Positions 1 to 64,000 of a stretch of DNA of 64,000 nt are shown here, piece after piece. Positions within the stretch are counted from its first letter, which is position 1. The number at the start of each line of letters is the position of its first letter. The DNA is from Olsenella uli DSM 7084 (GTDB lineage Bacteria > Actinomycetota > Coriobacteriia > Coriobacteriales > Atopobiaceae), in the NCBI RefSeq assembly GCF_000143845.1, contig NC_014363.1, positions 124,001-188,000 on the forward strand. The letters are read 5' to 3'. The notes under the pieces are model-generated. The model made no database searches, was not told the DNA's origin, and saw only the letters and a program-made list of their open reading frames with translations. The position numbers and the translations under genes are program-made.

Positions 1-1
1 G

Positions 2-568
2 TCTTTTGTCTACGAGCCACCATTTTACAAGATCGAGGTGACTTTCACTGGCGTGTTTTGCGCCGTGGTTTGCATCGCTTGCATCGCGATTGCGGTCCTT
101 GATGCCTTCATCCCTCGTGGTCTCGCATTGATTTTTGGCGCTGTCGCATTCTACCAGGTATGGAATACGTTTGTTTCGCTTTCCAACCCAGAGCGAGTGG
201 AGATTGATGAGGAGGGCGATTCCATCTCGTTCTCTGGCCTTGGGCGCGTGGACTCCTACAAACTCTCTGAGCTTTCGACTTTTCTAGTGAGGCCTTTTCC
301 AAGTTCAGGAAAGACATACATACGCGTCCAGGACCACAACATCTTTAAAGGACGATACTGGGTCCCCACAAAGATGTTCTCAGATGGGGGAGAGCTCTTT
401 GCTTACCTCGTCAATTTGGGCAACAAAGTTCACCCTAATTCGCTTCTTGCCCGTGCGCATGATGTAAATAAGGACTACTTAGAACATGCTGACCAGATTG
501 AGGCCATCCGTTCACGGGAGAGGTCTGCGCAGCGGAGCAGAAGAACCACCAAGGCGAAAAAACTTTGA
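2..568 (+). CDS. Partial membrane protein of unknown function
   Basis: The reading frame is open from the left edge of the window, so the true start lies upstream; the GTG at 38 is only the first start-like codon inside the window. The visible part has two hydrophobic segments close together (roughly residues 3-40 counted from that GTG). A soluble domain with alternating beta-like and charged stretches and a basic, Arg/Lys-rich tail follow. This layout resembles small two-helix membrane proteins with a PH-like cytosolic domain, but I do not recognise a family. It ends 66 bases before the aldolase gene and could share its transcript. No function is proposed. Confidence 0.6.
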   Translation, partial: SFVYEPPFYKIEVTFTGVFCAVVCIACIAIAVLDAFIPRGLALIFGAVAFYQVWNTFVSLSNPERVEIDEEGDSISFSGLGRVDSYKLSELSTFLVRPFPSSGKTYIRVQDHNIFKGRYWVPTKMFSDGGELFAYLVNLGNKVHPNSLLARAHDVNKDYLEHADQIEAIRSRERSAQRSRRTTKAKKL

Positions 569-634
569 TTCAGGCAGGCGAACACTGAGAGGAAAACCGG
601 TGCCCACAACAAATCAGGGAGGCAAGTTCACAGT

Positions 635-1315
635 ATGTTTGAATCTGAAAAGAAGGAAATGCTGGAATGTGCGCTCAAGCTCGATCGATATGGGCTAATC
701 GCACTGTCTGGTGGCAATGTAAGCGTGCGTGCGGGTGATGACCTTTTCATCGTTACGCCGTCAGGTATGGTTTACGACGAGATGGTCCCCGAGGACATGC
801 TTGTTGTTGATGGAAAGGGAAACGTCGTCGAGGGAATGCGAAAGGCTTCGGTTGACACTGCAGCGCTTCTCTACATCTTCCACCATATGCCTAAGGTCAA
901 CGCTGTAATTCATACGCATCAGCCCTATGCAACTGGTCTCGGCTTGGTTATGGATGAGATACCATGCAACCTCTCCACGATGGCGAATGCCGTAGAAGGG
1001 CCCTGTCATGTTGCTAACTACGGCAATCCGGGGTCACTGTCTATGGGTGCACAGGCGGTTGAATCCATTGGTGATCAGCTTGCTGTAGTGCTCAAGCATC
1101 ATGGAGTCATTGCAGTTGGCAGGGACCTTCGCCAAGCGATGTTCTCTTGCGTCTACCTCGAGGAGGCAGCGAAGACCGTTTCCGTGGCGCTTTCTACTGG
1201 CAGGCCGATGGCCGAGATGACACAGGTGCAAATTGACGAGGCGGTCTCCGTTTTTCATCGGTATGGTCAGCATACGCTTGACGAGCAAGATGCAGAAGAG
1301 GCTGCAAGGAACTGA
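635..1315 (+). CDS. Class II aldolase/adducin family protein (L-fuculose-phosphate aldolase type)
   Basis: A 226-residue cytosolic protein of the zinc-dependent class II aldolase family, which cleaves sugar phosphates such as L-fuculose-1-phosphate to dihydroxyacetone phosphate and an aldehyde. Family motifs are visible: SGGNVSVR near residue 26, TPSGM near 45, the metal-binding HTH pair in HTHQPYATG near residue 93, and a third metal histidine in KHHGVIAVG near 155. The length is normal for the family. A GGGAGG ribosome site lies about 11 bases before the ATG. It stands upstream of a ketose-bisphosphate aldolase and a PTS EIIA gene in the same direction, which suggests a small sugar or polyol catabolic operon. 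The exact substrate cannot be read from sequence. Confidence 0.85.
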   Translation: MFESEKKEMLECALKLDRYGLIALSGGNVSVRAGDDLFIVTPSGMVYDEMVPEDMLVVDGKGNVVEGMRKASVDTAALLYIFHHMPKVNAVIHTHQPYATGLGLVMDEIPCNLSTMANAVEGPCHVANYGNPGSLSMGAQAVESIGDQLAVVLKHHGVIAVGRDLRQAMFSCVYLEEAAKTVSVALSTGRPMAEMTQVQIDEAVSVFHRYGQHTLDEQDAEEAARN

Positions 1316-1350
1316 AATGGCCGACAGTACGATTGTCGTCAGGAGTAACA

Positions 1351-2238
1351 ATGATTATTAATCTTCGTGATATATGCGCTGTGGCTGAACAGAACAATAT
1401 GGCCATTGCATCCTTCAACGTCCCGAGCTTTGAAGCCCTGAGGGCTGCTATTGATGTTGCTGAGGAAACTGACCATCCCGTTATCCTGAGCCACGCTGAA
1501 GGACACGAACCTCTTGCGCCCCTAGATTCCATTGGGCCTGTCATGGTTGCACTTGCGGAGCGTTCGAGTGCCATGCTGTGTGTCCACCTGGATCACTGCG
1601 AGCATCTTTCTTACATGCGGCGCGCCCTTGAGATTGGCTTTACCGGCGCTATGTATGATGGGTCCTTCGAGCCGTATGAAGTCAACCTTGAGAATTCTCA
1701 GCGTGCCGCAGAAATGTGCTCTGGCTTTGACTGTGGTATCGAATGCGAGCTTGGCTCAATGGGATCGCGAGAGGCAGGTCAACGCGACGAGGGTGGCACT
1801 GCCGAGGAGTCGGGCGCAGTATACACAGACCCTGACCAGGCAGCAGACTTCATCGCATCAACGGGCACGGATATTCTTGCCTGCTCGTTTGGCACGGTAC
1901 ACGGGATTTACAAGGGTGAACCGCACCTTAACTTCAAGGTCCTTACTGACATCCGGGACCGCGTAAAGATTCCACTGGTCATGCATGGAGGCTCGGGCGT
2001 ATCGGACGAGGACTATAAGAAGGCGATTGACTCGGGAATCCGCAAGATTAACTACTACACCTATGGAGTGAAGTATGCCGGCGAAGCCGCTTGTGCTGAG
2101 ATGGAAGCCAAGCGCTCCAAGAGTGCTGACGCAATAGTGTACTGGCACGATTTAACAAGCGCTGCATACAGCCGTCTGGTTGAAGACTTCGACCACGTTG
2201 TTAAGGTTTTCGCAAACGGCGCCAAGCAGCTTGCTTAG
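1351..2238 (+). CDS. Class II ketose-bisphosphate aldolase (fructose/tagatose-bisphosphate type)
   Basis: A 295-residue aldolase that splits fructose- or tagatose-1,6-bisphosphate into two triose phosphates. The zinc and catalytic motif HLDHC (H79, D81, H82) is present, followed by YDGSF, ECELG, SFGTVHGIYKG (second zinc histidine) and HGGSG with the phosphate-binding loop. I chose ATG 1351 over an earlier in-frame GTG at 1333 because AGGAG lies exactly six bases upstream of it. It follows the class II aldolase by 35 bases and precedes PTS EIIA by 33, so the three are probably co-transcribed. The pairing with a GatA-like EIIA favours a tagatose-type substrate from galactitol or a related polyol, but fructose bisphosphate remains possible. 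Confidence 0.85.
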   Translation: MIINLRDICAVAEQNNMAIASFNVPSFEALRAAIDVAEETDHPVILSHAEGHEPLAPLDSIGPVMVALAERSSAMLCVHLDHCEHLSYMRRALEIGFTGAMYDGSFEPYEVNLENSQRAAEMCSGFDCGIECELGSMGSREAGQRDEGGTAEESGAVYTDPDQAADFIASTGTDILACSFGTVHGIYKGEPHLNFKVLTDIRDRVKIPLVMHGGSGVSDEDYKKAIDSGIRKINYYTYGVKYAGEAACAEMEAKRSKSADAIVYWHDLTSAAYSRLVEDFDHVVKVFANGAKQLA

Positions 2239-2271
2239 TAGGACTCATCAGCAGCAAGCGAAGGGAATTCA

Positions 2272-2751
2272 ATGGCAATACTCGACACTTCGCTCTTCAG
2301 CCCGGAGCTCGTGTTCTTTGATGCCACGGCGACCACTGGGACAGAGCTATTTTCTTGGCTTCGTGAGAAGCTGGCACCCATGGGGTACCTCGAGGACAGT
2401 TGGCTCCAGGCCATAATCACCCGTGAGAACAATTACCCAACGGGACTCGAGTCGGATAACATTTCTGTTGCCATTCCTCACGTCGAGCCCGAGAACATTG
2501 CTAAGCCCTACATTGCCGTAGTTAAACCCAAGAAGCCGGTGGCGTTTGAGCCTATGGCTGCCATGGTTGACCATCCCGTGCAGGCTGAGCTGATCATCAA
2601 CCTTGGGCTTAAAGCGCATGATGAGGACCAAGTGGCAGTGCTTCAGAAGCTTATGAATGTGTTCATGGACGCGAGTGCGTGCGAGAACATTCTTTCTCAG
2701 ACCACGGGGAAGGGGATGGTTGACACCATCGTAAAGCACTGCAAGGAGTAA
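2272..2751 (+). CDS. PTS sugar transporter subunit IIA (fructose/galactitol family)
   Basis: A 159-residue EIIA protein of the PTS_EIIA_2 fold. It accepts a phosphoryl group from HPr on a histidine and passes it to EIIB during sugar uptake. The active-site signature is visible as ISVAIPHVEP, with His70 the likely phosphorylated residue. The length is that of a free-standing GatA-like EIIA. No EIIB or EIIC gene follows: the next gene is on the other strand. Its partners must therefore lie left of the window or elsewhere. It ends the short sugar operon, with a weak hairpin just downstream. Cytosolic; the sugar specificity is not determinable here. Confidence 0.85.
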   Translation: MAILDTSLFSPELVFFDATATTGTELFSWLREKLAPMGYLEDSWLQAIITRENNYPTGLESDNISVAIPHVEPENIAKPYIAVVKPKKPVAFEPMAAMVDHPVQAELIINLGLKAHDEDQVAVLQKLMNVFMDASACENILSQTTGKGMVDTIVKHCKE

Positions 2752-2774
2752 TCCCAGTTTTTCATCTTGGTGGC

Positions 2775-2793
2775 AACGGCCTTGAATGCCGTT
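2775..2793 (+). terminator. Weak hairpin after the PTS EIIA gene
   Basis: AACGGC and GCCGTT form a 6-bp stem with a 7-base loop, 24 bases after the EIIA stop codon. It is followed by a T/G-rich stretch rather than a clean T run. It lies between convergent genes and may end transcription from the left, but it is a weak example. Confidence 0.35.
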
Positions 2794-2825
2794 TGGTTGG
2801 GGTCCCGATATGCGGGTTGGGCTTA

Positions 2826-3713
2826 CTATCCGGTATCCAGCCAAGCGGCATTCTCGTCATTCCAGCAATACCTAGGTTCTCGGTAGTGTATACCCTCGGC
2901 GCCCCGCGCTGCAGAGCCTGCTGCTGCGCGCATCATCTCCTCTCGATGGCGCATGACCTCCACGACCTCCTCCATGCGCTTCTTGGCCTCGTCCTCGGTT
3001 GCCTGCACGTAGGTGCAGTTGCACTCAGCAACCACTGCCTCGAGAGCCTTCGTACGACGGGCCGCCTCAAATAGCTGATCCATCTGGCTCACCGCCTTCG
3101 CACGGGCGATGAGGGCCTGCGCGTCGGTGGGGGAGAGCTGCAGCAGGTGTGGCAGCTCGGTCTCGTCGACCTTGATGTTCTTCTTGCTTGTATAGGCGTC
3201 AAGCGCCGCCTCGTGCTTGACCTCCTTCGTGGCCACGGCCTGGAGCATCGCATCGAGCTGGTCGGACCGCACGCCCATCTGCGCGAGAACGGCTTCCATG
3301 GGCTGGCCGGTCGTGGCGACTTTCTGCGCGATGTCCTGGAACAGCGTGTCTTTCACCTGCGCCACCTGGGATGCCGGGACCGACTGGCACAGGCGCTCGG
3401 CGAGCGCGTCGAGACACGTGTCGGCCTTCTGCTCCTCGGCAGAGTCCTCGCTCAGGGAGCTGAGATACGCGCGGGTCTGCTCGCGCAGGCGCCGCTCGTT
3501 CTCGATGCCATCGAACTTGTCGGCTACCCATGCGGGATCGGCGAGGTCCTACTCGGTTCCGACGGCCTCTCGCACCAGGCTTCGTACGGCAAGCTCGACC
3601 TCCTCGTCCGTGGTGTGGACAACGTGCACCTGCACGTCAACCGGTCCGTACGAGGTGAGGGTGTAGAACGCCCTGTTCCCAATGACAAGCGGCTCGGACT
3701 TCTGGATGGTCAT
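2826..3713 (-). pseudogene. Trigger-factor-like protein interrupted by an in-frame amber codon
   Basis: Read on the minus strand from ATG 3713 (AGGAGG six bases upstream), one frame runs 295 codons to 2826 but carries a single TAG at 3551-3549, after 54 residues. Both sides are coding-like. The N-terminal 54 residues form an FK506/trigger-factor-like start (MTIQKSEPLVIGNR). After the TAG the frame resumes as DLADPAWVADKFDGIEN and then a long helical, Glu/Gln/Ala-rich region resembling the trigger factor C-terminal chaperone domain. A GTG at 3365 could restart translation of the C-terminal part. I call it a broken paralogue of trigger factor; the family match is moderate. The alternatives are a sequencing error, or two separate polypeptides. 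Pyrrolysine is unlikely, as nothing of that system is seen. Confidence 0.65.
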
Positions 3714-3918
3714 GAATCCTCCTGGCTGCGCGGTTGGCTCATGCGCGCAACTGACTTCTGGGCTGTATGCCCAACCAACGCCGAGAAAATCCGCGGCACC
3801 CCTTGACGCAACCCCTTGCCACCCCGCGCTCACCAGCTGCGCGAATTGGAGCAGAATGGGAGCGCGAGGATAACATGCCCACAAGAAGTGGCACCTCGTG
3901 GAGAGGAACAAGGGGAGC

Positions 3919-5337
3919 ATGGCAGACACAACCACCACCATCCACACGGACGTTGCGATTGTCGGTGCGGGACCGGCGGGCATATTCACGGCGCTGGGGC
4001 TTATCGGCAAAGGGGACACGCGTTCCATTACCATCGTCGAGAAGGGACTGCCCGTCGAGAGGCGCAGCTGTCCCAAGGCCAAGGTGGGCCACTGCGTCCA
4101 CTGTCAGCCGTGCCGCATTACCACGGGCTTCTCGGGTGCCGGTGCCTTCTCGGACGGCAAGCTCTCGCTTTCACGCGAGGTGGGCGGCGACCTGCCCGAC
4201 CTTATCGGTCATCAGTTCGCGCAGGACACCATCGATCGCGTCGACCAGATGTACCTCGACTTTGGGGCCGATCCGCACGTCGAGGGCCTCGGACATGCAG
4301 ATGACGTTGTCGAGATTCGTCGCCGCGCGATAAGCGCAGGCCTCAAGCTCGTGGACTGCCCCATCCGCCACCTTGGCACCGAGAAGGCCCAGCAGCTCTA
4401 CGCGCGCATCGAGAAGCACCTGCTCGATGCCGGCGTGAACGCCCTCTTCGAGACCGAGTGCGAGGAGGTCGTGATCGAGGGCGGCGTATGCCATGGCCTT
4501 GTGGTGCGCAGTCGCGACGGAGAACGGCGCATTGTGGCTGGCGAGACGATCGTCGCCACGGGGCGCCGTGGCGCGAGCTGGTTTGGCACCATGTGTGACG
4601 AGCACGGCATTGGTCACGTGGCCGGCCCTGTGGACGTGGGCGTGCGCGTGGAGGTGCGCAACGAGGTCATGGAGCGCGTGAACGACGTGCTCTACGAGTC
4701 CAAGCTCATCGGCTACCCCAATCCCTACAAGAACAAGGTTCGCACGTTCTGCCAGAACCCCGGTGGCTTCGTGAGCCAGGAGAACTACGACGGAGGCCTT
4801 GCGGTGGTGAACGGCCATTCGTTCAAGGACCGCAAGAGCCCCAACACCAACGTGGCCGTGCTCTGCACGCTCAACTTCAAAAGCCCCTTCGACAAGCCCA
4901 TCCTCTATGCGCAGCGCGTGAGCGAGCTCGTCAACATGCTGGGGGCCGGCCACATCTTGGTGCAGCGCTTCGGCGACATTCTCGACGGCAAGCGCACCTG
5001 GCCCAAGGAGCTCTCGCAATCCAACGTGGTGCCCACCCTGCCCGATGCCGAGGCCGGAGACATCACCGCCGCCATGCCCATGCGCCCCATGGTCGAGATC
5101 ATCGAGTTCATCAAGGCCGTCGACCGCGTGGTTCCGGGATTTGCCTCCTACGAGACGCTGCTCTACGCGCCCGAGGTCAAGTTCTACAGCAACCGCGTCC
5201 AGATGGACGAGAACTTCGACACCAACGTGCAGCACCTCCACTGCCTGGGCGACTCTTCCGGCTGGACCCGCGGCCTCATGATGGCTTCGGTGATGGGCCT
5301 GCTCATGGGCGAGAAGCTTGCCGACAGGGGCAAGTAG
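3919..5337 (+). CDS. FAD-dependent dehydrogenase, COG2509 type
   Basis: A 472-residue flavoprotein. The N-terminal dinucleotide fold GAGPAGIFTALGL begins about residue 17. It is followed by the hallmark cysteine cluster of this uncharacterised family: CPKAKVGHCVHCQPC then GFSGAGAFSDGKLSLS. Near the C-terminus the FAD-binding end is visible as GDSSGWTRGLMMASVMG. Proteins of this family are predicted oxidoreductases of unknown substrate. An upstream GTG at 3898 extends the frame by seven codons; I prefer ATG 3919 because the upstream region is purine-rich (AGGGGAG), although the spacing is short. It is transcribed divergently from the trigger-factor-like gene, which leaves about 200 bases for both promoters. 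Confidence 0.8.
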   Translation: MADTTTTIHTDVAIVGAGPAGIFTALGLIGKGDTRSITIVEKGLPVERRSCPKAKVGHCVHCQPCRITTGFSGAGAFSDGKLSLSREVGGDLPDLIGHQFAQDTIDRVDQMYLDFGADPHVEGLGHADDVVEIRRRAISAGLKLVDCPIRHLGTEKAQQLYARIEKHLLDAGVNALFETECEEVVIEGGVCHGLVVRSRDGERRIVAGETIVATGRRGASWFGTMCDEHGIGHVAGPVDVGVRVEVRNEVMERVNDVLYESKLIGYPNPYKNKVRTFCQNPGGFVSQENYDGGLAVVNGHSFKDRKSPNTNVAVLCTLNFKSPFDKPILYAQRVSELVNMLGAGHILVQRFGDILDGKRTWPKELSQSNVVPTLPDAEAGDITAAMPMRPMVEIIEFIKAVDRVVPGFASYETLLYAPEVKFYSNRVQMDENFDTNVQHLHCLGDSSGWTRGLMMASVMGLLMGEKLADRGK

Positions 5338-5417
5338 GGTAGGGCGTAGGGCCCTCGCTGCGTTCGCCGCCACGTTGCTACCGCTTGCCGGCCAACCACG
5401 TGGCGGGGTTTCTCCAC

Positions 5418-5450
5418 CCTAACTGTATTAAACTCACTAATACAGTTAGG
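5418..5450. promoter_or_regulatory. Perfect 13-bp inverted repeat, likely GntR operator
   Basis: CCTAACTGTATTA (5418-5430) and its exact reverse complement TAATACAGTTAGG (5438-5450) flank a 7-base AT-rich spacer, 71 bases upstream of the gntR start. This is an island of low GC in a high-GC region. YtrA-type GntR proteins bind long palindromes in front of their own ABC-transporter operons, so an autoregulatory operator is the natural reading. The AT-rich centre may also supply the -10 region. Confidence 0.8.
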
Positions 5451-5521
5451 ACGGATGCCAAACGGCCGAGCGGCTCGGCCGTGCTGCCGTCCGATTGTCC
5501 ACCGCGGGGACGGGAGGTGCC

Positions 5522-5881
5522 GTGATTCAGATTAGCTACCAGGACCCGCGTCCCATCTATGAGCAGGTGCGCGACGCATATCGCCAGCAGATCCTGGCGG
5601 GAGTGCTTGAGCCGGGGGTGCAGCTCCCCTCGGTGCGCGAGCTCTCCTCGCGCCTCGCCGTGAACCCAAACACCATCCAACGTGCCTACCGCGAGCTGGA
5701 GCAAGAGGGCTGCATCTCGTCGGTGCGGGGCAAGGGAAGCTTCGTCGCAGACGTCTCGGGCGCCGCGGAGGCGCGTCGGCGTGAGCTATTTGAGCGGTTC
5801 GACCAGCTTGTCCATGAGCTCGAGTCCCTGGGCGTGACGCCCGCGGAGCTTGGGCAAAGAGTCGGGGGAGGCGAGGGGTGA
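5522..5881 (+). CDS. GntR-family transcriptional regulator, YtrA subfamily
   Basis: A short 119-residue regulator. It has the N-terminal winged-helix signature PIYEQVRDAYRQQI, followed by GVQLPSVRELSSRLAVNPNTIQ and RAYRELEQEG, and only a short helical tail instead of a large ligand domain. That is the YtrA type, which represses ABC-transporter operons until cell-envelope stress. I chose GTG 5522 because GGGAGG stands five bases upstream; an earlier start at 5495 lacks a ribosome site. The stop overlaps the next gene (TGATG), so translation is coupled to the ABC ATPase. It appears intact, and a perfect palindrome lies upstream as its likely operator. Confidence 0.88.
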   Translation: MIQISYQDPRPIYEQVRDAYRQQILAGVLEPGVQLPSVRELSSRLAVNPNTIQRAYRELEQEGCISSVRGKGSFVADVSGAAEARRRELFERFDQLVHELESLGVTPAELGQRVGGGEG

Positions 5882-6769
5882 TGACATCGGCCATTGAGGT
5901 CAGAAACCTACGGAAGGTCTTCGACGGCACGCCTGCACTCGACGGGGTGGGTCTCACCGTCCCCAAGGGCGCGGTCTTTGGGCTTGTGGGGCCAAACGGT
6001 TGCGGCAAGTCCACGCTCATCTCGCACCTTTGTGGTGTCATGTGCCCCACCTCCGGCGACGTACGTCCTGGGCGAGAAGGTCTTCGAAAACCTAGGCATC
6101 AAGGCTCGCATCTCCTGTGTTCCCAGCGAGCCCTACTTCATTGGTTCCGAGAGTGCGGACGGCATGGCGGGCTTCTACCGTGCGATGTTCCCCGCCTTTG
6201 ACCTCGCACGCTACTTCGAGCTGGAGAAGCGCTTCGAGGTCGACCACACGAAGCCGCTCCGCAAGCTCAGCCGCGGCATGCGCGCGCAGGCAGCCATCTG
6301 GCTTGCGCTCTCCATTCACGCGGACGTCCTGCTGCTCGACGAGCCTATGGACGGTATCGACCCCCTCGCCAGAAGGCGCATGTGGCGCCTGGTGCTCGAA
6401 GAGGTCGCGGAACGCGGCCTTACGGTGCTCGTTACCAGCCACAACCTGAGCGAGCTCGAGGGCGTTTGCGATCACCTGGGGATTATGGCCAAAGGCACAA
6501 TGCGCGAGGAGATCGACCTGTCCCAGCCTTTGGAGAGCGTCGCAAAGGTGCAGGTGATTCTGCCCGAAGGCGCATCCCTGCCTGCCGGCTTCAACGTTAT
6601 CAAGAAGTCCAACGAGGGGCGCGTGCTCACGCTGCTCGTCCGCGGAAGCGTGGGCGAGGTGCGAGAGGCGCTTACCGCCCTGCACCCGTCCTATCTCGAG
6701 GTTCTTCCACTCTCGCTTGAGAAGCGGTTCATCTGCGAGCTTGGAGGCGATGACGATGGCATCATGTGA
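5881..6769 (+). pseudogene. ABC transporter ATP-binding protein with a frameshift
   Basis: The N-terminal part (from ATG 5881) contains Walker A as VGPNGCGKST and reads well to CPTSGDV at about 6060. The frame then runs out, and the rest of the same protein continues in a different frame from YVLGEKVFENLG to a TGA at 6767-6769. That part includes the signature-like KLSRGMRAQ, Walker B as LLLDEPMDGIDPL and the H-loop TSHN. At the junction the DNA reads GACGTACGTCC; restoring one GT (GAC GTG TAC GTC) rejoins the frames with normal family spacing. A 2-base deletion is therefore the simplest explanation. Without a correction the gene makes only a stub. It is coupled to gntR upstream and overlaps the permease gene downstream. 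Confidence 0.85.
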
Positions 6770-8553
6770 GATGTACGAGGGGCATCGCGCTCCCTCACCG
6801 GTGGTCGGGCTCTTTCTCGACACCTGCCAGCGGTATGCATACTTGGGGGGTGGGCTACCTTATCGTCTGGCTCTTCTGGCTGGTCGGTCTGGCGCTGAGA
6901 ATTGCTGGGCATACACCGCCCGCAGACCCCGCGCAGGAGCTTGCGCAGTCCGGCGTGGGTGTACTGGTTCTCTCCGTAGCCGTCTCGTTCGCGGCTGAAA
7001 ATGGGGCCTTCTCGTGGATCTTTGACCGCAGGGCGGTGCAGCTCTATGGCATGCTTCCGGTGCGGAGAGAGGCGGTCTTCCTGGCAGTTGCCCTGGCGGG
7101 CGTGATTCCTCTCCTCGTCGCGGTGGGCATTTCGGGCTTTGTGTTTGCCGCGATACTCGGCTTTGGGCAGGACGCGGCCGCGATACTGCCTTGGATGGCA
7201 AGACATGCCCTGCTCATCGTGGCCTTTGGTGGCATTTCTGCCCTGTGTCTGCAGTTGGCGGGCTGGCCTGCCTTTGCCCTGCTGTGCTACCTCCTGGCAA
7301 ATCTCTACGCGTTTGCCGCGCAGCAGATTGCGGAGTCCCTCTACGCCATGGTTGCGCCAATGGTGGTAAACGCATCCATTGGAGGGATTGATTGGGCAAG
7401 TCCGCTGGTGCATCTCTTGAGGGTCGCCATCTCGTGGTCGAGCACATGCCCCTTCCCAGACCCTGGTCTTGACGCGGCGCTGACGCAGGCCGTGACCGTA
7501 TATGCGCTTGTGGGGCTCGCGTGCGTGGCGCTTGCGATGCTGCTCTTTGCCCGTCGCAACCTTGAGCGCGCAGGCGACCCCTTTGTGAGTCCTGTCGTGC
7601 GCAACGTGGTGAATGTGCTTGCCAGCGCGATTGTGGGATTTGCCATTGCAGGACTTGTGCTCGCGAGAACATCCCCGGTCCGTTATGGGGCATCTCCTCA
7701 GCTGGCATGTTCATTGCCCGTGGTCTTCTCGGTATTGGTGTATGCGGCGACCGAGGCCATCATGGGGCATGGCCTTGCCGTCCTGCGCAAGCGTTTTCCA
7801 GCGCTTGTGGTGATGGCAGGGGTGGCCCTTGTGGCGAGCATTGCCTGCGTTGCCCCAGCCGCAGGGGCCGCAGCCTTCATACCCAAGCCTGCAGACGTCA
7901 AGAGTGCGGCCATCTCTGACATCTCCGTGCCCTTTGAGGATGAGGAGGGCATCGGGCGCGTGTGCCAGCTGCACAGCGAGCTTGCAGACATTGCCGCTGC
8001 TGGCGGCGAGCCAATGGGTTCGAGCGTCTACACGGTGACTCTCACATACCAGATGAAGGACGGCAGGATGGTGCACGCAGTCGAGAGCCCTCTCCAAGAT
8101 CCCATAACCGAGGAGGTGCTTCGCGGTCAGGTAGATAAGGTCTTGCGCAGCGCAGGCTCGTCGTATGTGGTCGTGAGCTACCAAGAGTGCGCGCCGGGCT
8201 TTCAAGGGGATGCACCCTGGCGGAGCGAGGTCGTCTCGTCCGGGGACTGCGTGGCGCTTCGCGAGGCGCTCGATGAGGATATCGCTGAGAACGGCGTGAT
8301 TTGCGCGATGCCTGCATACCAGTTGACGGGAAGCCTTTACTACTCCGGCTACACCTACCAGGGCCAGGCTAGCTCGGGAAGCCTCTTGGGCGTGGCGGTC
8401 GATACGCCGTACCGTGCCAGCATTGGCCTCTATCCAACTGCAACGCTTGACGAAAACTCCAGCGACACGACCATCTACCTCAGCGAAGGTGCGACGTCCC
8501 ACACCGTTGCCTGGCTGCGCTCCCGCTACGGCCTCGAGTTTGCCGAGTGGTGA
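6756..8553 (+). pseudogene. ABC transporter permease with a frameshift in a G run
   Basis: A start at ATG 6756, eight bases after GGAGG, gives MASCEMYEGHR and continues to the run of six G at 6845-6850. There the frame changes. The rest reads in another frame from GYLIVWLFWLVG to 8553 with about seven further hydrophobic helices and then a soluble domain of roughly 190 residues. That membrane part plus long extracytoplasmic C-terminal domain is the layout of YtrC/YtrD-like permeases. Five G instead of six would give an unbroken frame with YLGVGYLIVW. The homopolymer makes either a sequencing slip or true decay possible. The gene overlaps the ATPase end by 14 bases. The transported substrate is unknown. 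Confidence 0.8.
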
Positions 8554-8559
8554 GACAAG

Positions 8560-8592
8560 GGTGGGACAAAGGGACTGTCCCCTTGTCCCACC
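8560..8592. repeat. Palindromic GGTGGGACAAAGGGAC element
   Basis: GGTGGGACAAAGGGAC is followed after one base by GTCCCCTTGTCCCACC, which gives a 16-bp stem with a single mismatch. It sits seven bases after the permease stop. From memory, elements with this GTCCC/GGGAC core recur between genes in many bacterial genomes and resemble REP-type palindromes. Here it could also act as the terminator of the ABC operon, although no T run follows. Confidence 0.6.
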
Positions 8593-8613
8593 TGAATCGA
8601 AGCACCCCTGTGG

Positions 8614-8622
8614 TGGTAGACT
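8614..8622 (+). promoter_or_regulatory. Extended -10 element for prfA
   Basis: TGGTAGACT lies 77 bases upstream of the prfA start. The same TGNTAGAMT form recurs before rpiB, ftsE, glmM and glmS in this window. No convincing TTGACA-like -35 is seen at the usual distance. Confidence 0.45.
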
Positions 8623-8698
8623 TTGCAATGCTGACTAATCATGCCGCGTCACCGTACGGCATTCCGTACGCCGCGGCCCACTTGCAAGGAGAACTACC

Positions 8699-9766
8699 AT
8701 GCGAGACAAGCTAGAGAAGCTCATCGCCGCGTACGAGGAGCTCGAGAAGAGGATGGTCGATCCCACCGTCGTCTCTGACCCCAAGGAGTACGCGCGCATC
8801 GCAAAAGAGCATGCCAGCCAAGCCGAGCTCGTCGCCAAGGCGCGCGAGTACGTCGGTGCCCTCGATGACATCGAGGTTGCCAAGGAGATGCAGCGCGAGA
8901 CCTCGGATGCGTCCGAGAAGGAGATGCTCCAGGAGGACATCGGTGCCAATGAGGCCAAGCTGCCTGCCCTCGAGGACGAGATCAAGGTCATGCTGATCCC
9001 GGGCGACCCCAACGACGAGAAGAACACCATCGTCGAGATCCGCGCCGGCGTCGGTGGCGACGAGGCCGCCATCTTCGCCGGTGACCTCTACAACATGTAC
9101 GCGCGCTTCGCCTCGACCCACAAGTGGAAGACGGAGGTCCTCTCGTCCAGTCCCTCCGAGGCCGGTGGCTTCAAGACCATCGAGTTCAAGGTCACTGGCG
9201 ACAAGGTCTTCTCGGTCATGAAGTTCGAGAGTGGCGTGCACCGCGTCCAGCGTATCCCCAAGACCGAGTCCCAGGGCCGCATCCAGACCTCAACGGCCAC
9301 CGTGGCCGTCCTGCCCGAGGCCGACGAGATCGACATCGAGATCAAGGACGAGGATCTGCGCATCGACACCTACTGTGCCTCGGGCCCCGGGGGCCAGTGC
9401 GTCAACACGACGTATTCGGCCGTTCGCATCACGCACCTTCCGACCAACACCGTCGTCCAGTCGCAGGACCAGCGCTCCCAGATCCAGAACCGTGCCGTCT
9501 GCATGGAGATGCTGCGCGCCCGCCTGTACGAGGTGGAGCTCGAGAAGCAGCAGGCCGAGCAGGGCGCCGCACGCCTGGGCCAGATCGGCCACGGCAGCCG
9601 TGCCGAGAAGATCCGTACCTACAACCAGCCGCAGGACCGCGTGACCGACCATCGCATTGGCTTCAACAGTACCTACAACGGCGTGCTCCTGGGGGACCGC
9701 CTGCCCGAGGTCATCGACGCCCTGGCTGCGGCCGAGCGTGCGGAGAAGCTCGCACGGGCCGTCTGA
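8699..9766 (+). CDS. prfA: Peptide chain release factor 1
   Basis: A 355-residue RF1, which reads UAA and UAG stop codons and triggers peptide release. The catalytic GGQ loop is present as GPGGQCVNTT (usual form SGPGGQ.VNTT). The codon-recognition tripeptide of RF1, PxT, is P187-K188-T189 in the stretch RIPKTESQGRIQTS. The length and the ending are normal. AGGAGAAC precedes the ATG. The gene is followed within two bases by the prmC-tsaC gene, whose first half methylates the glutamine of the GGQ motif; this is the classic prfA-prmC pairing. Confidence 0.95.
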   Translation: MRDKLEKLIAAYEELEKRMVDPTVVSDPKEYARIAKEHASQAELVAKAREYVGALDDIEVAKEMQRETSDASEKEMLQEDIGANEAKLPALEDEIKVMLIPGDPNDEKNTIVEIRAGVGGDEAAIFAGDLYNMYARFASTHKWKTEVLSSSPSEAGGFKTIEFKVTGDKVFSVMKFESGVHRVQRIPKTESQGRIQTSTATVAVLPEADEIDIEIKDEDLRIDTYCASGPGGQCVNTTYSAVRITHLPTNTVVQSQDQRSQIQNRAVCMEMLRARLYEVELEKQQAEQGAARLGQIGHGSRAEKIRTYNQPQDRVTDHRIGFNSTYNGVLLGDRLPEVIDALAAAERAEKLARAV

Positions 9767-9768
9767 TT

Positions 9769-11343
9769 ATGGCCATGGAGCCCGAGGCCTGGACCATACG
9801 TCGCATGCTCGACTGGACCATCGGCTATCTCGAGCGGAGGTCCGACGGGCGACCCCGCCTCTCTGCGGAGTGGATGCTCTCCAACGTGACGGGCCTCAGC
9901 CGCGTCCAGCTCTACACCAGCTTCGATCGTCCGCTCTCTGCCGACGAGCTTGCGCGCATGCACGATGCGGTCGTGCGTCGTGGTGCCGGGGAGCCACTGC
10001 AGTACGTGACGGGCGAGATGCCGTTTCGACATATAGTCCTGCATTGTGAGGGGGGCGTGCTCATCCCGCGTCCCGAGACCGAGGTCCTGGTGGATGCCGT
10101 GCTCGCGCATGTGGACGTGGCCGCCGCAGCCGGCCATGACGCCCAGGTCCTCGAGGTGGGGACGGGAACCGGCTGCATAGCCTGCTCCATCGCGTCCGAG
10201 CGGCCGGGATCCCACGTCGTTGCCACGGACCTCTCGCCTGCGGCCGCTGCCCTTGCCATGCGCAACCGTGACGCCCTGGGGCTTGCCCGCGCGGTCGACG
10301 TCATCACGTGCGACCTCGCCTCGGGGGTTGACCCTGCGCTGAAGGGGACCTTCGACGTGCTGGTGTCCAACCCCCCCTACATCCCCTCGGATGTCGTGCC
10401 CACCCTGCCGCGCGAGGTCGTAGGCTTCGAGCCCCACCTTGCGCTCGATGGCGGTGCCGACGGCCTCGACGTCTTTCGCCGCCTGCTTGAGGTTGCACCG
10501 GACATGCTGCGTCCCGGCGGCATGCTCGCATGCGAGTTGTTCGAGACGAACGCGGAAGTCGCGGCCGAGCTCTGCCGTCGGCAGGGTGGCTGGGCTCGGG
10601 TGGAGGTCCGAGAGGACCTCACGCATCGACCACGTGTCCTCGTGGCCGTCCGCGAGGGCGACCTTGCGGCAGGGGGTGTCATGGTCCGGCCCCGCAAGCT
10701 GCTCGCGGTCGACCAGGACCGGCCGGAGCGCATGGTCGTCAGGGATGTCGCACGCGTCCTTCTCGATGGGGGCGTCATCGTGGTCCCCACGGATTCCGTC
10801 TATGGGATCGGGTGTGCGGCGACGCCGGGCAACCCAGGCCATGCCCGCACGTTTCAGATCAAACGCCGCGCCCTGTCCCAGACGCTGCCATGGCTCATCG
10901 CCGACGTGCAGGACCTGGAGCGCTTCGGCCACAGGGTGCCGAAGTGGGCCTACGCCCTCGCGCGGGAGTTCTGGCCGGGCGCGCTCACGCTGGTCGTGCG
11001 CGCAAGCCCACTGGTGCCTGCCGAGTACCGACGCTCGGACGACGGTACGATTGCGCTGCGCCTGCCCGACTCGAACCTGGTGCGCGAGATAGCGCGCGAG
11101 GTGGGTGCGCCCTTGGCGATCACCAGCGCCAACACGCACGGCGCCTCCTCCGCCACCAGCGGGGAGGGCATCGAGGGCCGCATCGCGGGCGAGGTCGACC
11201 TTGTGCTGGATGGTGGCCCGTCACCCCTCGCCGCCGCATCGACCATCGTGGACTGCACCGGGGCGGATCCGCGCGTCCTGCGGGAGGGGGCCATTCCAAG
11301 CGTGGGGATCATGCGTGTGGCGGACCCTGACGCCTGGGCGTAG
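9769..11343 (+). CDS. prmC-tsaC: Fused release-factor glutamine methyltransferase (PrmC) and threonylcarbamoyl-AMP synthase (TsaC/Sua5)
   Basis: One open frame of 524 codons carries two enzymes. Residues 1 to about 300 are PrmC/HemK, with the SAM-binding motif VLEVGTGTGCIACSIA near 125 and the catalytic SNPPYIP near 200; it methylates the GGQ glutamine of release factors. From about residue 310 follows a YrdC domain with VPTDSVYGIGC, KRRALSQTLPWLI and ITSANTHG. It makes threonylcarbamoyl-AMP for the t6A tRNA modification. In many bacteria these are separate neighbouring genes; here no stop separates them. An internal ATG at 10681, preceded by AGGGGG at close to ribosome-site distance, could also yield free TsaC. 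The gene starts two bases after prfA (an alternative start is ATG 9775). Confidence 0.9.
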   Translation: MAMEPEAWTIRRMLDWTIGYLERRSDGRPRLSAEWMLSNVTGLSRVQLYTSFDRPLSADELARMHDAVVRRGAGEPLQYVTGEMPFRHIVLHCEGGVLIPRPETEVLVDAVLAHVDVAAAAGHDAQVLEVGTGTGCIACSIASERPGSHVVATDLSPAAAALAMRNRDALGLARAVDVITCDLASGVDPALKGTFDVLVSNPPYIPSDVVPTLPREVVGFEPHLALDGGADGLDVFRRLLEVAPDMLRPGGMLACELFETNAEVAAELCRRQGGWARVEVREDLTHRPRVLVAVREGDLAAGGVMVRPRKLLAVDQDRPERMVVRDVARVLLDGGVIVVPTDSVYGIGCAATPGNPGHARTFQIKRRALSQTLPWLIADVQDLERFGHRVPKWAYALAREFWPGALTLVVRASPLVPAEYRRSDDGTIALRLPDSNLVREIAREVGAPLAITSANTHGASSATSGEGIEGRIAGEVDLVLDGGPSPLAAASTIVDCTGADPRVLREGAIPSVGIMRVADPDAWA

Positions 11344-11802
11344 AGCCCAGGGTCCGGGGACGGACGTCGATGGCGCCGCGGACAGCCCGAAGTGCGCATC
11401 GTCGGCGGCAGGACCATCGGAAGTGTGTGCCAGTGCACACCTCCAGAAATCTCAGCAAGCCCTGTACCTGCGGTGATGCCGAGAGTAGCGCGTCTGCCGG
11501 GTGCCAGGGGTCCCGGGGAGGCCAAAAAAGTACTCACTTCCAGGGGTGTGCGCCTCGGATGACCGGAAGCGTGCGCTTCTGCCGGCCGGAACTGCCGGCC
11601 GGAGTCGGCAGTTGGGAGCTGCGGCCTTCCTCCGCGCCGCACCCCTCCCGTCTGCCGTGCCATGTCCCTAATGCCCGCTGCCCGATGCCCGCAACGCCAT
11701 GGGAGTGCTGACGGGACCTTGGGTGATAGACTGCCAGAGGACATCACGTTCCTAGATGAGACCACGGAACCTCTAGCACCGTTCAGAGAAGGGACCTCGC
11801 GC
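11344..11802 (+). other. 459-base intergenic region with repeats and the rpiB promoter
   Basis: No gene is supported here. The region holds a small hairpin, GTGTGC-cagt-GCACAC (11425-11440). It also holds two adjacent copies of CTGCCGGCCGGA (11579-11590 and 11592-11603), part of a GC-rich inverted structure. At 11724-11732 TGATAGACT matches the extended -10 form seen before other genes in this window and probably drives rpiB. The rest shows no recognisable coding pattern. Confidence 0.5.
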
Positions 11803-12282
11803 ATGAAGATTGCCATGGCCTCCGACCACGCCGGCTTCGACCAGAAGCCCGCCCTGGTTGCGTACCTCGCCGGCCTCGGCCATGAGGTTGTCGACATGGG
11901 TCCGGCCTCGGCCGAGCGCTGTGACTACCCTGACTATGCCGACAAGGTCGCGCGCTACGTGGCGGCCGGCGGGGCCGAGAGGGGAATCCTCATTTGTGGC
12001 ACGGGCATCGGCATGGCGATCACGGCCGACAAGGTCTCGGGTATCCGTGCCGCCGTCATCCAGACGCCCCAGTTCGCCCATCTCTTTCGCGAGCACAACG
12101 ATGGAAACGTCCTGTGCATCTCGGGACGCTTCACGAGCCTCGCGACCAACAAGGAGATAGTCGACGAGTTTCTTGCCACCGAGTTCGGCGGGGGTCGCCA
12201 CGAGGGTCGCGTCGCAAAGGCCATGCGCGAGGACGATCCCGGTTTCCAGGGCGTGGGGGAGGATCCCATCCCCGTCCGGTAG
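11803..12282 (+). CDS. rpiB: Ribose-5-phosphate isomerase B
   Basis: A 159-residue RpiB/LacAB-family isomerase that interconverts ribose-5-phosphate and ribulose-5-phosphate in the pentose phosphate pathway. Visible motifs are the N-terminal ASDHAGF, the catalytic CGTGIGM (its cysteine near residue 66) and REHNDGNVL. The frame is open further upstream, but ATG 11803 gives the conserved N-terminus MKIAMASDHAG and has AAGGGA upstream. Its own promoter-like -10 lies about 75 bases before the start, and upp follows after a gap of 194 bases with its own -10. Cytosolic; the length is normal for the family. Confidence 0.92.
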   Translation: MKIAMASDHAGFDQKPALVAYLAGLGHEVVDMGPASAERCDYPDYADKVARYVAAGGAERGILICGTGIGMAITADKVSGIRAAVIQTPQFAHLFREHNDGNVLCISGRFTSLATNKEIVDEFLATEFGGGRHEGRVAKAMREDDPGFQGVGEDPIPVR

Positions 12283-12416
12283 CCACTGGGACGGGCTGCG
12301 AGGGGGAGTACGACCGTCAGCACCACGCGCCGCCGCGCCGTGGCGGGGGGTCCTCTGGTATCGGCCGTGCAGCTGCTCCTGCCGGGTGCGGCCCGCTTTC
12401 TCCCCGTAGTGCGATA

Positions 12417-12425
12417 CGGTAGAAT
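12417..12425 (+). promoter_or_regulatory. -10 element for upp
   Basis: CGGTAGAAT lies about 50 bases before the upp start. TAGAAT matches the -10 hexamer of glmM and glmS in this window. No clear -35 is visible. Confidence 0.4.
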
Positions 12426-12476
12426 CGGCCCGAATGACAGAGGGCGATGCACGCGAGCCGAGGAAAGGGATCCTGA

Positions 12477-13118
12477 ATGGAGTTTGACGAGAAGCGCCTT
12501 ACGGTTATCGATCATCCGCTGGTCCAGCACAAGCTGCATATCCTGCGCGACAAGTCAACGGGTACCAAGCAGTTCCGCGAGCTCGTGACCGAGCTCGCCA
12601 TCTTCGAGGGCTATGAGGCCATGCGCGACTTCCCACTCGAGGACGTCGAGGTGGAGACCCCGCTGGAGAGGACCGTCTGCAAGAAGATCTCCGGCAAGAA
12701 GGTCGCCATCATCCCCATCCTACGCGCCGGCCTGGGGATGGTCGAGGGCATCCTCGAACTCGTGCCCTCGGCTCGCGTCGGGCACGTGGGCATGTATCGT
12801 GACCCAACAACCCACGAGCCCCATCAGTACTACTGCAAATTCCCGGATGACATCGAGAACCGCATCTGCCTCATCGTCGACCCCATGCTCGCCACGGGCG
12901 GCTCGTTGACGGCTGCCATCCAGTTCCTGCGGGAGGCGGGCGTCAAGGACGTGCGTGCCCTCACGTTGGTGAGCGCGCCCGAGGGCGTCAAGACCGTGCT
13001 GGATTTCGATTCCGAGGTCCGTCTCTACACCTGTGCCCTTGACCGTCAGCTCAACGAGAGCGCCTACATCCTTCCAGGGCTGGGCGACGCTGGCGACCGC
13101 ATCTACGGCACGAAGTAG
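12477..13118 (+). CDS. upp: Uracil phosphoribosyltransferase
   Basis: A 213-residue salvage enzyme that joins uracil to PRPP, giving UMP. The PRPP-binding signature is visible as DPMLATGGSLTAAIQFLR near residue 135. The N-terminal DHPLVQHKLHILRDKSTG is typical, as is the C-terminal PGLGDAGDRIYGTK that shapes the uracil pocket. The ATG is preceded by a purine-rich AGGAAAGGGA. Single-gene transcription is likely: a promoter-like element lies just upstream and a structured 300-base leader of the next gene follows. Nothing unusual is seen. Confidence 0.95.
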   Translation: MEFDEKRLTVIDHPLVQHKLHILRDKSTGTKQFRELVTELAIFEGYEAMRDFPLEDVEVETPLERTVCKKISGKKVAIIPILRAGLGMVEGILELVPSARVGHVGMYRDPTTHEPHQYYCKFPDDIENRICLIVDPMLATGGSLTAAIQFLREAGVKDVRALTLVSAPEGVKTVLDFDSEVRLYTCALDRQLNESAYILPGLGDAGDRIYGTK

Positions 13119-13416
13119 ACCGGACGCGCACGATTCCGTAGGCGCACTCCAATAGATTGACGACATTCGTAGCGGCGAGGCCGTGCCTTGCCGTGTGGCC
13201 GTGCGTATCGCGATAATACGAAAGTCCTATCCCCCTGATGGCCCGTATTACTTTCTCAGGGGGAAGGGGACCGTGGCCTCGAAAAACCGTGAGTTCGGCC
13301 AATGTCGCTTTTCCTCCGAGCCGGATAGATTTGGCACCAATAAAGGCCTGTCGATCATCAGAGACGGTCGGCAGGCCGTGCCCGTTTATATCGGCAGGTA
13401 ACTTGAAGGAGGAAAC
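13119..13416 (+). promoter_or_regulatory. Structured control region before the glycyl radical enzyme gene
   Basis: About 300 bases without a gene. They hold a 10-bp perfect palindrome TATCGCGATA (13206-13215), within a wider AATACG/CGTATT inverted repeat. There is a CCCCCTGA / TCAGGGGG hairpin (13231-13238 with 13256-13263). A 12-bp stem starts GGCCTG at 13345 and closes with CAGGCC at 13377, counting two G-U pairs. A strong ribosome site GAAGGAGG stands just before the ATG. The palindromes are candidate sites for the regulators encoded downstream of the enzyme; the hairpins may be attenuators or the end of the upp transcript. Confidence 0.55.
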
Positions 13417-16053
13417 ATGGAGGAGTCTCTGGTTCTCGAGATGCTGCAGACCGGTAAGACGGCCACGTGGCCGGCAAAGAATCAGCTGCAGGAAAGCGGC
13501 GAGGTCGTCGACAAGGAGGTCAAGGGCACTCCTTCGACCGACCGCACCAGGCGCATGAAGGAACGCTTCATGAATGCCAAGTGCAAGATGGACATGGAGG
13601 CGCCCATCGCATATACCAAGGCATGGCGCGAGCATGAAGGCAAGCCGCTTTATGTCCGCAGGGGGCTTGCCTATAAGTATATGCTCGAGCACCTCACGCC
13701 GGCTATCCGTGAGGACGAGCTCATCACCATGTCCAAGACGCGCTATGACCGTGGTGCCACCCAGGTCCCCCAATTCGCCACTGACTTCATGATCTCCTTC
13801 CTCACCCAGGCCGAAGACCAGAAGGAAGAGGCAAAGCTGTATTCCGTCGAGGGCAAGGATGAGGCCCATACGGTCGAAGAGGAAGGGTGGACCAAGGTCG
13901 GCCAGCTGTTCTCCATCCGCGAGGAGGAGGTCAAGCCGATGCTTGAGGTCCTCGAGTATTGGAAGACGCGCTGCGTTGAGAACGTGTCCGACGATTGGAT
14001 GAAGACCTCCTTCCCCTACTACCAGGACTACGTCAACGCAAAGAAGGTCGGCCTCTTCCCGGGGTCGGGCCTGCATGCCGGCTGTGACGGCCGCTGGATT
14101 CCCGCCTATGACGTTGCCCTCGGGGGCCTCAACAGGGTAATCGAGGAGTGCCGCGAGAAGATCGAGAAGACCGTGGTGACCACCAAGGAGGTCGCCGACA
14201 AGGTCTTCTTCTGGCAAGGCTGCATCTATGCCTGCGAGGGCGCGATCGCCTGGGCCCACAACTATGCGGTCGAGGCCCGGCGCCTTGCCGAGACTGCGGT
14301 CGAGCCACGCAAGACCGAGCTTCTCGAGATGGCAGAACGCCTCGATCGCGTCCCTGCCGAAGCACCCCGCAACTTCATGGAAGCCGTCCAGGCCCTTTGG
14401 ACCACCCAGATCCTCGTCATCTCCGACTCCCTTGCCCTCGGCGTCTCCCCGGGCCGTTGGGGCAAGTTCCTTGAGCCTTATTACGAGAAGGATCTTGCCG
14501 AGGGGCGCATCACCAAGGGACAGGCCCTTGAGGTCATGGAGCTGCTCCGTATCAAATTCTCGACTGAGGAGTACATCACCCCGTCCCTCTGGGCGGCCAT
14601 GGCCTCCTCGAACTCGTTCATGAACCTTGCCGTTGGCGGCCTCGATCCCAAGACGGGCAAGTGCACCGACAACGAGATCGAGGACCTCATCCTCGAGGCC
14701 GGCATCAACATGCCCACCCCGCAACCGACCCTCTCGATCCTTCTCTCCGACAAGACGACAGACCATCTCGCCATCAAGGCCGCCGAGTGCACCAAGGCCG
14801 GCAACGGGTATCCCGCGTGGTTTAACTATGACATGATGGTCCAACACAACCTCGCTATGTATCGCGACGAGGGCATCACCCTTGAGGACGCCCGCAACTG
14901 TGCGCTCTCCGGCTGCGTCGAGAACGGCCTCGCCGGTACCGGTCACCCCATCGCCCACCCGGCCTTCTACAACGAGGGCAAGACCATCGAGCTTGCCTGC
15001 AACGAAGGCGTCGACCCCCGCACGGGCATCAAGGTCATGGATGGCATCGTCCCCATCAAGACGTACGAGGACCTTTGGGACAACTTCATCAAGATCCGCG
15101 AGCACTTCATGCATGTCTACATGCAGTACTGGAATGAGGTCGTCGCCTGCCAGCGCGACATCCACCCCAAGATCATGGGCTCCGTCCTCATGCATGACTG
15201 CATCGAGTCCGGCCGCCCGGTTGACAATCTCGGCTGCCGCTACAACGGTTCCGTCACGCTGCTCGACTCCGGTACAGTTAACGTGGTCAACGGTCTCGCG
15301 GCCATCAAGAAGCTCGTCTTCGAGGACCACAAGTACACTTGGGATGAGTTCAAGGAGGCCATGGACAATAACTTCGGTTTCGTGCTTGGTGCCGAGAAGG
15401 GCAACTTCTCCATGCTCAACCAGGAGATCGACCCTGAAAAGCACATGAAGTACGCCCATATCCACCGAGATGTCCTCAACGCACCCAAGTTTGGCAACGA
15501 CGATGACTTCGTTGACGACATCTTTGTCGACCTCTGGCATGACTACGACCGCGTTACCGCGTCCGAAACCACCTACAACGGCTACCGCTGGATCACCGCC
15601 GCGCTTTCCATATCCGCCCATGGCCCGCATGGTCGTGTGACCGGCGCTACCCCTGACGGTCGTCTCTCCGGAGTGACGCTGTGCGACGGCATCCTGTCCG
15701 CCTCGCCTGGCACCGACGTGAACGGTCCGATCGCCCTCATCCGCTCCGGCGTGAAGCTGGATCCGACCGAGTTCGCCTCGGTGCAGCTCAATATGAAGTT
15801 CCATCCGACTGCCATCCGCGGTGACGAGGGCTCGAGGAACTTCGTGGACTTCATCCACAGCTACTTCCAGATGGGCGGCTATCACGTCCAGTTCAACATC
15901 GTGGATTCGAAGATGCTGCGAGACGCCCAGGATCATCCGCAGAACTATCGCGACCTGATGGTCCGTGTCGCCGGCTTCTCAGCCTACTGGAACGAGCTCG
16001 GCAAACCCATCCAGGACGAGGTCATTGCTCGTACCGAGTACGACGCTCTCTAG
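13417..16053 (+). CDS. Arylacetate-decarboxylase-type glycyl radical enzyme, candidate indoleacetate decarboxylase
   Basis: An 878-residue glycyl radical enzyme. The thiyl/acid pair is in SGCVENG (C500, E502), and the glycyl radical loop is VRVAGFSAYW (G853) close to the C-terminus. The ending LGKPIQDEVIARTEY is that of 4-hydroxyphenylacetate decarboxylase (HPAD) relatives, not of pyruvate formate-lyase or choline lyase. By-eye alignment to C. difficile HpdB (recalled) puts its phenol-contacting His536 and Glu637 at Ala516 and Leu616 here. That argues for a substrate without a para-hydroxyl. HPAD also needs a small iron-sulfur subunit, and none is encoded nearby. Indoleacetate decarboxylase, which makes skatole and is known from Olsenella, fits best; phenylacetate is the alternative. 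The enzyme is cytosolic and oxygen-sensitive, and requires the activase at 17718-18665. Confidence 0.8.
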   Translation: MEESLVLEMLQTGKTATWPAKNQLQESGEVVDKEVKGTPSTDRTRRMKERFMNAKCKMDMEAPIAYTKAWREHEGKPLYVRRGLAYKYMLEHLTPAIREDELITMSKTRYDRGATQVPQFATDFMISFLTQAEDQKEEAKLYSVEGKDEAHTVEEEGWTKVGQLFSIREEEVKPMLEVLEYWKTRCVENVSDDWMKTSFPYYQDYVNAKKVGLFPGSGLHAGCDGRWIPAYDVALGGLNRVIEECREKIEKTVVTTKEVADKVFFWQGCIYACEGAIAWAHNYAVEARRLAETAVEPRKTELLEMAERLDRVPAEAPRNFMEAVQALWTTQILVISDSLALGVSPGRWGKFLEPYYEKDLAEGRITKGQALEVMELLRIKFSTEEYITPSLWAAMASSNSFMNLAVGGLDPKTGKCTDNEIEDLILEAGINMPTPQPTLSILLSDKTTDHLAIKAAECTKAGNGYPAWFNYDMMVQHNLAMYRDEGITLEDARNCALSGCVENGLAGTGHPIAHPAFYNEGKTIELACNEGVDPRTGIKVMDGIVPIKTYEDLWDNFIKIREHFMHVYMQYWNEVVACQRDIHPKIMGSVLMHDCIESGRPVDNLGCRYNGSVTLLDSGTVNVVNGLAAIKKLVFEDHKYTWDEFKEAMDNNFGFVLGAEKGNFSMLNQEIDPEKHMKYAHIHRDVLNAPKFGNDDDFVDDIFVDLWHDYDRVTASETTYNGYRWITAALSISAHGPHGRVTGATPDGRLSGVTLCDGILSASPGTDVNGPIALIRSGVKLDPTEFASVQLNMKFHPTAIRGDEGSRNFVDFIHSYFQMGGYHVQFNIVDSKMLRDAQDHPQNYRDLMVRVAGFSAYWNELGKPIQDEVIARTEYDAL

Positions 16054-16096
16054 CAAGCATCTCCGCGCTTGATCCCCTTGAGGATTTAGTGACTCG

Positions 16097-16131
16097 GGAG
16101 GGGAAGGTGCCTAGCGGGAACCTTCCCCTCC
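16097..16131 (+). other. Perfect 12-bp hairpin between enzyme and transporter genes
   Basis: GGAGGGGAAGGT (16097-16108) pairs exactly with ACCTTCCCCTCC (16120-16131) across an 11-base loop, 43 bases after the enzyme stop. No T run follows. It could protect the 3' end of the enzyme mRNA or reduce read-through to the transporter, either of which would give the enzyme a higher level than its neighbours. Confidence 0.65.
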
Positions 16132-16233
16132 GGTCTTGTACAGGACGCACGTCATGGACGTGCGCTCATGCGGCGCCCCTGCCGCTCCGTTGCCTTCATT
16201 TGTTTCATATCAAACGGCTAGAGGTGAAAAAAG

Positions 16234-17571
16234 GTGAATACGAATTCTGAGCATGACGCCGGAACCGCCAGGTTCTCCGGTTGGAGTGTGACCACTGCTG
16301 CCGTCGTCATTGTCCTCTGCCATATGATGGTGCGCGGCTCATTTGCCACGCTTATCCATGGCATGGTTGCCAGCACCGGTTGGTCCACCGGCGTCGTCTC
16401 GCTCGGCAGCTCCATCTTCATGGTCTTCTACGGGCTGTTTGCCTTCTTGACCGGTACGTATATCAACAAGCTGGGATGCAAGAAGACGTATCTGCTCCAC
16501 GGCTGCATAATGGCCCTCGGGCTATTCCTCTGCAGCTTCGCTCAGGAACCGTGGCAGTACTGGCTCTTCTACGGCGTTATCGCCGGTATCGGCTCTGGTG
16601 CGTTTTGGGCACCCGTCACCTCAATGGTCCGGCAGTGGTTCATAGACAAACTTGGCATCGCCATGGGTCTTACTACGGGTGCCGCCGGCGTTGCCATGTG
16701 CCTCGGCCCCATAGTGTCCATGAATCTCATCGCAGGCCAGTCATGGCAGACAATGATGAGGGTCTTCGCAATCATCCTGATCGTGGGCATCGGCGTTGCG
16801 TCGCAGTTCACCGTCATGAGGCCCGAGGAGGTCGGTCAGAAACCGCTTGGCTACGACGCCTTTATGGAGCGCCAGGCCCGCAAGGCGGCTGGTGGGGATG
16901 ATAAAAAGGCCGATGAGTTCTACGTGCCCTTCAAGTGGGCCGTTCGCCATAAGGCATTCTGGCTCCTTTCCCTCCTGTGGTTCTGCTCGAACTTCGCCGA
17001 GTTCATCGTCTTTTCCCATGCGATCAACTACACCACCACTGACTTGGGGTACGACAAAGTCCAAGCCACGTACATCTACTGCCTCATAGGTCTGGTCTTC
17101 ATCTTCAGCGCAATCGGCATCGGAGGCTTTACCGACAAGCTCACCAAGCGTCTCGGTGATCCACTCAAGGCCCGCAAGCGCGTTCTGACCGTCTCCTATA
17201 TAGGCTGCGCCGCCATGGCGCTCTGGCTCAACTACGGGGTCCGGCTCACTGCCGGTGGGGGAGAGACCATCTGGGCATTCATAGTCTATGCATTGGTCTT
17301 CGGCTTCTTCTACGGCATGTACATCCCGTCTGTGGCTGGCGTGGTGGGCGTAGTCTTCGGTCGTAAGGAGATGCCCCAGTGCTGGGGGCTCATCTCGCTG
17401 GTTGGCATGGCTGGCGGAGCAGGGCTCGGGCCGTATATCGCCGGCGCCCTCCGCGACGCCACGGGAAGCTACTTCGTGGCCATCTGGCTGGCTGTCGTTT
17501 TCTATCTGCTGGCATGCCTCTTCATGAACGTCGTCAGGCAGCCTTCGCGTGAGGAGGTCTGGGGTCGTTAG
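16234..17571 (+). CDS. MFS transporter, oxalate/formate-antiporter-like family
   Basis: A 445-residue integral membrane protein with about twelve hydrophobic helices and a polar central loop around residues 205-240, the usual major-facilitator plan. The conserved stretches GFTDKLTKRLGDP after helix 7 and GRKEMPQCWGLISL near helix 11 resemble carboxylate transporters of the OFA group. It starts with GTG; GAGGTG stands seven bases upstream. Because it lies between the decarboxylase and its activase, it probably imports the arylacetate substrate (or exchanges it for product) across the cytoplasmic membrane. That is inferred from context only. A perfect hairpin stands on each side of the gene. 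Confidence 0.85.
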   Translation: MNTNSEHDAGTARFSGWSVTTAAVVIVLCHMMVRGSFATLIHGMVASTGWSTGVVSLGSSIFMVFYGLFAFLTGTYINKLGCKKTYLLHGCIMALGLFLCSFAQEPWQYWLFYGVIAGIGSGAFWAPVTSMVRQWFIDKLGIAMGLTTGAAGVAMCLGPIVSMNLIAGQSWQTMMRVFAIILIVGIGVASQFTVMRPEEVGQKPLGYDAFMERQARKAAGGDDKKADEFYVPFKWAVRHKAFWLLSLLWFCSNFAEFIVFSHAINYTTTDLGYDKVQATYIYCLIGLVFIFSAIGIGGFTDKLTKRLGDPLKARKRVLTVSYIGCAAMALWLNYGVRLTAGGGETIWAFIVYALVFGFFYGMYIPSVAGVVGVVFGRKEMPQCWGLISLVGMAGGAGLGPYIAGALRDATGSYFVAIWLAVVFYLLACLFMNVVRQPSREEVWGR

Positions 17572-17586
17572 GGACCTATCTCATAT

Positions 17587-17625
17587 GGTCATGCCCAGGT
17601 AAAGAGTTGATACCTGGGCATGACC
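17587..17625 (+). other. Perfect 14-bp hairpin between transporter and activase genes
   Basis: GGTCATGCCCAGGT (17587-17600) pairs exactly with ACCTGGGCATGACC (17612-17625) across an 11-base loop, 15 bases after the transporter stop. No T run follows. It has the same loop length as the hairpin at 16097-16131 but a different stem sequence, so it is not a copy of that element. Confidence 0.65.
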
Positions 17626-17717
17626 CCATGTCGGAGTCGGGCCCTCTCGATGGGGGAGCCTCGAAAAAGAGACAGTCTACGTAGGGCATGTGGGTTTCGA
17701 AGGAAGTGAGCCGAAGC

Positions 17718-18665
17718 ATGGACGGCAAGGGCAAAGAGCTCAGGGCCGTGATTTTCGACGTGCAGAGCTTTTCTACGCATGATGGACCTGGGATCAGGAC
17801 GAACATCTTCTTCAAGGGGTGTGCGCTCAGGTGCCCTTGGTGCGCCAACCCCGAGTCGCAGAAGTTCAGCCCGCAGCTCCTTTACACAAAGATGAAGTGC
17901 ATAGGGTGCATGTGCTGTGCCAGGGCATGCCCCCATGGGGCCGTGACGGCCTATACTGCGCCAGAGGACATCGAGCGTTATGGACACGTACGGTATGACC
18001 GTGGCAAGTGTGATAAGTGCACCACGCATGAGTGCGTGGACGCATGCTTCCAGGAAGCCCTCGCCGTCTCCGGGAAGGAAATGACCGTCGATGACGTAAT
18101 GGATAAGATTCGTCGCGACTCTCCTGTCTTCCGGGGTAAGGGAGGCGTCACCGTATCCGGTGGGGATCCGCTGCTCTATCCTGAGTTCTTGGCCGAGCTG
18201 CTTGGTAGGTGCCGAGATGAGGGGTATAGCGTTGCCCTTGAGTCCGAGCTCTGCGTTCCCACGAGGAACCTCGAGACGGTCATGCCGTTCGTAAGCTACT
18301 ACCTTACCGACTGCAAAATTATCGACTCCGCCGAGCACCGCAGAATCACTGGTGTGGACAATGAGATCATCCTCAGGAACCTGCGCCTGATTGGCGATGT
18401 ATGCCCAGAGCGCATGTGCCTGCGCATACCGATCATACCTGGGTACACAGACTCCGACGAGAACGTTGGCGGTATCGCCGCGTTTGCCGCGTCGTGTCAA
18501 TTCACAAAGATAAACATCCTGCCGTATCACAAGCTTGGCGTGCCCAAGCACGAGCGCCTTGGCACCGTCTATCAGCTACCTCATGTCCAGCCACCCGACG
18601 ATGGGCATATGAGGCACTTGGCTGACGTCATAGAAGCCCATGGGATCGAGTGCGTTATCAACTGA
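17718..18665 (+). CDS. Glycyl radical enzyme activase (radical SAM)
   Basis: A 315-residue radical SAM protein that abstracts a hydrogen from the glycine of the partner enzyme, most likely the product of 13417-16053. The SAM-cluster motif is CALRCPWC near residue 35. It is followed by two ferredoxin-type clusters, CIGCMCCARACP and CDKCTTHECVDAC, as in activases of the HPAD, glycerol and choline enzymes; the pyruvate formate-lyase activase lacks them. GGVTVSGGDPLLYPEF is the conserved SAM-binding stretch. I chose ATG 17718, with AAGGAAGTG about ten bases upstream, over ATG 17688, which lacks a good site and would add ten atypical residues. Confidence 0.93.
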   Translation: MDGKGKELRAVIFDVQSFSTHDGPGIRTNIFFKGCALRCPWCANPESQKFSPQLLYTKMKCIGCMCCARACPHGAVTAYTAPEDIERYGHVRYDRGKCDKCTTHECVDACFQEALAVSGKEMTVDDVMDKIRRDSPVFRGKGGVTVSGGDPLLYPEFLAELLGRCRDEGYSVALESELCVPTRNLETVMPFVSYYLTDCKIIDSAEHRRITGVDNEIILRNLRLIGDVCPERMCLRIPIIPGYTDSDENVGGIAAFAASCQFTKINILPYHKLGVPKHERLGTVYQLPHVQPPDDGHMRHLADVIEAHGIECVIN

Positions 18666-18837
18666 TTGGACCTTGATGGACTGCCGGATTGGAGGAGCCA
18701 GGGACCATCGTCAGCAAGCACGGCGGCGGTAATGCCATCGAATGGCAAAGCCATTGAGGAGACTGTGGCGCCCGCCCATACGACACTTCGGAGACAATCA
18801 ACACCTCCTTAAACCTCTCGGCAATTGGAGCAGGTCG

Positions 18838-19575
18838 ATGTCGCATCTTGAGGAAAATTCATCGAGTGCAATGGCGAAACTGCAGCGCCTGCAAGACGAG
18901 CTGTCCCAGTTCTTCTCCATCAGCATCAGGATTCTCAGTCGGGATGACCTCAAGTCGCTCACCGTGGAATCCAATGGGCATACGCGTTGCCTGACAAACC
19001 GAGGGGCACATCCTGACATCTGCGAACGATTCATACTCAGGGTCATCGACCTAGATCCGGGTGACGTCATGGTCTCGATGTGCCCCTTCGGCCTGCTCAG
19101 CGCCATCGTCCCGCTTGGCAAGTCAATGTGGGCGGGCTTACATGAAGAGAAGGCTCGCTATTTTTTTCTCGCCGTGCACAATCCGGCGTATGAAGGGGCG
19201 GGTGGCGTCGAGGTCGAGCAGAAGCGCACGGTCACCTCGATCGTCAGTGGCATGGACCTTCATGACAAGATCGAGTTCGAGGAGAAGGTACGTCTTGTCG
19301 CGAGCGTATTCGATCTGGTCTTCTCGATCCTTACAGAACAGGAGCAGCAAGACCTCATTGCCACGGGTGCCGTCGGCATGGCAGAGCTGAGAAGGCTCAC
19401 AAAACGAGAGCGAGAGGTGATGCGCCTTGTGTGCGTGGGCATGTCGAACCAGCGAGTGGCCGAGGAGCTTTTCATCAGCGAGCATACAGTCAAGCTGCAT
19501 GTGAGCAGTATTCTCAAGAAGCTCAACCTTGCGAACCGGACTCAGCTGGCCATCTATGGGGCTAAGGTGCTCTGA
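18838..19575 (+). CDS. LuxR-type transcriptional regulator with N-terminal sensory domain
   Basis: A 245-residue DNA-binding protein. The C-terminal 60 residues are a LuxR/NarL helix-turn-helix ([18 protein letters not shown] then [19 protein letters not shown]). The first 170 residues look like a PocR-type ligand or redox sensory domain with spaced cysteines (HPDICERF, then [15 protein letters not shown]), but this assignment is tentative. There is no receiver domain, so it is not a classical response regulator. I chose ATG 18838 (GGAG nine bases upstream) over an upstream start at 18742 that would add an unlikely Arg/Pro-rich leader. It follows the activase and abuts the kinase gene with no gap. 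It probably controls the decarboxylase genes, by position only. Confidence 0.8.
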
Positions 19576-21549
19576 ATGAAGCAACGGAAGATATCCACAT
19601 ACTTCAATACGGGCATAACGTGCATTCTCGCGACCATCTTCATACTGGTGATCGTCATCGGTGTGTGGCTCGCCCGTGATTCGACCATAAGCAGCGTGGT
19701 TGCCCGTTTGGATGTCTGCCTGCAGACGGCATACGACCGTCTCGATCTTGAGGACGCCATCGGACGCGCGAGGCTTCTTGAGGTAATCGAATACGAAGGC
19801 GTGGCCTCACTGATCGAAAACAGTGACGTCTCGCAGTTGAGCCGCGTGCTTGAACGCTGCAAGTTCGATATGGGGGAGAGCTATGCGGTTGCCGTTGACT
19901 CCAACGGAACGGTGATCGCCAGCAACGTACATGTTGCGGGAAGCAGCTGGCCCCTCGCGTACCTGCTGGATTCCGTAAAGCAAGAGGGCGAGACGATAAC
20001 GACAACCGAAGTGATCGCCGCGGACAGGCTCAAAGACAGCCGTCAGTCACTGCGGGATGGAGCGCGAGTCATCATTGACCGAACAACGGCGAGAAGCCTG
20101 AATGATGCCTACGTGCACATTACCGTATGCCCCATATACAGCGGCGAGACCTTTGTCGGGGCCGTCGTCGAGGGCTATCTTCTCAACAACAACCATGAGT
20201 TCCCCACCGATTACACCAACGCCGTCCCAGGAACCTATCTCTCTGTGGGAACTACGGATGGGGTACGCATCTGTTCAAACATATCCTCCAATGGCTTCTC
20301 GTATCCTGCGGGAACCACCCAAAGGCGCGACTTCGTAGACGTCATCAACAAGGGAGGCATCTGGCGCGGGCAGGTATCCATGGTGGACGGTGGCGAAGGC
20401 GTCGTCGTTGCCGGCCCAATAACCGATTATTCCGGCCGAGTGATCGGCAACATCGGCGTAGGCTCGCCCATTTTCATGATCTCCGGTCTGTCCGCCAGCC
20501 ACTACGTCCTGTTTGTTCTCGTCGCGGCCGCGTTCTTCATATGCGCGGCCCTTTTGGGACGCAAGCTCACCGCCATGATCACACGCCCCATTTCCGATCT
20601 TCAGGATATCTCGCGGACCATCACCAAAGGGGAGCTGCCCTCCTCTGACATGCTTCGAAGCAGGTCGAGCGTGCCCTCGGAGATCGTCTCCTTGGCCGAT
20701 GACATGTATGTCATGGCCCGCAAGCTCACCGACAAGAACCAACGTCTTGAGGAGAAGGTGTCTGCACGTACCGCCCAGCTCGCCAATACGGTCGACGAGC
20801 TCAGGGCAGCCAACCGTCACAAGTCGCAGTTCCTGGCCAATATTTCGCATGAGCTGCGCACGCCGCTCAACTCAATCATCGGGTTCGCCTCTCTTCTCCA
20901 AGAGAATGTGGCGGGCGATCTGAACGCGACGCAGACGAGGTACGCAGAAATCATCATTGAGAGCGGGGGGCATCTCCTCGACCTCATCAACGACATCCTC
21001 CAGCTCGTAAAGCTCGACACAAGCGTTGACAAGCTCAAGCTCTCTCGGGTAAGCGTTATCGAGGCGATCAGGAACCCCGTCGATTTGATTCGTCCGCTTG
21101 CAGACGAGAGAGGGCAGGGACTCGAAGTCATCGTCGCGGACGAGCTGGATGGATACACGGCTTATTGGGATGAGCAGAAAGTCCATCAGATCCTGCTCAA
21201 CCTGCTTTCCAATGCGGTGAAGTTCTCCCCTGACGGAGGCCGCATCCGAGTCAAGGCCTCCCTTGTGGAGGAGAACTTTGTGTTCATACACGTCATCGAC
21301 AACGGCATCGGTATCAGCAACGACATGAAAGAGCGCGTCTTTCTGGCCTTCGAGCAAGCTGACAACAGCTATACGCGCATCTACAAGGGCGCCGGTCTCG
21401 GCCTTGCCATCACAAAGGACTTGGTCGAGATGCACAGCGGCCGCATTTGGCTTGAAGACGCGCCGGGGGGCGGCCTGGACGCATGCGTCGTACTTCCACT
21501 CTGCTCGAATAGGAAGCCTGACAAAAAGGATGGACAGGAGGCGGACTGA
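19576..21549 (+). CDS. Membrane sensor histidine kinase with extracytoplasmic Cache-like domain
   Basis: A 657-residue kinase. The first helix is at residues 13-33. An extracytoplasmic domain of about 270 residues with a Cache-like pattern follows (AVAVDSNGTVIAS, then VGNIGVG-type ends). The second helix is near 315-335, then a HAMP segment (TRPISDLQDIS) and a coiled stretch. The phosphoacceptor region is ANISHELRTPLNSIIGF, with His425. The ATPase domain has its N box (LLNLLSNAVKFSPDGG), the DNGIGIS box and GAGLGLAI. The Cache-like domain suggests sensing of a small molecule outside the cell. It starts right after the luxR stop and overlaps the response regulator by one base, so the two form a two-component system. 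Confidence 0.92.
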   Translation: MKQRKISTYFNTGITCILATIFILVIVIGVWLARDSTISSVVARLDVCLQTAYDRLDLEDAIGRARLLEVIEYEGVASLIENSDVSQLSRVLERCKFDMGESYAVAVDSNGTVIASNVHVAGSSWPLAYLLDSVKQEGETITTTEVIAADRLKDSRQSLRDGARVIIDRTTARSLNDAYVHITVCPIYSGETFVGAVVEGYLLNNNHEFPTDYTNAVPGTYLSVGTTDGVRICSNISSNGFSYPAGTTQRRDFVDVINKGGIWRGQVSMVDGGEGVVVAGPITDYSGRVIGNIGVGSPIFMISGLSASHYVLFVLVAAAFFICAALLGRKLTAMITRPISDLQDISRTITKGELPSSDMLRSRSSVPSEIVSLADDMYVMARKLTDKNQRLEEKVSARTAQLANTVDELRAANRHKSQFLANISHELRTPLNSIIGFASLLQENVAGDLNATQTRYAEIIIESGGHLLDLINDILQLVKLDTSVDKLKLSRVSVIEAIRNPVDLIRPLADERGQGLEVIVADELDGYTAYWDEQKVHQILLNLLSNAVKFSPDGGRIRVKASLVEENFVFIHVIDNGIGISNDMKERVFLAFEQADNSYTRIYKGAGLGLAITKDLVEMHSGRIWLEDAPGGGLDACVVLPLCSNRKPDKKDGQEAD

Positions 21550-22460
21550 TGAAGAAGATCCTGGTCGTAGAAGATGACCCTGCGAGCCTAACGCTTATTA
21601 CCGAAATCCTGAAGGGGTACGACTACACTGTGGTTTCCGCGCTGGACGGTCGGTCCGCGCTGGACGTGAGCAAGCGCGAGAACCCGGACCTCATCATCCT
21701 CGACGTGATGCTCCCGGCCCTTAATGGCTATCAGGTCTGCGAGCGTCTGCGCAGCATGTCCCAGTTTCGCAACACCCCCATAATCATGCTCACCGTCCTC
21801 AATGAGGATTCCCAGCGCATCCGCGCCCTTGAGGCCGGTGCCAACGGGTTCCTCAGCAAACCGTTCAAGCGCGTGGAGCTCCTCACGCGCATCAAGGCGT
21901 TGCTGTCGGCGCAGGTGAACTCCGACGAGATGGTCTCGTTGAACACGGTGATCTCCTCCATGCTCACAGCCCTTGAGCTTAGGTGCGCGGGCTCGACCAT
22001 GAGCAGCCGCCGATGCGCCGACCTTGCCGAGCGCCTGGCTGTGGTGATGGGCATTCCAAGCGGAAATGTCCGCGACCTGCGCAGGGGGCTCCTCCTCAGG
22101 GACATAGGCTACGTGGCTTGCAATGACGCGAGCGTTGCCGTCGAGAACAACTTCACGGCACATTCCGAGCATGCCATACGCAGCCTGCAGATCGTGGGCG
22201 CATTCGGTCATGAGATAATCGATGCGGTGGTGCGCTACCACCACTGCACCCTGCAGAGCGAGGACTATCCCGCAAATCTCAATACGGAGGTCCTTGCATG
22301 CGTCAAAGTCGCCATCGTATGCACTCGTCTCGAAGGACTGCTCTACGGAAACGAAGGCCTTTCGGTGCAGGCCGCATGTGCGACACTCACGAATGAGGTG
22401 TCGGCGGGCCTTCTCCCGTCCGAAGAAGTAGCCTTCGTCACGCGCCTCATCTCCACATAG
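21549..22460 (+). CDS. Response regulator with a degenerate HD-GYP output domain
   Basis: A 303-residue protein. Residues 1-120 form a receiver domain with acidic pocket E8/D9/D10, phosphoacceptor D52 in LIILDVMLP, and the conserved T and K in MLTVL and SKPF. The rest resembles an HD-GYP phosphodiesterase (TALELRC, SRRCADLAERLAVVMG, AVVRYHHC). The catalytic HD pair is replaced by R184-D185 in LLRDIGYV, and the DGxGYP segment is lost (SEDYP). It has no DNA-binding domain. It is therefore probably a protein-interaction or sequestering output rather than an active cyclic-di-GMP hydrolase. It is translationally coupled to the kinase (TGATG). Confidence 0.85.
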   Translation: MKKILVVEDDPASLTLITEILKGYDYTVVSALDGRSALDVSKRENPDLIILDVMLPALNGYQVCERLRSMSQFRNTPIIMLTVLNEDSQRIRALEAGANGFLSKPFKRVELLTRIKALLSAQVNSDEMVSLNTVISSMLTALELRCAGSTMSSRRCADLAERLAVVMGIPSGNVRDLRRGLLLRDIGYVACNDASVAVENNFTAHSEHAIRSLQIVGAFGHEIIDAVVRYHHCTLQSEDYPANLNTEVLACVKVAIVCTRLEGLLYGNEGLSVQAACATLTNEVSAGLLPSEEVAFVTRLIST

Positions 22461-22518
22461 CCACCAAAGAAAGGTGACCTGACTCGTATGGGCGATCGTC
22501 TGCCAAGGGAGTGAAGAG

Positions 22519-23541
22519 ATGGTAGCTTGCTTTTCCGATGCGCCAGCTGATGCCGCGTGGACGGCAGGTGCTGATGTCGACTGCGACTTGGGCAAGGCCG
22601 TAGGCATGGAGCTTTCCGAACGGCTCTGGAGAGAACTTGTCGCTCCCCAGATCGAGCGGGAAATTCCCGGCGTGACCAGTCGTGTCGCGGTGGGCAGGGT
22701 CGGGGAGGGCTCTGAATGCTGGGGCACAGACGACGTGCTCTCACGTGATCATGATTGGGGGGCGGGGTTGTGCCTGTGGGTATCCGACGATGTCGTAGGC
22801 GCGTCAGAGCGCGAGCGGATGGGGGCCCATGTCGCTCGACTCGTAGCGCAGGCGCAGAAGACCTGCGACTATCCCGTGCTCCCCTTTGCGGGTCCACGGC
22901 TTGGCATCTTTGAGACGGGTGAGTTCTACCGACGCTTTATCGGATTGAATCATGTCCCGGCATCTATGGACGAGTGGCTGGCGACCCCCGTATATGGGCT
23001 GGCGGTCGCCGTCAACGGCCGCGTGTTCTCCGATGGACCGGGAAGGTTCACCGACTTTCGCAACGCGCTGACCGACGAGTGCCCGCAGGACATCTTCTTG
23101 CGAAGGATGTCAATTGACGCCTTTGGGGCAGGTCAGGCAGGACAATACAACCTGCTTCGCGCGCTTAAGCGGGGAAACGTGCCGACAGCCGAACTCATGC
23201 GCAGCTCCTTTTTGGTATGTGCGCTGCGCCTTCTGTTCTCGTTGAACGGGCGGCACTATCCGTTCAACAAATGGCTGTACCAGAAGGCCGGGCAGCTTCC
23301 TGGGGCGCATCCGCTCTGCCTTCGCATAGGCCAATTGGCCAAAGTGCATCTGGACGGAGACGATGCGCTCCTTCGCTGCGCTGATTTGGTCGACGAGATA
23401 TGCGAGGCGCTCCTAGTCGCCTTCGAGTGCCACGGGCTACCGCGCGCCAACGACGGCTTCTTGGTTAGCGAGGCGGAGGGGCTGCACGAAACGATAGGCG
23501 ACGCAACAGTGGCGTCCCTGCCCTACATGATGGCACGATAG
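22519..23541 (+). CDS. DUF4037 protein, nucleotidyltransferase-like
   Basis: A 340-residue protein with the DUF4037 pattern: GEGSECWGTDDVLSRDHDWG near residue 65 resembles the GS...D.D active site of minimal nucleotidyltransferases. The helical C-terminal half contains NGRHYPFNKWLYQ. The N-terminal 25 residues are acidic and Ala-rich. AAGGGAGTG lies eight bases before the ATG. The neighbour is a DUF4125 protein, and the two families are commonly found together; their joint role is unknown. It begins 58 bases after the response regulator and could be read through from that operon, but no functional link is evident. Confidence 0.8.
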   Translation: MVACFSDAPADAAWTAGADVDCDLGKAVGMELSERLWRELVAPQIEREIPGVTSRVAVGRVGEGSECWGTDDVLSRDHDWGAGLCLWVSDDVVGASERERMGAHVARLVAQAQKTCDYPVLPFAGPRLGIFETGEFYRRFIGLNHVPASMDEWLATPVYGLAVAVNGRVFSDGPGRFTDFRNALTDECPQDIFLRRMSIDAFGAGQAGQYNLLRALKRGNVPTAELMRSSFLVCALRLLFSLNGRHYPFNKWLYQKAGQLPGAHPLCLRIGQLAKVHLDGDDALLRCADLVDEICEALLVAFECHGLPRANDGFLVSEAEGLHETIGDATVASLPYMMAR

Positions 23542-23615
23542 CATCAAGTGCGCAGGCAGCGGGCATTTTTGGCTACGAGGAAGAGGGCTAACGCTTACAT
23601 CGGCGAGGGGGAGAG

Positions 23616-24272
23616 ATGGAAGGAAGTAGGGACGAGGCAATGCGGCAGACGCTCATCGCCGACATCGAATGCATGGAATGGGACATGTTCTCCAGCGTCA
23701 ACAACATTGGGGGCAAGGCCGACTGCCAAAACGATCGCGACCAGTTCTCGGTCATGCGGGAGGCGTCGTATGCGACATGGACCTCGGAGATGCTTGAAAG
23801 CTATAAGGGTGACCTGGAGCGAGCGGCATCCCAGGGCGTAAACCTCATGAGTGAGAAATATGCCCGCATGATGGAGGTAACCATGCCCGGTGCCATCGAC
23901 ATGCCCCCGCTGCCCGATGCCCGCAGGGCGCTCATGGATGAGGCGATGGGCATTGTCATGCCGTGGGAGGAGGAGCTGTACGAGAGGTACGCACTCTTGC
24001 GACACCGTGCGCGCAGCCTTACGCAGGCATCTGAGGATGGGAGCGCGATTTCGGGCACGGCCTTCGATACCTATCTATACGGAGAGCTCTCCATCTATTC
24101 TGAGCGCACGCTTCGTCTGTATGTCGAGCACCTGCGCATGCAGAGGGCAGCGGGGACGAACGGGAGCATGGCGGTTTACGACAGGATGGCTCGCCTGCAG
24201 GGATGGGCCTCGTTCGATGCTGCCGACAAGGATTTCCGCAAACGCATGACAGAAGAAAACCATGCAGGGTAG
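23616..24272 (+). CDS. DUF4125 family protein
   Basis: A 218-residue, mostly helical, acidic protein with no membrane segment. The N-terminal motif CMEWDMFSSVNNIGGKADCQ, followed by QFSVMREASYATW, is characteristic of DUF4125. The C-terminus carries the conserved aromatic-rich stretch ELSIYSERTLRLYVEH. GGGGGAGAG precedes the ATG at 23616. The family usually sits beside DUF4037, as here. No enzymatic motif is obvious, and no function is proposed. Confidence 0.75.
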   Translation: MEGSRDEAMRQTLIADIECMEWDMFSSVNNIGGKADCQNDRDQFSVMREASYATWTSEMLESYKGDLERAASQGVNLMSEKYARMMEVTMPGAIDMPPLPDARRALMDEAMGIVMPWEEELYERYALLRHRARSLTQASEDGSAISGTAFDTYLYGELSIYSERTLRLYVEHLRMQRAAGTNGSMAVYDRMARLQGWASFDAADKDFRKRMTEENHAG

Positions 24273-24565
24273 AAGGCACTCGAGCGACGGGCCTGGCGTC
24301 GCATGCGGATTGGTAAGGAAAAGACTGTCGGACGGAGGTGGAGGCTGCCCGCGCTTTAAATGCGATGTGCCTGCTGCCCTGTGGTATCGCCACACCGGCC
24401 TCGCATTTTCTAGCACTTTTGGCGGCAAGCGCTATACTTGCGAACATGTGATTGCGGAGTGGCTCTTGCCCGGCTGGTTCCCCAGTCATATGATGCCGTG
24501 TGCAAAATGGATTACGTCTGCTGACAGAGATGGATTGCTGTGACATTCTGGGGGGATGATCTTTA
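24273..24565 (+). promoter_or_regulatory. Leader region of the ATP synthase operon
   Basis: No gene is seen in these 293 bases. TATACT at 24433-24438, preceded by an AT-richer stretch, is the best -10 candidate for the atp operon, about 130 bases before atpB. A matching -35 is not clear. No atpI-like gene is present between this promoter and atpB. Confidence 0.35.
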
Positions 24566-25363
24566 GTGAACCCGCTTGACAAGCTCTCAGGGGAGATGGA
24601 CGAGCTGCTCGAGGGCTTTATGTCCCATGCCATCGTGGGTGACACGACCGTTGGCCTCACCAACTACATCTTCTGGATGTGCGTTGCGCTGGCGCTCCTG
24701 CTCGCCTGTGTCCTCATGTTCAAGAAGAGGCAGGCGCGCGGCCTGGTTCCGCAGGGCATTTTTGTGAACGGCATGGAGTACGTCGTCGAGTTCGTTCGCG
24801 ATGACATGTGCAAGTCCATCCTGGGCGACACCTGGAAGAGGCACTTCCCCTTCCTTGCAGCCATCTTCTTCTTCATCGTCTGCAACAGCATCGTGGGCGT
24901 CATCCCTGGCTGCCATCCCGGTACGGGCACCATCGGCGTCACTGCCGCACTCGCCTTCTGCTCCTTCACCTACTTCATCGTAGTCGGGTGCAAGCGTATG
25001 GGCATCCTAGGCTACATCAAGAGCCTTGCGCCCAAGGGCGTGTCGTTCCCCATGAACGTGCTCGTTTGGGCCATCGAGCTCGTCTCGACGTTCCTGCGTC
25101 TCATCACCCTCGCCGTTCGACTCTTTTGCAATATGTTTGCAGGCCATGTCGTCATGGGCACCTTTGCCATCCTTGCGTCCCTCTTTGTCGAGCCGCTCCT
25201 GCAGGGCTTCTCGGCGGCCGCCCTGGGACAGGCGGGCGCCTCTGTCTTCTGGGTCGTTCTTCTGATCATTATCTATCTGGTCGAGATTCTCGTCGGTATC
25301 ATCCAGGCGTACGTCTTCACGCTACTCTCGGCCGTCTACATCCAGCTTGTCGAGAGCGAGTAG
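24566..25363 (+). CDS. atpB: F1Fo ATP synthase subunit a
   Basis: A 265-residue membrane subunit that forms the two proton half-channels beside the c-ring. About five to six hydrophobic helices are visible. The essential arginine is in the helix read as FLRLITLAVRLFCNMFAGH, and the C-terminal helices include LVEILVGIIQAYVFTLL. It begins with GTG; GGGGGGA stands about eleven bases upstream. First gene of the atpBEFHAGDC operon. A separate atpI gene, often present upstream, is absent in this window. Confidence 0.95.
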   Translation: MNPLDKLSGEMDELLEGFMSHAIVGDTTVGLTNYIFWMCVALALLLACVLMFKKRQARGLVPQGIFVNGMEYVVEFVRDDMCKSILGDTWKRHFPFLAAIFFFIVCNSIVGVIPGCHPGTGTIGVTAALAFCSFTYFIVVGCKRMGILGYIKSLAPKGVSFPMNVLVWAIELVSTFLRLITLAVRLFCNMFAGHVVMGTFAILASLFVEPLLQGFSAAALGQAGASVFWVVLLIIIYLVEILVGIIQAYVFTLLSAVYIQLVESE

Positions 25364-25457
25364 GACTGATCGATTGGCTAACTGCGGGGCCACGCCCGCT
25401 GTTGCATAGCAAGTCATGGAACTCGTCCTGCTAGGGGCGAATGACAAAGGAGGAAAC

Positions 25458-25652
25458 GTGGGAGTCATTGGTTACGGTCTTGGTGTTATCGGTGCTGCTA
25501 TCGGCATTGGCCTGGCGGCCTATGGCGCCACCACTTCCATGGCGCGTCAGCCTGAGGTCCAGGGTCGCCTCTTTACGACCTTCATCCTTGCGTCGGCTTT
25601 CGTCGAGGCGCTGGCGCTCATCGGCTTCGTCGTTACGCTCATCGCCTCCTAG
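25458..25652 (+). CDS. atpE: F1Fo ATP synthase subunit c
   Basis: A 64-residue hairpin of two helices that makes the rotor ring. The first helix is glycine-rich (GVIGAAIGIGLAAYG), the polar loop has RQPE, and the ion-binding carboxylate is the Glu in FVEALALIGFV. The residue after this Glu is Ala, which lacks the Ser/Thr side chain of sodium-type rings and suggests proton coupling. I chose GTG 25458 because AAAGGAGG stands five bases upstream. An ATG at 25416 would add 14 residues that do not fit the family. Confidence 0.93.
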   Translation: MGVIGYGLGVIGAAIGIGLAAYGATTSMARQPEVQGRLFTTFILASAFVEALALIGFVVTLIAS

Positions 25653-25695
25653 GGATTTGCCTGTACACGGCGAGCACCATATGTTGGAGGAACCC

Positions 25696-26301
25696 ATGAA
25701 CAGGAAAATGAAGGGGATGGGGGTCAGGGGACGCGTTGCTGCCTCGGCGGCAGCCGCGGTGCTCCTTGCGCCGACGACAGCTCTCGCTGAGATCAGCGGC
25801 GCCGACATCCTACTTCCGAAACCCGCCGAGTTCGTCCCGGCTCTGCTGGCCTTCCTCGTTATCTGGATCGTCCTGGCCAAGTTCGCATGGCCTTCGATCC
25901 TGGGAATGATGGAGGAACGTCAGCAGAAGATCCAGGATGACCTCGAGGCGGCCGAGGAGTCCAGGGCCCAGGCAGCCGAGGAGGCCAAGAACTACACGGC
26001 CCAGATCACGGAGGCGCATCGCGAGGCCGAGGCAATCATCTCCAAGGCCAGGAAGGACGCCACCGAGGAGCGTACCCAGATCCTGGCCAAGGCCCAGCGC
26101 GAGGCAGCCGACATCATCTCCAAGGCGCACGGTGCCGTAGGCTCCGAACGCAAGAAGGCCATGATCGAGCTGTCTGGCCAGGTCGTCGACCTCTCCGTCG
26201 AGATCGCCGGGAAGATCATCGGCAACGACCTCAGCGAGGCCGAGCAGCGTAAGCTGGCCGAGAAGTACCTTGCAGAAGTGAGCGCTCCCCATGGCCGGTA
26301 A
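25696..26301 (+). CDS. atpF: F1Fo ATP synthase subunit b
   Basis: A 201-residue stator subunit. The anchoring helix is PALLAFLVIWIVLAKFAW near residue 50, followed by a long charged coiled coil (EERQQKIQDDLEAAEESRAQ onward). Ahead of the helix is a basic, alanine-rich segment ending TTALAE, which looks like a cleavable signal peptide; this is unusual for most b subunits. I chose ATG 25696, with GGAGG five bases upstream; an ATG at 25681 is weaker. The gene overlaps atpH by 11 bases. Confidence 0.92.
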   Translation: MNRKMKGMGVRGRVAASAAAAVLLAPTTALAEISGADILLPKPAEFVPALLAFLVIWIVLAKFAWPSILGMMEERQQKIQDDLEAAEESRAQAAEEAKNYTAQITEAHREAEAIISKARKDATEERTQILAKAQREAADIISKAHGAVGSERKKAMIELSGQVVDLSVEIAGKIIGNDLSEAEQRKLAEKYLAEVSAPHGR

Positions 26302-26764
26302 GCACAGTGACGAAGCCAAGGTCGAGGCCTACGCACGGGCTCTCATCGACGCCGGGAGGAGCGAGGGGAGAGCAAATGCCGACCTCGTGCAGTGGCGACA
26401 TGCCTGCAAGTTCTCTCCCGAGGTCCTCGAGACGCTGACGGCCATGCGTGGGGGGGACGACATCTCTCTCGTGGATGCGGTGTCCAAGAAGTACAAGGAG
26501 ATTCTCGACTCCGAGGACGAGACCGTCTCGGTCACGGTCACCACATCGGTGCCCATGGATGACAATCTGCGCGAGAAGGTACGCTCCAAGGTGGCGGCCG
26601 ATATGCAGGTGCCTATCTACCTTGTGGAGAGGGTCGACCCCTCCATCTTGGGCGGTATCGTGATCGAGGCATACGGCAAGCGCTTCGACGCGTCCGTCCG
26701 GGCGCAGCTTGCCAACATCCGCAAGACGCTCGCCTCGACCTTCGTCGGAAGTGAAGAGCAATGA
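26291..26764 (+). CDS. atpH: F1Fo ATP synthase subunit delta
   Basis: A 157-residue protein that links the peripheral stalk to F1. It is a bit shorter than the usual 175-180 residues. The C-terminal part has the conserved [22 protein letters not shown] (compare the usual DPSLIGG); the N-terminal helical domain starts [14 protein letters not shown]. It starts inside the end of atpF and overlaps atpA by four bases (ATGA), so translation is coupled along the operon. Confidence 0.92.
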
Positions 26765-28416
26765 CAGACAAGATTAGTTCGTCGAAGATCATGAGCACCC
26801 TGCGCGAGCGCCTCGCTCAGGTCAACGCGACGGTCGACGACCAGGAGGCGTCGGTCGTCACCGAGGTTGGCGACGGCATCGCCCACGTCTCCGGCCTCAA
26901 GACCGCCATGGCCGGTGAGCTCCTGGAGTTCACGAGTTCCGGAAGCGGGCGCAGCGTCTTTGGCCTTGCGCAGAACCTCGATGTCGACGAGGTTGGCGCG
27001 GTCCTGTTTGGCGAGGTGGATGCCGTCAAAGAGGGTGATGAGTGCCGCACTACGGGTCGTGTCATGGACATCCCGGTGGGCAACGCCATGTTGGGGCGCG
27101 TCGTGAACCCGCTCGGCCAGCCCGTCGACGGGCTGGGTGCCATCGACACCGACGCTCGTCGCCCCATCGAGTTCAAGGCCCCTGGCATCATGGAGCGCCA
27201 GCCGGTGTGCGAGCCCGTCCAGACCGGGCTCATCGCCATCGACGCCATGGTCCCCATCGGCCGTGGCCAGCGCGAGCTCATCATCGGTGACCGCAAGACG
27301 GGCAAGACCGCCATCGCCATCGACGCCATCGTGAACCAGCGCGACACAGACATGATCTGCATCTACGTCGCCATCGGCCAGAAGGCGTCGACCGTCGCCG
27401 CCATCAAGGAGACCTTTGCGCGCCAGGGCGTCCTCGACAAGACGATCATCGTCGCCGCGACTGCTGCGGATTCTGCCCCCATGCAATACATTGCGCCCAT
27501 GGCAGGCGCTGCCATCGGCGAGTACTTCATGTACAACGACGAGAGCGGGAACCCTGCCGATCGGGATCATCCGGGTCGTCACGTCCTCGTCGTCTACGAC
27601 GACCTCTCGAAGCAGGCCGTCGCCTACCGTCAGATGTCGCTCACGCTGCACCGCCCACCTGGACGCGAGGCATATCCTGGCGACATTTTCTATCTGCACT
27701 CGCGCCTGCTCGAACGCGCCTGCAAGATGTCTGACGCCAACGGCGGTGGGTCCCTTACGGCGCTCCCCATCATCGAGACGCAGGAGGGCGACGTCTCCGC
27801 CTACATCCCGACGAACGTCATCTCCATCACGGACGGCCAGATATACCTGCAGTCCAACCTCTTCTTCCAGGGCCAGCGACCGGCGGTCGACGTGGGCATC
27901 TCGGTGTCGCGCGTCGGCGGCGCCGCACAGATCAAGGCCATGAAGCAGGTGGCTGGCACGCTCCGCCTCGACCTTGCGTCCTACCGAGAGAAGCAGGCCT
28001 TCGCCCAGTTCGGCAGCGACCTCGACGCCACGACGCAGTATCAGCTCAACCACGGCGCGCACATGATGGAGATGCTCAAGCAGGGCCGCTATGCTGCCCT
28101 TGATGTCGCAGACCAGGTCATCTCCATCTACGCGGCGAAGGAGGACTTCATCGATGACATCGACCTGGACCATGTGACCCTGTTCCGTGATGGGCTCGCG
28201 AGGTTCATGGCCGAGAGGTACCCGCAGGTCCGTGTCGCGCTTCTCAACGGCAAGATCGATGACGCGCTGGGAGAGAAGATCAAGCAGGGTCTTTCCAGCT
28301 ACAAGAGCGAGTTCCTTGTCGAGCATCCCAACAGGGCCAAGGCCGTGGATGTCGAGGAGATGGCCGAGGGAACGGTCGACCGCGACGCCGAGATTTCCGG
28401 GAAGGCTCAGGAGTAG
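26761..28416 (+). CDS. atpA: F1Fo ATP synthase subunit alpha
   Basis: A 551-residue non-catalytic nucleotide-binding subunit of F1. The Walker A is GDRKTGKT near residue 176. The usual strands around it ([12 protein letters not shown] and [13 protein letters not shown]) are present, as is the family signature late in the protein ([14 protein letters not shown]). The C-terminal tail is about 40 residues longer than in E. coli and is acidic. ATG 26761 overlaps the atpH stop. Confidence 0.97.
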
Positions 28417-28422
28417 TCGGCC

Positions 28423-30818
<2,396 letters not shown>

Positions 30819-30828
30819 GGAAGCTCAC

Positions 30829-31254
30829 ATGGCGGAACTCACCTGTCAGTTCGTACGTCCAGACAGGCTCCTCTTCGAGGGGCCTGTCGCGAGCCTTGTC
30901 CTGGTTACCATCAGCGGCGAGCTGGGCGTTTGGCCGGGACATGCCGCGGAGATCTGCGCGTTGGGCGACGGCGTCGTACGCCTGAGGCAGCGCGAGAAGG
31001 ACGGGGGCGGCACCATCAAGGTGGTCATCTCGGGCGGTTACGCGGAGATAAACGACAAGGGCGTCATCATCCTCGCCGACCATGCGCGCCGTACCGATGA
31101 CATCGAGGCGGACGTCGTCCGCGACACACGCGAGGCCGCATTTGACGCTCGGGACCAGCTGCCCGAGAATGACCACAGACGTGCGTACTACGACAGCAAG
31201 ATCAAGTGGTGCAACCTGCTGCTCAAGCAGGTGTCCTCGGATTCAGAGGCCTAG
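30829..31254 (+). CDS. atpC: F1Fo ATP synthase subunit epsilon
   Basis: A 141-residue subunit with the N-terminal beta-sandwich (LTCQFVRPDRLLFEGPVASL, GELGVWPGHA) and a C-terminal helical part that can inhibit F1. An upstream open frame exists, but ATG 30829 with AGGGAAG before it gives the conserved N-terminus. It closes the atp operon; murA begins 25 bases later and may be co-transcribed. Confidence 0.93.
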   Translation: MAELTCQFVRPDRLLFEGPVASLVLVTISGELGVWPGHAAEICALGDGVVRLRQREKDGGGTIKVVISGGYAEINDKGVIILADHARRTDDIEADVVRDTREAAFDARDQLPENDHRRAYYDSKIKWCNLLLKQVSSDSEA

Positions 31255-31279
31255 CCGCACCCCCGGACATGGAGGCAGC

Positions 31280-32560
31280 TTGGAAGTCATAAAGGTCGAG
31301 GGTGGCCATCCCATTGGGGGCGAGGTGACCGTTGAGGGCGCCAAGAACTCGGCCCTCAAGCTCATGGCAGCGACCATCCTCGCCCCGGGCACCACGACGC
31401 TTGCCAACGTCCCCAACATCTCCGACGTCCACGTGATGGGCAAGGTGCTCAAGTACCTGGGCGCCCATATCGAGGTCGAGAATGAGCACACGCTCAAGGT
31501 CGACACCTCGTCGGTGGACAAGTGGGAGACGCCCTACCATCTGGTCGCCCAGATGCGTGCCTCCACTGCCGTGCTTGGCCCCTTGTTGGGGCGCTTCGGC
31601 AAGGCCATCGTCGCCATGCCCGGAGGCTGCAACATCGGTGCCCGCAAGATTGACATGCACATCCTTGGACTCGAGGCGCTGGGCGTCCGCTTCGAGGTCG
31701 ACCACGGAAATATTCATGCGACCACTCCCAACGGCCTGACCGGCGGCATGGTCACCCTCGACTTTGCAAGCGTCGGTGCCACGGAGAACCTCATGATGGC
31801 TGCCGTGCGGGCGCGTGGCGTCACGACCATCGACAACGCCGCGCGCGAGCCCGAGATCGTCGATTTGGCCAACCTCCTGAACGAGATGGGCGCCAAGGTC
31901 AGGGGAGCGGGCTCACCAGTCATCGAGATCGAGGGCGTCGACGAGCTCCGACCCCTGGAGACCCACGCGGTTGTGGGAGACCGCATCGAGGCGGGGACCT
32001 TCATAGCCATGGCCGGCATCTGTGGGCAACCCGTCACGGTCAAGGGCTTCGAGCCCGCCCACCTGGGGCTCGTCCTCAAGAAGTACGAGCTCATGGGCCT
32101 CGACGTCGAGCGTGGGGCGCACAAGGTGACCGTCGCCCGCTCGCGGCCGATACGCTCCACCGACATCCAGACGCTGCCGTTCCCCGGATTTCCGACGGAC
32201 ATGCAGGCGCAGACTATGTGCCTGCTCGCCCTGGGTGACGACTCGTGCATCGTGACCGAGAACGTCTTCGAGAACCGCTTCATGTTTGCGAGCGAGCTGC
32301 AGCGCATGGGAGCGGAGATACGCATCGAGGGCCATCATGCCATCGTGCATGGCGTCAGGGGCTTCTCGGGAGCGGAGGTCAAGTCTCCCGACCTGCGTGG
32401 CGGCGCCTCGCTTGTGATGGCGGGGCTGGTTGCCGACGGGGTGACCACCGTCTCGGACATCCATCACATCGACCGTGGATACGAGGGGTTCGTGCCCAAG
32501 CTCAAGGCCCTGGGGGCGCATGTCGAGCGCCTCGAGGTTCCCGATGCCGAGGAGATGTAG
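31280..32560 (+). CDS. murA: UDP-N-acetylglucosamine 1-carboxyvinyltransferase
   Basis: A 426-residue enzyme that adds enolpyruvate to UDP-GlcNAc, the first committed step of peptidoglycan synthesis. Visible landmarks are the N-terminal VEGAKNSALKLMAATIL and the active-site loop MPGGCNIGARKIDMHI with the catalytic cysteine (the fosfomycin target). Later come FPTDMQAQ and the C-terminal DLRGGASLV. I chose TTG 31280 because GGAGG lies four bases before it and the protein then begins at the conserved EVIKVEGG. There is no ATG in the right place, so translation may be modest. Confidence 0.93.
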   Translation: MEVIKVEGGHPIGGEVTVEGAKNSALKLMAATILAPGTTTLANVPNISDVHVMGKVLKYLGAHIEVENEHTLKVDTSSVDKWETPYHLVAQMRASTAVLGPLLGRFGKAIVAMPGGCNIGARKIDMHILGLEALGVRFEVDHGNIHATTPNGLTGGMVTLDFASVGATENLMMAAVRARGVTTIDNAAREPEIVDLANLLNEMGAKVRGAGSPVIEIEGVDELRPLETHAVVGDRIEAGTFIAMAGICGQPVTVKGFEPAHLGLVLKKYELMGLDVERGAHKVTVARSRPIRSTDIQTLPFPGFPTDMQAQTMCLLALGDDSCIVTENVFENRFMFASELQRMGAEIRIEGHHAIVHGVRGFSGAEVKSPDLRGGASLVMAGLVADGVTTVSDIHHIDRGYEGFVPKLKALGAHVERLEVPDAEEM

Positions 32561-32801
32561 GCCGCGGCGTCGTAGGCCTCAGCGGGGCTTCGACATCCCG
32601 GGCGAGAAGGATAGCCGTGTGCGGCACGTTCGCGTGCGGCACGCGCCCTTGCCGCGCCTTTCGCGAGGCGTTTCGTCCACATGGCGAAAACGTGACCTAG
32701 AATGTGAGGGTTCCTGTCCTCCTGATGGGTATCAGAAGATCGAGAGCGGAACCTATCCATGGCGTTCCGGCGGGGGGACGCGTCGTCGACTGGAGGACCA
32801 G

Positions 32802-33224
32802 ATGCCTAGGCTCGCCGAAAACATGAGACACCAGCTGACAATGGCCAACGAGGATTATCTCGAATCCATATACAGGATCACGCAGTCGACGGGTGCCACG
32901 GACGGAATCCGCTCCGTCGATGTCGCCGAGCAGCTCGATGTCTCCAAGGCAAGCGTAAACAAGGCCCTCTCCACCCTGAAGGAGGCGGGCTTCGTCGAGC
33001 AGAATCGCTACGGCCGCGTTCAGCTGACCCCCAAGGGGCGCGACTATGCGAGCCTCGTATGGCGCTGCCACCGCGCGCTGCGGCTCTTCCTCGAACGTGA
33101 CCTTGGCGTCTCCCACGAGGTGGCGGATGAGGAGGCGTGCCAGATGGAGCATGCCCTGTCGCTCGACACCCAGAATCGCCTGATTGCCTACCTCGACCGT
33201 CAGGGCATAACGGTCGAAGAGTAG
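32802..33224 (+). CDS. DtxR/MntR-family metal-dependent regulator
   Basis: A 140-residue regulator. Its winged helix reads MANEDYLESIYRI, then VDVAEQLDVSKASVNKALSTL and KEAGFVEQNRYGRVQLTPKG. The metal-binding and dimer domain follows (HRALRLFLERDLGVSHEVADEEACQMEHAL) with the expected His, Glu, Cys and Glu-His positions. It lacks the SH3-like third domain, like MntR. I chose ATG 32802 because GGAGG stands five bases upstream. It probably represses metal uptake genes that are not in this window. The 240 bases before it, after murA, show only GC-rich inverted repeats. Confidence 0.88.
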   Translation: MPRLAENMRHQLTMANEDYLESIYRITQSTGATDGIRSVDVAEQLDVSKASVNKALSTLKEAGFVEQNRYGRVQLTPKGRDYASLVWRCHRALRLFLERDLGVSHEVADEEACQMEHALSLDTQNRLIAYLDRQGITVEE

Positions 33225-33278
33225 GCTCCCGTCCCAGAAGGCTGCCTGGTAGGCAGGTTGGCGAAAGGAACGCATCCC

Positions 33279-34187
33279 ATGAAGGCCATCATTCCCGCCG
33301 CGGGTCTTGGCACGCGCTTTCTTCCGGGCACCAAGTGCACTCCCAAGGAGCTGCTGCCGGTGCTCGACAAGCCCGTCATTCAGTACGTGGTCGAGGAGGC
33401 TCTCGAGCCGGATGGCGTCGATGGCGTCGTGATCGTGAACTCTCGCCTGAAGCCTCAGATCGAATCGTATTTCAGCGTGGATGATGCGCTCGAGGAGCAC
33501 CTCCGTGCGCATGGTAAGGACTGTCTCGCCGACAAGGTCCGCGCGGCCGGGGAGCTTCCCGTCAGCTTCTGCTATCAGGATGAGGCTCGCGGCTTGGGGC
33601 ATGCCGTGCTGTGCGCCGCCGACGACGCGGGCGACGAGCCGTTCTTCGTCCTCTTGGGCGACTACTTCGTTCCCGACCGCAAGATGTGCGTGAGGATGGC
33701 GGAAGTATCCGCAGCCCATGGAGGATCGTCCGTGATCGCGGTGGCGCCCGTACCCGAGGACCAGGTCAGCCGCTACGGTATCGTCGCAGGCGAGCGTTGT
33801 GGCGAGGTTGGGGGCCTCAGCCCCGCGGACGACGAGGCGGAGGGCGCGGTCTGGAAGGTCACGGGTCTGGTCGAGAAGCCCGCTCCAGAGGACGCCCCCA
33901 GCCATCTCTTCATAGTCGGGCGCTATCTGCTCACCCCGCGCGTGATGGAGCTGCTGAAGACCCAGGGCGCCGGTGCCGGCGGAGAGATCCAGCTCACGGA
34001 TGCGATGGAGCGCCTGCTGGCCGAGGAGGAGATGTACGCCGTGGTCGTCGACCCCGCGGAGGGGTGCGATACGGGCACTCCGGCGGCATGGGCGGCGACG
34101 AACGCCCGCATGGCGCTCGGCGACGCAGCCCAGCGCGAGGCGTTTCTCGAGGCGCTGGGCGAGAGGGCAGCCAAGCAGCTGGCATAG
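33279..34187 (+). CDS. galU: UTP-glucose-1-phosphate uridylyltransferase
   Basis: A 302-residue enzyme making UDP-glucose. The nucleotide-binding loop PAAGLGTRFLPGTKCTPKEL is near residue 7, followed by LPVLDKPVIQYVVEEA, GLGHAVLCAADD and the catalytic lysine region VTGLVEKPAPEDAPS. The sugar site GRYLLTPRVMELL is also present. I chose ATG 33279, which has GAAAGGA upstream and gives the family N-terminus. A phosphohexomutase-like gene begins two bases after the stop, a sensible pairing since galU uses glucose-1-phosphate. Confidence 0.95.
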   Translation: MKAIIPAAGLGTRFLPGTKCTPKELLPVLDKPVIQYVVEEALEPDGVDGVVIVNSRLKPQIESYFSVDDALEEHLRAHGKDCLADKVRAAGELPVSFCYQDEARGLGHAVLCAADDAGDEPFFVLLGDYFVPDRKMCVRMAEVSAAHGGSSVIAVAPVPEDQVSRYGIVAGERCGEVGGLSPADDEAEGAVWKVTGLVEKPAPEDAPSHLFIVGRYLLTPRVMELLKTQGAGAGGEIQLTDAMERLLAEEEMYAVVVDPAEGCDTGTPAAWAATNARMALGDAAQREAFLEALGERAAKQLA

Positions 34188-34189
34188 CC

Positions 34190-35617
34190 ATGCGCATCAT
34201 TCACTTTGGTGCGAACGGCTGGTACGCCCGCTTCGACGAGGGCTTCGACGAGACGGGCGTGACGCGCGTGGCCGCTGCGGTCGGGTTGCTGTGGGGGGAC
34301 ACGTTTCCCGACGGGGTCGTGTACGTCTCGTATGACGTTCGTCCCCGGTCGGAACGCCTTGCAAGCCTGGCCGCTGCGGTGCTGGCTTCGTATGGGCTGC
34401 GTACCAGGGTGTCGAGCAGCGCCGCTCCCCTCCCCGCACTGGAGTGGGCCGTGGCCGCCGACGAGGAGGCCATTGGCGGCGTGGTGATCTCGGGATCCGA
34501 TCTGTCATGTGACTACGGAGGCTTTCTGCTGCGTGGCCCAGATGGCGGTCCCGTCTCGGCTGACTTCGCGCTTCAAGTTGACCGCCACATCTCCGGTCGT
34601 GCCGACGAGCGGATGGGGACGGCAAAGTCCGTTGACCTCGTCTCTCCGTATGTCAGCGCACTCATGCAAGAGGTGGATCGGTCTGCGATCGGAGCCCGCC
34701 CGCTTAGGGTTATCGTTGACCCCCTTTGCGGATCGTCGCGGGGTCTGCTGGCGGACCTGCTGCGAAGCTGCGGTTGCGCGGTGGCGGAGATACACGATGG
34801 AAGACCCGACGCACTTGGGGACTTGCTCTCGCAACCCGTTGGGCCTTGGGTCGGAGACTGCGGGCGTGCGGTGGCAGAGCAGGGCGCTGACATGGGGATT
34901 GCCGTCGACGGGGATGGATGCCGCATTGCCCTGATCGATGAGCTCGGTCATCTCGTCGCTTCGCACGACCTCGTCGCCCTCATCCTGGAGCATCTGTCGG
35001 TTGCGAGAGGTCTGCGGGGCAGGGTCGTGGCGACAACGGCGACGTCGGTCCGTGTCGCCCGCCAGGCTGAGCGCCTGGGCTGCCCGCTGACCATCGTACC
35101 CGTGGGGTTCCAGCGCGTCTACGAGGAGATGCGGGAGAGGGACGTCCTTCTTGCCTGCGAGGAGTACGGGGGGATGTGCGTCCCCCAGCACCTTATGGAG
35201 CGCGATGGCATCCTGGCGGCGCTCCTTGCCGTCGAAATGCTCTCCACGGGTGCCGCAGGTCTTACAGGCGCGACGCCTGCCCCCAAGCTCAGCGAGATGG
35301 TCCGACGACTCGGACAAAGCCTTGGACACATGGACTACGCAAGACGGGACGTGCGCGTGGACGTCGCGACCATGCAATCGTTCAGGAACGTCCTGCCAGG
35401 CCTCAACCCCGAGACGGTTGCTGGCAGGAGGCCCTGCTGCGTAAGCCACGCCGATGGCCTGAGGCTCGGCTTCGATGATGGGGCATGGGTGATGCTGCGG
35501 CCATCGCGCACCCAAACACTCGTCCGCATCTATGCCGAGGCAGCGACCACGGCCGAGAGGGACCAGCTCCTCTCGTCCGCATGCGCTATCGTCAGGGCGC
35601 GCGGCCTGGAGATATAG
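34190..35617 (+). CDS. Phosphohexomutase paralogue with degenerate active site
   Basis: A 475-residue member of the phosphoglucomutase/phosphomannomutase superfamily in all four domains. The sugar-phosphate end is intact (MLRPSRTQTLVRIYAEA). The metal loop reads VDGDGCRIA instead of DGDxDR. The phosphoserine loop, normally TASHNP, reads VVISGSDLSCDYGG near residue 101, without SHNP. The sugar loop is CEEYGGM in place of GEESGH. It may have a changed substrate or have lost activity. It follows galU by two bases, suggesting a glucose-phosphate role. The last bases of its TAG stop are also the first bases of the 124-bp repeat that precedes the rRNA operon. Confidence 0.8.
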   Translation: MRIIHFGANGWYARFDEGFDETGVTRVAAAVGLLWGDTFPDGVVYVSYDVRPRSERLASLAAAVLASYGLRTRVSSSAAPLPALEWAVAADEEAIGGVVISGSDLSCDYGGFLLRGPDGGPVSADFALQVDRHISGRADERMGTAKSVDLVSPYVSALMQEVDRSAIGARPLRVIVDPLCGSSRGLLADLLRSCGCAVAEIHDGRPDALGDLLSQPVGPWVGDCGRAVAEQGADMGIAVDGDGCRIALIDELGHLVASHDLVALILEHLSVARGLRGRVVATTATSVRVARQAERLGCPLTIVPVGFQRVYEEMRERDVLLACEEYGGMCVPQHLMERDGILAALLAVEMLSTGAAGLTGATPAPKLSEMVRRLGQSLGHMDYARRDVRVDVATMQSFRNVLPGLNPETVAGRRPCCVSHADGLRLGFDDGAWVMLRPSRTQTLVRIYAEAATTAERDQLLSSACAIVRARGLEI

Positions 35618-35739
35618 TCAGTCCGTGGGAGAGCAGGACGCCGCTGACCAACGAGGGGCATTCCCGTGCCCCGCCCCCCGGTTGTGTGGGAATCGTGGAG
35701 GGCCCCGGGCGCGGCCCGCGCCCGGTCCCGGACGCGTAT
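35616..35739 (+). repeat. 124-bp direct repeat, left copy: 3' end of 5S rRNA plus downstream sequence
   Basis: This stretch is identical base for base to 40841-40964. Its first 37 bases correspond to the last 37 bases of the 5S rRNA gene (40841-40877); the rest is the GC-rich hairpin sequence that follows that gene. The left copy thus contains a truncated 5S fragment lying directly upstream of the 16S leader and directly on the stop codon of the preceding gene. The two copies bracket the rRNA operon. Confidence 0.95.
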
Positions 35740-35957
35740 AGTTGTTTCCCGCGCCGCGACGGGCCCAGTCCCCGTCCGGGCGCGCAGGACCTTGAAAACC
35801 GGATACTGCGATCGAAAGATCGACGAAAGACAGCACAAGCGAAGTTCGAGTTAACTTGAACGTCAATTCGATACCAAGCGAATCCAGATCAGCGGGATCC
35901 AGAGACGGGCCTGCTCCGGATGGAAGGCAGAGCGGCCGGCGCGAGCCGGCCCCGCTT
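35740..35957 (+). promoter_or_regulatory. rRNA operon leader
   Basis: This is the region between the left repeat and 16S. It begins with an AT-richer TATAGT at the repeat boundary (35737-35742), a possible -10. It contains CCTTGAAAACCGGATA (35790-35805); a related CCTTGAGAGCTGCATA stands in the 16S-23S spacer at 37601, so this is a candidate boxA-like antitermination or processing element. GC-rich inverted repeats just before 16S probably form the processing stem. Confidence 0.55.
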
Positions 35958-40645
<4,688 letters not shown>

Positions 40646-40755
40646 CGCGTCCGGCCTTCGGGTCCGGTGCGGTCCTCTTCTGGGGGCGTCGTCCGCGTCG
40701 CGCTGTGCGGCCCTGAGGGCACGGCGAGCCGTACCCCGGAACCGAATGCCCCTCG

Positions 40756-40876
40756 TTGGTCAGCGGCCATGGCAGGGGAGGCACACCTGGTCCCATCCCG
40801 AACCCAGAAGTTAAGCCCCCGAGCGCCGATGGTACTGCGGAGTCAGTCCGTGGGAGAGCAGGACGCCGCTGACCAA
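40756..40876 (+). rRNA. rrf: 5S ribosomal RNA
   Basis: Helix I is TTGGTCAGCGG paired with CCGCTGACCAA. The conserved interior CCATCCCGAACCC then AGAAGTTAAG is visible. Complementarity continues outside the mature ends (AATGCCCCTCG with CGAGGGGCATT), which makes a long precursor stem. The ends are approximate. The last 37 bases are also present, on their own, upstream of the operon. Confidence 0.95.
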
Positions 40877-40964
40877 CGAGGGGCATTCCCGTGCCCCGCC
40901 CCCCGGTTGTGTGGGAATCGTGGAGGGCCCCGGGCGCGGCCCGCGCCCGGTCCCGGACGCGTAT
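40841..40964 (+). repeat. 124-bp direct repeat, right copy
   Basis: This is the right copy of the repeat, identical to 35616-35739. It covers the 3' part of 5S rRNA and the following sequence, which includes the hairpins GGGGCA/TGCCCC and CCGGGCGCG/CGCGCCCGG, probably the operon terminator. The copies diverge at once after the shared GCGTAT. Confidence 0.95.
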
Positions 40965-41223
40965 GGGGAAGCTGCTACCGTTCGCCGAAATATTCCCCGT
41001 GCGCCGGATCTCACTTGGTAGGGGGAAGGCCTTCATCTAGATCCTCCAAAAGGCTGTTTAAGTGCATCGCAATGCTGCTTGCACGTAACTTGCAAAACAT
41101 TTTGCTGCTTCTACCGAATCCTCCTGAGCTCTCATTCTATTCAGCTTTATTAAGTTGCATAACGGTCCCATACCGCAAATCGCTGGGAGCTACGGTTCCG
41201 GCAAGAGACGGGAGGGTTGTGCA

Positions 41224-44214
41224 ATGAGTGGCTATGAGGTACCGATCGACGGGCGTTGCGAGTACATCGATTCCATCGACTCCGATATGTCCCTGCCAAC
41301 GAACACGTTCCTTGTCAAGTCGCTCGGGCGCAAGAGGGATGAGTCGAGCCATCTGGTTGTATTGTGCGCCGAGCCAGGTGTTGGCAAGACTCATGCGATG
41401 AACGCCCTGTTGCAGTCTGAGCGGCAGCGTGGTGCGTTCACGCGCGTTCTCGACTTCTCGAGTGCGGGTGAGGACGAGACCCCCGCACGCCTCTCAAGGT
41501 CTGCGCGCGAGGTCCACGCACTGCGGGAGCGTTACGCGAGGGTTGCGGTTGGCATTGATGGACTCACTGCCGGAGATGAATCGGCGGTTGCGCGAGAGAC
41601 TCGGGCGATTCGCAAGATGCTTGATGATGGCTGTACGGTTATCCTCTGTATCCGCAGCGAGTCTGCCGCCCTTGTCGAACAGCTTAGGGATCGTGCGGTA
41701 GTTGCCGGTTGTTTTGAGCTTACGGCGAGGGGATGGTATGGGAATGACCCCATCTCTCGACTGACACATGGCATTCCCGCGCTTTACGTTGCAGCCACCT
41801 CAGACGCACGCCAGGGAATTCAGGCATTTGAAGACGACTCTGCCTACGTGAGGGCACTACGGGAACAGATTGTGCTTGCCTTGCGAGAAACGCTTGCGGA
41901 TGAAGAGGTCGAGCTCCGCCTGGCCCTCATGCTTCTTGGGAAGGGGACTCAGGGAGACCTGGCCGAGCTCCTCGACCGTCTCGATGCAGACGAGCTGTTC
42001 CTGATGGAGTCAACCGTCCCGCTCCTTGGTGTGACGTCCCATGGCGGCCGCTTCGGTGTCGCGGGGCTTTGCGAGATCGAGGGACTTCGTGCCACGCTCT
42101 CGAGCATCGAGCCTGTGGCTCAGAACTATACGAAGCTCGTGGTGCGCTCGGCGCGAGTTTTGGCGCAACGCGGGGAATACAGAAGGTCCGCCTTGGTGTG
42201 CGGGCTCTGCCACGACGTGCCCGAGCTGTACGAGATGGGATGCGAGAGCGGCTTTCAGTATGTGGTGGCGGGGGCGCCGTCATTGGTGGCGCGCTCCATC
42301 GGCTACCTCAAGGAGCGGGGACACGGGAGGGAGACGTACGTTCTCCTCGCGCAGCAGGCGCTCGATGAGGTGTTCGCCCGACGGAGTGTCTTGGAGAAGG
42401 GACGAGAGGCCTGCGTTTCGGCAAGGGGCCTCTCGAATGCGGAGTATGACGCGCAACGTATGGACATGATCCTCTCAAGCTGTCGCGACGGCCTTGATGC
42501 CATAGGCGGAGATGATAGGACGGTGGATGCCTCGGGCAGGGACATCGCGACTGCGCTGCGGCTGCATGCCGTCGCCCAGGCGGCGTTGTTTTCCGGGAGG
42601 TTCTCGAAGGCCTTCAATCTCCTGGTGGACCTACCGGCACGCAGGAACCCGGGGACGTTTGCGGCGGCACTGCTGAGCATGGACTTCTCTGTTGCCGAGA
42701 CACTGATGGGCGAGGTGCCCGTCAGTCAGGAGCGCGTGGATCGGGAGCGGGCGCAGAGCATCATGCGGGAGCTTGGCGACAGTCGTATCGACGTCTACCG
42801 CAACGCACTTTCCGCAACGACAGCGATACTCATGGGCAGGGAATCCGATTTCCCCTGCGCCGAGGTGGCGATTGCGAAGTCAGAGGAGTACGGGGATGGC
42901 CTGTTGACGGCGGTCTTCCTGCTCGCTGCGGCGATAGCCGATCTGAGGAACTCGGCGATGGCGCGAGCGCACGTTCGGGCGAACAGGGCGCTGGGGTATG
43001 CGACCTGCCGCAGCGCCGACTACCTTGCACATGCGGCACGCCTCGTCATGTCCGTCATTGACATCAGGCTTGGCGGGGAGATCACCCCCGAGCAGGAGAT
43101 GGCATGCGAGGGGCAGCTGGGAGACGTGCTGCGCATCCTGGCGTCCGCCTCCCGCGGCGAGACCCATGTTCCCGTGAGGCTTGATCACCTCTCCCGGTTT
43201 AACTGCAGCAGGGACGTCCTATGGGCCGTGAATCTGGTGCTGAACGATACGGGAGACCTCGCCTCCGAGGTCCATGGTCTGATTCCCGAGGGATGGAGGG
43301 GGCTCGTATCGACAGCCCTTGCACAATTTGAGGATGGGGCGCAGGCGGTGGAGGCGCACCCGCAAGCCCTGAGCCGCAGCCGGGGTGCGGATGGGGTCAA
43401 GCCCAGTCCGGCGGTGCGGGTATCCATCCTAGGAAACTTCGAGGTGTGGGTGGGCAAGCGCCGCATTCCCGCGGAGAGGCTCGTGCGTCGCCATGTAAGG
43501 GAAGTGATCGGGATGCTCGCCCTCGCAGTTGGGCATAGGGTGTCTCGTCGGGACCTGATTGCAAGCATTTGGGGTGAGATTGATTACGTATCAGGCCTGA
43601 AGCGGCTATACGAGTCGATATGCGCCTGCCGAAAGGCGCTGGGATCGAGGGAGCTTGGCACCAATCCCATCATATCGAACAAGATCGAGGGCATCGTCTC
43701 GCTCGATCCCGCGATCGTGTCCTGCGACGTGGACGACCTTGAGCGTTCCGCCCGTGACGCACTTGCGGTCGAGGGCAACGATCGTGACATGGTGCGCCTG
43801 GGCTGTAGGGCATGCACGATGTACGGGGGCGGAGTCGACTTTCATCCCATGGACGCCACTGGGCTGGCCGATGCCCGCACAGACGCGCTCCGGTCGCTCT
43901 ATGTCGACGTGGCCTCGGCGACCGCCGCCGCTGCGCTGAGAGAGGGCAGGCCGCGTCTTGCGGCGCGGCTTGCGCGCGAGGCGTATGACGTGCAACCGGC
44001 ACGTGAGGACGTGACGGTCTGCCTGATCGAGGGGCTTGCGGCGATAGGGAGGCTGGGAGAAGTCGTGGCGCTGTACGAGGACTATCGTCGGAGGCTGCCC
44101 CAGCTGGGATTGAGAAGACCTGCGGCCGGCGTGGCAAAGGCCGTCGAGGATGCCTTGACTCGCATGGAAGGGAGGGGCGAGGACATGGACGGCCCTGCGG
44201 CGATCGAGGCGTAG
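41224..44214 (+). CDS. Large AAA-type regulator with C-terminal winged helix and BTAD domain
   Basis: A 996-residue signal-transduction regulator. An NTPase domain with Walker A in CAEPGVGKTH near residue 50 is followed by a Walker-B-like VAVGIDGLTAGD near residue 105. A long helical middle of TPR-like character comes next. From about residue 730 there is an OmpR/AfsR-type winged helix (SILGNFEVWVGKRRIPAERL, then SRRDLIASIWGE), and last a bacterial transcriptional activator domain (LREGRPRLAARLAREAYDVQ). I chose ATG 41224 because GGGAGG is nine bases upstream. It stands alone between the rRNA operon and secA. The upstream DNA (41000-41170) is AT-rich and probably holds its promoter. The target genes are unknown. 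Confidence 0.82.
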   Translation: MSGYEVPIDGRCEYIDSIDSDMSLPTNTFLVKSLGRKRDESSHLVVLCAEPGVGKTHAMNALLQSERQRGAFTRVLDFSSAGEDETPARLSRSAREVHALRERYARVAVGIDGLTAGDESAVARETRAIRKMLDDGCTVILCIRSESAALVEQLRDRAVVAGCFELTARGWYGNDPISRLTHGIPALYVAATSDARQGIQAFEDDSAYVRALREQIVLALRETLADEEVELRLALMLLGKGTQGDLAELLDRLDADELFLMESTVPLLGVTSHGGRFGVAGLCEIEGLRATLSSIEPVAQNYTKLVVRSARVLAQRGEYRRSALVCGLCHDVPELYEMGCESGFQYVVAGAPSLVARSIGYLKERGHGRETYVLLAQQALDEVFARRSVLEKGREACVSARGLSNAEYDAQRMDMILSSCRDGLDAIGGDDRTVDASGRDIATALRLHAVAQAALFSGRFSKAFNLLVDLPARRNPGTFAAALLSMDFSVAETLMGEVPVSQERVDRERAQSIMRELGDSRIDVYRNALSATTAILMGRESDFPCAEVAIAKSEEYGDGLLTAVFLLAAAIADLRNSAMARAHVRANRALGYATCRSADYLAHAARLVMSVIDIRLGGEITPEQEMACEGQLGDVLRILASASRGETHVPVRLDHLSRFNCSRDVLWAVNLVLNDTGDLASEVHGLIPEGWRGLVSTALAQFEDGAQAVEAHPQALSRSRGADGVKPSPAVRVSILGNFEVWVGKRRIPAERLVRRHVREVIGMLALAVGHRVSRRDLIASIWGEIDYVSGLKRLYESICACRKALGSRELGTNPIISNKIEGIVSLDPAIVSCDVDDLERSARDALAVEGNDRDMVRLGCRACTMYGGGVDFHPMDATGLADARTDALRSLYVDVASATAAAALREGRPRLAARLAREAYDVQPAREDVTVCLIEGLAAIGRLGEVVALYEDYRRRLPQLGLRRPAAGVAKAVEDALTRMEGRGEDMDGPAAIEA

Positions 44215-44375
44215 GACGGGCCACGGCGTGGGGAAGGCGTGCGTGCTCTTGACCGTGGTGCCGTTTTCGTGGTCGTGTCCCCTTGCCAACTGCGTGGTTT
44301 CACCAATTGATACAGTAGGAGGGCTATCGGAACGCGCAGGGGCTTTGCGTCCCCCACACTATCAAGAGGAATCCC

Positions 44376-47126
44376 ATGCCAAACCTCTTCTCGCGCCTTC
44401 TCTCCAGAGGCGCCGACAAGCAGTTGAAGGAACTCGAGCAGATCGCCAGCCAGGTCAGCGGTTACGAAACCGCCATGAGGGAACTTTCGGACGAGGGCCT
44501 GCGGGCCCAGACGGAAAGGCTTCGGGCGCGCAATGCGGACGGGGAGACCTTGGATGACCTTCTTCCCGAGGCGTTCGCGACGGTGAGGGAGGCGTCGTCG
44601 CGCGTCTTGGGCATGCGCCACTTCGACGTCCAGATCATTGGTGGCATTGCGCTTCACAGGGGCATGATCGCCGAGATGAAGACGGGTGAGGGTAAGACGC
44701 TCGTCTCCACGCTCGCCGGCTATCTCAATGCCATACCGGGTGATGGGGTCCACATCGTCACGGTTAACGATTACCTCGCCAAGCGAGACAGCGAGTGGAT
44801 GGGGCAGATCTATCGTTTCCTGGGCATGAGCGTCGGCCTCCTGCAAAACGGGATGAAGCTCAGCCTCAAGCGGCCTGCGTATGCGGCCGATGTCACCTAT
44901 GGAACCAACTCGGAGTTCGGTTTCGACTATCTGCGTGACAACATGGTCACCAGGGCAAACATGCGTGTGCAGCGCGGCCATCACTTCGCCATCGTCGATG
45001 AGGTGGACTCCATTCTCATCGACGAGGCACGCACCCCACTTATCATCTCGGGGGCCGGAACCAAGTCGGCGAGCATCTACAAGGACTTTGCGCGTGCCGT
45101 CCGCGGTCTGACGCAGGACGTGGACTTCGAGATGGACGAGGCGAAGCACACCATAGCCACCACCGAGGTGGGCCTGCGCAAGATCGAGTCCAACTTGGGT
45201 GTGGATGACATCTACGGCGACATGAGCGGCCAGCTGGTCAACCATCTGCAACAGGCCCTGAAGGCGCAGTACATGTTCCACCGCGACCAGCAGTACGTGG
45301 TCGTGGACGGCGAGGTCAAGATCGTGGATGAGTTCACGGGCCGCATCATGGAGGGGAGGCGCTACTCCGAGGGGCTCCACCAGGCAATTGAGGCCAAAGA
45401 AGGCGTGTTCGTCCGCGAGGAGAACCAGACCCTCGCCACCATCACGCTCCAAAACTACTTCCGACTCTACGACAAACTCTCTGGCATGACCGGCACCGCC
45501 ATGACCGAGGATGCAGAGTTCCGGGAGATTTACAGCCTGCCCGTCCAGGCGATCCCCTCCAACAAGCCCGTTATTCGCGAGGACCACGACGATCTCGTCT
45601 ACCAGACCATAGACGCCAAGTTCAATGCGGTTGCCGACGATGTGACGAAGCGTCACTCACAGGGCCAACCCTGCCTGGTCGGCACGGTCTCCATCGAGAG
45701 TTCCGAGCGCCTCTCGCGCATCCTTGACAAGCGCGGCATCGAGCACGAGGTCCTCAATGCCAAATTCCACGAGCGAGAGGCGCAGATCGTGGCCCAGGCG
45801 GGTCGGGAGAACGCCGTAACCATCGCCACGAACATGGCGGGACGTGGAACCGACATCCTCTTGGGCGGCAATCCCGACGAGCTGGCGGAGGAACTCCTCC
45901 GCGAGGCGGGCGTCGACCCCGAAGAGGCCGATGGCGACCAGCGCGCGGTCGCCCTGGAGCAGGCCAAGGCGACCTGTGCGACCGAGCGCGAGCACGTGGT
46001 GGCTGCCGGGGGTCTCTGCGTCATCGGCACGGAGCGCCATGAGAGCCGTCGCATCGACAACCAGCTGCGCGGCCGCTCGGGCCGACAGGGAGACCCCGGC
46101 GAGACCCAGTTCTACCTGTCTCTGGACGACGATCTGATGAGGCTCTTCGGCGGCGACCGCATGGACCGGATCGCGGCGATGATGACAAAGTACGACATGC
46201 CGCCCGACATGCCCATCCAGGCGAAGATGGTCACCAAGGCCGTCGAGAGCGCCCAGCGCAAGGTCGAGGAGATCAACTTCTCCATGCGCAAGAACGTACT
46301 TGACTACGATGACGTCATGAACAAGCAGCGTCAGGTCATCTACGAGGAGAGAAACAAGATTCTCGACGGCAAGGACCTCGTCGAGCACATCGCCGACGTG
46401 ACGTTCGAGACCGTCCAGCGCCGCGTTGCCGAGTTCTGCTCCGAGAGCGTCGACGTGGACGACTGGGATCTCAAGGGCCTGCGGAAGTGGGTTGCGGAAC
46501 TCACGGGGCGCGCGGACCTGCCGCCCCTTCCCGAGAATGGTGACCAGCAGGAGATCGTCGAGGTGGTAGGCGACTACGTTGGGTCGTGCTACAAGGAGAA
46601 GTCCGATCGCCTTTCCAGCGAGATCATCCAGGAACTCTCGGCTCAGGTCATGCTGAGGGTCATCGACACGCGTTGGATGGCATACCTTCAGGAGATGGAC
46701 TACCTCAAGACCGGCATCGGCCTACGTGGCTTTGGGCAGCGCGATCCGCTCGTCGAGTACAAGACGGAGGCGTATGCGGCGTTCACCGAGCTGGTCAACA
46801 CCATGTACGAGGACTTCCTCCGCACCATCCTGCGCATCGAGCTCGCCCGCACCCCCGAGCCCACCGAGGACGACGGCCTGCGTGGGGCCAAGTTCTCCGG
46901 ACCAGCCGAGGTCGACGGCGACCAGGGGGGTGCTCGCGCGGTGGCTCGCGCGCCCCAAGGCGGCATGGCGGTCCGAGGACGCGACGGCAAGTCCCCTGCG
47001 GCCTCGAAGCCCTCCACGTACCGCAAGTCCGACGATCCCGATCCATACGTGGGCATCGGCAGGAACGATCCCTGCCCCTGCGGCAGCGGGAAGAAGTTCA
47101 AGAACTGCCACGGCAGGAACCGATAG
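44376..47126 (+). CDS. secA: Preprotein translocase ATPase SecA
   Basis: A 916-residue motor protein that pushes secretory proteins through SecYEG. Walker A is EMKTGEGKTLVSTL near residue 102. The DEAD-like VDEVDSILIDEARTPLI, the second-half NMAGRGTDILLGG and LRGRSGRQGDPG follow. The C-terminus ends in the zinc-binding PCPCGSGKKFKNCHG that contacts SecB or lipids. AAGAGGAA precedes the ATG. prfB starts three bases after the stop, the same order as in many Gram-positive bacteria. Confidence 0.97.
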   Translation: MPNLFSRLLSRGADKQLKELEQIASQVSGYETAMRELSDEGLRAQTERLRARNADGETLDDLLPEAFATVREASSRVLGMRHFDVQIIGGIALHRGMIAEMKTGEGKTLVSTLAGYLNAIPGDGVHIVTVNDYLAKRDSEWMGQIYRFLGMSVGLLQNGMKLSLKRPAYAADVTYGTNSEFGFDYLRDNMVTRANMRVQRGHHFAIVDEVDSILIDEARTPLIISGAGTKSASIYKDFARAVRGLTQDVDFEMDEAKHTIATTEVGLRKIESNLGVDDIYGDMSGQLVNHLQQALKAQYMFHRDQQYVVVDGEVKIVDEFTGRIMEGRRYSEGLHQAIEAKEGVFVREENQTLATITLQNYFRLYDKLSGMTGTAMTEDAEFREIYSLPVQAIPSNKPVIREDHDDLVYQTIDAKFNAVADDVTKRHSQGQPCLVGTVSIESSERLSRILDKRGIEHEVLNAKFHEREAQIVAQAGRENAVTIATNMAGRGTDILLGGNPDELAEELLREAGVDPEEADGDQRAVALEQAKATCATEREHVVAAGGLCVIGTERHESRRIDNQLRGRSGRQGDPGETQFYLSLDDDLMRLFGGDRMDRIAAMMTKYDMPPDMPIQAKMVTKAVESAQRKVEEINFSMRKNVLDYDDVMNKQRQVIYEERNKILDGKDLVEHIADVTFETVQRRVAEFCSESVDVDDWDLKGLRKWVAELTGRADLPPLPENGDQQEIVEVVGDYVGSCYKEKSDRLSSEIIQELSAQVMLRVIDTRWMAYLQEMDYLKTGIGLRGFGQRDPLVEYKTEAYAAFTELVNTMYEDFLRTILRIELARTPEPTEDDGLRGAKFSGPAEVDGDQGGARAVARAPQGGMAVRGRDGKSPAASKPSTYRKSDDPDPYVGIGRNDPCPCGSGKKFKNCHGRNR

Positions 47127-47129
47127 ACG

Positions 47130-48242
47130 ATGGACGTCTCCAAGGCAGACATCGAAGCACTTGCCCGACGTCTCGATGAGGTCGAGAGCTACCTCCATAT
47201 CGACGAGCGTCGCCGGGTCGTGGCGGAGCTGGAGGAGAGGAGCGCACGCCCCGGATTTTGGGACGACGCGGACGCGGCAAGTCGATCTATGACCGAGCTT
47301 ACGCGCGCCAAGGAGGATGTCCAGGGCATCGAGGATGCGCGCACGAGGCTGGGCGACGCGTCGGCGGCGCTTGAGCTTGGCCTGGAGACGGGTGACGGCG
47401 ACCTTCTCGACGAGGCGGCCCGCATCTGTGGCGCCCTCGAGGACGAGCTGGGCGAGCTCGAGCTCTCGAGCTGGTTTGCCGACGACCTCGACCACGGGGA
47501 CGCGATCGTCACGGTCACGCCTGGTCAGGGAGGGCTTGAGGCGCAGGACTGGTGCGACATGCTGTTCAAGATGTACCTGCGCTACTGTGACCGCCGGGGC
47601 TGGAAGGTGACCGTAAACGACGCGCCGGCTGCAGAGGCCATCGGTATCGACCGGGCGACGTTCACGGTGTCCGGGAAAAACGCCTACGGCATGCTCCGTG
47701 CCGAGCAGGGGGTCCATCGCCTGGTGCGCATCTCTCCGACAGATGACAAGAAGCGCCGTCAGACCACCTTCGCCGGCGTCGAGGTCCTGCCCGTCCTCCC
47801 CGATGACGTTGAGGTCGATATCGATCCGGGCGACCTGCGCATCGACGTATACCATGCGTCAGGCCATGGTGGGCAGGGCGTAAACACGACCGACTCTGCG
47901 GTTCGCATCACCCACCTGCCGACGGGCACGGTCGTCACCTGCCAGAACGAGCGGAGCCAGATACAGAACAAGGCAATCGCCATGGGAATCCTGCGCAGCC
48001 GTCTGTACGAGCTCGAGTTGGCGAAGAGGGAGGCCGAGATCGACGAGTTGCGCGGCCCCAAGCACGAGATTGGCTTCGGCAACCAGATCAGGAGCTACGT
48101 GCTCTACCCCTATCAGCTGGTCAAGGACCTGCGCACGGGGGTCGAGACCGGTAACGTTGAGTCCGTCTTGGATGACGGCGACCTGGACAAGTTCATCGTC
48201 GGCTACCACCGCTGGGCGGTCGGCGGGGGAGGGCGCCGATGA
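47130..48242 (+). CDS. prfB: Peptide chain release factor 2, no frameshift site
   Basis: A 370-residue RF2 for UAA and UGA stops. The GGQ loop is GHGGQGVNTTDSAVRITH. The frame is continuous from ATG 47130, so the programmed +1 frameshift used by E. coli and many others is absent. The recognition tripeptide, usually SPF, reads S202-P203-T204 in VRISPTDDKKRRQTT, a notable change at the position that contacts the stop codon. It starts three bases after secA and overlaps the next gene by four bases (ATGA). Confidence 0.95.
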   Translation: MDVSKADIEALARRLDEVESYLHIDERRRVVAELEERSARPGFWDDADAASRSMTELTRAKEDVQGIEDARTRLGDASAALELGLETGDGDLLDEAARICGALEDELGELELSSWFADDLDHGDAIVTVTPGQGGLEAQDWCDMLFKMYLRYCDRRGWKVTVNDAPAAEAIGIDRATFTVSGKNAYGMLRAEQGVHRLVRISPTDDKKRRQTTFAGVEVLPVLPDDVEVDIDPGDLRIDVYHASGHGGQGVNTTDSAVRITHLPTGTVVTCQNERSQIQNKAIAMGILRSRLYELELAKREAEIDELRGPKHEIGFGNQIRSYVLYPYQLVKDLRTGVETGNVESVLDDGDLDKFIVGYHRWAVGGGGRR

Positions 48243-49153
48243 CGGGAGACGCCCCGACGCGCATCGCCCCGCCGATGCGTGGCGGCCTGCCGTGGAGGAG
48301 GCTGCTGCGCGAGGGCTTCCTCATCATTCTGGGGTCGTTCGTCTATGCCGTCGGCATTGACTGCTTCGAGGTCCCCAACGGTCTGGCGGCAGGTGGGCTC
48401 ACGGGCCTGGCGACGATCTTCTCGGCACTCGCCTCGACTGTCGGTGTGAGCTTGCCCATCGGCATCCAGACGATTGTGATGAACGGCCTGCTCCTGCTCT
48501 ACGTCGTTTTGACGACGCATGACAGGAGCTACGTTGCCCGCAGCATCCTGGGCATCATCGTGAGCGGCCTGCTTACGGACGCCCTGGCCCCGATCCTGCC
48601 GGTGCCTGCCCAGGGGGAGCTTCTGCTGTCGGCCATATGGGGTGGCATCATCGTGGGTGCCGGCATAGGGATCGTGTTCCTCTCGGGCGGGAACACGGGT
48701 GGCACCGATATCGTCTGCCAGCTGGTCGCGAAGCGCTCGGGCCTGCCCGTGGGCATGCTGAGCATCATCGTGGATGGTGCCATCGTGCTCGCATCGATCC
48801 CCGTGTTCTCCCTGCGCAATGCCCTGTACGCCGGAATAGCCATGTACATTGCGGGGTGCGTCATCGACATGGTGGTCGACGGACCACGCACCGCGCGCAT
48901 GGCGATGATCGTGTCGGATCGCCATGCGGAGATCGCGCAGGAGATCATGTATGGGTTGGGGCGAGGGTGTACCGAGCTCAAGGGCAGGGGCGTCTGGAGT
49001 GGCAACGACCGACCGGTGCTCATGTGCGTGCTGGGCAGGACGGAGACGACTCGGCTCAAGGCCATCGTTGCCGACATCGATGCGGAAGCCATCGTGATCG
49101 TCTCGGAGGTGCATGAGGCCTTTGGCGAGGGCTTTAGCCGGATTGGTGGCTAG
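48239..49153 (+). CDS. YitT family membrane protein
   Basis: A 304-residue protein. About five to six N-terminal helices (starting LLREGFLIILGSFVYAVGID, then GGLTGLATIF, GIVFLSGGNTGGTDI) are followed by a cytosolic DUF2179 domain (DRHAEIAQEIMYGLGRGCTE, then ADIDAEAIVIVSEVHEAFGEGF). The family is conserved but not well characterised; it has been linked to small-molecule transport. It is translationally coupled to prfB by an ATGA overlap. A weak hairpin about 50 bases after its stop may end the secA-prfB-yitT operon. Confidence 0.9.
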   Translation: MTGDAPTRIAPPMRGGLPWRRLLREGFLIILGSFVYAVGIDCFEVPNGLAAGGLTGLATIFSALASTVGVSLPIGIQTIVMNGLLLLYVVLTTHDRSYVARSILGIIVSGLLTDALAPILPVPAQGELLLSAIWGGIIVGAGIGIVFLSGGNTGGTDIVCQLVAKRSGLPVGMLSIIVDGAIVLASIPVFSLRNALYAGIAMYIAGCVIDMVVDGPRTARMAMIVSDRHAEIAQEIMYGLGRGCTELKGRGVWSGNDRPVLMCVLGRTETTRLKAIVADIDAEAIVIVSEVHEAFGEGFSRIGG

Positions 49154-49199
49154 CCGAGATGCGATTTACGGGGTATGGCGAAAGCCCCTCGTCGACTCG

Positions 49200-49224
49200 T
49201 GGGGCCCATGATTCGTGAGCCCCA
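49200..49224 (+). terminator. Weak hairpin after yitT
   Basis: TGGGGC (49200-49205) pairs with GCCCCA (49219-49224) around a 13-base loop, with only a few following T or A bases. It is the only terminator-like structure between yitT and the transaldolase gene. Confidence 0.35.
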
Positions 49225-49372
49225 TGACAAATGTACGGTCATTCTTGCGGTCACGTGAGGCGACAAGTCGTTTCAAGTTACAGTAGGGCAGACCCCATCA
49301 CCTGTGGTCCGGGGCCATTCGTCCCCGGAAGGCTATCGGCGGCGCATGCCGTCTGGCGAAAGGAGAGCGTGC

Positions 49373-50053
49373 ATGAAGTTCTTCATCGACACTGCCGACC
49401 TCGACGAGATCCGCGAGGCCGCCAGCTGGGGTGTCCTCTCGGGCGTCACCACGAACCCCAGCCTCTACGCGAGGACCGGCGGCAGGCTCGCCGACTTCGA
49501 GCCCCACGTGGTCAGGATCTGCGAGGCCTGCGAGGGCCTGCCCGTCTCGGCCGAGTCCACCGCCGAGACCACCGAGGGCATGGTCGCCGAGGGCCGCCGC
49601 CTCGCCGCGCTGGCCCCCAACGTCGTCGTCAAGCTCCCCGTCTGCGAGGAGTCGCTGCCCGCCTGCCACGCGCTCGCCGCCGAGGGCGTCCGCGTCAACA
49701 TGACCCTCGTCTTCTCCGCCCCCCAGGCGCTGCTCGCCGCACGCGCGGGCGCACGCTACGTCTCGCCGTTCGTCGGCCGCTTCGACGACGTCGCCGACGA
49801 CGGGCTGGCCCAGCTCGAGACCGTCGTCGACGCCGTCAGGAACTACGACTACGGCTGGTGGGACGAGGAGGGCGGCCCCGAGATCATCGCCGCCTCCGTG
49901 CGCACCCCCAACCACGTGACCCAAGCGGCCCTCATGGGCGCCGACATCGCCACCGTGCCCCTCGCGGCGCTCAGGAGGTGCGTCCGCCACCCGCTGACGA
50001 GCGAGGGCCTGGCGAAGTTCGCGGCAGATTGGAAGAAGGTCACCGAAGGCTAG
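49373..50053 (+). CDS. Transaldolase / fructose-6-phosphate aldolase family protein
   Basis: A 226-residue short transaldolase (MipB/Fsa type). Landmarks are the N-terminal MKFFIDTADLDEI, TTNPSL, the Schiff-base lysine in VVVKLPV, and YVSPFVGRFDD. The length is that of the small subfamily that acts as transaldolase or fructose-6-phosphate aldolase; which of the two cannot be told from sequence. AAAGGAG lies seven bases before ATG 49373; an earlier in-frame start at 49304 is unlikely. Codon third positions are strongly C-biased, suggesting high expression. A TTACAGT -10-like site at about 49279 may be its promoter. Confidence 0.88.
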   Translation: MKFFIDTADLDEIREAASWGVLSGVTTNPSLYARTGGRLADFEPHVVRICEACEGLPVSAESTAETTEGMVAEGRRLAALAPNVVVKLPVCEESLPACHALAAEGVRVNMTLVFSAPQALLAARAGARYVSPFVGRFDDVADDGLAQLETVVDAVRNYDYGWWDEEGGPEIIAASVRTPNHVTQAALMGADIATVPLAALRRCVRHPLTSEGLAKFAADWKKVTEG

Positions 50054-50154
50054 CCCCTAGGTCCCTGTCCCGCCTTCTGCCTGAAGATTGTCTGACGCTT
50101 AGCCCCAGTTTCTGTGTGCTCCACCACGAGCAGAGAAGGGGGTGGCGGGTGCTT

Positions 50155-50163
50155 TGGTAGACT
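50155..50163 (+). promoter_or_regulatory. Extended -10 element for ftsEX
   Basis: TGGTAGACT, identical to the element before prfA, lies 45 bases upstream of the chosen ftsE start. Confidence 0.45.
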
Positions 50164-50207
50164 GTCAGGAAATCTGTCCGTTGCGCGATATAGAAAAAGG
50201 AGCTTTT

Positions 50208-51416
50208 GTGGCCAACCACTTTCGCAGCAGCGAGCGACAGGGGGACGAGGACCTGGAGCAGCAGGTCCCGCTGACGCAGCAGGATGGTCAGGAGGCGTCT
50301 GCCGACCAGTCCGTCGTGCAGGCTCAGCCAGCCGGTCAGTCTTCCTTCGACGCATCACAACCAGAATCGACATATTCAGGTCCGGCTCACTCGGCGCACC
50401 TCTCGGCTGCATCGTCTGCCGATTCGACGGCAGCGTCTTCCGATGACGTTGCCCCCGCCATGTCTGGACCGGCCTCTGTGGGGCAGCCAGACTCCGGTGA
50501 CGTATCCGCTCCCATGAGCCAGTCCGTCTCATACGGGCAGCCCTCCCCGCAGGGGCAACCCGACACCACTTCCCAGGCGCCATTGCAGGACGCGGGCATC
50601 GTCGTCTCCGAGAAGGCGGCCCAGGAGCGGGACATCACCTCCCAGCAGGGATTCACGAGCGTCTTCGCGCCCCTGCAGGATGACCCCGCCCCGGTAGTGT
50701 CCCGTACGGGCAAGCCGACCATCTCGCTCAGGAGCGTCACCCTCATCTATCCGGCCCAGCCCAACAAGCCGGCTCTCGAGGACGTCAGCCTTGACATCTA
50801 CCCCGGCGAGTTCGTCTTTGTGGTGGGGCACTCCGGTTCGGGCAAGTCGACCTTCCTCAGGCTCCTCACGCGCGAGCTGCGCGCCACGAGCGGCAAGGTC
50901 AACGTGGCCGGCCAGGAGCTTACGTCCCTGCGCAACTGGAAGGTCCCGTACCTGCGTCGCCAGATCGGCACGGTCTACCAGGACTTCAAGCTGCTTCCCG
51001 ACAAGACCGTCTACGAGAACGTCGCCTTTGCGCTTGAGTGCATCGGCAAGCCCCGCTCCGTCATCAAGGCGCAGGTCCCCGAGGTCCTTCGCCTCGTCGG
51101 TCTGGCCGAGAAGATGGACAACTATCCCGACCAGCTTTCTGGTGGCGAGCAGCAGCGCGTCTCCGTCGCTCGTGCCATGGTCAACCGACCGCCGCTTCTG
51201 GTCTGCGACGAGCCGACGGGCAACCTCGACCCCGCGATCTCGTTGGGCATCATGAAGCTGCTCGACCGCATCAACCGCACGGGCACCACCGTCGTCATGG
51301 CCACCCATGACCGCGAGATGGTCGATTCCATGCGCAAGCGCGTCGTCGCCCTCGAGGGCGGTCACGTGGTGCGCGACCAGGAGAGGGGAGGCTACGGCTA
51401 CTATGGTGCTCTCTAA
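50208..51416 (+). CDS. ftsE: Cell division ATP-binding protein FtsE with long disordered N-terminus
   Basis: A 402-residue protein. Residues from about 171 to the end are a normal FtsE: ISLRSVTLIYPAQP, Walker A GHSGSGKST, signature LSGGEQQRVSVARAM, Walker B LLVCDEPTGNLDP and H-loop ATHD. With FtsX it controls peptidoglycan hydrolysis at division. The first 170 residues are low-complexity, rich in Gln, Ser, Pro, Ala and Asp, with no hydrophobic segment; most FtsE proteins begin directly at the ATPase. I chose GTG 50208 (AAAGGAG upstream). A later start cannot be excluded, but none with a ribosome site is evident near residue 165. It overlaps ftsX by 14 bases. Confidence 0.9.
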   Translation: MANHFRSSERQGDEDLEQQVPLTQQDGQEASADQSVVQAQPAGQSSFDASQPESTYSGPAHSAHLSAASSADSTAASSDDVAPAMSGPASVGQPDSGDVSAPMSQSVSYGQPSPQGQPDTTSQAPLQDAGIVVSEKAAQERDITSQQGFTSVFAPLQDDPAPVVSRTGKPTISLRSVTLIYPAQPNKPALEDVSLDIYPGEFVFVVGHSGSGKSTFLRLLTRELRATSGKVNVAGQELTSLRNWKVPYLRRQIGTVYQDFKLLPDKTVYENVAFALECIGKPRSVIKAQVPEVLRLVGLAEKMDNYPDQLSGGEQQRVSVARAMVNRPPLLVCDEPTGNLDPAISLGIMKLLDRINRTGTTVVMATHDREMVDSMRKRVVALEGGHVVRDQERGGYGYYGAL

Positions 51417-52329
51417 TCTTGGCTATTCCCTGCGTGAGGCGGGTCGCCACTTCCGGAGGAACTGGTCGACGGTCCTCGGTGCCATCGTGACCATCTTCCT
51501 GTCGCTGTTCGTCATCGGCCTGTTCGTCCTGGGCTCCGCCCTTGTCGGCAACATGGTGGGCAACGTTGAGGATCAGGTCACCATCCAGGCATTCCTGTCC
51601 GACGATGCCTCGCAGGGCGACGTCGATGCCCTCCAGGCGAAGATCGAGGGCTGGGGTACGGTGCAGTCCGTGACTTACAAGAGCAAGGAGGAGGCCCTCG
51701 AGGAGTACAAGCAGATCATGAGCAACCGCAATGCGGCTGACGCGGTGGCCGCTCTTGACGGCGAGAACCCCGTTCCCGCCTCGCTCGTCATCAACCTCAC
51801 GGATCCGAAGGACGTCGAGTCGGTCGCCGGCGACCTCATTGCCGACAAGGGCTTCGAGAAGGTCGCGGATGACGCCGATGACCCCGCGTCCTCGGTCCAG
51901 TACGGTCGCGAGACCGTCGAGAGGCTCTTCTCGGTCACCTACTACCTGCGCATCGCGGCAATCGCGTTGGTCGTGATGCTCGCGTTCATCGCCTTCGTCT
52001 TCATCAACAACACGATTCGCCTTGCCATCTCGGCCCGCCGCCGCGAGATCGCGATCATGCGCCTCGTAGGCGCCTCGAATGGCTTCATTCGTGGGCCGTT
52101 CATGATGGAGGGCATGCTCGAGGCCCTCATCGGCTCCGCACTGGCGGTCATCGTGCTCAGCGCAGGCATGTCCGTCGTCATTCCCCGGCTTCAGAACAGC
52201 TTGCAGTTCCTGTCGTTTGACCTCCCACTCAGCGTGCTCGTTCTCACCCACGTGGCGCTGGTCGTCATAGGGCTGCTCATCGGTCTCTTCGGATCGATGA
52301 TCGCCATGAGGCGTTACCTCAAGGTCTAG
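51403..52329 (+). CDS. ftsX: Cell division permease-like protein FtsX
   Basis: A 308-residue membrane protein with the FtsX plan. There is a first helix (WSTVLGAIVTIFLSLFVIGL), then an extracytoplasmic domain of about 120 residues (VEDQVTIQAFLSDDASQGDV onward). Three more helices follow, with the conserved RRREIAIMRLVGASNGFIRGPF between. With FtsE it transmits a cytosolic ATPase signal to cell-wall hydrolases. ATG 51403 lies inside the end of ftsE. Confidence 0.93.
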   Translation: MVLSNLGYSLREAGRHFRRNWSTVLGAIVTIFLSLFVIGLFVLGSALVGNMVGNVEDQVTIQAFLSDDASQGDVDALQAKIEGWGTVQSVTYKSKEEALEEYKQIMSNRNAADAVAALDGENPVPASLVINLTDPKDVESVAGDLIADKGFEKVADDADDPASSVQYGRETVERLFSVTYYLRIAAIALVVMLAFIAFVFINNTIRLAISARRREIAIMRLVGASNGFIRGPFMMEGMLEALIGSALAVIVLSAGMSVVIPRLQNSLQFLSFDLPLSVLVLTHVALVVIGLLIGLFGSMIAMRRYLKV

Positions 52330-52360
52330 TGCGCCACAGAAGCATGACGCGCTCGCGAGG

Positions 52361-52392
52361 GGGGCGGTGCGGCCATCCAGCCGTGCCGCCCC
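52361..52392 (+). terminator. GC-rich hairpin after ftsX
   Basis: GGGGCGGTGCGGC (52361-52373) pairs with GCCGTGCCGCCCC (52380-52392), 13 pairs including two G-U, with a 6-base loop and then TCTTG. It is a likely terminator for ftsEX, although the T tract is poor. Confidence 0.6.
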
Positions 52393-52460
52393 TCTTGATG
52401 GGGGCATTCGTGGCATATGGGAGGCCCGCTGTGGTCGGGGTCCGTTACGAGGGGGGCATC

Positions 52461-54548
52461 GTGTCACGTAAGCACGCGCGCCGCAACGGCAGAAGGCGTG
52501 ACGCCCTGCGGCGCCGCCAGCAGGGGGACGTCCTGACGGGAACGATCCACGTGTCCCGCCCTGGGGTCGCGACGGTGGAGACGGCCGAGGGCGTCTTCGC
52601 CGTGGGGCGTGGCGGCATACGCGAGGCCATGAGTGGCGACGAGGTCCAGGTGAGCCTCTCGAGCCGTCGGGGCAGGGAGAGGTTGGCCTACGTGCAGGGG
52701 GTCGCCCGGCGTGCCACGGCCACGTTTCTCGGCACGTTTCGCCGGGCTGAGCCCCTGGGCGTCGTAGTCCCTCTTGACGCTCGCATCCGACGTGACTTCT
52801 TCGTGCTTCCCACAGACGACAGCGCACATGCGCTGGACGTTGCGGACGGCGATGTCGTGGCCGGCCGCATCCTGGAATATCCTACGCGCAAAAGTGCCGG
52901 GGTTGTGACCATAGAGCGTCGCGTGGGCTCTCCGGTCGAGCTTGACATGGGCATCGAGGCAGTCGTTGCCTCGTATGGCCTGGTGGTGGAGCTTGCTTCG
53001 GCGGCACTCGAGCAAGCCGAGAAGATCGCGCCCAACGTGGCCGAGACCCTAGCCCTCGACCCTGGTCGCCGCGATCTCAGGCAGTCCTGCGTGATCACCG
53101 TCGATCCCAGTGACGCGCGCGACTTCGACGATGCCATCGGGGCACGTCGCCGCGCAGACGGCTATGAGCTTGAGGTCCATATTGCCGACGTCACGAATTA
53201 CGTGTCCTGGGCCTCGCCCATTGACGAGGAGGCCCGCAGGAGAACCTGCTCGGCATATTTGGTTGACCGCGTGATACCGATGCTTCCCGAGCGCCTGTGC
53301 GACGACGTGTGCTCCCTCAAGCCGCAGGAGGACCGACTCTGCATGAGCGTGATCGTCCGCCTGGACCGCCGAGGCGAGGTGCTGGGGGCCGAAGTCCTGC
53401 GTACGGCCGTGCGCTCAAAGGCCCGGCTGGACTATGCGGCAGCCGACCGTCTGCTTGCAGGCGAGGCGGCACCGGACGACCTTCCTTGCGACAGCCGCTG
53501 GCGGCGCCCGGTCGCCGAGAGCCTTGCCGTGCTGGACGAGCTTGCGTCCCTGCGCCGAGAGCGGCGCGCGCGAAGGGGTTCCATCGACTTCGTGACGCGG
53601 GAGGCCAAGGTCATCCTGGACGCCGCCGGCCATCCCAAGGGCGTCAGCGTACGCGAGAGGACGCGTGCCACGAGTCTGGTCGAGGAGGCGATGCTGCTTG
53701 CCAATGAGTCTGTAGCCAAGCTCATCTCGGATGCAGGGCTGCCCTGTGCGTACCGCGTGCACGAACGTCCCTCGCCCGAGGAGCTCGAGGCGACGATTCC
53801 CGTGCTGCGCGAGTTGGGTTTGGTGCGAGGCTCCCAGGACCGTGCGGTCATCGCTGGCGACCCGCGCGCCATTCGCGCGGTCCTGGAGGCGGCGCGGGGG
53901 ACGACGGGGGAGGTGCTGGCGAACTCAGTGCTCCTGCGGGCCCAGAAGCGTGCCGTCTACCTGCCGCATAACGACGGCCACTATGCGCTTGCGGCACCTG
54001 CGTACTGCCACTTCACCTCGCCCATCCGACGCTACCCCGACATCATCGTGCATCGTGCGCTGAAACTCCTGCTCGCGCGTGGGGAGGCGGGTCGCCCTGG
54101 AGGGGAGCGAGTCGCCCTGGGCTGTGTGCAGCGTGAGACGGAGCGCATCCTGCCGCAGCTGTGCCGGACCTGCTCCGAACGCGAGAGGGCGGCGGATGCG
54201 GCGGCGCATGCGTCCCAGCGCGTCAAGATGGCCGAGCTGTATGCCGCCCGCGTGGGAGAGGACTTCTCGGGAGTCGTCGTGGGCGTCGAGCGCTACGGCC
54301 TCTTCGTGATGATCGAGGAGAGCCGTGCCGAGGGTCTCCTGCCAACACGGTCACTTGGCAGCGAGCGCTTCATCTACGACGAGAGCCTCATGGCGCTTAC
54401 TGGCGAGGAGAGCGGCGCCTGTTGGCGGCCAGGTCGGCGTATCGCCGTGCGCGTGGCGAGCGTGGACGTGATGCAAGGCCAGATAGACTTCGCGCTGGCG
54501 GGAGATGCCAGCGCATCGGGAACCCCTCGCAGGGGTAGGCTACACTAG
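52461..54548 (+). CDS. rnr: Ribonuclease R / RNase II family exoribonuclease
   Basis: A 695-residue 3'-5' exoribonuclease. Order: a basic N-terminal tail (SRKHARRNGRRRDALRRRQQ), cold-shock-like domains, the catalytic RNB domain with ITVDPSDARDFDDAI near residue 215 (the metal-binding aspartates) and TSPIRRYPDIIVHRAL near 520. A C-terminal S1 domain (GVVVGVERYGLFVMIEESRAEGLLP) ends the protein. I chose GTG 52461 because AGGGGGG stands a few bases upstream; the longer frame to 52329 begins right at the ftsX stop and passes through the terminator hairpin. RNase R degrades structured RNA and works with the smpB/ssrA rescue system encoded nearby. Confidence 0.92.
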   Translation: MSRKHARRNGRRRDALRRRQQGDVLTGTIHVSRPGVATVETAEGVFAVGRGGIREAMSGDEVQVSLSSRRGRERLAYVQGVARRATATFLGTFRRAEPLGVVVPLDARIRRDFFVLPTDDSAHALDVADGDVVAGRILEYPTRKSAGVVTIERRVGSPVELDMGIEAVVASYGLVVELASAALEQAEKIAPNVAETLALDPGRRDLRQSCVITVDPSDARDFDDAIGARRRADGYELEVHIADVTNYVSWASPIDEEARRRTCSAYLVDRVIPMLPERLCDDVCSLKPQEDRLCMSVIVRLDRRGEVLGAEVLRTAVRSKARLDYAAADRLLAGEAAPDDLPCDSRWRRPVAESLAVLDELASLRRERRARRGSIDFVTREAKVILDAAGHPKGVSVRERTRATSLVEEAMLLANESVAKLISDAGLPCAYRVHERPSPEELEATIPVLRELGLVRGSQDRAVIAGDPRAIRAVLEAARGTTGEVLANSVLLRAQKRAVYLPHNDGHYALAAPAYCHFTSPIRRYPDIIVHRALKLLLARGEAGRPGGERVALGCVQRETERILPQLCRTCSERERAADAAAHASQRVKMAELYAARVGEDFSGVVVGVERYGLFVMIEESRAEGLLPTRSLGSERFIYDESLMALTGEESGACWRPGRRIAVRVASVDVMQGQIDFALAGDASASGTPRRGRLH

Positions 54549-54589
54549 GTCGGACGCACGGACGGGCCTCTGCCTGCAGGAGGAGCCAC

Positions 54590-55444
54590 ATGAACCAGAC
54601 GAGCATGACCGATGACCTGATCGAGGCCGAGAGCCTGCTGCTCCAGGGGCAGGGCGAGCTCGCCCAGGAGCTGCTCTCGCGGCTGGCCGAGGACGCCGAG
54701 GAGTACGTCGATCGCAACTGCCCCACGACCGACGAGCTCCAATGGTTCAGCTTCCCGACGCTGTTCGAGAGGCTCGCCTATCGTCGCGTCGAGAGCGACC
54801 CACGCGAGCTGCGCGATCCCGGCGAGCCCATGGACCGTCTCTATGCCGACCTCGCGCTTGCCTGTGTTCACGTGGGCGACTACGGCATGGCCGTCGAGGC
54901 CCTTCGCCATGCCGTGCGCTGGAACCCGATGGGCTGCGAGCACCGCCTGAACCTGGCGGACCTGTACTACAACGAGGGCGACGTGCGGGAGTACCTGGCC
55001 CTCTCGTTCTCGGTCTTCGAGCGCGCGAGCGACGTGCGCCACCTTGCGCGGGCGTTCGCCAACTTTGCGGACTACTTCATCGTGTGCGAGAAGCCCCAGG
55101 CCGCCGCTGCCGCACTGCGTGCCGCACGGCGCCTCGACGCCAATGACGCGTCGCTTGCGGCCGCCCTCGACCAGGCGGCTGGCACCGACCACGACCCCGA
55201 CCTCGTCGACGACCAGGAGTGCCACGACATCCTCGCCCAAGAGGGCCTGCCGGACGGCGCAAACGCCGAGATTGCCGTCTGCCTGCTCCTATGCGCCACC
55301 GATGCGGCCCGGTCCGGACAGCGCGACGTGGCGACGGACCTCACCGTGCGCGCTCGTGACCTGGTGGGAGATGACGCGGCGAAGATGCTGCTCGAGGCCA
55401 TACGGGCGGATGACGAGGAGGGAAGCGATGGCAACGCACGCTAG
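54590..55444 (+). CDS. TPR-like repeat protein of unknown function
   Basis: A 284-residue, acidic, all-helical cytosolic protein with TPR-like repeats. They are visible in ADLALACVHVGDYGMAVEAL, in RHAVRWNPMGCEHRLNLADL and in FADYFIVCEKPQAAAAALRA. No catalytic motif is seen. GCAGGAGGAG stands just before the ATG. Its last 17 bases overlap smpB, so the two are translated together. The context rnr-TPR-smpB suggests a link to RNA quality control, which is inference only. Confidence 0.8.
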   Translation: MNQTSMTDDLIEAESLLLQGQGELAQELLSRLAEDAEEYVDRNCPTTDELQWFSFPTLFERLAYRRVESDPRELRDPGEPMDRLYADLALACVHVGDYGMAVEALRHAVRWNPMGCEHRLNLADLYYNEGDVREYLALSFSVFERASDVRHLARAFANFADYFIVCEKPQAAAAALRAARRLDANDASLAAALDQAAGTDHDPDLVDDQECHDILAQEGLPDGANAEIAVCLLLCATDAARSGQRDVATDLTVRARDLVGDDAAKMLLEAIRADDEEGSDGNAR

Positions 55445-55937
55445 CGCGAGCAAGTCTGGCCGCGGCAAGGGACCTGAGAGGGACAAGAAGACCATCTCCC
55501 GGAACCGCACCGCCCGCCATGACTACGAGATCGGCGAGACCTGGGAGGCGGGCATCGAGCTCACCGGCACCGAGGTCAAGAGCATCCGCGAGCGCCCGTG
55601 CCAGATTACGGACTCGTTCTGCATCGTCCGTGGTGGCGAGCTGTTCTTGGTGGGGGTCCACATCCACCCCTACTCCAACGGCGGGGTGTGGAACGTCGAC
55701 CCCGACCGCCGCCGTCGGCTGCTGATGCACCGCCGCCAGATCGACCTGATAGACCAGAGGCTGCGCACGAAGGGCTCCTCCCTGGTGCCGCTCGAGCTGT
55801 ACTTCGACGAGCGCAACCGCGTCAAGCTCCGTGTGGGCCTGGGCAAGGGCAAGAAGCTGTATGACAAGCGCGCCGACATGGCGCGACGTGATGCGAACCG
55901 CGAGATCCAGCGCGCGCTCAAGGAGCGCAGCCGGTGA
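55428..55937 (+). CDS. smpB: SsrA-binding protein
   Basis: A 169-residue partner of tmRNA in rescuing stalled ribosomes. Core motifs are ISRNRTARHDYEIGETWEAG, ELTGTEVKSIRE, HIHPYSNG and the basic tail KGKKLYDKRADMARRDANRE. The N-terminus has about 20 extra Ser/Lys/Gly-rich residues. I chose ATG 55428, with GAGGAGGGA upstream, inside the previous gene. Its RNA partner ssrA lies 1.4 kb downstream. Confidence 0.95.
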   Translation: MATHASASKSGRGKGPERDKKTISRNRTARHDYEIGETWEAGIELTGTEVKSIRERPCQITDSFCIVRGGELFLVGVHIHPYSNGGVWNVDPDRRRRLLMHRRQIDLIDQRLRTKGSSLVPLELYFDERNRVKLRVGLGKGKKLYDKRADMARRDANREIQRALKERSR

Positions 55938-56129
55938 CTCGCGCCCGCTGCCATGCCGTGGCGAGGGGGTGGGGTTTTCCACTGCCCGTCGTCGTACGTC
56001 AAGTAGCCCACATGGGGTTCTTCTCGTCATCTAAAAACAGGGCCCTGAAGGACCCGCACTACGCTACCCTCTGAGTACCGGAAAAGGGGATTGCCTCGCG
56101 ACATGGGGCGCAAGAGGAGAGGAACAAAG

Positions 56130-56273
56130 ATGGCCGAGGAGAAGAAGACCTACAGGTTCGTCTGCACCGTCTGTGGCTTTGAGGTCGAGGTCGACACGCC
56201 CGAGCTGCCCGAGGACTATGTCTGCCCCGTCTGCGGCGTGGGTCCTGACATGTTCGAGCTGGTCGAGGAGTAG
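56130..56273 (+). CDS. Rubredoxin-like protein
   Basis: A very small protein of 47 residues. It has two CxxC knuckles, [12 protein letters not shown] and YVCPVCGVG, spaced as in the rubredoxin fold and ending [10 protein letters not shown]. It should bind one iron and act as an electron carrier, probably in oxidative-stress defence of an anaerobe. I chose ATG 56130 (AGAGGA upstream); an ATG at 56091 would add a basic 13-residue leader. It stands alone, without a desulfoferrodoxin or rubrerythrin neighbour. Confidence 0.88.
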
Positions 56274-56507
56274 GTCCGACGGGCTCGAGGCATGAGCCCC
56301 GGGCCCGCTTCCCTTGCGGGCGTCATGTCCTTAGGCGGCGAACTTATCCTTGCGGAGCCGTTGCGCATCTCTCGCCGTCGTACTGGACTACCCAGGCCAT
56401 CGGCAAGGCCTTTGCCCTGCAGCTCGCCTATACGGACGGCAGTGCCTCATATGCCGAGTGCGTGACGTTTTGCCAACGCGGCGTCGCCACGGCGTAGACT
56501 GCAGGCT
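56274..56507 (+). other. Intergenic region with a possible gene remnant and a -10 site
   Basis: No complete gene. One frame reads like a coding fragment, SPSYWTTQAIGKAFALQLAY, running on to a TAG at 56494-56496 without an identifiable start; I do not recognise it. TAGACT at 56495-56500, just eight bases before the next ATG, matches the -10 of other genes here. TTGCCA 19 bases upstream of it may be the -35. If so, the DUF1275 mRNA would be nearly leaderless. Confidence 0.35.
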
Positions 56508-57233
56508 ATGAGACGCGCGCGCCAGACATCGGAGAGCCTCGAGCTATGCTTCCTTCTCGCCCTTTCGGGCGGGCTCATGGATGCGTACTCCTATCTTGCG
56601 CGTGGCAAGGTCTTCGCTAATGCCCAGACCGGCAACATGCTGCTCTTTGGCGTGGCCTGTGCCGACGGGGACCCCGAGCGCATGCTGCGCTACTCGCTGC
56701 CTGTCCTGTTCTTTGGCGTGGGCATTGCCGCCGCTCAGCTCACGCGCCATTTCTGCCACGAGCGTCACGTGCACTGGCGCCAGGTCTGCACCGCCGTGGA
56801 GGTCCTTCTCCTCGTCGTGGTGGCGCTCATCCCCGAGGACCACAACCTCGTGGCCAATGGGCTCACCTCCCTTGCCTGCGGCATCCAGGTGCAGAGCTTT
56901 CGGGCGTTCCACGGTCGCGCGCTGGCCACGACCATGTGCATCGGCAACCTTCGCGCGGGCACGCAGGAGCTTGTCAGCTACCGACTCACGCGCTCACGCG
57001 ACCAGCTTGAGGGCATGGCCATCCACTACGGTGTCATCATCACCTTTGTGGCGGGCGCGATCATCGGCAGCCGCATGATCGCCCTCGTCGGCCTGCAAGC
57101 GATCCTTGCGAGCCCGGTCCTGCTGGCCATTGCCCTTGCGCTGATGTTCTGGGACCGAGAGGGAGCGGGCAACTCCCTGACGGGAGTTTGGGCGGCTGGC
57201 GAAGCGGCGGCGAAACGACAGCGACGCGATTAG
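56508..57233 (+). CDS. DUF1275 (YoaK) family membrane protein
   Basis: A 241-residue protein with about six helices. Family features are LALSGGLMDAYSYLARGKVFANAQTGN split around the first helix, AAAQLTRHF, then FRAFHGRALATTMCIGN and LRAGTQELVS, and GVIITFVAGAIIGSRMI. The function of the family is not established. The ATG follows a TAGACT-type -10 by only eight bases and no ribosome site is visible, consistent with a leaderless or near-leaderless transcript. Codon use matches its neighbours. Confidence 0.85.
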   Translation: MRRARQTSESLELCFLLALSGGLMDAYSYLARGKVFANAQTGNMLLFGVACADGDPERMLRYSLPVLFFGVGIAAAQLTRHFCHERHVHWRQVCTAVEVLLLVVVALIPEDHNLVANGLTSLACGIQVQSFRAFHGRALATTMCIGNLRAGTQELVSYRLTRSRDQLEGMAIHYGVIITFVAGAIIGSRMIALVGLQAILASPVLLAIALALMFWDREGAGNSLTGVWAAGEAAAKRQRRD

Positions 57234-57256
57234 TTTCTCCCTCGTACAAAACTGGG

Positions 57257-57262
57257 TATACT
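57257..57262 (+). promoter_or_regulatory. -10 element for ssrA
   Basis: TATACT lies 72 bases upstream of the tmRNA 5' end, in an AT-richer patch. A -35 is not obvious. The tmRNA precursor would have a 5' leader of about 65 bases. Confidence 0.4.
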
Positions 57263-57333
57263 GTGCTCGCTGGTCGGTGGGCCGGCGTGTACGTTGACAG
57301 CTCGCATGGTGGCAGCAGCCCCATCGCCTACAT

Positions 57334-57698
57334 GGGGGTGACTGGTTTCGACAGGGTAGGTCTGAGGTGGGCAGCAAGCCGTGGTCTCCTCGCCACGTAA
57401 AACTGGGGTGCCGTCAAATTTAATTGACAACGATTCTTACCAGGGCTCTTACGCCCTCGCCGCTTAATCTAAAAGTGGCCGTCTAACCAGGGGATTCTCC
57501 CGCTCCTGGGGTGACGTCATCCAAGGGAGATGCTCCTTGGGACGTAGTTGGTATGCCCGAGGCCAAGCCTGAACCAGCTGGGACGCAGAACGTGGGTCAC
57601 GGGATGCGATGCGTCCGAGATCCAACCGGTGACTGAGCTTGGAGACACCTGCCAGGGATTTGCTTTGGACCGGAGTTCGACTCTCCGCACCTCCACCA
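57334..57698 (+). ncRNA. ssrA: tmRNA
   Basis: A transfer-messenger RNA of about 365 bases. The 5' end GGGGGTGACTGGTTTCGACA pairs with the 3' end CACCTCCACCA as a tRNA-like acceptor with encoded CCA, and the T-arm GGAGTTCGACTCTCC is present. The tag reading frame at 57426-57467 ends in DNDSYQGSYALAA and a TAA, the usual ALAA degradation tail. Downstream GC-rich pseudoknots are visible. Its protein partner smpB is upstream. A terminator follows at once. Confidence 0.96.
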
Positions 57699-57708
57699 TG
57701 AAGGCTCT

Positions 57709-57748
57709 GCCCCTCATCTGCATCCGTGCAGGTGGGGGCTTTTCCTTT
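57709..57748 (+). terminator. Intrinsic terminator of ssrA
   Basis: GCCCCTCATCTGCA and TGCAGGTGGGGGC form a strong stem (one bulge, wobble pairs) with loop TCCG, followed by TTTTCCTTT. Classic rho-independent form, ten bases after the tmRNA end. Confidence 0.85.
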
Positions 57749-57839
57749 GCCGCGAATGCTGCTGAGCTACGCTCATAACGTCGCATATCCTCACGTAGGC
57801 TGTCATGGCGTTAGCCAATGGATAGGCAATGAGCGCCGC

Positions 57840-58064
57840 CTAGACCCTCGGCACCACGACCGCCATCCCGCGTGCCGTGTCGCTCCCGTCAGGACGGACA
57901 TAGCGCCGGTAAGTGGTGATGATGTCCGAGTGCCCCAGGATGCGGGAGAGGTCCTCCACGCGCCCGCCCGCGTGGAGGTAGGACGTCGCGAAGCTGTGTC
58001 GGCAGTTCTCGACCGTCACGTGCGGCACCTCGCGCCCCTCCTCGTCGCACCAGCGCATAATAAG
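57840..58064 (-). pseudogene. C-terminal remnant of a tyrosine integrase next to ssrA
   Basis: On the minus strand about 74 codons read as the catalytic end of a phage-type tyrosine recombinase. Visible parts are VTVENCRHSFATSYLHAGG (the His-Arg-type box, usually LRHTFAT), VEDLSRILGHSDIITTYRRY (GH and the nucleophile tyrosine), and a short tail. The N-terminal two thirds of the enzyme are missing; upstream of about 58064 the frame turns into unrelated sequence. ssrA is a classic integration site for such elements, so this is probably the relic of a lost island or phage. I saw no second copy of the tmRNA 3' end downstream. Confidence 0.8.
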
Positions 58065-58362
58065 GAGTGAGCAGCAGCATCCAAATCGCCGTACACGACT
58101 GGGCGCTTTCGATATGGTCGTCAAAGAGGTTGGCGGGCCAATCGCCGAAGCGTGCTGACCATGCCGTGAGCGTACGAGCCGCTGTGACCTTTCACCCGAC
58201 TTCGCCGTCTGACGCCGTTGCAAGGCCAAAGCTATAAAACCTCAGTTCAGGATCCACGTCAAGCACTTTTGACATGGGGGCGGGCCCTCTGTCGCCCCTA
58301 TTTGATGGACAATCGCCCCGCACGGCCGTACCGTGTCCCCAAGGAGTCCAAGGAGGGGTCGC

Positions 58363-58959
58363 ATGGAGATAGGGCAGAGGATGCGGGCGCTTCGCCAGGG
58401 GGCGGGCCTCACGCAGGACGAGCTGGCCGAGAGGCTCTATGTGAGCCGGCAGACCATCTCCAACTGGGAGACGGGTAAGTCCTATCCCGACGTGGAGAGC
58501 GTGTCCCTGGCCTGCGACCTCTTCGACGTGTCGGCAGATGCGCTGTTGAAGGGGGACATCATGGAGATGGGCAAGAGGGTCTCGGAGGAGGATCGCAGGC
58601 GCCTGCGCGAGGACGGCTGGCTGTTCGCCGTGCTGCTGGTGGCGGGCTGCGTGGGGCTGTCCTTCTCGCTGGCCCGTCTGGACTGGCTCTTCGTGGTCGT
58701 GTCGCTGATGGCCTTTGGTGCGGCGATCTTCCTGAGCACGCGCCTGGAGCGTGACAAGGAGGGCCATGACGTGCAGACGTTCCGCGAGGTCCTGGCCTTC
58801 TCGCGCGGCGAGGGCGTGGACGAGATACGCGACGCCCGCAGCAAGATGGGCAAGGTCGCGAGCATCGTCGTGCGTGTGCTCGTGGGGGCGGCGGCTGGCG
58901 TTGTCATAGGCGTGGTCGCGGGCAGGGTGGCAGGGATGTTCGTTTCGGCCCTGCCATAA
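58363..58959 (+). CDS. XRE-family regulator with membrane segments
   Basis: A 198-residue protein. A typical Cro/CI helix-turn-helix is at residues 1-60 (IGQRMRALRQGAGLTQDELA, then YVSRQTISNWETGKSYP). It is followed by hydrophobic stretches near residues 85-120 (LFAVLLVAGCVGLSFSLARL) and near the C-terminus (VASIVVRVLVGAAAGVVIG). The form is a membrane-tethered repressor, common in Gram-positive bacteria, of unknown target. I chose ATG 58363, with AAGGAGG upstream. It lies just beyond the integrase remnant and might have come with the lost element, but its base composition is unremarkable. Confidence 0.85.
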   Translation: MEIGQRMRALRQGAGLTQDELAERLYVSRQTISNWETGKSYPDVESVSLACDLFDVSADALLKGDIMEMGKRVSEEDRRRLREDGWLFAVLLVAGCVGLSFSLARLDWLFVVVSLMAFGAAIFLSTRLERDKEGHDVQTFREVLAFSRGEGVDEIRDARSKMGKVASIVVRVLVGAAAGVVIGVVAGRVAGMFVSALP

Positions 58960-59008
58960 GTGTCACAGGAGATACGCTGTCGAGAAGTCCAATCAGCAAG
59001 GAGTGCCC

Positions 59009-59050
59009 ATGTACGACGCGCAAGGCCCCGCACTCGCGCTCGAGCACTAA
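59009..59050 (+). CDS. Possible very short ORF or gene stub
   Basis: A 13-codon frame, MYDAQGPALALEH, starts seven bases after a good AAGGAG and ends at TAA with TGA directly behind. It stands 47 bases before the next gene. It could be a leader peptide or the stub of a deleted gene; the ribosome site is the only evidence that it is translated. Confidence 0.25.
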   Translation: MYDAQGPALALEH

Positions 59051-59096
59051 TGAACGACGATGCCAAGGCAGATGAGTGACGACAAGGAGCGACTGT

Positions 59097-59894
59097 ATGT
59101 ATTTTGATGACCTATGTAGCTCGCTCTCCAGACTCCCAGAGGTCGAGGCGATCGCCCTGGGCGGGTCGCGTGCGGGGGAGTGCTACGACGAGACCTCGGA
59201 CTACGACCTCTATGTCTACTGCGCGCCCATACCTTCAGAGGAGGCCCGAAAGGCATTGCTGGGCGAGTGCTGCGCATACATGGAGCTCTCCAATAGCTTC
59301 TGGGAGCTGGAGGACGACTGCACCTTAAAGGATGGCGTCGACATCGACATCCTCTACCGTGACCTCGGCGCGTTCGCGCGTGAGCTCTCATCGGTGGTCG
59401 ACGACTGCGTCGCACGCAACGGCTATACGACCTGCATGTGGCACAACCTGTTGAACAGCCGCGTGATCTTCGATCGTGCGGGTGACTATGGTCGGCTCCA
59501 GGAGCGCTACTCCGTAAGGTATCCCGAGCGACTGAGGCGAAACATCATCTCTCGGAACATGCGGCTGCTCACGGGAAACCTCCCCTCCTATGACAGTCAG
59601 ATCCTGAAGGCCGTCCGCAGGGGTGACCTTGTCAGCGTCAACCACCGGACAGCAGCCCTCATGGAGTCGTACTTCGATGTCATCTTCGCCCTGAACGGCA
59701 TGACGCATCCTGGGGAGAAGAGGTTGGTCGCCAAGGCCCTGGAGGGAGCGGATGTCCTGCCGGATGGGTTCGAAAGGGACGTCAAGGCCCTATACCAGGA
59801 CCTGTTCAGCAGTCCCGCTGCGGTTGAGGGCGATGTCGGCAGGCTCGTGGGCAACCTCTCGTCGTGCCTTCTCGCCGCAGGTTATGAGGTGTAA
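59097..59894 (+). CDS. Nucleotidyltransferase-domain protein
   Basis: A 265-residue protein of the minimal nucleotidyltransferase superfamily. The active site is ALGGSRAGECYDETSDYDLY near residue 20 (GS and the two aspartates), with a third acidic residue in GVDIDILY near 80. A helical C-terminal domain follows. Members include antibiotic-modifying enzymes, but no specific resistance family is recognised. I chose ATG 59097, with AAGGAG eight bases upstream, over GTG 59076. It appears monocistronic; the next gene starts 91 bases later. Confidence 0.8.
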   Translation: MYFDDLCSSLSRLPEVEAIALGGSRAGECYDETSDYDLYVYCAPIPSEEARKALLGECCAYMELSNSFWELEDDCTLKDGVDIDILYRDLGAFARELSSVVDDCVARNGYTTCMWHNLLNSRVIFDRAGDYGRLQERYSVRYPERLRRNIISRNMRLLTGNLPSYDSQILKAVRRGDLVSVNHRTAALMESYFDVIFALNGMTHPGEKRLVAKALEGADVLPDGFERDVKALYQDLFSSPAAVEGDVGRLVGNLSSCLLAAGYEV

Positions 59895-59985
59895 GGAGTC
59901 CATACCCGCCTCTTTCGGCATGGTGCGGTCCCCGCTGCTGGGGGATAATCATCCCATTCGGCAGTCGGGACAGCGGGAGGCAGCG

Positions 59986-60882
59986 ATGACCCAGGGAAAT
60001 GCTCTGGTGCTTGAGGGTGGCGGCTTTCGGGGCATGTTCACGGCGGGCGTCCTGGACGTCCTCCAGGAACAGGGCATGTACGATTTCGCCAGCGTCTGGG
60101 GCGTCTCGGCGGGGGCCATCAACGCGGCAAGCTTCATGAGCCATCAGATCGGTCGCACCATGCGCATCATGCTGGCCTTCCGTGATGACCGCCGCTTCAT
60201 GAGCCTCTGGTCGCTGGCCACCACGGGAGACCTCGCCGGTGGCGAGTTCATGTACGAGGAGATCCAGAACAACCTCGACCCCAGCGACGACGCGACCTTC
60301 AATGCCAACGAGACCCGGATGTTCGCCGTGGTATCGGATGTCGTCTTCGGCACCCCAGCCTACCTGCCGTGCCGTCGCTTCCCGGAAGATGTCGCCAACG
60401 TCCGGGCGTCGGCGTCCATGCCACTTGTCTCGCGCATGGTGGACATCGACGGCCATCGCTATCTCGACGGCGGCACCACCGATTCCATCCCCTTCGAGGT
60501 GGCCCTGGGCATCGGCGCGCCATGCGAGATCGAGGGACACGTCCCGGCGAGGCGGGCCCTCGTCGTGCTGACACAGGACCGCTCATACGAGAAGAGCGGC
60601 GCAGACGAGCAGCTGTCCGTGCGTTCCCACCGCTACGATGGCTACCCCTACTACATCGACGCGCTGCTGGGCCGTGCCGAGAGCTATAACGCCAAGCGCG
60701 AGCGCCTCTTTGACCTCGAGCGTGCTGACGAGAGCCCTGTGCTCGTGATTGCCCCCGAGAAGCCGGTTGAGGTCTCCACGAATGGCGGCGATGGCGGCGA
60801 GCTGCTGGACCTGTATCTGCAGGGACGTCGGCAGGCTGCCGATCGCCTGCAGGAGATCGCCTCCTTCCTTGGCGAGGGATAG
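59986..60882 (+). CDS. Patatin-like phospholipase
   Basis: A 298-residue serine lipase/esterase of the patatin family. The oxyanion loop is [10 protein letters not shown] near residue 8, the nucleophile elbow is [14 protein letters not shown] (GxSxG) near 40, and the catalytic aspartate is in [12 protein letters not shown] near 165, which together give the Ser-Asp dyad. No signal peptide is seen, so it is cytosolic, acting on membrane lipids or other acyl esters. I chose ATG 59986, with GGGAGG six bases upstream; the frame continues upstream into the previous gene but without support. A GATAAT-like -10 at about 59944 may serve it. Confidence 0.88.
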
Positions 60883-61055
60883 CCCTGCTCGGCAGTTGCG
60901 TGTGCGGCATGGGGCGAGCGCTTTGGCACTCCGGCGCCGGCAGAGTCGGGGCGAATCTCCTCGGGACGTGCCCCGACGGCGTATGCCAAGCCGATGGCTC
61001 TCGTGTATGACCTGTGATGTGACGGGGCTTTTTCTCCACCCCGGCAAAACCGTTG

Positions 61056-61061
61056 TATACT
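61056..61061 (+). promoter_or_regulatory. -10 element for rplM-rpsI
   Basis: TATACT lies 75 bases before the rplM start. The leader between them is A/T-richer than its surroundings and could contain an L13-responsive structure, but I cannot define one. Confidence 0.45.
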
Positions 61062-61135
61062 CGGAAGGCTTTTCCACTGAGCCCCGTAACCTCAAAGGAA
61101 AAAGCGTTTCGTTTAGTAGCACATGGAGGAGTCAA

Positions 61136-61576
61136 GTGACTAAGTCGACTCATTACGCCAAGCCAGGCGAGGTCGAGCGCAGCTGGGTGCTCATCGACGC
61201 CGATGGTGCCACCCTTGGTCGCCTTGCGACCAGGGCCGCCATGATTCTTCGTGGCAAGAACAAGCCCCAGTACACCCCCAACACCGACACCGGTGACTTC
61301 GTGGTCGTCATCAACGCCGATAAGGTCCAGCTTACCGGCGTCAAGGCAGACCACAAGTCCTACTGGCGCTACTCCGGCTGGCTTGGTGGCCTCAAGACCG
61401 AGTCCTTCAAGGAGGCCATGGAGAAGCATCCCGAGCGTGTCGTCGAGCACGCCATCAAGGGCATGCTCCCCAAGACGACCCTCGGCCGCAAACAGGGAAC
61501 CAAGCTCAAGGTTTACGCTGGTCCCGAGCACCCGCATGCCGCTCAGAACCCCGTCAAGATTGATCTGGAGGCTTAG
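61136..61576 (+). CDS. rplM: 50S ribosomal protein L13
   Basis: A 146-residue ribosomal protein. Typical segments are [52 protein letters not shown] and the C-terminal [14 protein letters not shown]. It starts with GTG 61136 after GGAGGAG. rpsI follows after four bases, the universal L13-S9 pair. Confidence 0.97.
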
Positions 61577-61580
61577 ACCG

Positions 61581-61976
61581 ATGGCTGACAACACCGCTGT
61601 TTACACCGGCACCGGCCGTCGCAAGGAGGCCACCGCGCGCGTGCGACTGGTCCCCGGCACCGGCAAGGTCACCGTCAATGGCCGCGACGCCCTCTCCTAC
61701 TTTGGCCGTCAGCAGCTCGTTGACAACGCAGTCGCCCCGTTCCGCGTCACCGACACGGTGGATCGCTTTGACGTCCTCGCCAACTGCGATGGCGGCGGCA
61801 TCAACGGCCAGTCCGGGGCACTCCGCCTGGGCATCGCCCGCGCGCTTCTGGAGGCTGGCGAGTACCGTGCCGATCTCAAGAAGGCTGGTTTCCTCACCCG
61901 TGACGCCCGTGCCGTCGAGCGCAAGAAGTACGGCCTGAAGAAGGCTCGCAAGCGTCCGCAGTTCTCCAAGCGCTAG
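61581..61976 (+). CDS. rpsI: 30S ribosomal protein S9
   Basis: A 131-residue ribosomal protein with [49 protein letters not shown] and the basic tail ending [12 protein letters not shown], which touches P-site tRNA. It is second gene of the rplM-rpsI operon and is followed by a strong terminator. Confidence 0.97.
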
Positions 61977-62084
61977 GGCCCTGGACCGGACGTCCTGGCA
62001 CCTCTGGTGCCTTGGGACGCGGGCCCTGCAGGCTGGCAGCCTGATGACGCCCTTGTCGCTCGCTCGTAGCCTTACGGCATGTTC

Positions 62085-62112
62085 GGGGCCACTTCGGTGG
62101 CCCCTTCTTGTT
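62085..62112 (+). terminator. Intrinsic terminator of rplM-rpsI
   Basis: GGGGCCAC, tetraloop TTCG, GTGGCCCC, then TTCTTGTT: a textbook rho-independent form. A second hairpin, with a GGCACC/GGTGCC core, lies nearer the rpsI stop (about 62000-62022). Confidence 0.85.
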
Positions 62113-62230
62113 AGATTTCATAGAAGGGAGCTGTAAGGTCCGTGCCTGACAAGAGGAAGAAAAACAGGCTGCTCCCCTCGCCTCGCCGCCTGCCGCCGGA
62201 CTCTGCTGCCTCCTGTCGGGTTTCGCCGCC

Positions 62231-62239
62231 TGCTAGAAT
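62231..62239 (+). promoter_or_regulatory. Extended -10 element for glmM
   Basis: TGCTAGAAT lies 84 bases before the glmM start and matches the TGNTAGAMT form seen elsewhere in the window. Confidence 0.5.
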
Positions 62240-62322
62240 CTAGCCGACCGCGCCCTCGTCGCCGACCTTGTCCGGCAGGCGACCGCGCCTGACGACCCAG
62301 ACACAGACTGGAAGGACCTCTC

Positions 62323-63660
62323 ATGAAGTACTTTGGAACCGATGGCTTTCGCGGCCGTGCCAACGAGGGGCTCAACGTTGACCACGCCTTCAAGATAGGG
62401 CGCTATGTGGGTTGGTACTACGGCGCGCGCCGGGGCCGCAAGGCCCGCGTCATCCTGGGCAAGGACACGCGTCGCTCCAGCTACATGTTCGAGAGCGCGC
62501 TGGTCTCGGGTCTCGTGGCCTCGGGAGCGGACGCCTACACGCTTCACGTCATCCCCACTCCGGGCCTTGCCTTCGAGACGGCCGACGGAGGCTTCGATTG
62601 CGGCATCATGATCACGGCCTCGCACAACCCCTATTCCGACAACGGGATCAAGCTCGTAAACACCGAGGGCTACAAGATGGACGAGGACGTCCTCGAGAAG
62701 ATCGAGGACTACATCGACGGCAAGCTGGAGGTTCCGCTCGCAACAGGTGACGCCATCGGCTGCACCGTCGACTACATGCAAGGGCGTAACCGCTACATCG
62801 CCCACCTGATCGCCTCCTGCGGCTTCTCGATGCAGGGCGTCAAGGTCGGCCTGGACTGTGCCAACGGCGCGGCGTCTTCGGTCGCCCGTCCGGTGTTCGA
62901 CGCTATGGGCGCCGAGACCCACGTGATCAACAATGCCCCCAACGGCTTCAACATCAACGTCGACTGTGGTTCCACCCACATCGAGCGCCTGCAGGACTTC
63001 GTCGTGCGCAATGGCTTGGACGTGGGCTTTGCTTACGACGGCGACGCGGATCGCTGTCTGGCGGTGGACGAACGCGGTCATCTCGTCGACGGCGACCTCA
63101 TCCTCTATGTCTGCGGTACCTACCTGGCAAAGCACGGACGGCTTGCCAAGAACACCGTCGTGCCCACGGTCATGAGCAACTTCGGCCTCTTCAGGGCCTT
63201 CGATGACGCGGGACTCTCCTACGAGAGGACTGCGGTGGGTGACAAGAACGTGTGGGCGTGCATGATGGAGCATGGCTACACGCTGGGTGGCGAGCAGTCG
63301 GGGCACGTCATCTTTGCCGACCTCGAGAAGACCGGCGACGGCATCATGACCAGCCTGCGCATCATGGAGGTGCTCCGCGCCGAGAGGGAGCGCCTCTCCG
63401 AGCTGACGCGCCCCGTCACGCTCTACCCGCAGCAGCTCGTGAACGTCCGTGTGGCCGACAAGGACGCTGCCATGAGCGCCCCCGAGGTCAAGGAGGCCAT
63501 CGGCAGGGCCGAGGCCCTCCTCGAGGGCAACGGGCGCATCCTCGTGCGCGCTTCCGGCACTGAGCCCCTCGTTCGCGTACTCGCCGAGACTCCTCGGGAG
63601 GCCCTCTGCACCCAGGCGAACGACATCGTCCTCAAGGCGCTGGAGCCCTACCGCCAATAG
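62323..63660 (+). CDS. glmM: Phosphoglucosamine mutase
   Basis: A 445-residue enzyme converting glucosamine-6-phosphate to glucosamine-1-phosphate for UDP-GlcNAc synthesis. All active-site loops are intact: MKYFGTDGFRGRANEG, the phosphoserine loop MITASHNPYSDNG near residue 100, the metal loop YDGDADRCLAVD, GGEQSGH and RASGTEPLVRV. This contrasts with the degenerate paralogue at 34190. It precedes glmS, the enzyme that makes its substrate. Confidence 0.96.
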   Translation: MKYFGTDGFRGRANEGLNVDHAFKIGRYVGWYYGARRGRKARVILGKDTRRSSYMFESALVSGLVASGADAYTLHVIPTPGLAFETADGGFDCGIMITASHNPYSDNGIKLVNTEGYKMDEDVLEKIEDYIDGKLEVPLATGDAIGCTVDYMQGRNRYIAHLIASCGFSMQGVKVGLDCANGAASSVARPVFDAMGAETHVINNAPNGFNINVDCGSTHIERLQDFVVRNGLDVGFAYDGDADRCLAVDERGHLVDGDLILYVCGTYLAKHGRLAKNTVVPTVMSNFGLFRAFDDAGLSYERTAVGDKNVWACMMEHGYTLGGEQSGHVIFADLEKTGDGIMTSLRIMEVLRAERERLSELTRPVTLYPQQLVNVRVADKDAAMSAPEVKEAIGRAEALLEGNGRILVRASGTEPLVRVLAETPREALCTQANDIVLKALEPYRQ

Positions 63661-63701
63661 CGTGTCTTTTTGCGAGGCCACGTCGGCGCCTGGCGAATCG
63701 C

Positions 63702-63710
63702 TGGTAGAAT
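63702..63710 (+). promoter_or_regulatory. Extended -10 element for glmS
   Basis: TGGTAGAAT lies 46 bases before the glmS start, the same form as for prfA and ftsE. No glmS ribozyme is seen in the short leader. Confidence 0.45.
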
Positions 63711-63755
63711 TGCCCAGACCATGAGGCAGGAGCGATGACACCAGGAGGCCCCATC

Positions 63756-64000
63756 ATGTGCGGAATCGTCGCATACACCGGCAAGAACCAGGCAGAGGAG
63801 TTCCTGCTCAAGGGCCTGCAGGCGCTTGAGTACCGAGGCTATGACTCGGCGGGCATCGAGGTCGTCTCGCCGTCGGGCAACCTCCACGGCGTGAAGTGCG
63901 CGGGCCGCGTCCAGACGCTCGTCGATCGCTGCAAGACGGCAAATCCCGTGGGTACCACGGGCATCGCGCATACGCGTTGGGCCACCCATGGCGCCCCCTC
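63756..64000 (+). CDS. glmS: Glutamine-fructose-6-phosphate aminotransferase, N-terminal part
   Basis: The first 81 codons only; the gene runs off the right edge. The N-terminal MCGIVAYTG gives the catalytic Cys of the glutaminase domain, followed by LKGLQALEYRGYDSAGIEVV and GIAHTRWATHGAP. The enzyme makes glucosamine-6-phosphate from fructose-6-phosphate and glutamine. AGGAGG precedes the ATG by seven bases. Confidence 0.95.
   Translation, partial: MCGIVAYTGKNQAEEFLLKGLQALEYRGYDSAGIEVVSPSGNLHGVKCAGRVQTLVDRCKTANPVGTTGIAHTRWATHGAP

Follow-up and report, generated by a model that had tools for sequence, protein, structure and literature searches.

Indoleacetate decarboxylase operon and adjacent regulator genes in Olsenella uli DSM 7084

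Closest described systems

Skatole is a faecal odour compound that is part of boar taint and manure odour and acts as a lung toxin. Its formation from indoleacetate has been published for both O. uli and O. scatoligenes, and indoleacetate decarboxylase (IAD), a glycyl radical enzyme (GRE), has been proposed as a marker gene for skatole producers. The IAD of O. uli (Ou IAD) was described by Fu et al. 2022 (PMC9248008); according to the main text of that paper, the recombinant enzyme together with its activase converts indole-3-acetate stoichiometrically to skatole, with a kcat of 11.8 per s and a Km of 0.10 mM. A cryo-EM structure of IAD with substrate bound has been announced.

The locus reported here lies in a stretch of 64,000 nucleotides of the O. 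uli DSM 7084 genome (hereafter the window). Strain, residue numbers and the pairing with an activase are the same as for Ou IAD, and no difference was found from the system as the main text of Fu et al. presents it. The locus of O. (Tractidigestivibacter) scatoligenes (Os IAD; Liu et al. 2018, PMC6181972) shares with the window the gene order IAD, major facilitator superfamily (MFS) transporter and activase, an adjacent regulator trio and 89% identity of the enzyme, but its trio is located upstream and divergent (downstream in the window) and an additional TPR gene follows the activase. 4-Hydroxyphenylacetate decarboxylase (HPAD, HpdBC; represented by 2y8n and ten Coriobacteriales HPADs) is like the window enzyme in superfamily, Cys, Glu1, Gly and arylacetate chemistry, whereas the small subunit and the pocket residues Glu2 and His are features of HPAD.

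The locus is almost certainly the IAD operon of O. uli DSM 7084, and no evidence against this identity was found. Its enzyme is the already characterised skatole-forming IAD of this oral bacterium and is not new, so the enzyme question for this locus is settled; what may still be undescribed is limited to the set of regulator genes kept beside IAD in all four related loci examined.

The decarboxylase and its substrate pocket

The IAD gene (13417..16053, forward strand) encodes a protein of 878 amino acids that scores 1765.7 bits with the NCBIfam model for indoleacetate decarboxylase (NF033718; cut-off 1100). The thiyl-radical cysteine (C500), Glu1 (E502) and the glycyl-radical glycine (G853) are exactly in place and the C-terminus matches that of HPAD (GKPIQDEVI.RTEYD), both as noted in the initial annotation. 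Eight of eight residues checked against the main text of Fu et al. (R226, W392, F401, C500, E502, H514, L616 and G853; PMC9248008) agree with the numbering here, and the 89% identity to the T. scatoligenes enzyme is also the value published there for Ou IAD and Os IAD; the match to Ou IAD rests on residue numbering and percent identity because the main text gives no accession. The initial annotation, made from the sequence, had called a candidate indoleacetate decarboxylase, and this was right, with an assay on the same protein published (Fu et al. 2022, PMC9248008).

The best match among solved structures is an HPAD (2y8n, 499 bits), and Cys, Glu1 and the C-terminal tail are common to both enzymes, as would be expected of a variant HPAD that forms p-cresol. 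However, the window enzyme scores 686.9 bits with the HPAD model (NF033715), far under the cut-off of 1150, and carries Leu in place of Glu2; no small subunit gene was found nearby, in agreement with the initial annotation (no HpdC-like ORF in positions 11001-26000 when the genome's own HpdC-like protein was used as phmmer query at E values of 1e-4 or less). A separate HPAD with HpdC is encoded in the same genome at 1162844-1165534 (1660.7 bits), and Os IAD, 89% identical to the window enzyme, showed no activity on p-hydroxyphenylacetate (PMC6181972).

The comparison with HPADs and the T. scatoligenes IAD proposed in the initial annotation was carried out as a MAFFT alignment and tree of four IADs and ten Coriobacteriales HPADs, without Clostridial IADs, PhdB and arylacetate decarboxylase (AAD); the O. 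uli HPAD row comprised 877 amino acids from a script-chosen start codon. The four IADs fell on one side of a branch with 100/100 support, apart from the ten HPADs, and the window IAD grouped with the characterised T. scatoligenes IAD (100/100); the window protein thus lies outside the HPAD group, and His and Glu were not restored in the alignment. Its identity to the ten Coriobacteriales HPADs is 33.3-36.7%, and the main text of Fu et al. (PMC9248008) gives 33.1% for Ou IAD and C. scatologenes HPAD. With score, Glu2, HpdC and tree all contrary, HPAD identity was rejected, and we regard it as extremely improbable. Nor does the enzyme belong to a distant GRE family, which the initial annotation had also considered, as the NCBIfam scores favour IAD; the choline, hydroxyproline and sulfopropanediol GREs were rejected, all being far under their NCBIfam cut-offs. 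A scan of genome contigs with a single IAD protein as query, which detects close relatives only, returned three loci.

In the initial annotation, E637 and H536 of HPAD had been paired with L616 and A516. This correspondence holds in the MAFFT alignment, in which 10 of 10 Coriobacteriales HPADs carry Glu at the position of L616 and 10 of 10 carry His at that of A516; in the phmmer alignment to 2y8n, along which residue numbers were counted by hand, E637 likewise aligns with L616, and H536 falls within a two-residue insertion right behind A516. HPAD Glu2 (E637), the acceptor of the phenol proton, is therefore absent from the window IAD, with L616 instead. L616 and H514, the latter a polar residue two positions ahead of A516, are invariant in the four aligned IADs, and Liu et al. 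2018 (PMC6181972) as well as the main text of Fu et al. 2022 (PMC9248008) describe both as IAD residues. According to the latter, replacing Leu616 by Glu inactivates Ou IAD, and mutants show His514 to be important. Of the earlier statement that both substitutions make the pocket non-polar, the part concerning Leu616 in place of Glu637 stands; His514 had been overlooked, and the pocket is not simply non-polar because this polar residue is near the indole ring.

A less polar ring would fit Leu616, as in a phenylacetate or general arylacetate decarboxylase, and a like reaction is known for phenylacetate decarboxylase (PAD, PhdB) and AAD (main text of PMC9248008). Os IAD, however, showed no detectable activity on phenylacetate (PMC6181972), and Ou IAD makes skatole with the kinetic constants given above; this reading, too, has a negligible probability, and we retain IAD.

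For the reaction itself, the activase has been shown to generate, with SAM, the radical on Gly853 of IAD (Fu et al., PMC9248008), from where it would pass to Cys500 by the accepted mechanism of the superfamily; both residues are required in Ou IAD. In the most likely next step, the alpha carbon of indole-3-acetate loses a hydrogen atom to the thiyl radical on Cys500, upon which CO2 would leave and the product would regain hydrogen to yield skatole. In the main text of Fu et al. (PMC9248008), isotope effects, exchange with D2O and modelling are the grounds for inferring the hydrogen-abstraction route, results with methylated analogues are called inconclusive, and mutants of Ou IAD indicate that Glu502, Arg226 and Phe401 are needed and His514 less strictly. 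The hydrogen-abstraction mechanism of IAD is supported, not proven.

Transporter, activase and intergenic hairpins

The initial annotation had placed an MFS transporter and a multi-cluster activase next to the enzyme, and both were confirmed. The transporter (16234..17571, forward strand; 445 amino acids, PF07690) occupies the same place in all four IAD loci and probably imports indoleacetate, a hypothesis published by Liu et al. 2018 (PMC6181972). The IAD activase (17688..18665, forward strand; 325 amino acids), which places the glycyl radical onto G853, scores 478.1 bits with its NCBIfam model (NF033719; cut-off 425), contains in its sequence a CX3CX2C motif and matches ferredoxin-like (PF00037) and radical SAM (PF04055) Pfam domains; activation of Ou IAD by its activase has been assayed (main text of PMC9248008).

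A strong hairpin is predicted between the IAD and MFS genes (16097..16131, forward strand; fold z -3.80 for 16094-16233), and another with a 15-bp stem between the MFS and activase genes (17587..17625, forward strand; fold z -3.65 for 17572-17687), both without a U-run. For the spacer ends of loci L006 and L007 in this test, gene starts were assumed to be like those of the window and not those of the longest ORFs. The two hairpins are possible candidates for message-processing or attenuation elements.

Regulator genes beside the decarboxylase

Downstream of the activase and on the forward strand, three regulator genes are predicted: a LuxR-type regulator (18742..19575; PF00196) that is a candidate indoleacetate-responsive protein with a possibly PocR-like N-terminal domain, a sensor histidine kinase with a dCache_3 sensor domain (19576..21549; PF14827, PF00512, PF02518), and a response regulator with a receiver domain (21549..22460; PF00072) and a C-terminal part without Pfam match. 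No description of this trio next to IAD was found in the literature searched, and the words LuxR, histidine kinase, regulator and two-component are absent from the main text of Fu et al. (PMC9248008).

The PocR model (PF10114) matches the window LuxR with 17.2 bits (E 0.0044), under its cut-off of 23.9; at a lax E of 5, all four LuxR orthologues match (best E 0.0015). An hhalign comparison of the window-type LuxR with the PocR-type LuxR beside HPAD gave a probability of 33% (E 0.00045, 76 columns), and at E 1e-3 one of the four IAD regulators, not the window's, was matched by a profile built from the N-termini of HPAD-side LuxR proteins. The AlphaFold model of the LuxR regulator (four sequences) was poor, with a mean pLDDT of 59 and N-terminal blocks mostly below 70.

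The trio probably activates the operon in the presence of indoleacetate. LuxR, Cache kinase and response regulator adjoin IAD in 4/4 loci; in O. uli and on the UBA2090 contig they lie downstream with the orientation of IAD, and in the other two loci upstream and divergent. Among the matches listed for 297 Coriobacteriales genomes (candidates scored per genome mostly ≤3 for GRE, ≤8 for LuxR and ≤4 for kinase), LuxR relatives whose matches extend into the N-terminal domain upstream of residue 150, and kinase relatives whose matches start before profile position 285, occur only in the three IAD genomes, which do not represent three independent events because they are related. Strictly, the sensor domains are not exclusive to IAD loci, since an HPAD-side LuxR (G225) matches the window LuxR from residue 152 onward and, next to three HPADs (L075, L078, L079), kinases have a weak match (29-35 bits) to the sensor domain of the window kinase.

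In flanks of up to 8.5 kb, a LuxR gene was also found at 12 of 15 HPADs and at none of 20 control GREs; the controls were picked by hand from the GRE search listing, not at random, and flanks were often shorter than 8.5 kb (e.g. upstream 2.4 kb for the window; downstream 1.6 kb for L069, 2.6 kb for L080 and 0.9 kb for L095). A kinase was counted at four HPAD loci, one of them (L061) by a weak match of 74 bits, and a response regulator at 13, L061 included. An HpdC match adjoins the HPAD gene in 15/15 loci; four of these 15 genes were scanned with NCBIfam, all four scoring above the HPAD cut-off, and the rest were called by similarity and the adjoining HpdC match. The Pfam scan covered four of the 12 LuxR proteins beside HPAD, and near-identical loci (e.g. 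L069-L072; L073, L074, L076 and L077) are not independent.

The three genes might instead be unrelated neighbours without control of the operon, as their differing placement (downstream in two loci, upstream in two) would allow; moreover, no shared operator defensible from the four aligned upstream regions of IAD was recognised, the common bases lying mainly at the ribosome-binding site. Yet the trio has stayed together despite rearrangement, its full-length LuxR and kinase relatives are confined as described above, and the LuxR association recurs at HPADs and not at the control GREs. We therefore judge chance neighbourhood unlikely, though not negligible, and prefer control by the trio.

In a wider proposal, for which we see the balance as even, arylacetate decarboxylase loci of Coriobacteriales would carry their own substrate-sensing control: a PocR-like LuxR, a Cache kinase and a response regulator would travel with IAD as one cassette and induce skatole formation on external indoleacetate, and the PocR-LuxR beside most HPADs would do the same for 4-hydroxyphenylacetate. 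A dedicated sensor module of this kind, if real, would account for indoleacetate-dependent induction and could serve as a handle to cut skatole in livestock.

Identity of the glycyl radical enzyme

The glycyl radical enzyme of the window (13417-16053, forward strand) was found, together with the MFS transporter (16234-17571) and the activase (17688-18665), where the initial annotation had placed a candidate skatole-forming indoleacetate decarboxylase (IAD). That assignment is correct: the protein scores 1765.7 bits with the NCBIfam indoleacetate decarboxylase model (cut-off 1100), and when 22 glycyl radical enzymes are placed in a tree by maximum likelihood, it clusters with the enzymes of Tractidigestivibacter (Olsenella) scatoligenes, Collinsella bouchesdurhonensis and contig UBA2090 (support 100/100), apart from the ten 4-hydroxyphenylacetate decarboxylases (HPADs) included (100/100). 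The third gene scores 478.1 with the NCBIfam indoleacetate decarboxylase activase model (cut-off 425). An identity as HPAD was rejected, with a score of just 686.9 for the NCBIfam HPAD model (cut-off 1150).

The enzyme is already known, and the finding, though right, is not new. O. uli DSM 7084 is among the IAD carriers listed by Liu et al. 2018 (PMC6181972), and Fu et al. 2022 (PMC9248008) expressed this enzyme from the strain; its identity to the O. scatoligenes enzyme, computed here as 89%, is the value given by these authors, and the residues that they name (R226, W392, F401, C500, E502, H514, L616, G853) all occur here at the same numbers.

The observations made initially on the locus were also confirmed. 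Residues C500, E502 and G853 are at exactly the positions given; HPAD E637 aligns with L616 and HPAD H536 sits in a short insertion beside A516 in a phmmer alignment to the solved HPAD structure 2y8n (residue numbers counted along the printed alignment), and A516 and L616 occupy the HPAD His and Glu positions against all of ten Coriobacteriales HPADs aligned with MAFFT. No open reading frame for an HpdC-like small subunit was found in the neighbourhood. His514, two residues upstream of A516, had been overlooked.

With its activase, the enzyme converts indoleacetate stoichiometrically to skatole, at a kcat of 11.8 per s and with a Km of 0.10 mM (PMC9248008). In the same report, the variants G853A, C500S, E502Q, F401A and L616E and those of R226 gave zero skatole; in H514A, kcat was 66-fold lower and Km 70-fold higher. 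Radical installation and the requirement for C500 and G853 were demonstrated experimentally, whereas a start by hydrogen abstraction from the alpha-carbon, not of Kolbe type, is proposed by the authors from isotope effects, D2O exchange and modelling (PMC9248008). For the O. uli enzyme, a cryo-EM structure at 2.8 A that contains the bound indoleacetate has been announced (PMC12585387). Liu et al. 2018 (PMC6181972) hypothesized a role of the MFS protein in arylacetate import. Such a role agrees with skatole formation by indoleacetate decarboxylation as reported for O. uli and O. scatoligenes, in contrast to clostridia, which start from tryptophan (PMC4767918).

Organization and composition of the locus

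Three further genes follow directly after the activase: 18742-19575 codes for a LuxR-type regulator, 19576-21549 for a histidine kinase whose sensor domain is of the dCache_3 type, and 21549-22460 for a response regulator. Orthologues of all three adjoin IAD in each of the three other IAD loci fetched; in UBA2090 they lie downstream and on the same strand, whereas T. scatoligenes and C. bouchesdurhonensis have them upstream and divergent. In this order of loci, the LuxR orthologues are 61%, 35% and 36% identical to their window counterpart, the kinases 70%, 48% and 47%, and the response regulators 78%, 60% and 55%. Two genes, DUF4037 and DUF4125, lie right after the regulators (22519-24272).

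Strong hairpins are predicted in the IAD/MFS and MFS/activase spacers (16094-16233 and 17572-17687 in the window, with equivalents in the other loci, L006, L007 and L008), i.e. in 8/8 spacers, with fold z-scores of -3.3 or below in seven and -1.25 in the remaining one. The hairpin sequences are unlike between the two locus types, but their places are the same, and they may control the enzyme-to-activase ratio.

The G+C content of the six genes from IAD to response regulator is 55.8-60.1%, versus 62.6% for the window; that of the two genes after the regulators is 61.5 and 59.1%, and 64.7% is reported for the O. uli genome (PMC3035265). The low values would fit a lateral gain of the cassette, without being proof of it.

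Regulators at decarboxylase loci

IAD scored above the cut-off in three of 297 Coriobacteriales genomes sampled out of a larger group, i.e. the window's own and two that correspond to T. scatoligenes and C. bouchesdurhonensis. Among the matches listed, LuxR matches beginning before residue 150 and kinase matches beginning before position 285 occurred only in these three genomes, beside IAD.

The neighbourhoods of the four IAD genes were compared with those of 15 HPAD and 20 other glycyl radical enzyme genes (controls) from this survey. At a distance of up to 8.5 kb, a LuxR-type gene is present in 4/4 IAD, 12/15 HPAD and 0/20 control loci; the corresponding counts are 4/4, 4/15 and 1/20 for a kinase, and 4/4, 13/15 and 1/20 for a response regulator. 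The HPAD genes joined by LuxR and response regulators are those of L068-L079, and a histidine kinase is additionally present in the HPAD loci L075, L078 and L079; the L078 kinase, the only one scanned, has single-Cache sensor matches. The three HPAD loci lacking LuxR form one subclade in the tree and include O. uli's own.

This O. uli HPAD (L061:5842-8562; genome 1162844-1165534) is accompanied by HpdC, activase, MFS and TPR genes, and judged from these genes the organism may produce p-cresol as well; Li et al. 2016 had already reported the 4-Hpd genes of O. uli. A further Coriobacteriales enzyme (L066:7144-9825; G007:C30) is intermediate between IAD and HPAD: it scores below both cut-offs (826.2 bits against 1100 for IAD, 922.1 against 1150 for HPAD), has Trp at the L616/E637 position, and forms a long branch beside the HPADs. 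It is a candidate for another arylacetate decarboxylase. No HpdC match was found on its 11-kb contig, and no LuxR, kinase or response regulator gene beside it, near the contig end.

PocR sensory domains, predicted sensors of growth substrates (PMC1592074), scored above the Pfam cut-off in all four HPAD-side LuxR proteins scanned (four of 12). The window LuxR stays below it (17.2 bits, cut-off 23.9), the best PocR E-value among the four IAD-side regulators is 0.0015, comparison of the N-terminal profiles of both sides gave a probability of 33% (E 0.00045), and the HPAD-side profile matched one of the four IAD-side regulators, not the window's own. Given these values, 'PocR-like' is a suggestion for the IAD-side regulators.

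Searches of a literature collection for a histidine kinase with indoleacetate decarboxylase, LuxR with hydroxyphenylacetate decarboxylase, or PocR-LuxR with decarboxylase in Coriobacteri- returned no account from that collection, and the words LuxR, histidine kinase, regulator and two-component are absent from the main texts of PMC6181972 and PMC9248008; the neighbourhood figures of Liu et al. may show the genes. The regulator module beside IAD may be undescribed, and is a modest lead.

Follow-up and report, generated by a model that had tools for sequence, protein, structure and literature searches.

The arylacetate-decarboxylase island of Olsenella uli raises a question of control. Behind the genes of a glycyl radical enzyme lie a LuxR-type regulator, a sensor kinase and a response regulator, and the response regulator has no recognisable DNA-binding domain. 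What, then, does it act on? The window, meaning here the whole 64-kb stretch of O. uli DNA that was analysed, contains the following features around these three genes, referred to below as the trio.

13220..13230, + strand: GAAAGTCCTAT, a candidate regulatory box 197 bases upstream of the start of the decarboxylase gene
13417..16053, + strand: indoleacetate decarboxylase (IAD), a glycyl radical enzyme and the presumed target of regulation (NF033718, 1766 bits, cut-off 1100)
16234..17571, + strand: MFS transporter, presumed to take up arylacetate (PF07690)
17688..18665, + strand: IAD activase, a radical SAM protein, exact start uncertain (NF033719, 478 bits, cut-off 425)
18838..19575, + strand: PocR-LuxR-like regulator with an N-terminal PocR-like ligand domain (PF10114, 0.003) and a C-terminal LuxR helix-turn-helix (HTH; PF00196, 4e-21)
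19576..21549, + strand: sensor histidine kinase with a double Cache (dCache_3) extracytoplasmic domain, HisKA and HATPase_c (Pfam domains)
21549..22460, + strand: response regulator, a receiver (Response_reg, 1e-30) followed by a degenerate HD-GYP-type domain (weak HD match, 0.003), no HTH
22519..23541, + strand: DUF4037 protein (PF13228)
23616..24272, + strand: DUF4125 protein (PF13526, 5e-66)

The original prediction, made from the letters of the window, placed the trio behind decarboxylase genes and described it as packed without gaps. Rechecking the sequence gave the same coordinates: the kinase starts at 19576, directly after the end of the LuxR open reading frame at 19575 (0 gap), and the ATG of the response regulator at 21549 shares 1 base with the kinase stop. 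The upstream neighbours are indeed IAD, the transporter and the activase, with a gap of 172 bases between the activase and the LuxR gene. A longer in-frame start for the LuxR gene exists at 18742, yet conservation begins at 18838. The O. uli IAD was studied in PMC9248008, and the uptake role of the transporter was proposed in PMC6181972.

The IAD block, together with the DUF4037 and DUF4125 genes (window 13119-24565), sits between upp and atpB. In genomes that are free of the block the order is Sua5-RpiB-UPP-AtpB, with a UPP to AtpB spacing of about 0.5-1.2 kb (7/7 genomes tested). The same UPP-AtpB place holds a block for p-hydroxyphenylacetate decarboxylase (HPAD), the sister enzyme of IAD, with its own PocR-LuxR pair in two genomes of genus g15 (L048 and L102).

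Domains of the three regulators

Pfam agrees with the prediction that the LuxR-type protein is the only DNA-binding member of the trio, and its C-terminal GerE HTH places it in the LuxR/GerE family. The N-terminal PocR match is sub-threshold in the window protein (E 0.003) and scores 15.5-18.8 bits in IAD-type LuxR proteins, under the gathering score of 23.9, while the LuxR proteins of HPAD loci reach 32-60 bits and pass it. The two types are alignable over most of their length and have two cysteines in common. The kinase, predicted to be a Cache-like sensor, carries dCache_3 (5e-52), HisKA and HATPase_c. It forms a two-component system with the response regulator, whose receiver has all of its phosphotransfer residues intact: D9, D10, D52, T82 and K104.

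The response regulator had been described as lacking an HTH, which Pfam supports. The protein is not without an output, however: an eroded HD-GYP-type domain, detected by HD and HD_5 matches, was overlooked. It occupies the C-terminal ~180 residues and follows the receiver, as in RpfG-type proteins. The HD match of the window protein itself is weak (E 0.003), and the ortholog from Collinsella bouchesdurhonensis (L042) scores 24.0 against Pfam HD, above the gathering threshold of 22, and lies nearly at the gathering score for HD_5 (E 7.5e-6). When the C-terminal domain was used as a profile, the nearest other matches in the family aligned as ordinary HD-GYP proteins, and the best PDB sequence match was a 3'3'-cGAMP phosphodiesterase (5z7c, E 3e-5). 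The catalytic motifs of HD-GYP response regulators are altered in all four IAD-type proteins: HD has become RD, GYP has become DYP, and HHE has become HHC or HHS. In the window protein, LLRDIG stands in place of LLHDIG and HHCTLQSEDYP in place of HHERxDGxGYP. Because these motifs are altered in all four, the domain is unlikely to act as a hydrolase.

Structure models of the response regulator and the LuxR protein had mean pLDDT values of 57 and 58 and were poor beyond the receiver, and the matches listed by a PDB fold search were all receiver-containing proteins. The Tractidigestivibacter scatoligenes genome has a short open reading frame (L066, G159:C9:593678-593818) whose match to the response regulator is confined to the final 47 residues, and which is perhaps the remnant of a second copy.

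Linkage to arylacetate decarboxylases in Coriobacteriales

The prediction could be probed by looking for the trio beside other arylacetate decarboxylases. A genome scan for IAD found three further species besides that of the window, namely T. scatoligenes, C. bouchesdurhonensis and Atopobium sp. UBA2090, and the trio lies beside the enzyme in each, giving 4/4 IAD loci. In Atopobium sp. UBA2090 the trio is arranged as in the window, co-directional with IAD; in T. scatoligenes and C. bouchesdurhonensis it is divergent from IAD. Its genes abut or overlap at all four loci and in both orientations. Of 395 Coriobacteriales genomes, four encode the response regulator, counted by its C-terminal domain (E under 1e-15); the same four, and no others, have an IAD that exceeds the family cut-off, and the regulator always adjoins the enzyme. 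The four genomes represent four genera and two families, and the probability of such a coincidence is about 1e-9 when relatedness is left uncorrected. The conservation of the trio beside IAD exceeds chance, and within Coriobacteriales it is not the case that the trio occurs mostly away from glycyl radical enzymes.

At the 16 HPAD loci found in Coriobacteriales the pattern is more varied, with the trio or a reduced pair at 12. Three Eggerthellaceae loci have the full trio in the order PocR-LuxR, kinase, response regulator; at one of the Eggerthellaceae loci (L149) the LuxR gene is cut at the end of the stretch and its PocR part was detected. At nine loci (eight Atopobiaceae and one from the Collinsella family) a PocR-LuxR gene is followed directly by an HTH-less receiver protein. 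No kinase related to that of the trio was found around the seven pair loci surveyed beyond 3.9 kb (G028, G041, G050-C17, G058, G104, G162 and G220); the pair loci of G014 and G159 were covered in 3.9-kb pieces. The searched stretches of the remaining four HPAD loci (G000, G011, G050-C8 and G195) contain neither pair nor trio. One of these four (L044, G000:C1:1152000-1171000), with no PocR-LuxR pair, does have an OmpR-type two-component pair in its vicinity, along with TPR-like genes. Among 140 Atopobiaceae genomes, PocR was detected in exactly the eight that have an HPAD pair, by a search that does not pick up the weak PocR domain of the window protein.

The receivers differ between these arrangements. 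In the alignment, the phospho-acceptor Asp is kept in 7/7 response regulators that have an adjacent kinase gene, and Ser replaces it in 7/7 aligned pair-type receiver proteins (five plus L087 and L088). Arg takes the place of the conserved receiver Lys in the three proteins from Eggerthellaceae. In one genome (L047/L091, G050:C17) a frameshift interrupts the pseudo-receiver gene, reflecting either decay of the gene or an error in the assembly.

Common to the 16 regulated loci (4 IAD, 12 HPAD) are two proteins, one PocR-LuxR-like and the other with a receiver fold and no DNA-binding domain. Comparison by hhalign did not demonstrate homology between IAD-type and HPAD-type receiver proteins in their C-terminal domains (probabilities under 1%, with shuffled sequences scoring equally), and a receiver tree, with a very long branch, was too poorly resolved to speak for or against a common origin of the two types of receiver. 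With the C-terminal homology undemonstrated and the tree without resolution, the parallel between the two types may be convergent, and kinase "loss" at the pair loci is one reading of the pattern.

How the response regulator may act

Altogether we consider it about an even bet that the trio is a dedicated control module of the arylacetate-decarboxylase island, in which the response regulator acts via the PocR-LuxR protein. The dCache_3 kinase would sense a signal from outside, which is probably indoleacetate or another arylacetate related to it, and is predicted to phosphorylate the receiver, whose phosphotransfer residues are intact. Since the response regulator has no recognisable DNA-binding domain and its HD-type domain seems to be inactivated, it would work by protein binding, as a co-regulator, with the co-encoded PocR-LuxR protein as its most likely partner. 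The PocR-LuxR protein would use its PocR domain to sense an internal ligand and would bind the promoter of the IAD-MFS-activase genes, and the phosphorylated response regulator would raise or lower its activity. If the response regulator tunes the LuxR protein in this way, signals from the membrane and the cytoplasm would meet at a single DNA-binding protein.

The original prediction already proposed that the LuxR protein may be what the response regulator acts on; this is plausible, and it has more support than the letters of the window could give it. The best evidence comes from the HPAD pair loci, where a receiver protein is kept directly behind PocR-LuxR, with no kinase found and with Ser at the acceptor site, which suggests action on the LuxR protein; direct contact is what we infer from it. 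Because the receiver protein persists without a found kinase or an acceptor site, it must be conserved for more than taking up phosphate, and binding the adjacent DNA-binding protein would be the simplest role remaining, judging from gene linkage. In most HPAD islands the phosphorylation input would be missing, and the receiver-fold co-regulator and PocR-LuxR would remain as a two-gene core. Somewhat more tentatively, we suggest that HTH-less receiver-fold proteins are obligatory co-regulators of PocR-LuxR proteins at arylacetate decarboxylase islands, under phospho-control where a kinase is present and persisting as phosphorylation-independent pseudo-receivers where it is absent.

The trio may instead be two independent regulators in one operon, with the LuxR protein controlling IAD while the two-component pair has some other target or acts post-translationally on the enzyme, the activase or the transporter. 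The response regulator has no DNA-binding part and its tie to the LuxR protein is one of gene linkage, as this explanation would have it. However, the three genes stay together, abutting or overlapping, across a change in the orientation of the block, and the pairing of LuxR with a receiver protein recurs at HPAD loci where no kinase was found. We therefore think independent regulation rather unlikely.

A role in c-di-GMP signalling appears less likely again. Here the degenerate HD-GYP-type domain would bind c-di-GMP or a GGDEF protein and so change c-di-GMP, while the LuxR protein alone controls IAD. The HD-GYP ancestry of the domain speaks for such a role, as does the one GGDEF protein encoded in the O. 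uli genome, and degenerate HD-GYP response regulators such as NosR have been proposed to act on other c-di-GMP enzymes (PMC12570481). But the metal-ligand motif HD is RD in 4/4 proteins, the response regulator tracks IAD across the 395 genomes, and a c-di-GMP role would leave the strict linkage to LuxR and decarboxylase unexplained.

The original label "partner-switch-like" cannot be taken in the strict sense of SpoIIA/Rsb, where a phosphorylation-controlled antagonist releases a regulator: the resemblance is functional only, in that a phosphorylatable non-DNA-binding protein is paired with a DNA-binding one, and such a membership is highly improbable and was rejected, the kinase being an ordinary HisKA two-component kinase and the three proteins having no STAS, PP2C or anti-sigma-type kinase domain in Pfam.

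One candidate for a target site was found upstream of IAD. AAAGTNCTA is common to the upstream regions of 4/4 IAD loci, at about -171 to -195, and is the only 9-mer (with one wildcard) in all four regions; 0/200 shuffle sets yield one, a comparison that gives only moderate support because the shuffles ignore relatedness. GAAAGTNCTAT, of which 0.02 copies would be expected in the 64 kb, occurs once in the window, at 13220, and forms half of a 12-base dyad in T. scatoligenes. We regard the shared box as a candidate site for the LuxR protein at IAD, and as a lead, since it was found after looking and the shuffles ignore descent.

Known systems and significance

The proposed action through the PocR-LuxR protein resembles several known arrangements in part. 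RssB and PhyR are response regulators whose output does not bind DNA and which work by contacting another protein. By analogy, the O. uli protein also seems to join a receiver to an enzyme-like or sigma-like fold that does not bind DNA and would instead bind a protein, but its supposed partner is a ligand-sensing LuxR-type protein and not a sigma or anti-sigma factor. PocR regulators are known from diol/glycerol dehydratase and other anaerobic loci, and PocR-kinase systems from PDU loci and the 1,3-propanediol operon of C. butyricum (PMC4207490). As in those systems, where the regulator sometimes belongs to a two-component system, a regulator with a PocR-like domain lies beside an anaerobic enzyme locus; unlike in them, where PocR is part of an AraC-type protein or a kinase, the domain is joined here to the HTH of a LuxR-type protein, and the two-component pair comes in addition, its response regulator lacking a DNA-binding part.

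RpfG-type proteins and the degenerate NosR (PMC12570481) share the order of receiver and HD-GYP-type domain, and NosR also has an altered HD motif (HG-GTP), whereas the present protein is linked to a LuxR gene within an enzyme island and has the motifs RD and DYP. In CerM/CerN of Cereibacter sphaeroides an HTH-less protein counteracts a LuxR-type protein, but CerN is a LuxR homologue that works with AHL and not a receiver-domain protein (PMC11655674). In the library searched, no paper was found that combines PocR, LuxR and response regulator, or p-cresol, glycyl radical and LuxR, and term searches of the O. uli IAD paper (PMC9248008) and of the paper on the discovery of IAD found no mention of these regulators.

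IAD and HPAD are the glycyl radical enzymes that lead from arylacetates to skatole, the smell of manure, and p-cresol. If the proposal is true, the trio is a candidate switch for skatole production and could serve as a genomic marker for regulated arylacetate decarboxylation. The natural series of intact receiver, altered-Lys receiver and acceptor-less receiver would then help to show how a one-component regulator gains or loses a two-component input.

The two genes downstream of the trio also recur. Homologues of the DUF4037 and DUF4125 genes are found in HPAD islands of Eggerthellaceae and of one Collinsella-family genome, and the two genes, frequently accompanied by a TPR gene, are a repeated feature of such decarboxylase islands in different families (window 22519-24272; L148 11585-13184; L149; L150; L146).
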